Virus record (IMG/VR): IMGVR_UViG_3300031857_017177
Coordinates: 1 to 23,660 of that record
Length of the DNA stretch: 23,660 bases
Source: a virus
Direction: 5' to 3' (one strand)
Positions 1 to 23,660 of the stretch are shown piece by piece. The notes beneath the pieces are model-generated. The model searched no databases. It was not told the origin of the DNA and was given only the letters and a program-made list of their open reading frames with translations. Within the stretch, counting starts at the first letter, position 1. Each line of letters begins with the position of its first letter. A program made the position numbers and the translations under genes.

Positions 1-112
1 TAATTAGGACGGTTTTTATCTGTATCACACTCTAGGGCTTGCTGTACCGCAACTCAATCGGCCTGGGCTTGCTTGCTTCATGACAGACCGGACGTAACCG
101 AAAACCGGTAAC

Positions 113-187
113 TGGTGCCCCCACTCGGATTCGAACCAAGTTCTGCGGATTACAAATCCGCTGCATCGCCATTTATGCTTTAAGGGC
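113..187 (-). tRNA. tRNA-Thr (anticodon UGU)
   Basis: Read on the minus strand this folds as a full cloverleaf. The acceptor stem GCCCTTA/TGGGGGC has two G-U pairs, the D arm is GCAT/ATGC, the anticodon stem is GCGGA/TCCGC around loop TTTGTAA, and the T arm is CTTGG-TTCGAAT-CCGAG. The discriminator is A and the CCA end is encoded. Anticodon UGU reads ACA. It lies just 3' of the thyX/mazG gene group on the same strand, so it could be processed from that transcript. I see no promoter of its own. Confidence 0.93.
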
Positions 188-226
188 CGCTCAGAAAGTA
201 TATTATCAAGGCTAGAACATCATATG

Positions 227-367
227 TCAAGAATTATGTGGGCCAGTAGCGATAAAGTTTCTTCCATTTCGATTGCGAAGAATAGATGCCTGATTCTTTT
301 CAATTCTTTCTAGTCGAGCGTTAATCTCTTTTAATAAAGTAATAACTTCTCTAGCCCACTGAATCAT
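227..367 (-). CDS. 46-aa coupled helical protein, unknown function
   Basis: A short ORF starts with ATG overlapping the TGA stop of the mazG-like gene (ATGA junction). It has an AAGGTG Shine-Dalgarno sequence about 5 nt upstream, so translational coupling is very likely. The 46-residue product begins MIQWAREVITLLKEINARLE and continues with an ERIEKNQ segment. The heptad-like spacing of hydrophobics predicts a single amphipathic helix or short coiled coil with a polar C-terminus. It has no membrane segment or cysteines. I do not recognise a family. Its position in a thymidylate/dNTP operon may mean a small partner of the MazG-like enzyme, but this is only inference. Confidence 0.6.
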   Translation of the reverse strand: MIQWAREVITLLKEINARLERIEKNQASILRNRNGRNFIATGPHNS

Positions 368-753
368 ATATCACCTTTTGCTCGGTTCTCACTGCGGGAA
401 ACTTCAAAACCGTTTGGATAGCGGCTTTCTAGTTTTGCCACATTCATTTTTACGATTTCCTCCAGATCTGCTCCCAGAGCATTGGCAGCATTGGCGAGAT
501 ACCAACATATATCTCCCAACTCACGTAGCATATGATAACGAACGTCAACATTGAGTTCTTTTCCTTGAAAAATTACTTTTTTAACAATCTCTGAAAATTC
601 ACCACTCTCGCTAGCCAGTCCAACACTTGCCGTCAGCAAGAGCGGGACATTCGCGTCAATCGTTACAATTCGATCAATAAATTCGCTAATACCTTTTGAT
701 TCGCGGCTAGTAGTATACTCTACAAATCTCTGATACTCAATCAATTCTACCAC
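364..753 (-). CDS. MazG-like nucleoside triphosphate pyrophosphohydrolase
   Basis: The 129-aa all-alpha protein has the MazG/dUTPase-2 type metal-binding pattern. ESGEFSE lies at residues 49-55 and REL-GD at 77-81, giving an ExxExxE-type helix followed by ExxD, the usual Mg2+ ligands for cleaving dNTPs to monophosphate and pyrophosphate. The length fits single-domain phage MazG proteins. The start is GTG, overlapping the thyX stop by 7 nt, with AAGGA 8 nt upstream. It sits between thyX and the 46-aa ORF in a minus-strand operon, consistent with nucleotide-pool control during infection. Known phage MazG proteins act on dNTPs or damaged nucleotides. An earlier idea that they lower (p)ppGpp is less certain. 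Substrate is not deducible here. Confidence 0.82.
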   Translation of the reverse strand: MVELIEYQRFVEYTTSRESKGISEFIDRIVTIDANVPLLLTASVGLASESGEFSEIVKKVIFQGKELNVDVRYHMLRELGDICWYLANAANALGADLEEIVKMNVAKLESRYPNGFEVSRSENRAKGDI

Positions 754-1361
754 AGTTCGATTCCTTTTTCTTCAAGTGCACGGCGACATTCTTGTGCGAT
801 TTGCATATGCTCTCGTTGCGTGCCGTTACCACAACGAGTATCAATATAGTGCATCCAGCTGCGAAGAGTTCCATTCATATAAATGCGCGATTGCGTCATT
901 CCTTCTGGAAGAACAGCACGAGCCTGTTCCTTTGCAATTCCATTATTAATAGCCCACTCATAAACTTCCTGAGCAACATCGCTTAGCTCTCGTTGGCACT
1001 CCTGCCACTTGTACTGAAGCACTTCGTCATTTGCATCAATGCTGTTCTGACGGTTCTTTGTATCTTGCAGACGCGCGTCACGAAAGATAAAGTCGCTCGT
1101 AACCTCTGCGTATCGCTGGCTAAACTCCTGAAAAGTAAAAGAGCGATGACGAAGAATTTGACGAGCAATATCTCGCGTAGTTGTGATTTCGAGACAAGCG
1201 TTTGCCATCTCAAAAGGAGAGAAGTGTTTGTTTTTTAGCAAATATTTAATCAGCTGTGGAGCAGTAGTCATATTGTGCTGATTTGCAGGGTTTGATACCC
1301 GCGCACAGTATGCTACAGTCTCCATGGCGGAAGGCGTAATCCATACAACTTTTACAGACAT
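747..1361 (-). CDS. thyX: Flavin-dependent thymidylate synthase ThyX
   Basis: The 204-aa protein converts dUMP to dTMP using FAD, NADPH and methylenetetrahydrofolate. The diagnostic ThyX motif RHR-x7-S is at residues 71-81 (RHRSFTFQEFS), followed by QRY. Upstream is the FSPFEMANACLEI segment typical of the family, and near the C-terminus the QSRIYMNGTLRSWMHYI segment supplies the substrate-binding arginine region. I chose ATG at 1361 because it has GAGAGGAG about 6 nt upstream. The in-frame ATG at 1403 would put the promoter -10 box inside the gene. It is the first gene of the minus-strand group with mazG-like, the 46-aa ORF and tRNA-Thr. ThyX is common in lytic phages that synthesise DNA independently of the host ThyA. 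Confidence 0.96.
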   Translation of the reverse strand: MSVKVVWITPSAMETVAYCARVSNPANQHNMTTAPQLIKYLLKNKHFSPFEMANACLEITTTRDIARQILRHRSFTFQEFSQRYAEVTSDFIFRDARLQDTKNRQNSIDANDEVLQYKWQECQRELSDVAQEVYEWAINNGIAKEQARAVLPEGMTQSRIYMNGTLRSWMHYIDTRCGNGTQREHMQIAQECRRALEEKGIELW

Positions 1362-1389
1362 TTCAAACTCCTCTCTATCAATTTCAAGT

Positions 1390-1419
1390 ATTATACCACT
1401 CATTCACTTGAAAAGTCAA
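1390..1419 (-). promoter_or_regulatory. sigma70-type promoter for thyX operon
   Basis: On the minus strand, TTGACT (1419-1414) is followed after 18 bp by a perfect TATAAT (1395-1390). The start of transcription would fall about 20 nt before the thyX ATG. The -35 box lies in the left arm of the 19-bp inverted repeat. Confidence 0.82.
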
Positions 1420-1463
1420 GTAACATTTTTCCAAACCCTTCGAAAAAAATGTTACTTGACTTT
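1412..1463. repeat. Perfect 19-bp inverted repeat between divergent promoters
   Basis: The left arm (1412-1430) and right arm (1445-1463, AAAAATGTTACTTGACTTT) are exact reverse complements around a 14-nt centre. Each arm contains a TTGACT -35 box pointing outward, one for thyX and one for phoH. The whole repeat lies upstream of both predicted start sites, so it would act as DNA rather than RNA. It may be an operator, or a symmetric activator site that couples both promoters. Confidence 0.85.
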
Positions 1464-1484
1464 CTATTTAATTATTGATAAAAT
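1456..1484 (+). promoter_or_regulatory. sigma70-type promoter for phoH
   Basis: TTGACT (1456-1461), a 17-bp spacer and TAAAAT (1479-1484). The ATG of phoH follows 22 nt later with a strong TAAGGAGG ribosome site. The -35 box is within the right arm of the inverted repeat. Confidence 0.85.
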
Positions 1485-1506
1485 GTACTTTACCTAAGGA
1501 GGTACA

Positions 1507-2199
1507 ATGGCAAAACACTATCAACCGCAACATTTTCAACCGAAGTCTTTCTCGCCAATAACTCGAAACCAAAAGAAGGTTTTTGACTACTTTCCGAACA
1601 ATCATCTTGTATTGCATGGAATGGCCGGAACAGGAAAATCCTTTCTATCTCTATATCTATCCCTTCAAGCAATTCTAGCTAAAAAATCCCCCTACTATAA
1701 AGTCATTATTATACGCAGTGCAGTACCAACTCGAGATGTTGGATTTCTTCCAGGATCACTGAAAGAAAAAATTGAAGCGTATGAAGAACCTTATAAAATA
1801 ATTGTAAGTGAAATCTTTGGCCGTGGCGATGCTTACGGCATTCTCAAAAATAAAGGGCAAATAGAATTTGTCACAACTTCCTATCTTCGGGGAGTTACGC
1901 TTGATGATTGCATCGTTATAGTTGATGAATTTCAAAACTGTACCTTTCAAGAACTAGATACTATTATAACGCGAATAGGCGAAAAAGGAAAGATAATTTT
2001 TTCTGGCGACTATCGACAAAGTGATCTTGAAAAAGCTCGTGAGAAGAAAGGAATGTCGCATTTTCTAGACATTCTTGAAAAAATGTATGAATTTGAATTT
2101 GTGGAGTTCGAAGTAGAAGATATAGTACGAAGCGGGCTGGTAAAGTCTTACATTATTGCTAAGTCGGAACTTGAAGACCACATAAAAAATAGTGCTTGA
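1507..2199 (+). CDS. phoH: PhoH-like P-loop NTPase
   Basis: The 230-aa protein is a compact PhoH ATPase. Walker A GMAGTGKS is near residues 39-46, the family segment RSAVPTRDVGFLPGSLKEK near 76-94, and Walker B IVDEFQN near 140-146, followed by the SGDYRQSD sensor region. These are the RecA/SF1-like features of PhoH, a predicted RNA- or DNA-dependent ATPase with no settled phage role. It is widespread in marine phages and is not proof of phosphate regulation. The start is set by TAAGGAGG about 4-5 nt upstream of ATG. It is transcribed divergently from thyX and followed closely by hsp20, whose -35 box overlaps its stop codon. Confidence 0.93.
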   Translation: MAKHYQPQHFQPKSFSPITRNQKKVFDYFPNNHLVLHGMAGTGKSFLSLYLSLQAILAKKSPYYKVIIIRSAVPTRDVGFLPGSLKEKIEAYEEPYKIIVSEIFGRGDAYGILKNKGQIEFVTTSYLRGVTLDDCIVIVDEFQNCTFQELDTIITRIGEKGKIIFSGDYRQSDLEKAREKKGMSHFLDILEKMYEFEFVEFEVEDIVRSGLVKSYIIAKSELEDHIKNSA

Positions 2200-2224
2200 C
2201 TATCGTGTTATTCCCTGTTATAAT
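2196..2224 (+). promoter_or_regulatory. sigma70-type promoter for hsp20
   Basis: TTGACT (2196-2201), a 17-bp spacer and a perfect TATAAT (2219-2224). The -35 box overlaps the TGA stop of phoH (2197-2199). The predicted transcription start is near 2231, leaving a folded leader of about 60 nt before the hsp20 ATG. Confidence 0.9.
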
Positions 2225-2229
2225 ATATG

Positions 2230-2289
2230 ACAGTGTGCGGAATCTTCCCACACTGTTATAGACTAACCGCTACCGAAAGGGGCAATACC
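2230..2289 (+). promoter_or_regulatory. Folded hsp20 5' leader, candidate RNA thermometer
   Basis: Two hairpins fill the leader. The first pairs ACAGTGTG (2230-2237) with CACACTGT (2249-2256), with GGA/TCC able to extend it inward. The second pairs GCT-A-CC (2269-2274) with GGGGC (2279-2283) around a GAAA tetraloop, with one bulged A. The second hairpin encloses the ribosome site AAAGGGG of hsp20. Small heat-shock genes in bacteria are often controlled by ROSE-type leaders, in which a CGCU/UGCU strand masks the Shine-Dalgarno sequence. Here CCGCT faces it. Function is inferred from structure only. Confidence 0.5.
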
Positions 2290-2679
2290 ATGGAGAATAA
2301 AATGAAACTTGATACTTTTTTTGTCGGCTTCGACACTTTTGCACGGAATATTCCTGTCACTGGCACTGACTATCCACGATATAACACTCTAAAAACAGAT
2401 GATGGTGGATACTTGCTTCAAGTAGCACTTCCTGGTTGGGAACCTTCCAACGTTGAGGTCTGCCTACATAAAGGCGTACTTACAATTAAGGGAGAAAAGC
2501 AAGAACAGGACGAGAATCTTCAGTGGATTCATAAAGGAATCTCTTCGAAGAGCTTTGAGCGCAATTTTAAATTAGACACTGACCTTGAAGTGAAGACCGC
2601 AAAGTTTCACAATGGAATGCTATCTATAAGTCTTCAGTATTCTTATAATAGTAAACCAATCAAGATCGAGGTACAATAA
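2290..2679 (+). CDS. hsp20: Hsp20/alpha-crystallin small heat-shock protein
   Basis: The 129-aa protein has an N-terminal arm of about 25 residues, an alpha-crystallin domain and a short C-terminal tail. Visible marks are FPRYN-like YPRYNTL, the VALPGWEPSNVEV stretch, the GVLTIKGEK strand, the RNFKLD segment and the A-x-x-x-NG-L motif as AKFHNGMLSI. It ends in IKIEV, which fits the I-x-I type anchor used for oligomerisation. Closest in style to IbpA-type proteins, which hold unfolding proteins ATP-independently. I chose ATG 2290 because a longer frame from 2227 would start before the predicted transcription start. The ribosome site AAAGGGG is in a hairpin. Phage Hsp20 probably protects virion or replication proteins, which is inference. 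Confidence 0.9.
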   Translation: MENKMKLDTFFVGFDTFARNIPVTGTDYPRYNTLKTDDGGYLLQVALPGWEPSNVEVCLHKGVLTIKGEKQEQDENLQWIHKGISSKSFERNFKLDTDLEVKTAKFHNGMLSISLQYSYNSKPIKIEVQ

Positions 2680-2684
2680 TAGTT

Positions 2685-2714
2685 GAGGCCGCTCTTCGGG
2701 GCGGCCTCTTCTTT
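2685..2714 (+). terminator. Rho-independent terminator after hsp20
   Basis: GAGGCCGC (2685-2692) pairs with GCGGCCTC (2701-2708). With the inner T-G and C-G pairs the stem is 10 bp, closed by a cUUCGg tetraloop, and TTCTTT follows. The hairpin starts 6 nt after the hsp20 stop codon. Confidence 0.9.
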
Positions 2715-2733
2715 AAGTACATTGGATCAATCC

Positions 2734-3096
2734 ATGTTACTACCAATTTTAGGCGGAGTTGTAGAATTAGGAAAAACTTGGTTAGAAGGTAAAAATACCA
2801 AGATAAAAGCAAAAGCAGAAGCCGAAGCTACGGTGCTTGTAAAATCTGCTGAAAGCGAAGCAAACTGGGAAAATATAATGGCCCAGAATAGTGCTTCTTC
2901 TTGGAAAGATGAATGGCTGACTATTCTTTTTAGTTTACCTATGATACTGTGTTTTTTCCCAGATACGGTTCAATATGTAAGAGATGGATTTACCGCTCTT
3001 GATAGTATGCCAGACTGGTATCAGTATACCTTGTCCGTTATTGTAGCAGCATCATTTGGAGTTCGCTCCGCTATTGGATTTATGAGGAAAAAATGA
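2734..3096 (+). CDS. Holin-like membrane protein
   Basis: This 120-aa protein has a short hydrophobic N-terminus (LLPILGGVVELG), then a charged Lys/Glu/Ala-rich helix (about residues 20-40). After SSWKDEW come two hydrophobic stretches (about 58-72 and 98-116), and it ends in RKK. This layout resembles the 3TM holins of gene-transfer agents and marine phages, which often carry an S-W-R/K-D-x-W junction before the membrane pair. It overlaps the lysozyme gene by 4 nt (ATGA), the usual holin-endolysin pairing. I chose ATG 2734 because an in-frame TTG at 2683 would place the terminator hairpin inside the gene. The ribosome site is weak. Confidence 0.68.
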   Translation: MLLPILGGVVELGKTWLEGKNTKIKAKAEAEATVLVKSAESEANWENIMAQNSASSWKDEWLTILFSLPMILCFFPDTVQYVRDGFTALDSMPDWYQYTLSVIVAASFGVRSAIGFMRKK

Positions 3097-3536
3097 ATTA
3101 CGAAATACTTAAAAAAGAAATCATGGATGATGAAGGCGTCAAGTACGAAATATACCTAGACCATCTTGGTTATCCAACTGTCGGTATTGGTCACTTAATT
3201 AAACCAGATGACCCTGAATATGGAAAACCTATTGGTACAAAAGTAACCGATAAAAGAGTTACTGAATTATTTATCTCCGACGCAGAATGTGCGGTGAAAG
3301 ACTGTAAAAAGTTATTTGTAAATTTTGATACGATTCCAGAGGATATTCAGCACGTACTAGTAAATATGATGTTCAATCTTGGGTACACGCGCTTTTCAAA
3401 GTTTAAAAACTTTAAAGCTGCTATTGATGTAAGAAACTGGAAAAAAGCTTCAATAGAAGGAAGAGACTCGCTCTGGTATAGGCAAGTTCCAAACAGAGCT
3501 AAAAGATTAATGGATAGACTACAGAATGAACACTGA
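3093..3536 (+). CDS. T4-type lysozyme (GH24 endolysin)
   Basis: The 147-aa enzyme cleaves the MurNAc-GlcNAc bond of peptidoglycan at lysis. The catalytic triad pattern E-x8-D-x5-T is at E14, D23 and T29, with the same spacing as E11/D20/T26 of T4 lysozyme. The context is DDEG...YLDHLGYPTVGIGHL. Later segments LVNMMFNLGYTRFSKFKNF and WYRQVPNRAKRLMDRL match the GH24 C-lobe. There is no signal peptide, so it needs a holin, which is the overlapping upstream gene. The next gene begins inside its last codons. Lysis genes leading directly into a glycan cassette is unusual. Confidence 0.94.
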   Translation: MNYEILKKEIMDDEGVKYEIYLDHLGYPTVGIGHLIKPDDPEYGKPIGTKVTDKRVTELFISDAECAVKDCKKLFVNFDTIPEDIQHVLVNMMFNLGYTRFSKFKNFKAAIDVRNWKKASIEGRDSLWYRQVPNRAKRLMDRLQNEH

Positions 3537-4143
3537 AAGTAAAGTTTACCACAAATACAGAAATAGAAAATTTATTATGTGTGCTACTGGGCCTTCGCTA
3601 ACACCGGAGGTAGTAGAGACTATTCGTAAATATAAAGGAGACCACGTAGTTTTTGGTATAAATGACGCATATAGAACTATAGATTTTTTGGACGAGCATT
3701 ATGCTTGTGACGAAAAATGGTGGGAGTGCTGGGGCGCAGACTTTCGTGAGAAATACCCACATCTATCCTCTTGGGCTTACGGCAGTAACGCGGCTAAATG
3801 GGGTGTGAAAGTTATAAAAGGATTCCACAATACTGGATTCAGTCTTAGACAAGACAAAGTTCATTATGGGTCAAATTCCGGATATCAAGCTCTAAATATT
3901 GCATTTTTAATGGGCGGACGAAAGTTTATTTTAGTTGGCTATAATATGCAAAAAATTAAAGGTAAGAGTCATTTTTTTGGCGACCATATGCAAATGAGCA
4001 ATAATAGCCCCTATAATATTTTTGTTCAAAATTATAATAGCATACAAGGCCCTATTAGAGATCTTGTAGTTAATTGTACAGAAAATTCTGCTTTGAACTG
4101 TTTTCGAAAAAGTAATTTAGAAGAGGAATTACAAAGTGATTAA
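3526..4143 (+). CDS. Sialyltransferase-like/DUF115-like protein
   Basis: This 205-aa protein opens with a Rossmann-type segment FIMCATGPSL (residues 16-25), followed by VVFGINDAYR (41-50). Later comes GSNSGYQALNIAFLMGG and then FILVGYNMQ. The order 'G-x-GPSL ... N-D/A ... SG-x-x-A-L-x-x-A-x-x-x-G ... I-x-LVG-Y/F-D' is shared by GT29/GT42 sialyltransferases and the MptE/DUF115 fold. I therefore call it a putative glycosyltransferase of that fold, substrate unknown. It is the first gene of the glycan cassette. Its ATG overlaps the lysozyme stop by 11 nt with no clear ribosome site, suggesting coupling to lysozyme translation. A non-catalytic DUF115-like protein is possible. Confidence 0.6.
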   Translation: MNTESKVYHKYRNRKFIMCATGPSLTPEVVETIRKYKGDHVVFGINDAYRTIDFLDEHYACDEKWWECWGADFREKYPHLSSWAYGSNAAKWGVKVIKGFHNTGFSLRQDKVHYGSNSGYQALNIAFLMGGRKFILVGYNMQKIKGKSHFFGDHMQMSNNSPYNIFVQNYNSIQGPIRDLVVNCTENSALNCFRKSNLEEELQSD

Positions 4144-4768
4144 AATATTTGTCGGTACTTCCCAAAACGGGGAAGATGCTGTTGCAGAAAAAACTTTAGA
4201 GTATTCTTTAAGAAAACACTCAAGCGAACCACTTGAGGTTATTTTTATGAGAAATAATGATTCTTATATGGGGTATTTTAATAACTCTACATGGGCTACA
4301 CCATTCACCAATCTTCGGTGGACTATACCAGAATATTGTGGATTTACTGGAAGAGCTATCTATATGGATGTAGACCAGCTAAATTTAAAAGATATTTCTG
4401 AGCTATATAATATTGATTTAAATGGCAAGCCTTTCGCCTCACGCGAAGATCGCCTTTGTGTTATGGTTATTGATTGTGCGGCTATGCAATCTCTAGTGCA
4501 GCCAGTATCCGTAATTAAAAATACTCCAAACTATGGTACGAGCATTTATTGGGATATTGTTAAGAAAAGCCATCACTTTGACCCAAGATGGAATTGTCTA
4601 GATGGGGAAGATCGACCTATATCAGATATATGGCATCTTCATTTTACTTCCATGCCAACGCAACCCTGGAAACCGGCATGGTTTCGTGGAATACCAAAAC
4701 CACATTGGAGAAAAGATTTAGTAGACTTATGGGATATGTATAGAATTGAGGCGTATGCGAATGCTTGA
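4136..4768 (+). CDS. GT-A glycosyltransferase, GT8-like
   Basis: The 210-aa protein starts MIKIFVGTSQ, as in GT8-like proteins. It carries the metal- and nucleotide-sugar-binding DxD motif within RAIYMDVDQ (D78, D80). A late His-rich segment DIWHLHFTSMP with WKPAW resembles the HxxGxxKPW region of glycogenin-like GT8 enzymes. The likely role is transfer of a sugar from a nucleotide donor, cytoplasmic, acceptor unknown. The start is GTG with AGAGGA about 9 nt upstream, overlapping the previous gene by 8 nt. It is followed by an overlapping GT2-like gene. Confidence 0.72.
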   Translation: MIKIFVGTSQNGEDAVAEKTLEYSLRKHSSEPLEVIFMRNNDSYMGYFNNSTWATPFTNLRWTIPEYCGFTGRAIYMDVDQLNLKDISELYNIDLNGKPFASREDRLCVMVIDCAAMQSLVQPVSVIKNTPNYGTSIYWDIVKKSHHFDPRWNCLDGEDRPISDIWHLHFTSMPTQPWKPAWFRGIPKPHWRKDLVDLWDMYRIEAYANA

Positions 4769-5468
4769 TATCATAACGCCTAGTGGCGATAGGCCACTTC
4801 AGTTTTCTTTGTGTGTAGAGTGGATGAAAAAACAAACTTTTACTGGCAAAGTGAACTGGATTATAGCAGATGACAGTATAGCTTCTCATTATGAAACTCC
4901 AAAAATGCCAGATAATTGGAGCGTAACGCATTTAAAAATTAATAGACTAACTTTACCAACTTTTAGTACTCAATCAGATAATATATTGAAAGCATTGGAA
5001 AATGTGAAGAATGATAAAATCGTTATGGTAGAAGACGATGATTATTATCATCCAAGTTGGCTAGAAACTTGTGATAAAAATTTAAACAATTGTGATATTT
5101 TTGGCAGGACAAGAGTTATTTTTTATAACATTTCAAATAAAACTTTTTGGGATAAACAGTATAATAATGGTTTAAACCCAATGTGCCAAACTTCGTTTAA
5201 AAGTACGTTAATACCTAAATTTAAAGATATCTGTAGTAAAAATACAGAATTATTAGACCATTTACTTTGGGGATTAGTAGAAGATAGCAAAAAAATATTT
5301 TTAAGTAATAATAAAATAGAGTACGTTATTGGAATAAAAGGATTATCGGGTCGTGGTGGAATGAGTAGAAAACATACAATGATATTCAATAATCCAGACC
5401 CAGACTACTATTATTTAAAAAAATTTATTGGCGAAAATGCTTTAACTAGGTATAAACAATATGCTTAA
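4761..5468 (+). CDS. GT2-like glycosyltransferase
   Basis: The 235-aa protein has a GT-A/GT2 layout. The N-terminal strand MLDIITPSGDRPLQFSLCV is typical of GT2. Residues 36-39 (ADDS) replace the first acidic uridine-binding motif, and VMVEDDDYYHP (88-98) supplies the EDD equivalent of DxD. The family normally adds sugars from UDP- or dTDP-donors to glycan or protein acceptors. I chose ATG 4761 because GAGG lies 9 nt upstream; ATG 4755 and TTG 4746 in the same frame are too close to it or upstream of it. The gene overlaps both neighbours by 8 nt. AT-rich composition and AGA, ATA and TTA codon preference become marked from here on. Confidence 0.75.
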   Translation: MLDIITPSGDRPLQFSLCVEWMKKQTFTGKVNWIIADDSIASHYETPKMPDNWSVTHLKINRLTLPTFSTQSDNILKALENVKNDKIVMVEDDDYYHPSWLETCDKNLNNCDIFGRTRVIFYNISNKTFWDKQYNNGLNPMCQTSFKSTLIPKFKDICSKNTELLDHLLWGLVEDSKKIFLSNNKIEYVIGIKGLSGRGGMSRKHTMIFNNPDPDYYYLKKFIGENALTRYKQYA

Positions 5469-6072
5469 CATAGCTATAATTGGTCACGGCCCTAGCTTAT
5501 TAAATTCAAATTTAGGTAATAATATAGACTCTTTCGATATAGTTATACGTCAAAAAGCAGTGTCACACTCTTTGATGACTACTTACCCTGAAGATTTTGG
5601 TAAAAAAACTTCTATAATTTGTGGCTCCTACACAATAAAAGAAGCTTTATTTTGGGATTCTAAGGCAGATATATGGGTTTTCGCCGATTCTAGGCACGAA
5701 AAAATAAATATAAAACCAGACCTAAGATTTACATTATTAAAAGATAAATGTGATTATTGGAATGATTTCTATAGGTCTTTAAGAACTGAAAACTTTACTA
5801 GACATGAAAAAATGACAATTCATCCAACATCTAGTGATGTTGGGCACAACCACATGAGTTGTGGATTGCATACCATTATGTACGCTTGCGAAATTCTAAA
5901 ACCAAAAAAATTAACTTTATTTGGTTTTGATAATGTAAGTTCTGGTACATTTAATTGGTCTTTAACTAGAGGCCCTACTTGGGGTCAGTATCCTGACCAT
6001 AGATGGGATATTGAAAAAGAAATGCTGTTGATATTAGTTGATAGATACTCTATAGAATTAGAATTTATATAG
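5461..6072 (+). CDS. Sialyltransferase-like glycosyltransferase (GT29/GT42-type fold)
   Basis: This 203-aa protein follows the sialyltransferase pattern closely. It has IGHGPSL at residues 7-13, FDIVIRQ at 25-31, and DFGKKTSI at 45-52, like the 'DxGxKTT' part of sialylmotif L. It also has SCGLHTIMYACEIL at 133-146 then LTLFGFDN at 151-158, like sialylmotif S. A His in YPDHRWDIEKEM (177-188) aligns in position with the catalytic His region of CstII. The expected chemistry is transfer from a CMP-activated acidic sugar, but no CMP-sialate synthesis genes are in the window. The donor may be host-made or different. It overlaps the GT2-like gene by 8 nt. Confidence 0.68.
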   Translation: MLNIAIIGHGPSLLNSNLGNNIDSFDIVIRQKAVSHSLMTTYPEDFGKKTSIICGSYTIKEALFWDSKADIWVFADSRHEKINIKPDLRFTLLKDKCDYWNDFYRSLRTENFTRHEKMTIHPTSSDVGHNHMSCGLHTIMYACEILKPKKLTLFGFDNVSSGTFNWSLTRGPTWGQYPDHRWDIEKEMLLILVDRYSIELEFI

Positions 6073-6081
6073 GATTAAATA

Positions 6082-6645
6082 ATGAAACTTGTAGAATTTA
6101 TAGAATCAGTTGAATATGAAAAAACTGATAAGTATTATTTAGGACTTATACATGAAGTTTATGAAATTATTTTTACTGAAAGTTTGAGGGATAGTACTTT
6201 AAATTTACTAGAAATAGGTATAAAAGATGGTTTATCGCTTTTATTGTGGAAAGATTATTTTTTAAATGCAACAATAACTGGGATTGATATAAAAGAATGT
6301 TTATCTTTAAATAAAGAAGAAAGAATTATACAATTAATAGAAGATGCATATACTATAAATACAGTTAAAACTTTACCAAGTAACTTTGATATTATAATTG
6401 ATGATGGGCCACATACCCTGGAGTCAATGATATTTTTTTTAACACATTACCCAAATTTATGCCGCAAGGGTGGATTAGTTATATTAGAAGATATATTATA
6501 TGCTGATTGGATGCCGACTTTATTAAGTATAGCAAAAACCCACGGAACAGTTAAGCATAAAAATATCAAAAATTTAATGAGATCTGATAGGCTACAGAGA
6601 AAGTGGAAGGACAGGGATTACTTTACTATTGTACTAGAGGTTTAA
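6082..6645 (+). CDS. Class I SAM-dependent methyltransferase
   Basis: The 187-aa protein has the Rossmann methyltransferase order. LLEIGIKDGLSLLLWKDYF is motif I, where the usual E-x-G-x-x-x-G carries IKDG. ITGIDIKE gives the acidic residue that binds SAM ribose. FDIIIDDGPHTLESM is motif IV, and GGLVILEDI is motif V-VI. This resembles sugar or cephalosporin-hydroxylase-like methyltransferases of the Methyltransf_24 type. In a glycan cassette, O-methylation of a sugar is the simplest role. It has its own AGGA ribosome site and a 9-nt gap to the previous gene, and abuts the next. Confidence 0.75.
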   Translation: MKLVEFIESVEYEKTDKYYLGLIHEVYEIIFTESLRDSTLNLLEIGIKDGLSLLLWKDYFLNATITGIDIKECLSLNKEERIIQLIEDAYTINTVKTLPSNFDIIIDDGPHTLESMIFFLTHYPNLCRKGGLVILEDILYADWMPTLLSIAKTHGTVKHKNIKNLMRSDRLQRKWKDRDYFTIVLEV

Positions 6646-7308
6646 ATGAAAGTTTTTATTGGGTGGGATTCTCGAGAAGAGATAGCGTATGAGGTTTGTA
6701 AAAAATCTATTAAGCTGCATAATGATTTTATAGAAGTGTACCCGATTAAACAACAATACCTACGGGAGCTAGGAATATATAGAAGAGAAGAAGACCCGCT
6801 AGCTTCAACAGAATTTACACTAACTAGATTTTTAGTTCCATATTTAAGCGACTACTCTGGAATATCAGTATTTATGGACTGCGACATGTTAGTACAAACA
6901 AATATTATGGGCGTTTTACAAGAAATTATATACAAGGGGGACCCTGTAAGTTGTGTGCAGCATGAAAGTTATGTACCCAAATCCTCTATAAAGATGGACG
7001 GAAGAGTACAGCATACATATCCAAAAAAGAACTGGTCTTCTTTCATGGTTTTTGATTGTGGGCACCCTGAGGTAAAAAAGAATCTAACTTTGAGTAAAGT
7101 TAATTTATACTCCCCACAGTATCTTCATAGAATGGAGTGGGCTTCTTCTATAGGAAAACTACCCCACACTTGGAATTATTTAGTTGGCTATTACAACGAT
7201 ATAAAGCATCCTAATGTTTTACATTATACAGATGGCGGCCCCTGGTTTGACGAATACTCAAATTGTGAATTTTCAAATAACTGGTTAGAAGTAGCAAAGC
7301 ATGTTTAA
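6646..7308 (+). CDS. GT8-like glycosyltransferase
   Basis: The 220-aa protein begins MKVFIGWDSREEIAYEVC, an N-terminus I associate with phage and bacterial GT8-like transferases. Its metal-binding DxD is in VFMDCDM (D78, D80). The C-terminal LHYTDGGPWF resembles the His/Gly-rich donor-binding end of this family. It is preceded by GAGG and a 5-nt spacer at the ATG, directly after the methyltransferase stop. It overlaps the next glycosyltransferase by 8 nt. Cytoplasmic; donor and acceptor unknown. The DxD is intact, so activity is expected. Confidence 0.8.
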   Translation: MKVFIGWDSREEIAYEVCKKSIKLHNDFIEVYPIKQQYLRELGIYRREEDPLASTEFTLTRFLVPYLSDYSGISVFMDCDMLVQTNIMGVLQEIIYKGDPVSCVQHESYVPKSSIKMDGRVQHTYPKKNWSSFMVFDCGHPEVKKNLTLSKVNLYSPQYLHRMEWASSIGKLPHTWNYLVGYYNDIKHPNVLHYTDGGPWFDEYSNCEFSNNWLEVAKHV

Positions 7309-8020
7309 TATATATACAACATTCTCACCCGCTGACTATAGATTATACGGCAGTAGGTTTATAGATACTTTTTTACAGTATTGGCCAGAAGATATAAAAT
7401 TGTACATATACTATGAGGGAACTCCAGAGATATTAAATGACAGAATAGTATGGGTGGATTTTAACAGAGAATGTCAAGAGCAAATTGAGTTTGTAAGAAG
7501 AGGTCTGTCAATTAAGCAAGACTCTTTTTATAGAGGGGCTGCAAGATTTTCATATAAAGCGTTCACTATAATAAACCACTTAGAGAAAAATATAGATAGA
7601 TACAATATATGGTTGGATGCTGATTGTATAACTGTTAAACCAATAAATTTAGAATGGTTAAATACTTTAAAATCTGGGGCTTCTTGTGTATCTGTACTAA
7701 TGAGAAATACTCGTGCTATTGAGTCAGGATTTATATTGACAGACAATAATCACCTAGAGTATAATACGCTTTTGCATAATTATGCTAATATTTATAGAAG
7801 CGACGAAATTTATAAATTACCAGAGTGGCATGATGGCTACATATTAACTTATGTAATAAAAAGATTTAAAATACCTTATTTCGATTTATCCCCAAATAAT
7901 GAGTATAGGGAAATCCACCCTTTTTCCGCTGGCGTTCTCGGTGAATATTTAGACCATTTAAAAGGCCCAAGAAAAGCAGACGCGGGCTCTAGAGAAAGAA
8001 ACTATTTTTGGGGGAATTAA
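7301..8020 (+). CDS. GT-A-fold glycosyltransferase
   Basis: This 239-aa protein starts MFNIYTTFSPADYRLYGSRF and contains the DxD motif in NIWLDADC (D106, D108). The following segments WHDGYILTYVIKRF and HLKGPRKAD fit a small GT-A transferase. I cannot assign a CAZy family with certainty. Its ATG overlaps the stop of the previous gene by 8 nt, and one nucleotide separates it from the next glycosyltransferase. Its AGA, ATA and TTA use matches its neighbours, so the block has probably had a common history. Confidence 0.72.
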   Translation: MFNIYTTFSPADYRLYGSRFIDTFLQYWPEDIKLYIYYEGTPEILNDRIVWVDFNRECQEQIEFVRRGLSIKQDSFYRGAARFSYKAFTIINHLEKNIDRYNIWLDADCITVKPINLEWLNTLKSGASCVSVLMRNTRAIESGFILTDNNHLEYNTLLHNYANIYRSDEIYKLPEWHDGYILTYVIKRFKIPYFDLSPNNEYREIHPFSAGVLGEYLDHLKGPRKADAGSRERNYFWGN

Positions 8021-8021
8021 A

Positions 8022-8711
8022 ATGTCAAGAAACGCAATAGTACAATTTCATATTAACCCAAGTTTATATAAAAAAGGTAATAAAACTAGTGTACTAGATA
8101 AAACTAATGAAGTTATTTTTAATTATTCAAGTAAGTCTTTTCGAGATTACTGCATAAAATATGATTTAGACTATATACTTATAACTGAGCCTAAAGTAAA
8201 TTATATTCATCCTACTTGGGAAAGATTAGATTTATGGATAAATAAAGACCATTGGTTTGATAAGTATGATAGTATATGCTATGTGGATACAGATGTATTT
8301 GCGCTGCCAAAAGCCGATAACATATTTTCTTTTAGTAAAGATAATAAATTTTGTAGAGTACCCTACTGGAAGGCAAACAAAGAGTTAGATCAAGATAGTA
8401 TTTTTATAGGTACTAGAATAAAAGAATCCGGATTTCAGGCGGGGGTTATTTTATTAAATTCATACGTTATAGAAAAAACTATAGATGACGTACTGGACTA
8501 TAAAAATATAAAATTTACTGATGATTCTGTACTATTAAATTATGCCATAGCTAATAGTGATATTGATATTTATAATATACCTGAAACATTCAATGTTAAA
8601 TATACGCCCAACACTAATTTATCCGTAGTTAATTTTTTGCACGCTTTTGGAAAATTTAAAGTAAATCACCCAGAAGCATTCTTATCAACTTTAAAAGGAA
8701 TTTTTAATTAA
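8022..8711 (+). CDS. GT-A-fold glycosyltransferase (GT8-like)
   Basis: The 229-aa protein has the motif SICYVDTDVF with DxD at D89 and D91. After it, ESGFQAGVILLNS matches the 'FNSGVMLIN' strand of GT8 enzymes. The DDSVLLNYAI segment is like 'DQDALN' in the same family. These are good signs of an active retaining GT8-like transferase. The C-terminal NFLHAFGKFKVNHP has the family-like late His. It is preceded by a GGGGG ribosome site and followed 2 nt later by the nucleotidyltransferase gene. It is the last transferase before the precursor-synthesis genes. Confidence 0.77.
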   Translation: MSRNAIVQFHINPSLYKKGNKTSVLDKTNEVIFNYSSKSFRDYCIKYDLDYILITEPKVNYIHPTWERLDLWINKDHWFDKYDSICYVDTDVFALPKADNIFSFSKDNKFCRVPYWKANKELDQDSIFIGTRIKESGFQAGVILLNSYVIEKTIDDVLDYKNIKFTDDSVLLNYAIANSDIDIYNIPETFNVKYTPNTNLSVVNFLHAFGKFKVNHPEAFLSTLKGIFN

Positions 8712-8713
8712 AT

Positions 8714-9445
8714 ATGAATTTGATACTTTGTATAGCTGGATTAAACACTAGATTTCACGATGTTGGATTTGATATACCAAAATATCTTTTACCCTGGAAT
8801 AACACAACTATTATTTCAGAAATTATAACTCAACTCAGTTATGGGTATGATTTTGATGAAATTATAATCTTAGCAAATAGTAGAGATAAATATTTTAAAA
8901 ACAATTTATATTCAACACTTGAAAATGTCCCAAATAAACATATTTACTATATTGCGGACACTCTTGGACAAGCGCATACGGCAATGGTTGGTGCTAGTCT
9001 ATTAAAATATAAAAATAAACCTATTGCTATTATGAATGGGGACACTATATTAAAAGGAAGAAATTTTTTTGATATAGAAAAATTTGCGATTAAAAACGAT
9101 GCTTATGTTGATGTATTTATCTCAAATAACCAAAAGTATAGTTATGTAAAATCAGACTCTAATGGGTATGTTCAACAAATTGTAGAAAAAATACCAATAT
9201 CTCCTTTTGCTAGTTCTGGACTGTACTGTTTTAAAAGTTCTGAATTTTATATGGAACAGTTTAACGAAACTGTAGAAATGTCACAAAACTCAGAGATATA
9301 TGTGTCAAATATTTTAAGTAATATGATTAGCGCTAAAAAATTTGATATTTACTCTAACGGTTTAGATAATAACCATAAAACTATTGTTTTGGGGTCTCCG
9401 TATGAATATGGTATAGAATTTGCTAAATTAATGGTTACTACATAA
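8714..9445 (+). CDS. Sugar-phosphate nucleotidyltransferase
   Basis: The 243-aa protein has the nucleotidyltransferase signature CIAGLNTRF (residues 6-14) followed by PKYLLPW (22-28), equivalent to G-x-G-T/S-R-F...P-K-x-L-L/M. It also has LGQAHTA (84-90) and the metal-binding IMNGDTIL with D110. These mark an enzyme that joins a sugar-1-phosphate (or cyclitol phosphate) to an NTP, releasing pyrophosphate. It lacks the C-terminal beta-helix of GlmU/GlgC-type enzymes. It opens the four-gene precursor set (nucleotidyltransferase, kinase, cyclase, SDR). Sugar and nucleotide cannot be read from the sequence. A CTP-type capsule nucleotidyltransferase is an alternative. Confidence 0.78.
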   Translation: MNLILCIAGLNTRFHDVGFDIPKYLLPWNNTTIISEIITQLSYGYDFDEIIILANSRDKYFKNNLYSTLENVPNKHIYYIADTLGQAHTAMVGASLLKYKNKPIAIMNGDTILKGRNFFDIEKFAIKNDAYVDVFISNNQKYSYVKSDSNGYVQQIVEKIPISPFASSGLYCFKSSEFYMEQFNETVEMSQNSEIYVSNILSNMISAKKFDIYSNGLDNNHKTIVLGSPYEYGIEFAKLMVTT

Positions 9446-9446
9446 A

Positions 9447-10421
9447 ATGAAAGTAACTAAATTAAAAGGCGGTTCTTTAAGCTCAACTGTTCTTGTAGAA
9501 AGTGACAGCACTAAATTTGTTAGAAAATCTGTAAATACAACAAAAGATAGAGAGTACGGCTTTATACGCTGGTACTCTCAATTAAAAAAGATGCAAAGAT
9601 TATCCGAACTGCATAATAGTCTTTTCCCAAAAATTTTAAATGTAGGCTATGAAAATGGCAACGCATTCTTTGATATGGAGTATCTTTCAGGGTTTACAGA
9701 TATAAAAACTATTTTTACTGAAAGCAATGTTGAAGATACTCAAATAAAAAAGATTAATGATGCTTTGTGGAAAGCTTTTGATGCATTACATAGTTATACA
9801 TATAAGTCTCTACCAAACATTTCTTTCTTGTATTTTATAGAAGAGATAGAGCAAAAAATTTTAGACGCTAAAAAAATGAGTTCAGATTTCTATAAATTTA
9901 CTGAGCAAGATTACTACATATTCAACGGCAATAAAATATCTAATTTAGCTAAGTATAAAAGCTCTTTAGAAAAAATATTTAAAAACCTCAAAATAGACTT
10001 AGAAGGTAATATACATGGTAACCCTACATTAGAGAATATAATGTACTCTTTTGATGAAAATAGAGTTGTGTTTATTGACCCATATGAAGAAAGTGTTGTA
10101 GATACAAAATATTTAGATTATTCTATGGTATTGCAGTGTTCTAGAAGTTACTATGGATTTATAAATGATAATTCCGTTAGTATAGACTTTCCACACATAA
10201 ATAAAAACAATAAAAAAATACCTCACCCTTTCATTCATTTTAATACAAGTTTTGAAGAGGAGCTAACTAAGCGAGTTAAAAATTTAAATATTATTTATAT
10301 TTTGGAGGCTTCTCAATTTATAAGGATGTTACCATTTAAATGTGCGGCTGGCGAAGTAGAAAAAGCAAAGTATTTTTATGCGCATGCCAGTAATTTAATA
10401 GAAAGGTGTATTAATGAATAA
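9447..10421 (+). CDS. Aminoglycoside-phosphotransferase-like kinase, catalytic Asp replaced
   Basis: The 324-aa protein has an APH/protein-kinase-like layout. It has the N-lobe strand LKGGSLSSTVLVES, the strand-3 Lys in KFVRKS (K27), the hinge MEYL (77-80), a helical middle, then IHGNPTLENIM (189-199) and VVFIDPYEE (207-215). In the APH family the second-last motif is H-G-D-x4-N, with Asp as catalytic base and Asn and the later Asp as metal ligands. Here that Asp is Asn (N192, codon AAC at 10020-10022), while N197 and D211 are kept. Between a nucleotidyltransferase and a cyclase, a sugar or cyclitol kinase role is expected. The substitution may mean altered or lost activity. Confidence 0.72.
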   Translation: MKVTKLKGGSLSSTVLVESDSTKFVRKSVNTTKDREYGFIRWYSQLKKMQRLSELHNSLFPKILNVGYENGNAFFDMEYLSGFTDIKTIFTESNVEDTQIKKINDALWKAFDALHSYTYKSLPNISFLYFIEEIEQKILDAKKMSSDFYKFTEQDYYIFNGNKISNLAKYKSSLEKIFKNLKIDLEGNIHGNPTLENIMYSFDENRVVFIDPYEESVVDTKYLDYSMVLQCSRSYYGFINDNSVSIDFPHINKNNKKIPHPFIHFNTSFEEELTKRVKNLNIIYILEASQFIRMLPFKCAAGEVEKAKYFYAHASNLIERCINE

Positions 10422-11556
10422 TATCTTAAACAATTTTAATAACTACAAAAGATCTTGGAACGTAACATCAGAATTACCTATTAATTTTACAATAAAATAT
10501 TCTAGCGATATATTTAACCCTATAAACCATGATATACTACAGTATAATGACTCTACTAGAAGAATAGTAATTATAGATAAAATAATAAATGATTTGTACG
10601 GTGAAAATATATTATACTATTTTTCCTGTTTAAAGATAGATTTAAAATTATGTGTTATTGACTCAAAAGAAGAAAATAAAAATTGGGAGCACGTAAATAG
10701 TGTTTTAAAATTTTTTGAAGATCTATCTCTGTTAAGAAGAGAGCCCATAATAGCAATAGGTGGTGGCGTACTATTAGATTTAGTTGGATTTTGTGCCTCA
10801 ATATACAGAAGGGGCATTCCATATATAAAAGTACCAACTACTTTACTAGCAATCGTGGATGCTTCAGTTGGGGTTAAAGTTGGAGTTAATCATTTTAATA
10901 GAAGAAATAGAATAGGTTCTTATTACCCGCCAATCGCTACTTTTATAGATAAAAAATTTATAAACACCCAGGATGAGCGAAATATTGTAAATGGCATAGC
11001 AGAAATATACAAGTTAGCTTTAATAAAAGATGAGGAGCTATTTTTACTGTTAGAGGACAATTACGCACAATTGATACTAGAAAAATTTCAGTATGGCGCA
11101 GTACCGGTTAGAGTAATTAATTTAGCGATAACTGGAATGATAAATGAGCTAGCCCCAAATCTTTGGGAGAAAAAATTAGACAGATGCGTAGATTTTGGGC
11201 ATTCATTTAGCCCATTAATTGAAATGAAAAATATGATAAATTTATATCATGGCGAAGCTGTAATTTTAGATTGCTTATTCAGTTCCTGTATATCTTATAA
11301 CAGAGGATACATAGATAAAGAACAATTAAGTAGAATATTCATAACAGCTAAAAATTTAAAACTGCCAACATTCCATAAAGATTTTACTAATATTGAACTA
11401 TTAAAAAATTCTTTAGAAGACACTATGAAACATAGAAATGGCAACCAGTATCTGCCTGTACCAGTAAATATAGGAAACTATACTATACTTAATGACCTTA
11501 CTCAGCAAGAATTAAAAGAGGCTATAGACACATTTATAGTTTTAAATAATGATTAA
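10414..11556 (+). CDS. Sedoheptulose-7-phosphate-cyclase-like enzyme (EEVS/DHQ-synthase superfamily)
   Basis: The 380-aa protein belongs to the sugar-phosphate cyclases. It has GGGVLLDLVGF (116-126), YRRGIPYIKVPTTLLAIVDA (131-150), GVKVGVN (153-159), RNRIGSYYPP (164-173) and GIAEIYK (194-200). The metal ligands of DHQ synthase are kept as E197, H263 and H279. Two features favour the C7-cyclitol branch (2-epi-5-epi-valiolone or desmethyl-4-deoxygadusol synthases) over DHQ synthase. These are DFGHSFSP (260-267), with Pro where DHQ synthase has its second His, and HRNGNQYLPVPVNIG (340-354) near the end. The family cyclises sedoheptulose 7-phosphate using NAD+. It has an AAAGG ribosome site and 8-nt overlaps with both neighbours. 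Confidence 0.85.
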   Translation: MNNILNNFNNYKRSWNVTSELPINFTIKYSSDIFNPINHDILQYNDSTRRIVIIDKIINDLYGENILYYFSCLKIDLKLCVIDSKEENKNWEHVNSVLKFFEDLSLLRREPIIAIGGGVLLDLVGFCASIYRRGIPYIKVPTTLLAIVDASVGVKVGVNHFNRRNRIGSYYPPIATFIDKKFINTQDERNIVNGIAEIYKLALIKDEELFLLLEDNYAQLILEKFQYGAVPVRVINLAITGMINELAPNLWEKKLDRCVDFGHSFSPLIEMKNMINLYHGEAVILDCLFSSCISYNRGYIDKEQLSRIFITAKNLKLPTFHKDFTNIELLKNSLEDTMKHRNGNQYLPVPVNIGNYTILNDLTQQELKEAIDTFIVLNND

Positions 11557-12214
11557 AAATATTGTCATAACCGGGACTTCAAAAGGTCTAGGAAATTCCT
11601 TAGCAAAATACCTTTTAAATAAAGGGCACAAAATATTTGGCATCAGTAAAACTTTGTGCCCAATTGAACACGAAAACTATAGGCATATACAACTAGATAT
11701 AAGTTCTCCAGAAGTTGATATATTTAAAAATTTCAGCAAAGATTTTAAAATAGATATATTAATAAATAATGCCGCTATTTTTTTAATGAAAAAATTCGAA
11801 GAGACAAGTTTTAGTGAAATAAATAATATAATAGGAACTAACCTATTAGGATCTATTTACATCACAAAATCTTGTATTCCTCATATGAATAATGGAGCTA
11901 AGATAATATTTGTAAACTCTGTTGCGGGTTTACAGGAATTAGAAAATCAATCTATATATTGTGCGTCAAAAGCTGGTTTAACCTCTTTTGCCGGAGTTTT
12001 AGGATTGGAGTTAAGAAGTAAAAATATTTCTGTTACTAGTATACATCCAGGGGGTATAAATACTACATTGTGGTCTGATAAAAATCCTTATCCATGCGGA
12101 GATGTTTCGGAGGCACTATCAACAGATGACATTTGTAACTTAGTGGATCTTATACTATATTCAAAGGCAGTGTATAAAAATATAAAATTATTTCCATCAA
12201 TTGAGTGGCATTAG
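11549..12214 (+). CDS. Short-chain dehydrogenase/reductase
   Basis: The 221-aa protein is a classical SDR. The cofactor motif TGTSKGLG is at 8-15, an Asp after the second strand (LDIS, D50) is present, NNAA is at 73-76, and the catalytic residues are S124 (VNSVAG) and Y137-x3-K141 (YCASK). The HPGG segment at 166-169 follows. It should oxidise or reduce a hydroxyl or keto group with NAD(P)(H). Overlapping the cyclase gene by 8 nt, it probably acts on the cyclitol or a sugar intermediate, comparable in role to the oxidoreductase of acarbose-type pathways. It is the last gene of the AT-rich cassette. A new promoter starts 4 nt after its stop. Confidence 0.85.
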   Translation: MIKNIVITGTSKGLGNSLAKYLLNKGHKIFGISKTLCPIEHENYRHIQLDISSPEVDIFKNFSKDFKIDILINNAAIFLMKKFEETSFSEINNIIGTNLLGSIYITKSCIPHMNNGAKIIFVNSVAGLQELENQSIYCASKAGLTSFAGVLGLELRSKNISVTSIHPGGINTTLWSDKNPYPCGDVSEALSTDDICNLVDLILYSKAVYKNIKLFPSIEWH

Positions 12215-12217
12215 TTC

Positions 12218-12246
12218 TTGACTTACTTTGCTTAAAGCTGTATAAT
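12218..12246 (+). promoter_or_regulatory. sigma70-type promoter after glycan cassette
   Basis: TTGACT (12218-12223) preceded by TTC, a 17-bp spacer and perfect TATAAT (12241-12246). It starts just after the SDR stop codon and drives the 12272 gene group. Confidence 0.88.
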
Positions 12247-12271
12247 ATGTTTTTCGCAGAGTATACCTACG

Positions 12272-12862
12272 ATGAATCTATTTTATCTTGATGACGATCT
12301 CGACAAGTGTGCCGAGTATCATGTTGATAAACACGTAACTAAAATGCAGCTCGAAGCCGCACAAATGATTTGCACTAATCTTTGGATAGATATGCTACTC
12401 GGCTATGTGCCTCGCGCACTTAATAAAGAAGAAAATAAAGTTCTTTCCGTCAAGCGAATCGAACAGTCCGCTCTTCCGCTAGAGGAGCGGACTATTCCTT
12501 ATTTGCCAACAATGCAAAACCATCCTTGCACAATTTGGATGCGCACATCTCTTGATAACTTTGAGTGGTCGCATTGCTATGCTAACGCGCTCAGTTCCGA
12601 GCAGCATTATCGCTATGGAACTACGCACAAATCAATCACAGTTATCAATAGTCTTCCCGATCCGAAAAATATTCCTTCGATCGGGTTTACAAAGTTTGGT
12701 CTTGCAATGCCCGATCAACTTAAAAACTATGACGATCCAATCGGCTCTTATCGTATGTATTATATGCTAGATAAGGGTACATTTGCCTCTTGGAAGAGTC
12801 GTTCAAAGCCTTACTGGTGGGACGAGAGTATTGCAGACTATGAAAAAAGGATTACACGATGA
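12272..12862 (+). CDS. Conserved phage protein of unknown function
   Basis: The 196-aa soluble protein begins MNLFYLDDDLDKCAEYHVDK and continues HVTKMQLEAAQ. I recognise this N-terminal pattern (hydrophobic strand, acidic run, H-x-D-K-H-x-x-K-M-x-L-E) from many marine phage proteins without an agreed function. Conserved-looking acidic, His and Lys residues and the later HPCTIWMR and YRMYYM segments suggest an enzyme, but I will not assign one. The start follows a short leader of about 20 nt behind a strong promoter. It overlaps the next small gene through ATGA. GC content returns to a higher level here, unlike the preceding cassette. Confidence 0.8.
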   Translation: MNLFYLDDDLDKCAEYHVDKHVTKMQLEAAQMICTNLWIDMLLGYVPRALNKEENKVLSVKRIEQSALPLEERTIPYLPTMQNHPCTIWMRTSLDNFEWSHCYANALSSEQHYRYGTTHKSITVINSLPDPKNIPSIGFTKFGLAMPDQLKNYDDPIGSYRMYYMLDKGTFASWKSRSKPYWWDESIADYEKRITR

Positions 12863-13017
12863 TTTGTAAATCTTGCGGTGACGATATGTCCGGTGATGGG
12901 TACACTATTCCCTATCACTGTATTCGAGTATCGGAGAAAGATTGGTGGTATACGCCGCCCGATTCTGGCCCCTATTTCTGTGATGAAGATCTCGGATTCT
13001 TCTATGAAGATGATTGA
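12859..13017 (+). CDS. 52-aa acidic protein with putative zinc-binding cysteines
   Basis: ATG overlaps the TGA of the preceding gene (ATGA), so translation is coupled. The 52-aa product starts MICKSCGDDM, giving CxxC at C3/C6. H20-C21 and C41 provide further possible zinc ligands, and the C-terminus is acidic (DEDLGFFYEDD). This is compatible with a small zinc ribbon or rubredoxin-like knuckle. Two aromatic clusters (DWWYTPP, PYFCDED) are notable. No family recognised. Confidence 0.62.
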   Translation: MICKSCGDDMSGDGYTIPYHCIRVSEKDWWYTPPDSGPYFCDEDLGFFYEDD

Positions 13018-13195
13018 AAAGGGGTCCTACAGTATCCATAGATTCTTTTATCCAGAGAGACACTTTATAATATATAAAGGGGATACTGCTGTCGCAATGA
13101 CGATGTACGAAAAAAACGCATTTAAAATTTTTAATGAACTTGTGGAGGAGCAGAGTGGCGCGAGTAAAAGCAAAGGATTACGAAGATCTGAGTGA
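13004..13195 (+). CDS. 63-aa hypothetical protein
   Basis: The frame starting MKMIEKGSYSIHRFFYPERH continues through HFIIYKGDTAVAMTMYEKN. It overlaps the end of the 52-aa zinc-knuckle gene and ends inside the next gene's N-terminal codons. The start could be ATG 13004 (GGA about 8 nt upstream) or 13010. Predicted as a small beta-sheet protein with a basic tail (SKSKGLRRSE). The overlap with both neighbours and the maintained frame through a SYSIHRFFYPE-like fold support it. I see no similarity to known families. Confidence 0.5.
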   Translation: MKMIEKGSYSIHRFFYPERHFIIYKGDTAVAMTMYEKNAFKIFNELVEEQSGASKSKGLRRSE

Positions 13196-13781
13196 CACGA
13201 ATATTCGAAAAGTCATTGCGGCATTGAACGCCTCTCCGGCCGCAACTAAAAAAGAAGCGTGTGAGATGCTGAAAATCTCGTACAATACTTCTCGACTGAA
13301 TAATATTATTGAGGAGTTTGTAGCTCGTCAGGAAAACATTAAACGTCTGAAAGATAAGAAAAAAGGCCGCCCTGCAACTAACGATGAAATTTCATATATT
13401 ATTACAGAGTATATGAATGGTACGCCTGTATACGCAATCTCAGATAAACTTTATAGGTCTACAAATTTTATCAAAGCAATTGTAGACCAGGTTGGAATTC
13501 CACAACGAGAGCCAGGCTTTAGCCCTCTGAAGCCACAACTTCTTCCTGAAAGCTGTATTGCGGAAGATTTTGATAACGACGAAATTGCTTGGTGCGCCCA
13601 GCACAGGGCAAAATGCGTTATTAAAAAGCGGCTTGACGATAATTATTATGTACCCAAGTACGGCGTTCCATGCTATAGTGTGTATATATTGGGCGATGGA
13701 TTTTTCTCTTCAAGCCTAGCATATGATCTAGGCAAACTCAGCCATCTTGAAGGCTATGGAATTAATTTGAATGATCTTTGA
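13155..13781 (+). CDS. Putative DNA-binding protein with helix-turn-helix segments
   Basis: The 208-aa protein starts at GTG with GGAGGAG 4 nt upstream; an ATG 7 codons earlier would include this ribosome site. Two HTH-like segments are visible. One is around ATKKEACEMLKISYNTSRLN. The second follows a KDKKKGRPATNDEI linker, with ISDKLYRSTNFIKAIVDQVG. The basic RLKDKKKGRP between them looks like an AT-hook-like or minor-groove arm. The C-terminal part (RAKCVIKKRLDDNYYVPKYG onward) is a separate small domain. A phage transcription or replication regulator is plausible. It overlaps the upstream ORF and the downstream membrane protein gene. Confidence 0.68.
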   Translation: MARVKAKDYEDLSDTNIRKVIAALNASPAATKKEACEMLKISYNTSRLNNIIEEFVARQENIKRLKDKKKGRPATNDEISYIITEYMNGTPVYAISDKLYRSTNFIKAIVDQVGIPQREPGFSPLKPQLLPESCIAEDFDNDEIAWCAQHRAKCVIKKRLDDNYYVPKYGVPCYSVYILGDGFFSSSLAYDLGKLSHLEGYGINLNDL

Positions 13782-14001
13782 ATACTATATAGTTTTTTGT
13801 ATTACAACAGCTTTTTGTATGCTATGGCTAAATATGAGGGCCAAAGCAGAGAGCTTAGTAAAAGATTCCACACTTATATTTTATGTAATGGCTTTTTTAC
13901 TCGGGTTTATATTTGCCCCAGTATTCTTTTTCATATTTGTATTTCACTCAGAGAGCTATAAAGCTGGTATTGTACAAGCAATTAAAGAGACATACCCATA
14001 A
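13771..14001 (+). CDS. Small two-TM membrane protein
   Basis: The 76-aa protein has two hydrophobic helices. The first is about residues 2-20 (IFEYYIVFCITTAFCMLWL), the second about 36-58 (FYVMAFLLGFIFAPVFFFIFV), separated by a short charged loop (RAKAESLVKD). The first membrane segment lacks a cleavage site. It overlaps the HTH gene by 11 nt, with GGA before the ATG. It is not next to a lysozyme gene, so a holin call is not supported. An inner-membrane accessory protein is all that can be said. Confidence 0.65.
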   Translation: MIFEYYIVFCITTAFCMLWLNMRAKAESLVKDSTLIFYVMAFLLGFIFAPVFFFIFVFHSESYKAGIVQAIKETYP

Positions 14002-14008
14002 AAAGTTC

Positions 14009-14037
14009 TTGACTTTGAAACCCAAATATCTTATAAT
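14009..14037 (+). promoter_or_regulatory. sigma70-type promoter
   Basis: TTGACT (14009-14014) preceded by GTTC, a 17-bp spacer and perfect TATAAT (14032-14037). It drives the single-gene unit at 14065, which ends in a strong terminator. Confidence 0.9.
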
Positions 14038-14064
14038 ACTCTTCATACGGTGAGGGAAAGATAG

Positions 14065-14511
14065 ATGGGCGATAGATTTTACCGTCAGCAAATTAAAGCT
14101 ACCGGGAGCTGTCCCGGATTTAATAAACCAACGAAAGGAAAACGCAAAATGGCATGGGATGATGATAAGCGCGCAGCAGCAGTAGAAGCCTACGAGAAGG
14201 CCAACCCTACTTCTGAGAACTCGATGGAAATCGTTAAGCAAATTGCTGACGATATGGGCGAGTCTGCAAATGGTGTTCGTATGGTACTTACGAAAGCTGG
14301 CGTCTATATTAAGAAAGAAGCTGCTTCAAAAGGTTCCACTAGCACTGCAAAAGCAGCTACAGGTACTCGTGTATCTAAGGCTGGCGCACAGGAGGCAATC
14401 ACTGCTGCTCTTCGTGATGCAGGCCAAGAGATTGACGAAGATGTTGTTAGCAAACTTACTGGCAAGGCTGCCATGTACTTTGCAACTATCATCTCAAATC
14501 TGAATAAGTAA
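14065..14511 (+). CDS. Small HTH-type DNA-binding protein, paralogous repeat to the 17685 protein
   Basis: The 148-aa protein has a basic N-terminus (KPTKGKRK), a W-D-D-D-K-R start to its folded part (from residue 30), then a helical unit with IVKQIADDMG and ANGVRMVLTKAGVYIKK. A Ser/Thr/Ala/Lys linker and a C-terminal helical domain follow. The unit IADDMGESANGVRMVLTKAG closely parallels IAEAIGKTARGVKTMLTRRG in the protein at 17685, so the two share a repeat. ATG 14065 has GAGGGA 7 nt upstream and a 20-nt leader. ATG 14149 with AAAGGA is a possible alternative start. It is a one-gene unit between a strong promoter and terminator, so expression is probably high. Confidence 0.72.
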   Translation: MGDRFYRQQIKATGSCPGFNKPTKGKRKMAWDDDKRAAAVEAYEKANPTSENSMEIVKQIADDMGESANGVRMVLTKAGVYIKKEAASKGSTSTAKAATGTRVSKAGAQEAITAALRDAGQEIDEDVVSKLTGKAAMYFATIISNLNK

Positions 14512-14526
14512 GTTGTAATTCTACTT

Positions 14527-14557
14527 AACCCCGATAGTTTCGGCTATCGGGGTTTTT
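14527..14557 (+). terminator. Rho-independent terminator
   Basis: CCCCGATAG (14529-14537) and CTATCGGGG (14544-14552) form a 9-bp stem, 11 bp with the outer AA/TT, closed by a TTTCGG loop. Five T follow at 14553-14557. It is placed 15 nt after the stop of the HTH protein gene. Confidence 0.94.
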
Positions 14558-14620
14558 CCACATCTCGACATATTAGCTTCGAAGAAAGAGGTTTCTTGCA
14601 ACGCAATATGGAGTGTTTTT

Positions 14621-14884
14621 GTGGACAAAGAAGAGTTAAGAAAATTAGTAGAGGATGCGGGAGACGCAGTAATTACTTATAAGAGCCCAAACTCTAAAAA
14701 AGTAAAGTACAATGTCTGTACCGTAGATTTCTCTACGCCTTATATTAGGCAAAAAAGCAACAGGGCAAAAGAAGATGATGAGAGTCTTCTAATGTTTTGT
14801 TGGGACTGCGATGCATTCCGCCTAATGAAACCAGAAAACGTAAAGTCAGTTGTTCCTCTTGCCTCAATTTTAAGGAATGAGTGA
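14621..14884 (+). CDS. 87-aa conserved-looking phage protein, unknown
   Basis: It starts at GTG with GGAG about 9 nt upstream. The 87-aa product has an acidic helix (DKEELRKLVEDAGDAV), then a beta-rich part with YNVCTVDFSTPYI and LLMFCWDCDAFRLMKP, and ends VKSVVPLASIL. The pattern suggests a small SH3- or WYL-like beta barrel, but I cannot name a family. It abuts the PC4-like gene (stop TGA directly followed by ATG), suggesting joint expression in the replication region. No promoter of canonical form is visible between the terminator at 14557 and its start. Confidence 0.66.
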   Translation: MDKEELRKLVEDAGDAVITYKSPNSKKVKYNVCTVDFSTPYIRQKSNRAKEDDESLLMFCWDCDAFRLMKPENVKSVVPLASILRNE

Positions 14885-15163
14885 ATGGACGTTTACAGCA
14901 GAATAATAACAAATGATGGTCTAAAGCAAGTACGGCTATACATAAATGAATTTCGAGAACAAGAATACTTACATATTCGTGAGTTCTATCTTGATTTTGA
15001 CGAAGAGTGGAAGCCAACTCCAAAAGGAATCTCTATTCCGCTTGAAATAGAAACATCAAAAGAATTATTTATTGCAATATCTGAGATTTTATCACTAGCA
15101 GAAAGCAAGAAAGTTGTCGAAGAAATCTTTGGCGACTTAATAAGAGGCATATATTCAGCATGA
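14885..15163 (+). CDS. PC4/p15-like single-stranded-DNA-binding protein
   Basis: The 92-aa protein resembles the PC4 (transcriptional coactivator p15) domain. Its core VRLYINEFREQEYLHIREFY, then KPTPKGISIPLE and a long C-terminal helix (ELFIAISEILSLAESKKV), match the PC4 layout of curved beta-sheet plus helix ('I..F.g..yv.IR.fY...g...Pt.kGI.l'). PC4-fold proteins bind single-stranded DNA as dimers. Next to ligase and replication genes, a role in replication or in late transcription is plausible. The start has AAGGA about 8 nt upstream and directly follows the preceding stop. It overlaps the next 30-aa ORF through ATGA. Confidence 0.7.
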   Translation: MDVYSRIITNDGLKQVRLYINEFREQEYLHIREFYLDFDEEWKPTPKGISIPLEIETSKELFIAISEILSLAESKKVVEEIFGDLIRGIYSA

Positions 15164-15252
15164 TGTTATTTATTGGGTTAGTATTGGGTGTTACTCTTTT
15201 CTATACGTTACTTGGTATCGTTAAGTATTACGTTGACGAACTAGGAAAATAA
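15160..15252 (+). CDS. 30-aa single-TM peptide
   Basis: ATG overlaps the TGA stop of the PC4-like gene. The peptide MMLFIGLVLGVTLFYTLLGI has one hydrophobic helix spanning nearly the whole N-terminal 20 residues, followed by a polar tail VKYYVDELGK. The coupled start, clean transmembrane helix and immediate downstream promoter support a real small gene. No function assigned. Confidence 0.5.
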   Translation: MMLFIGLVLGVTLFYTLLGIVKYYVDELGK

Positions 15253-15254
15253 GT

Positions 15255-15283
15255 TTGACAAATGTAACTCAATGCTTTAAAAT
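15255..15283 (+). promoter_or_regulatory. sigma70-type promoter for ligA part
   Basis: A perfect TTGACA (15255-15260), a 17-bp spacer and TAAAAT (15278-15283), 20 nt before the ligase A ATG with its GAGGA site. It is the only promoter in the window with TTGACA rather than TTGACT. Confidence 0.82.
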
Positions 15284-15303
15284 ACTTCTTTTGAGGAATT
15301 CAA

Positions 15304-16221
15304 ATGAAAGATTTTCTAGACCGTGCGGCGAAAGCCTATTACGACGGCAACCCAATTATTAGTGATGAAGAGTTTGATGCTCTTTCTTCTGCTTTTTCTT
15401 ATGAAAGTGTGGGCGCAAGCGATGGCGAGTACCCACACCTTTTTCCAATGTATAGCCTTCAGAAAGTATTTGAGGGTGAATCATCTCCGGACTATTTTTC
15501 CTTCCACGACTTTATTGTAACTCCAAAACTTGATGGAGCTGCTGTAGCACTTGTCTACGAGCAGGGCATCTTCGTGCGCGGGCTTACACGAGGCAATGGA
15601 AAGAAGGGTAGAAATATTACTTATCTTCTTCGGCATCTTGTTCCGAATATAATCTATACACAGGAAACTATTCAGATTACTGGAGAAGTAGTAGCCCCGA
15701 AAACTATTCCTAATGCACGAAACTATGCTTCTGGAGCACTCAATCTCAAGTCGATTGATGAGTTTCTCACTCGTGATCTTACGTTTATTGCTTACGATGT
15801 TCAAAGCAAAGTTACAGATAGTTTTGTAGAGGATATGCGACTTCTTACAGAGTTTGATACTATTCTAGATTCAGACTGGGATCTCTTTCCGCACGATGGA
15901 AAAGTATTTCGTATTGATAGTAATTCAGTTTTCGAAGAGCTAGGATATACCGCACATCATCCACGTGGTGCCTTTGCTCTCAAAAGAAAGGCAGAAGGGG
16001 TGGTTACAAAACTACTCGATGTAAAGTGGAATGTCGGAAAGTCTGGCGTAGTTGCTCCAGTAGCAATTCTAGAGCCAGTAGTGGTCGGAGAAGCAACAGT
16101 ATCAAAAGCTACTCTTCACAATATTCGATTCATTGAAGAGATGGATCTTGAGATTGGGTGTCTAGTTGAAGTTATTCGATCTGGTGAAATTATTCCCAAG
16201 ATTGTGAGGAAAGTAAAGTGA
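15304..16221 (+). CDS. ligA: NAD+-dependent DNA ligase, N-terminal part (adenylation and OB domains)
   Basis: The 305-aa protein covers the Ia remnant, nucleotidyltransferase and OB domains of LigA. The nucleophile motif TPKLDG gives K75, and MYSLQKVF precedes it. RGLTRGNG takes the place of the usual RGDG, then ITGEVV, NARNYASGAL, AFALKRKAEG and KWNVGKSGVVAPVAILEPV lead to ATLHN and IIPKIV. It stops where the Zn finger would begin, and the remainder is encoded at 16941. It seals nicks in DNA with NAD+. T5-like phages also carry this enzyme as two proteins. GAGGA is 6 nt before ATG and a promoter lies just upstream. Confidence 0.95.
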   Translation: MKDFLDRAAKAYYDGNPIISDEEFDALSSAFSYESVGASDGEYPHLFPMYSLQKVFEGESSPDYFSFHDFIVTPKLDGAAVALVYEQGIFVRGLTRGNGKKGRNITYLLRHLVPNIIYTQETIQITGEVVAPKTIPNARNYASGALNLKSIDEFLTRDLTFIAYDVQSKVTDSFVEDMRLLTEFDTILDSDWDLFPHDGKVFRIDSNSVFEELGYTAHHPRGAFALKRKAEGVVTKLLDVKWNVGKSGVVAPVAILEPVVVGEATVSKATLHNIRFIEEMDLEIGCLVEVIRSGEIIPKIVRKVK

Positions 16222-16502
16222 TTGATGATAACAATATGTTTGGCTATCATGGTGTTCTTGATAAAAAGACACACTATGTTCCAGCCATTGGTATGTTTGA
16301 CCATTTCTGGCTTATTCGTCCAATGACGAGAAAAAAGCTACTAGAAGGTTGGATCTTTACGCTTCAAACAATTCTGGATAACGAAGAGTTTGAGCCTGAC
16401 GAAATTGTAGGAAATGTTCTGATGTTCTCAAACGAAAATGTAAAAGAAGAAAAAGAGAGCGATAACGTCGTACAATTTCCAAATATTCCACGTTCACTGT
16501 GA
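16218..16502 (+). CDS. 94-aa protein between ligase halves, unknown
   Basis: It starts at GTG overlapping the ligA stop (GTGA), with GAGGA about 7 nt upstream, so it is translationally coupled to ligase A. The 94-aa product starts MIDDNNMFGYHGVLDKKTHY, with an aromatic middle (FDHFWLIRPMTRKKLLEGW) and an acidic C-terminus (NVKEEKESDN) ending in VVQFPNIPRSL. I recognise no domain. The next gene overlaps it by 4 nt. It may be a small DNA-metabolism accessory protein or simply a passenger of the inserted segment. Confidence 0.68.
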   Translation: MIDDNNMFGYHGVLDKKTHYVPAIGMFDHFWLIRPMTRKKLLEGWIFTLQTILDNEEFEPDEIVGNVLMFSNENVKEEKESDNVVQFPNIPRSL

Positions 16503-16861
16503 GCGGAATTTACAACGAAACATTCTTTAAAAATCATCCAGCAGAGGCCGAAGGCCCTGGGGTGTTGTACTGCGTTATTCTTGTAAATAAGAAAACTCTA
16601 GAACGAGAATGTATTAAGATTGGTATCGCTTACGGAAAGAACTGGAAAGACGTTCTTCGCCGCAGTCGCGGCTTCACCGGGTATGAAGTACGAATACAAA
16701 AAGTAGTTCATAGCACGCTATACAAATGCTGGAAACTAGAACAGCAACTTCACGAACAGTTCAAACATCTTAAATTTAGTCCAACTTCGAAATTTGGTGG
16801 GTATACAGAGTGTTTTCAAATAGACAACGATATAATTCGGTCTGTACCAAAGAACATTTGA
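16499..16861 (+). CDS. GIY-YIG-like / T5orf172-domain protein
   Basis: The 120-aa protein has the compact GIY-YIG layout. A first strand GVLYCVILVNKK is followed by CIKIGIAYGKNW, then R in LRRSRG. A helix WKLEQQLHEQFKH is followed by FGGYTECF, whose Glu could be the metal ligand. This matches the MUG113/T5orf172 branch of GIY-YIG domains, known from phage T5 Orf172 and often found in phages as a free-standing DNA-binding or nuclease unit. It is a plausible mobile endonuclease lying between the two halves of the ligase. The GTG start overlaps the previous gene. There is no separate DNA-binding domain. Confidence 0.75.
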   Translation: MSGIYNETFFKNHPAEAEGPGVLYCVILVNKKTLERECIKIGIAYGKNWKDVLRRSRGFTGYEVRIQKVVHSTLYKCWKLEQQLHEQFKHLKFSPTSKFGGYTECFQIDNDIIRSVPKNI

Positions 16862-16883
16862 CACACCTACAAAAAAATAGTTC

Positions 16884-16912
16884 TTGACTTTTAAGGTGAA
16901 ATCCTCTATAAT
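16884..16912 (+). promoter_or_regulatory. sigma70-type promoter for ligB part
   Basis: TTGACT (16884-16889) preceded by GTTC, a 17-bp spacer and perfect TATAAT (16907-16912). It lies between the GIY-YIG-like gene and the second ligase part, so this half has its own transcription. Confidence 0.9.
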
Positions 16913-16940
16913 ACTTCTTCAATAGATTGAGAAAGCGGTT

Positions 16941-17684
16941 GTGAAAATAATTGTTCCGACTAATTGCCCAAGCTGCGAGTCCCCGCTCGTATGGAAAAAT
17001 GACCAGCTCTTTTGCCTTAACGCAGATTGCAGCAGCAGGGCTTTTAAGCGAGTACAGCATTTTGCACATACTCTCAAGATTAAGGGTCTCGGCCCCGCCG
17101 CAATTCAAAAGCTCGACATTCAGGACATTTACGATATTTATCATATGTCTATTGAGCAAATTGCAGAAGGTCTACAATCCGAAAAGCTAGCAGCAAAACT
17201 TGTAGAAGAGATTGAAAAATCAAAGTCTGCTTCTCTTGACTTGCTTCTTCCCGCTTTTTCTATTCCTCTGATCGGTAAGACTGCCGCAGAAAAACTCTGC
17301 AAGGTTATTAACCACATTTCCGAGCTGACTTCAGAGGTCTGTGAAAAAGCAGGTATTGGCCCAAAAGCCACAGAAAATCTATTGAATTGGTTTGAAGAAG
17401 AGTTTGTTGGTATCTCTTCTCTTCCATTCACTTTTAGTACCGCTGGCATTGAAAGTAAACCAACTAAAGGTATTGTTTGTATTACAGGTAAACTGAAATC
17501 GTTCAAAACCAAGGCAGAAGCCGAAAAGTTCCTACTAGATTTGGGATATATTGTAAAATCTTCTATAACAAAAGAAGTCACAATTCTAGTGAACGAAAGC
17601 GGTGTTGAATCTGCTAAAACCCAAAAAGCTAGAGACAATGGTGTCTCTATTATTACTAACCTCTCTGATCTTACAGGTGAATAA
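16941..17684 (+). CDS. ligB: NAD+-dependent DNA ligase, C-terminal part (Zn finger, HhH, BRCT)
   Basis: The 247-aa protein begins with the LigA zinc finger (C9, C12, C25, C30; NCPSCES...FCLNADC). It continues with helix-hairpin-helix repeats (HTLKIKGLGPAAIQKL, FSIPLIGKTAAEKL, KAGIGPKATENLL) and ends in a BRCT domain (KGIVCITGKLKSF onward, about residues 170-247). These modules grip DNA and are needed with part A to form the clamp, so the two proteins probably assemble into one enzyme. The start is GTG after a weak site (GAGAAAG). The 719-nt gap between the parts holds two genes and a promoter. The symbol follows T5 usage; it is not the E. coli LigB. Confidence 0.93.
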   Translation: MKIIVPTNCPSCESPLVWKNDQLFCLNADCSSRAFKRVQHFAHTLKIKGLGPAAIQKLDIQDIYDIYHMSIEQIAEGLQSEKLAAKLVEEIEKSKSASLDLLLPAFSIPLIGKTAAEKLCKVINHISELTSEVCEKAGIGPKATENLLNWFEEEFVGISSLPFTFSTAGIESKPTKGIVCITGKLKSFKTKAEAEKFLLDLGYIVKSSITKEVTILVNESGVESAKTQKARDNGVSIITNLSDLTGE

Positions 17685-18416
17685 ATGACTAAGCAAAAAT
17701 GGACTGATGAGCGCACGGACGCTCTTTCGAATTACGTTGGTGGCGAAGCTCCGGTTTCGCACGCCACTGTACTGGCTGCTGCAGAGGAGCTTGATGCTTC
17801 CCCCCGTTCTGTAGCTTCCAAGCTCCGCAAGATGGGCTACGAAGTTGAGTCGTCTGCGTCGGTAACGACGAAGGCTTTCAGCGATGCTGAAGAGGCAACT
17901 CTTCGCACTTTCGTAGCGGATAATTCTGGCGAGTACACCTACGGCGAAATCGCAGCTGCGTTCGCTGGCGGCAAGTTCTCTGCCAAGCAAGTGCAGGGTA
18001 AACTCCTGTCGATGCAACTGACGGAGCACGTCAAGCCTACTCCGAAGGCTGAAGTAGCGCGTTCGTTCTCGGACGCTGAAGAGCAAAAGTTTATTGCTCT
18101 TGCTACCAAGGGCGCTTTCCTTGAGGATATCGCCTCCGCACTGGATCGCAATGTGAACCAGGTTCGCGGTAAGGCTCTCTCACTTCTTCGCTCGGGCGCT
18201 ATCGACGCGATTCCGGCCCAGAAGGAAAGCCATGCTTCAACTAAGTCTGATCCCCTCGAAGGGATTGACGTAGCTCGCATGACCGTTGAAGATATTGCCG
18301 AGGCTATCGGCAAGACGGCTCGTGGTGTTAAGACCATGCTGACCCGTCGCGGCCTTCAGGCTGCTAACTATGACGGCGCTGCTAAGGCTGCAAAAGCTGC
18401 TGAAGCTAACGGCTAA
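17685..18416 (+). CDS. Multi-repeat HTH DNA-binding protein, D5-like by position
   Basis: The 243-aa Ala/Lys-rich protein has four similar helical units. They contain ATVLAAAEELDASPRSVASK, YGEIAAAFAGGKFSAKQVQG, LEDIASALDRNVNQVRGKAL and VEDIAEAIGKTARGVKTMLT. Each has an 'I-A-x-x-x-x-x-x-x-x-V-x-x-K/M-L' pattern, as in SANT/HTH repeats. Two units are preceded by FSDAEE. In T5 the place between ligB and the helicase is held by D5, an abundant DNA-binding regulator. The position and type agree, though I could not align them. Its GC-rich codon choice differs from its neighbours and suggests high expression. It starts directly after the ligB stop, with AGGTG as ribosome site, and a strong terminator follows. 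Confidence 0.75.
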   Translation: MTKQKWTDERTDALSNYVGGEAPVSHATVLAAAEELDASPRSVASKLRKMGYEVESSASVTTKAFSDAEEATLRTFVADNSGEYTYGEIAAAFAGGKFSAKQVQGKLLSMQLTEHVKPTPKAEVARSFSDAEEQKFIALATKGAFLEDIASALDRNVNQVRGKALSLLRSGAIDAIPAQKESHASTKSDPLEGIDVARMTVEDIAEAIGKTARGVKTMLTRRGLQAANYDGAAKAAKAAEANG

Positions 18417-18441
18417 TTCTTAAAATTTAGGAATACGGCTT

Positions 18442-18475
18442 ACTGGGAAGGAATAAACCCCTTCCCAGTTTTTTC
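18442..18475 (+). terminator. Rho-independent terminator
   Basis: ACTGGGAAGG (18442-18451) pairs with CCTTCCCAGT (18460-18469) around an 8-nt loop, followed by TTTTT at 18470-18474. It lies 25 nt after the D5-like stop and separates it from the helicase gene. Confidence 0.93.
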
Positions 18476-18507
18476 TTTGCATATTTATTGTTACGGGGAA
18501 TTGATAG

Positions 18508-19845
18508 GTGAATCTGGCTAGTATTCTTCTCAAGTCGATTATCGCTAACAGCGATATAGACACTTGGGCGGAATCTCAGTATCACTACTTCCCATCTGAG
18601 TATTCAGAACTCTGGAAAGTAATAGATAAATATGTGCAGAATCATGGTATTCTGCCAACTTTTGAGTCTATAAATCTCTCACTTCGTGATGGAGTTCTTC
18701 GAGAGCGTTTTTCTTCGCTTGAAAAAGTTGAAGATGTTGAAGTTGATGGCAAGACTCTTCTAGAGTATCTCAAGAATGAATATACTCAAATTGAGATTAT
18801 GTCTCAGCTTGAGAAGTACCTAGAAGATACTATTGCCATTGAATCTGCCGCTGAAAATATTGAAGCACTTCAGAATATTGTTCTGAGCGTAGAAGACAAG
18901 GTAGACCTTAAGGGTGCTGCTGAGAATATGCGTAAAATGGAACTCTTCTATACGGAAGAGGATCTTGCGCTACATGAACCGCTTGGGTTAAACGGTGACT
19001 ACGATAGAATTAGACCCTTTGCCCCTTCTGAACTTATTTTGATTGGTGGCCGTCGGGGTGCAGGTAAATCTACAGCTTGCTGTAACATTGCATCAAACGT
19101 TTTTGCTGGCGGCCATTCCGTCATGTACTTTACAATTGAAATGGATGCACGAAGCATTATGCAGCGCTGCTGCTCTATTGCTACTGGTGTTCCTGCCGGT
19201 GCAATTCGAAACCGAAATCTTTCTCTTGGAGAATGGCAGCTAGTGGCAGAGTGGTGGTCTACTCGATTTGAAGATGGCGAAAGAGTTTATAATAACTACT
19301 TGGGTCATCGCGATTTTACTAAGTTTCATAAAGAGCTGACTTTGAAGCCCCTTCGAGAAAGACAACTTGATATTATTTATAACTCATCGCTAACTCTTGC
19401 AAATATTCGAACTGAGCTAGACAAGAAGATGAACAAGCTGGCTCCTCGAGTTGTGGTTGTAGATTATATTAACCAGGTTAAGCGAGGAGTTATTACTCGT
19501 AATCGAATGGGACAATATGATTGGACTGAGCAGATTGAGATTAGTAAAGCACTCAAAAGCTATGCTCAGGACTATAACGTAATTATGGTTTCTCCTTATC
19601 AAATTGATGGCACTGGAGAAGCACGGTTTGCAAAGGGTATTCTTGACGCAGCAGATGCTGCATTTACTCTTGATGTACACGACAAAGCAGATAACATTAT
19701 TACTTTCAACTGTGCTAAAATGCGAAATAGTGAAGAAATTTCCTTTACATCTACAATGGATTGGGTATCCTTGAAGATTGGCCCGTCTACTGGCGAGCTG
19801 CCAAAGAAAGATGAATCTACAGAAAGCGTTCATGAGGTTATATGA
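18508..19845 (+). CDS. dnaB: DnaB-like replicative helicase
   Basis: The 445-aa protein has a helical N-terminal domain (about 1-150), which resembles phage DnaB N-domains, then a RecA-like core. Walker A GGRRGAGKST is at 180-189, FTIEMDA follows strand 2, and Walker B VVVVDYINQVKRG is near 325-337. VSPYQIDGTGEARFAKGI with 'DAADAAFTL' matches motif H4. This is the usual hexameric 5'-3' helicase that works with the primase encoded next. The GTG start has GGGGA about 8 nt upstream. The tail after MDWVSLKIGPS is short. It is coupled to the primase gene by an ATGA overlap. Confidence 0.93.
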   Translation: MNLASILLKSIIANSDIDTWAESQYHYFPSEYSELWKVIDKYVQNHGILPTFESINLSLRDGVLRERFSSLEKVEDVEVDGKTLLEYLKNEYTQIEIMSQLEKYLEDTIAIESAAENIEALQNIVLSVEDKVDLKGAAENMRKMELFYTEEDLALHEPLGLNGDYDRIRPFAPSELILIGGRRGAGKSTACCNIASNVFAGGHSVMYFTIEMDARSIMQRCCSIATGVPAGAIRNRNLSLGEWQLVAEWWSTRFEDGERVYNNYLGHRDFTKFHKELTLKPLRERQLDIIYNSSLTLANIRTELDKKMNKLAPRVVVVDYINQVKRGVITRNRMGQYDWTEQIEISKALKSYAQDYNVIMVSPYQIDGTGEARFAKGILDAADAAFTLDVHDKADNIITFNCAKMRNSEEISFTSTMDWVSLKIGPSTGELPKKDESTESVHEVI

Positions 19846-20669
19846 GTAGCGTAGAAGAAATACTTAACGAAAAGGGTGTTTTCTACAAGCAGTCTGGCAA
19901 AGACCTTCTCATACGTTGCCTCAACCCAGACCACGACGACAGTAATCCTTCGATGCGAATTGATCGCGTTCTTGGAGTTTTTCATTGTTTTGCTTGCGGA
20001 TACAAAGGAAACGTATTTAAGCATTATAAAGTAGAAGTAAGTGAAGCTGGAATACGAAGAGAAAAACTCCGTAGAATTATGGATAATCTTCGTAGCTCTG
20101 GAGTAGGACTTTCAATGCCAGAAGGCTATCAACCCTTCGAGAGAGATTGGAGAGGTATCAGTGCAGACACCTATAAGAAATTTAATGCTTTTTATCATAT
20201 TGCTTCGAATTTTTCTGGGCGCGTTAATTTCCCTATTCGCAGCCCGAGTGGTAGAATAGTAGCTTTTCAAGGAAGGGATGAAAGTGGGACGCTAACAGCA
20301 AAGTATATGTTTACTCCGCATGGAGTTAAGCTGCCACTTTTTCCACTTGCAAAGCCAATTCAGGGAAGAGTTATTTTAGTCGAAGGAATCTTTGATATGC
20401 TAAATTTGCATGACAAAGGTCTTGATAATGCAGTTTGTTGCTTTGGAGTAAATAACTTCAATGAAGACAAACTAACTCTTCTTAAAATTTCTGGAGTATC
20501 TGGACTTGACATTGTTTTTGATGCTGATGAGGCTGGTAAAACTGGTGCAGAGAAAATTAAAAAGATTGCTGGGGATTTTCCAGTGCGAGTTATAAGTTTA
20601 AAATCTGGTGATCCTGGGTCGCTATCGTCTAAGCAAGTTTCTGGTCTTCGTAAAAGACTATACGGATAA
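19842..20669 (+). CDS. DnaG-type DNA primase
   Basis: The 275-aa protein has a CHC2-type zinc finger (C26, H31, C49, C52: CLNPDH...FHCFACGYKGNVF) and a TOPRIM core. The latter has E181 in VILVEGIFDMLNL and DADEAG with D227 and D229. It lacks the long helicase-binding C-domain of bacterial DnaG, so it is a short phage-type primase. Its ATG overlaps the helicase stop (ATGA), consistent with a primase-helicase pair made together. In T5 the same order of helicase followed by primase is found. It is followed 7 nt later by tRNA-Leu. Confidence 0.92.
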   Translation: MSSVEEILNEKGVFYKQSGKDLLIRCLNPDHDDSNPSMRIDRVLGVFHCFACGYKGNVFKHYKVEVSEAGIRREKLRRIMDNLRSSGVGLSMPEGYQPFERDWRGISADTYKKFNAFYHIASNFSGRVNFPIRSPSGRIVAFQGRDESGTLTAKYMFTPHGVKLPLFPLAKPIQGRVILVEGIFDMLNLHDKGLDNAVCCFGVNNFNEDKLTLLKISGVSGLDIVFDADEAGKTGAEKIKKIAGDFPVRVISLKSGDPGSLSSKQVSGLRKRLYG

Positions 20670-20676
20670 GAATATT

Positions 20677-20761
20677 GCCTCGATGGCGGAATAGGTAGAC
20701 GCTACGGACTTAAAATCCGTTTCCTTCGGGAGTGCCAGTTCGATTCTGGTTCGAGGTACCA
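20677..20761 (+). tRNA. tRNA-Leu (anticodon UAA)
   Basis: The cloverleaf has acceptor GCCTCGA/TCGAGGT with a G-U first pair, the leucine-type D arm GGCGGAATAGGTAGACGC, anticodon stem ACGGA/TCCGT with loop CTTAAAA, and the long variable arm TTCCTTCGGGAGT typical of class II tRNA. CCA is encoded. It reads UUA, which is frequent in the AT-rich genes of this phage. Confidence 0.95.
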
Positions 20762-20765
20762 AACT

Positions 20766-20933
20766 ATGAAAGAATGTGGAAGTCAAAAAGTTGAGCGAGT
20801 AGTACATAATGGAGTTAAAGCATATAGAGTTACTGAAGTTATAGGTTCTTATAACGGTCAAACTTTTATGGCTACAACTTTTTATACTCGCAAAAACCCA
20901 ACATTTGATTATATGGCTGAAGATGTGTTGTGA
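20766..20933 (+). CDS. 55-aa hypothetical protein
   Basis: The ORF begins MKECGSQKVERVVHNGVKAY and contains TEVIGSYNGQTFMATTFYTR, a likely beta-hairpin-rich small fold. Its TGA stop overlaps the GTG start of the next gene (GTGA), so the pair is coupled. It follows tRNA-Leu by 4 nt, and there is no ribosome site that I can see. No family recognised. Confidence 0.5.
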   Translation: MKECGSQKVERVVHNGVKAYRVTEVIGSYNGQTFMATTFYTRKNPTFDYMAEDVL

Positions 20934-21175
20934 AAACTCTGAGCGATCTTATACCAGACTCTGTTCTTCAGAGAGATTATCCTCATGTTGCACAAAATTT
21001 AGTAGATTTTTGGGGTACGTCATACTTTAATGACTATATAGACCAATTAGCTACTACGAAAAGAAATGATAGGAGCGGGTTCTCCTTTGAGGCATTAATG
21101 GAAATACAAAAAGTGTTGGAAGCTCACATAGCTAGGTTTCCACACTACAAAAGAATATATACGGCTTGGTTATGA
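20930..21175 (+). CDS. 81-aa hypothetical protein
   Basis: The 81-aa helical protein begins at GTG overlapping the previous stop. It runs MKTLSDLIPDSVLQRDYPHV and has a central aromatic segment (FWGTSYFNDYIDQL), then a helix FEALMEIQKVLEAHIARF with PHYKRIYTAWL at the end. It overlaps the next ORF by ATGA. Predicted soluble. I do not recognise it. Confidence 0.6.
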   Translation: MKTLSDLIPDSVLQRDYPHVAQNLVDFWGTSYFNDYIDQLATTKRNDRSGFSFEALMEIQKVLEAHIARFPHYKRIYTAWL

Positions 21176-21339
21176 GAGAATCTACAATAGAGCAAAAAGA
21201 AGACATTTTTTTAGTACGTTTGTATGAGATAGTACTTATAAAGATAGTCACTGCCTCTAGTAAAAATGAGGCGGAATTTATCAGTAGATGCTGGGACTCA
21301 GGTATTTTTTCTAAAGATGAATTTGATTATGGAAATTAG
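21172..21339 (+). CDS. 55-aa hypothetical protein
   Basis: The ORF starts at ATG 21172 overlapping the preceding TGA, giving MRESTIEQKEDIFLVRLYEI and ending FDYGN. Its middle (FLVRLYEIVLIKIVTASSKNEAEF) reads as a beta-strand pair followed by an amphipathic helix containing AEFISRCW, a layout seen in small phage proteins. It overlaps the start of the next gene. No function assigned. Confidence 0.5.
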   Translation: MRESTIEQKEDIFLVRLYEIVLIKIVTASSKNEAEFISRCWDSGIFSKDEFDYGN

Positions 21340-22015
21340 TGAGCCAATTGGAATTATACAGATAGGTTTAGACCATAAATTTAAAATAGCAGAAGAGAAC
21401 CATGCTATGCTATATAAATTTTTGTCTAATAAATACAATATAAATATATACAATTTTTATAGAGAAGACCCTATACCAGGTTGCCCTTTCAATACTAGCG
21501 CTACTATACAGTTATATGATTTTTTTAGCTCTGCTGAGAAAACATCTGAAAAAATTATTTTGAAAATAAGATCGGACGTTTTTTTAACAAAAAGCTCTAT
21601 TGATATTTTATGCCAAGAGATAGATGCAATAGTTAGTGGTGAAATAGATATTTCATATCTTGGTTTGTATTTTTCTACCGAATACGATAAAATATGTGTT
21701 AGAAAAGATGTAAAGGAATGTTATAAAGTACCGGATAAAATAGTCATTGCTAGAAAAGATAAATTAATAGACAACTGGCTTAATACTATTCATAGTGTTG
21801 GCAGCAGCACTAGCGGAAATGTAGCCTATCTACAAATAAAAAATACAATTTCTGTAGCAAGAATGGTTAGTTGTCAAATGTATATAGTTCAAAATAATTT
21901 TGATGTAGTAGATAATTGGCAAATATACTATGATTGGTGCAAACGCTATAAAGAAAAGTCTCCAATAGCGGTTGATTGGGTACTAAATAATTTTGACTTA
22001 ATAAGAACATTTTAA
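21329..22015 (+). CDS. Putative glycosyltransferase-like protein (WavE-like)
   Basis: I place the start at ATG 21329 (MEISEPIGIIQIG), overlapping the 55-aa ORF by 11 nt; ATG 21317 is possible. The 228-aa product contains IILKIRSDVFLTKSS, reminiscent of the '(I)-x-K-x-R-S/T-D-x-x-L' strand of WavE/LPS-synthesis type proteins. A similar IIRIRYDLIVS occurs in the protein at 22924, which points to the same fold. A possible transferase for surface glycans, cytoplasmic, unknown donor. AT-rich with ATA/AGA/TTA codons as in the main cassette. Flanked by small ORFs and a tRNA, it may be a laterally gained gene. Confidence 0.5.
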   Translation: MEISEPIGIIQIGLDHKFKIAEENHAMLYKFLSNKYNINIYNFYREDPIPGCPFNTSATIQLYDFFSSAEKTSEKIILKIRSDVFLTKSSIDILCQEIDAIVSGEIDISYLGLYFSTEYDKICVRKDVKECYKVPDKIVIARKDKLIDNWLNTIHSVGSSTSGNVAYLQIKNTISVARMVSCQMYIVQNNFDVVDNWQIYYDWCKRYKEKSPIAVDWVLNNFDLIRTF

Positions 22016-22022
22016 TAATCAC

Positions 22023-22099
22023 GGGACTTTAGCTCAGTTGGTTAGAGCAGCCGACTCATAATCGGTAGGTCGTAGGTTCAAATCCTACAAGTCCCACCA
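22023..22099 (+). tRNA. tRNA with CAU anticodon, probably tRNA-Ile (lysidine-type)
   Basis: Full cloverleaf: acceptor GGGACTT/AAGTCCC, D arm AGCTCAGTTGGTTAGAGCA, anticodon stem GCCGA/TCGGT around CTCATAA, T arm CGTAGGTTCAAATCCTACA, A discriminator and encoded CCA. CAU could mean elongator Met, initiator Met or Ile. The paired first base rules against initiator tRNA. The GACTCATAATCGGTAGGTCG segment resembles bacterial tRNA-Ile2, whose C34 becomes lysidine and reads AUA, a codon favoured in this phage's AT-rich genes. Identity between Ile2 and elongator Met is not certain. Confidence 0.9.
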
Positions 22100-22113
22100 A
22101 ATTGGAAATAATA

Positions 22114-22824
22114 ATGCAATTATCTTTAAAAGATTTAGAAGTTTCTGAGGTTACCCAAAATATTTTTGACGGGTTTAACACTTTTATCTTAAGCGAGGAT
22201 AGAAGAGTATTCAATAAACTAATCGCTAGATGTTTAATTTATAATAAAGTTAAAGATATACCCGGCGACATAGTAGAATGTGGTGTGTTTAAAGGAACCG
22301 GGTTATATACTTTTTTAAAATTAAAAAATATATTTAATCCTAACTCTTCTAAAAAAGTTATAGGATTTGATTTTTTTGATACAGAAAACTTATTGAATTC
22401 TATAGTGGACAATAGAGATAAAGAAACTATGGAATTACTTTTTAAGGGAAGAGAATTTTCGCATAATAAATCTTTTAAAGATACCATGCAAGATAAACTT
22501 TTATCAGATGGTTTCTTAAAATCAGAGTTTGACTTAATAGATGGGGATATATCTATAACTAGCAAAAAGTTTTCTCAGGATAACCCGGGGATGAAGATAT
22601 CTTTGCTATATATAGATTTAGACTTGGAGGAACCTACTTATAATACTCTAAATAATTTATGGAATAATATAACTAAGGGCGGGATAGTGGTATTTGATGA
22701 GTATGGTTTTCATAAATGGTCAGAGTCTAAAGGTGCGGATAGATTTATGAAAGAAAAAAATCTTAATATTAAAAATTTAAATTTTGCTTGCCCAACAGCT
22801 TACATAGAAAAAATGGAAGTCTAA
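22114..22824 (+). CDS. TylF-type SAM-dependent methyltransferase
   Basis: The 236-aa protein matches the TylF/macrocin O-methyltransferase layout. It has DIPGDIVECGVFKGTGLYTFLK (motif I), KVIGFDFFD, then ISLLYIDLDLEEPTYNTL and GGIVVFDEYGFHKW, in which the acidic residues around DLDLEEP and FDEYG bind metal and SAM. These enzymes O-methylate sugar hydroxyls. I chose ATG 22114 because GGA lies just upstream; the frame also has a TTG at 22102. It sits between the CAU tRNA (14 nt before it) and tRNA-Arg (10 nt after it). The donor of its acceptor sugar is not known. It is a second methyltransferase for glycan decoration in this genome. Confidence 0.86.
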   Translation: MQLSLKDLEVSEVTQNIFDGFNTFILSEDRRVFNKLIARCLIYNKVKDIPGDIVECGVFKGTGLYTFLKLKNIFNPNSSKKVIGFDFFDTENLLNSIVDNRDKETMELLFKGREFSHNKSFKDTMQDKLLSDGFLKSEFDLIDGDISITSKKFSQDNPGMKISLLYIDLDLEEPTYNTLNNLWNNITKGGIVVFDEYGFHKWSESKGADRFMKEKNLNIKNLNFACPTAYIEKMEV

Positions 22825-22834
22825 ACTTTTATAA

Positions 22835-22910
22835 GTTCCGATAGCTCAGAGGATAGAGCAGTATCCTTCTAAGATACTGGTCGGGGGTTCGAATCCCTCT
22901 CGGAACGCCA
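22835..22910 (+). tRNA. tRNA-Arg (anticodon UCU)
   Basis: Cloverleaf with acceptor GTTCCGA/TCGGAAC, D arm AGCTCAGAGGATAGAGCA, anticodon stem GTATC/GATAC with loop CTTCTAA, T arm GGGGGTTCGAATCCCTC, G discriminator and encoded CCA. It reads AGA, the commonest arginine codon by eye in the glycan genes here. Confidence 0.95.
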
Positions 22911-22923
22911 GACAGGTGTAAAT

Positions 22924-23660
22924 ATGCTAAAAGAAAGTGAAATAGCTGTTTGTATAAGTGGTCTTGCAAGAGATGGCTATGAAACTGCACTTAAAAATGT
23001 ATACAAAGTATTTCCCTACGATACGTTTTACCTGCACTGGGATGGTTATGGTAATTTAAATTTACCAAATTGCCTATATGTAAAAGAACCCGAGTATGAT
23101 TACCATAGTACTCTAGATACAAAAATCAAGCCAGATTGCAAAATATGGGAAGGCGTAAATAGAAAGCCTAATTTATTGAATAATGATCGTGGTGGAAAAA
23201 TGTGGTGGAAGCCAAACTACTATAATCATACTAAAGGTGGTTCAAAACAACTATTGGGCCATTACTACTTAATTAATAGTTTGCCAGAAAAATATAAATT
23301 AATTATACGAATTCGTTACGATTTAATTGTATCAACAAAAGTTAATTTCACGCCCTATTTAGAAATGGCTCAAGACGGCACAACTGTAGGTTTCGCGGGC
23401 TCTAGACCTGGTATGTATGGCCCCGAACAAAAATTAACTCCCCATTTTAATTGTAATTGCAATATGTGTTCTGGTTGGTACTTATGGGATAATATGTATT
23501 TCCACCAAAGGGATAAGTTTAAAAACGTAGAAAGTCTACATAAAGAAAAAAATCTTCTTGGGGCTGAATGGGGTTTGTACCAAATACTATGTCATCAATG
23601 GCAAAATAAAAATTTTTTAAATGTTTGGGGCGGTGCGGGCATTATAAGGTATTGTTCGGC
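22924..23660 (+). CDS. Putative glycan-synthesis protein (WavE-like), partial
   Basis: The frame opens at ATG 22924 (MLKESEIAVCISGLARDGYE) and stays open to the end of the window (245 codons seen), so the C-terminus is missing. The N-terminal AVCISGLAR and the central YKLIIRIRYDLIVSTK fit the WavE/LPS-synthesis or related glycosyltransferase-like proteins ('ISGxxR' start, 'R-x-D' strand), and it resembles the protein at 21329. A CNCNMC cysteine group follows later, possibly a metal knuckle. It starts 13 nt after tRNA-Arg with AGGTG upstream. A role in surface-glycan synthesis is likely but not proven. Codon use is AT-rich like the cassette. Confidence 0.6.
   Translation, partial: MLKESEIAVCISGLARDGYETALKNVYKVFPYDTFYLHWDGYGNLNLPNCLYVKEPEYDYHSTLDTKIKPDCKIWEGVNRKPNLLNNDRGGKMWWKPNYYNHTKGGSKQLLGHYYLINSLPEKYKLIIRIRYDLIVSTKVNFTPYLEMAQDGTTVGFAGSRPGMYGPEQKLTPHFNCNCNMCSGWYLWDNMYFHQRDKFKNVESLHKEKNLLGAEWGLYQILCHQWQNKNFLNVWGGAGIIRYCS

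Follow-up and report, generated by a model that had tools for sequence, protein, structure and literature searches.

Can a virus supply its own activated pseudo-sugar? The question is raised by four adjoining genes in a viral DNA stretch of 23,660 nucleotides (IMG/VR record IMGVR_UViG_3300031857_017177; the whole stretch is referred to as the window), which a preliminary description read as a phage-encoded activation pathway for C7-cyclitols, compounds known mainly from actinobacterial inhibitors and, via related cyclases, from sunscreens. Our answer, to which we assign a probability of roughly 0.6, is that a mobile, apparently phage-specific module of four enzymes makes a nucleotide-activated C7-cyclitol and forms exchangeable cargo of phage glycan islands. 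Four things are apparent from sequence and are considered in turn below: the families of the genes, the subclass of the cyclase, the conservation of the four genes as a unit, and the exchange of that unit with genes of the nucleotide-sugar type.

The cassette, in the order NTP-APH-CYC-SDR, occupies positions 8714-12214 of the plus strand. All four open reading frames are intact, and the families and positions originally given for them proved correct (Table 1). The APH/CYC and CYC/SDR junctions are 8-base overlaps, and a single base separates NTP from APH. The genes of the island have a GC content of 27-38%, compared with about 40% in most flanking phage genes. The upstream genes had been described as a glycosyltransferase array, a label that holds for the genes at 4136 (GT8) and 5461 (GT29), both above Pfam cut-offs. 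Those at 4746 (GT2) and 6646 (GT8) fall under the cut-offs, the gene at 6082 is methyltransferase-like and slightly under its cut-off, and those at 7301 and 8022 have no Pfam family and only chance-like PDB matches. No LicD, Stealth or glycerophosphotransferase family, which might provide an acceptor step, was found in the subset of window ORFs to which Pfam was applied. Terminator-like sites in the window numbered 9, above the 4.1 (sd 2.2) of shuffled sequences, and promoter-like sites numbered 58, not above the shuffled 53.1 (sd 7.3).

Table 1. Features of the cyclitol-type cassette and the surrounding island (positions in the window).
Feature	Position	Strand	Description
NTP	8714..9445	+	243 aa; sugar-1-phosphate nucleotidyltransferase, RmlA/GlmU-like, NTP_transferase
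APH	9447..10421	+	324 aa; APH-fold kinase-like protein, HGN replacing HGD in catalytic loop
CYC	10414..11556	+	380 aa; sedoheptulose-7-phosphate-type cyclase
SDR	11549..12214	+	221 aa; short-chain dehydrogenase/reductase
Upstream glycan-type genes, same low-GC island	4136..8711	+	seven genes
Right border of island, conserved phage gene phrog_624	12272..12862	+	89% identical in 106-kb relative L161

CYC matches the Pfam families DHQ_synthase (125.7 bits; cut-off 24.2) and DHQS_C (73; cut-off 27.6), and contains the motifs DFGHSFSP and HRNGNQYLPVPVNIG, which had been taken as marks of a sedoheptulose-7-phosphate (S7P) cyclase. Comparison with PDB sequences (phmmer) gave 300 bits for ValA (4p53), the acarbose/validamycin-type cyclase to which CYC is about 40% identical, 209 for DDGS (5tpr), at most 136 for DHQ synthases and 90 for DOIS, which was compared by these scores only. 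ValA was also ranked first in a fold search (Foldseek). In a tree of 31 rows, without references for DOIS, aminoDHQS or any known EVS, the phage proteins formed one clade on the S7P-cyclase side, split from DHQ synthases at 100/99. The superfamily fold is kept, and by alignment so are E197, H263 and H279, which we take to be the zinc ligands of the DHQS superfamily; P267 is present as well. D260 and H340 correspond to the two fingerprint residues of ValA (287 and 366 of the 4p53 chain). The second-best relative, DDGS, of mycosporine sunscreens, is also an S7P cyclase; it carries Ala and Thr at these sites, whereas the phage proteins have D and H, and a DDGS identity was therefore rejected.

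An auxiliary shikimate-type role as a DHQ (or amino-DHQ) synthase could be argued from the best NCBIfam model of CYC, aroB, but its score (216.6 bits) stays under the cut-off of 305. At Arg264, Asn268, His275 and Lys356 of the Aspergillus nidulans enzyme, presumably its functional residues, CYC reads D, D, P and H, which is not the AroB set. D and P, as in ValA, occupy the Asn268 and His275 positions in all 92 phage cyclases covering the site. His is found at the Lys356 position in 91/91 covering it (82 matched by pattern and 9 read directly in the sequence, with positions taken from the alignment), but this site is weak evidence, since the aligned DHQ synthases lack Lys there too. At the Arg264 position the phage proteins depart from ValA, which tells against the proposed function: ValA has Arg and the phage proteins Asp, with K, E and S in three bacterial S7P cyclases. 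Together with the ValA scores and the placement outside the DHQS clade (in a tree with no amino-DHQS row), these residues make the DHQ reading very improbable on sequence grounds. The agreement of scores, residues, tree and fold search supports an S7P-type cyclase by subclass, for which S7P would be the substrate.

NTP belongs to the NTP_transferase family (PF00483, 54.2 bits; cut-off 21.2; phrog_3980, E 9e-36) and has the G..TR and PK signature that we take to mark sugar-1-phosphate nucleotidyltransferases. NCBIfam models scored far under their cut-offs (best 55.8 vs 292.1). The best match of the phage profile among solved structures is 4evw, a nucleoside-diphosphate-sugar pyrophosphorylase (E 1.2e-29), and R13, K23 and D110 are invariant in 19 phage sequences. 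SDR was assigned to adh_short (PF00106, 125.9 bits; cut-off 26.6) and phrog_3142 (E 1e-39), and contains the motifs TGxxxGxG and YCASK. For each of the four genes dN/dS was below 0.4 in 10/10 pairs, with dS above 1.5 in several of them; the values for SDR (0.09-0.39) were the highest.

The description of the second gene as an APH-like kinase is borne out by its fold, though the catalytic Asp is absent from every readable member. Against Pfam APH the protein scored 16.3, under the cut-off of 23.2 (E 0.0085), while its homologue in locus L390 clears it (23.7); with a profile of the kinase, no solved structure was matched at 0.001. The AlphaFold2 model (pLDDT 92.3) has the APH fold, with Z 19 to APH(4)-Ia over 263 aligned residues, and its best Foldseek match is methylthioribose kinase 2pu8 (E 5.8e-7, TM 0.44). 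Each of the 24 sequences aligned has N192 where the catalytic Asp would be expected, and Asn replaces Asp in 87/87 contigs covering the loop; the HGD of APH-type kinases is thus lacking in the phage proteins, and "kinase" would here be an assignment by fold. The phage HGN aligns with the HGD of a distant Legionella homologue, and HGD is also retained in the kinases of two alternative modules (L300 and L307). E196, in the loop GNPTLEN, was considered as a stand-in for the absent Asp; it is apparently not a specific compensation, since the alternative-module kinases pair HGD with TLEN or TLQN.

Is the gene set a unit, or a chance association? The order NTP-APH-CYC-SDR is kept in 77 of 95 viral contigs, counted as one locus per contig because a contig can appear under several locus identifiers; one of the 95 (L002) practically coincides with the window. 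The remaining 18 comprise 15 cut by the record end, two lacking the nucleotidyltransferase and one rearranged. In a cyclase-first scan NTP-APH-CYC was found in all 64 loci reaching far enough upstream, and in a kinase-first scan the cyclase adjoins the kinase in 79 of the best 80 of 85 loci, the remaining one being cut by the record end. This recurrence rules out chance neighbours. The searches for relatives examined the best 80 of 85 (kinase-first), 263, 248 (anchor gene) and 116. Two objections that sequence can address, a cyclase grouping inside true DHQ synthases and genes that never co-occur in related genomes, had been foreseen for the pathway; as the cyclase lies outside that group and the genes co-occur, neither holds. 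Variants that tell against the pathway do exist: L089 (138 kb) and L091 (73 kb) have APH-CYC-SDR and no such nucleotidyltransferase anywhere in the record, and in the lineage of L390, L391, L393 and L394 the nucleotidyltransferase is 22-24% identical and lies about 1.6 kb away. Scans of the phage collection did not turn up the module in any record.

The place of the module can be taken by other genes. In the nearest relative of the window, L161 (106 kb), the same island holds a different nucleotide-sugar set (NDP-sugar dehydrogenase, epimerase and WecB-, PseB- and RmlD-like genes) between the phrog_624 gene and a gene like that at 4136. Downstream of a shared anchor gene the module was found in 23 of 26 sufficiently long loci and other genes in three, which is no population frequency, since the query came from a carrier and 54 of the best 80 of 248 loci were too short to judge. 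Many of the 80 helicase relatives are likewise short, and for these the absence of the module is weak evidence. Two of the three loci (L300 and L307) contain an APH-like kinase and a gene read as a nucleotidyltransferase. Such exchange with nucleotide-sugar type genes fits a nucleotide-activated product, and raises the testable question of why whole nucleotide-sugar modules swap at fixed phage sites.

For the proposed route we infer all substrates, the order of the SDR and kinase steps, the nucleotide and the final target, for which DNA, the virion or a host glycan had been suggested. The cyclase would convert host sedoheptulose 7-phosphate into 2-epi-5-epi-valiolone or an isomer, with loss of phosphate; SDR would reduce the cyclitol ketone, the APH-fold protein would phosphorylate the free cyclitol and the nucleotidyltransferase would turn the phosphate into an NDP-cyclitol. 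Neighbouring transferases might then attach either the cyclitol or cyclitol phosphate to a virion glycan or to one of the infected cell. In the acarbose route (PMC9200736), cyclization gives an unphosphorylated product, to which a kinase then adds phosphate; the presence of both a kinase and a nucleotidyltransferase next to a cyclase of this kind therefore makes sense. Some observations complicate the scheme. The Asn in all 87 readable APH proteins speaks against a simple kinase step, yet dN/dS is low. Furthermore, saturated NDP-cyclitols are poor donors for glycosyl transfer, and the pseudoglycosyltransferases known so far act on GDP-valienol, with its double bond; as the module has no dehydratase, it is not evident how a classical glycosyltransferase would perform the transfer. 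Steps missing from the module may be supplied by host enzymes. A search of 15 records, including 14 carriers, found no transaldolase to increase the supply of S7P, which also speaks against the scheme.

Could the locus stem from contaminating host DNA, or from a bacterial island assembled wrongly? Bacterial EEVS genes are known, and the GC content of the island lies below that of its flanks, but the module is present in many separate viral assemblies, a T4-type prohead protease was found in six of ten long carrier records, and a terminase match, one of them under cut-off, in seven of 14 carrier records. Two strict peptide patterns matched 19 stretches in a collection of genome contigs, of which one was confirmed, a cyclase of Prevotella amnii with 43% identity; that genome has no match to the window nucleotidyltransferase. 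It alone reached 1e-65 with the cyclase profile among 395 genomes of its phylum, the only one sampled, in which one other genome had a weak kinase match (7.5e-7). We consider contamination or misassembly scarcely credible, although the module may ultimately have come from bacteria. A viral module might still yield a small cyclitol, free or phosphorylated, that mimics a carbohydrate and inhibits glycosidases or kinases of the host or of competitors, rather than a glycan donor. Known EEVS pathways give diffusible inhibitors such as acarbose, and a survey of jumbo phages proposes that some cyanophages make a secondary metabolite derived from sugar (PMC7824862). The two records without the nucleotidyltransferase agree with such a product, but the gene is retained in 78 of 80 contigs not cut by the record end, and the module lies in glycan islands, where it is exchanged with nucleotide-sugar type genes, so that we regard a small molecule as improbable.

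The APH-fold protein could also be a pseudokinase scaffold or perform other ATP chemistry, such as AMP transfer, the phosphate coming from elsewhere. The change of Asp to Asn is a usual kinase-dead mutation, and two such mutants of protein kinases, PAK2 D368N and CaMKII D136N, are among the structural matches of the model; the contrast between the invariable HGN and the HGD of the alternative-module kinases points the same way. On the other hand, K27, E36, N197 and D211, presumably the ATP/metal residues by likeness to APH, are invariant (n=24), dN/dS is 0.09-0.18 in 10 pairs, the logic of the pathway requires a kinase, and HER3, a natural HRN kinase, is weakly active. A role other than the kinase step thus seems unlikely, if a little less so than the small-molecule product. 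The module itself offers a natural test of a kinase fold without its catalytic aspartate. A bolder form of the nucleotide-activation reading, which we put forward tentatively and hold to be doubtful, is that several unrelated phage lineages share a module installing an NDP-activated carbocyclic pseudo-sugar in a surface or virion glycan, where ordinary glycosidases and the depolymerases of rival phages could not cleave it, and that the kinase of this module has Asn for Asp as an obligate feature and works by an unusual catalytic mechanism.

The likeness to acarbose and validamycin pathways, noted at the outset, is partial. Cyclase, kinase (by fold), oxidoreductase and nucleotidyltransferase are clustered, and the cyclase subclass and the two ValA fingerprint residues are shared; in those pathways, too, kinases, a nucleotidyltransferase and an oxidoreductase act en route to the NDP-cyclitol (PMC9200736). 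Of the functions named there, the C-2 epimerase, dehydration step, ROK kinase, HAD phosphatase and pseudoglycosyltransferase were not found in the module or in the window proteins scanned with Pfam (a subset of ORFs). The kinase of the known pathways is of the ROK type (AcbM/ValC), in contrast to the APH-fold protein of the phage. If the proposal is true, four enzymes would provide a route to NDP-cyclitols shorter than that to acarbose, and phage glycobiology would gain a new class of building block, spread across uncultured phages.

Glycan islands of cyanophages and pelagimyophages are variable, contain glycosyltransferases and nucleotide-sugar genes, and have been proposed to change the host surface or block co-infection (PMC7824862, PMC7029224); the function of phage LPS/glycan clusters is left open in PMC3037559. 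The island described here resembles them in its variability, while the passages of these three papers considered here name no sugar-phosphate cyclase. The phage module appears to be a variant of known phage glycan cassettes that is new in form, its building block being, if correctly predicted, a carbocycle.

The pairing of APH and NTP recalls other systems. In AmgK/MurU and LicA/LicC an APH-family kinase and a nucleotidyltransferase activate an unphosphorylated substrate, and in L300 and L307 the module gives way to pairs of similar appearance; the phage module differs in the added cyclase and SDR and in the change of the catalytic Asp to Asn. In plasmid loci labelled S7P cyclase, a ROK gene was seen beside the cyclase in three of four (L075-L077), but not in L079, whose gene table is incomplete. 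Unlike the phage module, a Nostoc locus (L078) has an O-methyltransferase gene directly behind the cyclase.

The virus record of 23,660 bases contains a module of four intact ORFs on the same strand, adjoining with near or actual overlap. Three exceed the Pfam cut-offs (NTP_transferase; DHQ_synthase with DHQS_C; adh_short), while the second, whose APH match lies below the cut-off, was assigned by fold; the four-gene set of the preliminary description was borne out. Across genes 4136-12214 the GC content is 27-38%, compared with approximately 40% in most flanking phage genes. Among the seven genes at 4136-8711, two are above and two below the Pfam glycosyltransferase cut-offs, one is methyltransferase-like and two are without a match. 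Other features of the window and of related loci are collected in the table. Most of the helicase relatives with longer sequences match both parts of the putative split ligase, at variable spacing.

Coordinates of the features in the window and in related loci
Record	Feature	Position
Window	Sugar-1-phosphate nucleotidyltransferase (NTP)	8714-9445 (+)
Window	APH-fold kinase-like protein (APH)	9447-10421 (+)
Window	S7P (sedoheptulose-7-phosphate)-type cyclase (CYC)	10414-11556 (+)
Window	Short-chain dehydrogenase/reductase (SDR)	11549-12214 (+)
Window	tRNA-Thr	113-187
Window	Putative NAD-dependent DNA ligase, split, two small ORFs between	15304-16221, 16941-17684
Window	tRNA-Leu, tRNA-Met and tRNA-Arg around a second low-GC patch	20677-22910
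Window	TylF-type methyltransferase, inside this patch	22102
L314	Putative HAD phosphatase-nucleotidyltransferase fusion	10929-12305
S-CAM9 (L156)	Putative HAD phosphatase-nucleotidyltransferase fusion	4341-5726
L390	RuBisCO-large-family protein and small cupin-like ORF	2799-4034
L394	As in L390 (two ORFs)	2947-4058

Scanning with the window cyclase found 34 viral loci and a profile scan 72; a third cyclase profile gave five more contigs. The order NTP-APH-CYC is present in all 64 profile-scan loci that reach upstream, the other eight being truncated there; SDR comes next wherever the contig continues. When the kinase was used instead, the cyclase adjoined it in 79 of the best 80 of 85 relatives, one being cut by the record end. 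The complete order is retained in 77 of 95 distinct contigs and cut by the record end in 15; the nucleotidyltransferase is missing in two (L089 and L091), and one (L151, a 394-kb record) is rearranged to APH-CYC-SDR-NTP. The four genes form a unit and do co-occur in related genomes. In four of the 77 (L390, L391, L393 and L394) the nucleotidyltransferase shows just 22-24% identity and lies ~1.6 kb away. The 133 cyclase sequences compared, some from contigs counted repeatedly, fall into 37 clusters at an identity threshold of 95% and into 14 at 80%, so the carriers are not a single phage sampled many times over. In ten pairs, dN/dS was 0.04-0.18 for NTP, APH and CYC and 0.09-0.39 for SDR. Between L031 and L034 the SDR genes differ by dS 0.91 and dN 0.36 and the other three genes by dS 0.15-0.33, a divergence suggesting that SDR genes are swapped.

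Among solved structures, the best phmmer match of the cyclase was the EEVS ValA (4p53; 300 bits), followed by DDGS (5tpr; 209), with DHQ synthases at no more than 136 and DOIS at 90. Foldseek ranked its AlphaFold2 model, which is of moderate quality only (pLDDT 78.7, three stretches <50), in the same order (E-values of 3.2e-30 for 4p53, 5.5e-26 for 5tpr and from 1.8e-22 for DHQS). The NCBIfam aroB model gave 216.6 bits (cut-off 305). At the DHQS positions Arg264/Asn268/His275/Lys356, the aligned cyclase has D/D/P/H, ValA R/D/P/H and DDGS D/A/P/T, although the aligned DHQ synthases themselves show no Lys in the last column; the Zn ligands are retained. In a tree of 31 sequences, 16 phage cyclases form a single clade (96/97) with a Prevotella amnii protein as its sister (98/95). 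DHQ synthases are separated from them (100/99), so the earlier placement of the enzyme outside true DHQ synthases stands. EEVS is the best label, though only a probable one within the S7P cyclases, the tree having no known EVS, aminoDHQS or DOIS sequences.

On these predicted functions, the cyclase would convert S7P, a normal host metabolite, into a ketone with release of phosphate; the SDR would reduce the ketone, the APH-fold protein would phosphorylate the resulting cyclitol and the nucleotidyltransferase would activate it. This pathway is the best of the readings, though only a probable one. Since valienol has a double bond that a saturated cyclitol lacks, cyclitol phosphate transfer would be a serious alternative to glycosyl transfer. 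The proposed phage route would be shorter than the acarbose route to GDP-valienol, as outlined in PMC9200736 (AcbC, AcbM, AcbO, further steps, AcbU, AcbJ and AcbR).

The kinase is the weak link of the pathway and also its most interesting one. Its AlphaFold2 model (24 phage sequences; pLDDT 92.3) matches aminoglycoside phosphotransferase APH(4)-Ia (Z 19, 263 residues); methylthioribose kinases and FN3K are among the structures that follow closely. The catalytic Asp position is Asn in all 87 contigs with a readable phage APH protein, including relatives of 35% identity, and the remaining ATP and metal residues are invariant. The protein is thus conserved and under selection, but may act without the usual base, be slow, or serve another function. 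HGD is kept in the kinases of loci L300 and L307. It is also present in a remote homologue (22.9%) encoded on a plasmid of Legionella sainthelensi, where a HAD gene and a sugar-phosphate nucleotidyltransferase gene adjoin it.

The nearest long relative of the window, a 106-kb record (helicase 87% identical), has the same island borders: one is a gene that resembles 4136 on reading, the other the counterpart of the 12272 gene (89% identical). Between them lie NDP-sugar dehydrogenase, epimerase, WecB-like, PseB-like, RmlD-like and other genes; a module-type cyclase was not found in this record. An anchor gene of the T4-like carriers drew 80 loci, and in the 26 extending at least 7 kb past it the module follows in 23 and other genes in three. 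In two of these three, the same neighbours flank an APH-like kinase together with a nucleotidyltransferase-like gene. The L307 kinase scores 29.4 with Pfam APH, above the cut-off, and that of L300 22.3, just below; their partners, matched by Pfam in the HAD part only, read as putative nucleotidyltransferases. Such exchange with other gene sets is the best evidence that the module may feed glycan assembly. The putative fusions of L314 and S-CAM9 lie in other phage glycan islands.

Phage glycan cassettes and EEVS-type chemistry are already known. In the relevant passages, host-surface change and prevention of co-infection are proposed for glycan islands (PMC7824862, PMC7029224), their function is left open (PMC3037559), and DNA and virion are discussed as glycosyltransferase targets (PMC12619734). 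The main texts of PMC7824862, PMC7029224 and PMC12619734 never use the word "dehydroquinate", and that of PMC3037559 never uses "cyclase". Among the matches listed from open-licence literature, titles and abstract openings named no phage S7P cyclase.

A T4-type prohead protease was identified in six of ten long carrier records, and a terminase match in seven of 14 (one below the cut-off). With 30-32% identity, the window helicase comes closest to phages of the T5 kind, 109-122 kb in size, and the window looks like a phage of a different kind from the T4-type carriers. Among the best 80 of 263 helicase relatives, many of them short, only L158, a near-copy of the window, has the cyclase or kinase. 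By tblastn, no record of the phage collection carries the module; the cyclase gave only AroB-like matches (<33%) and the kinase none. In L390 and L394, from another phage lineage, the RuBisCO-large-family ORF and the putative cupin-like ORF separate the nucleotidyltransferase from the APH-CYC-SDR genes. The former scores 147.9 bits with PF00016 in L390 and has matches among solved structures to both RuBisCOs and RuBisCO-like proteins; the latter has no Pfam match. In L152 and L154 the module is part of a more extensive sugar-type cluster, which includes a gene resembling heptose kinases (95 bits with the HddA model in L154, cut-off 600) and putative RfaE-like and epimerase-like genes.
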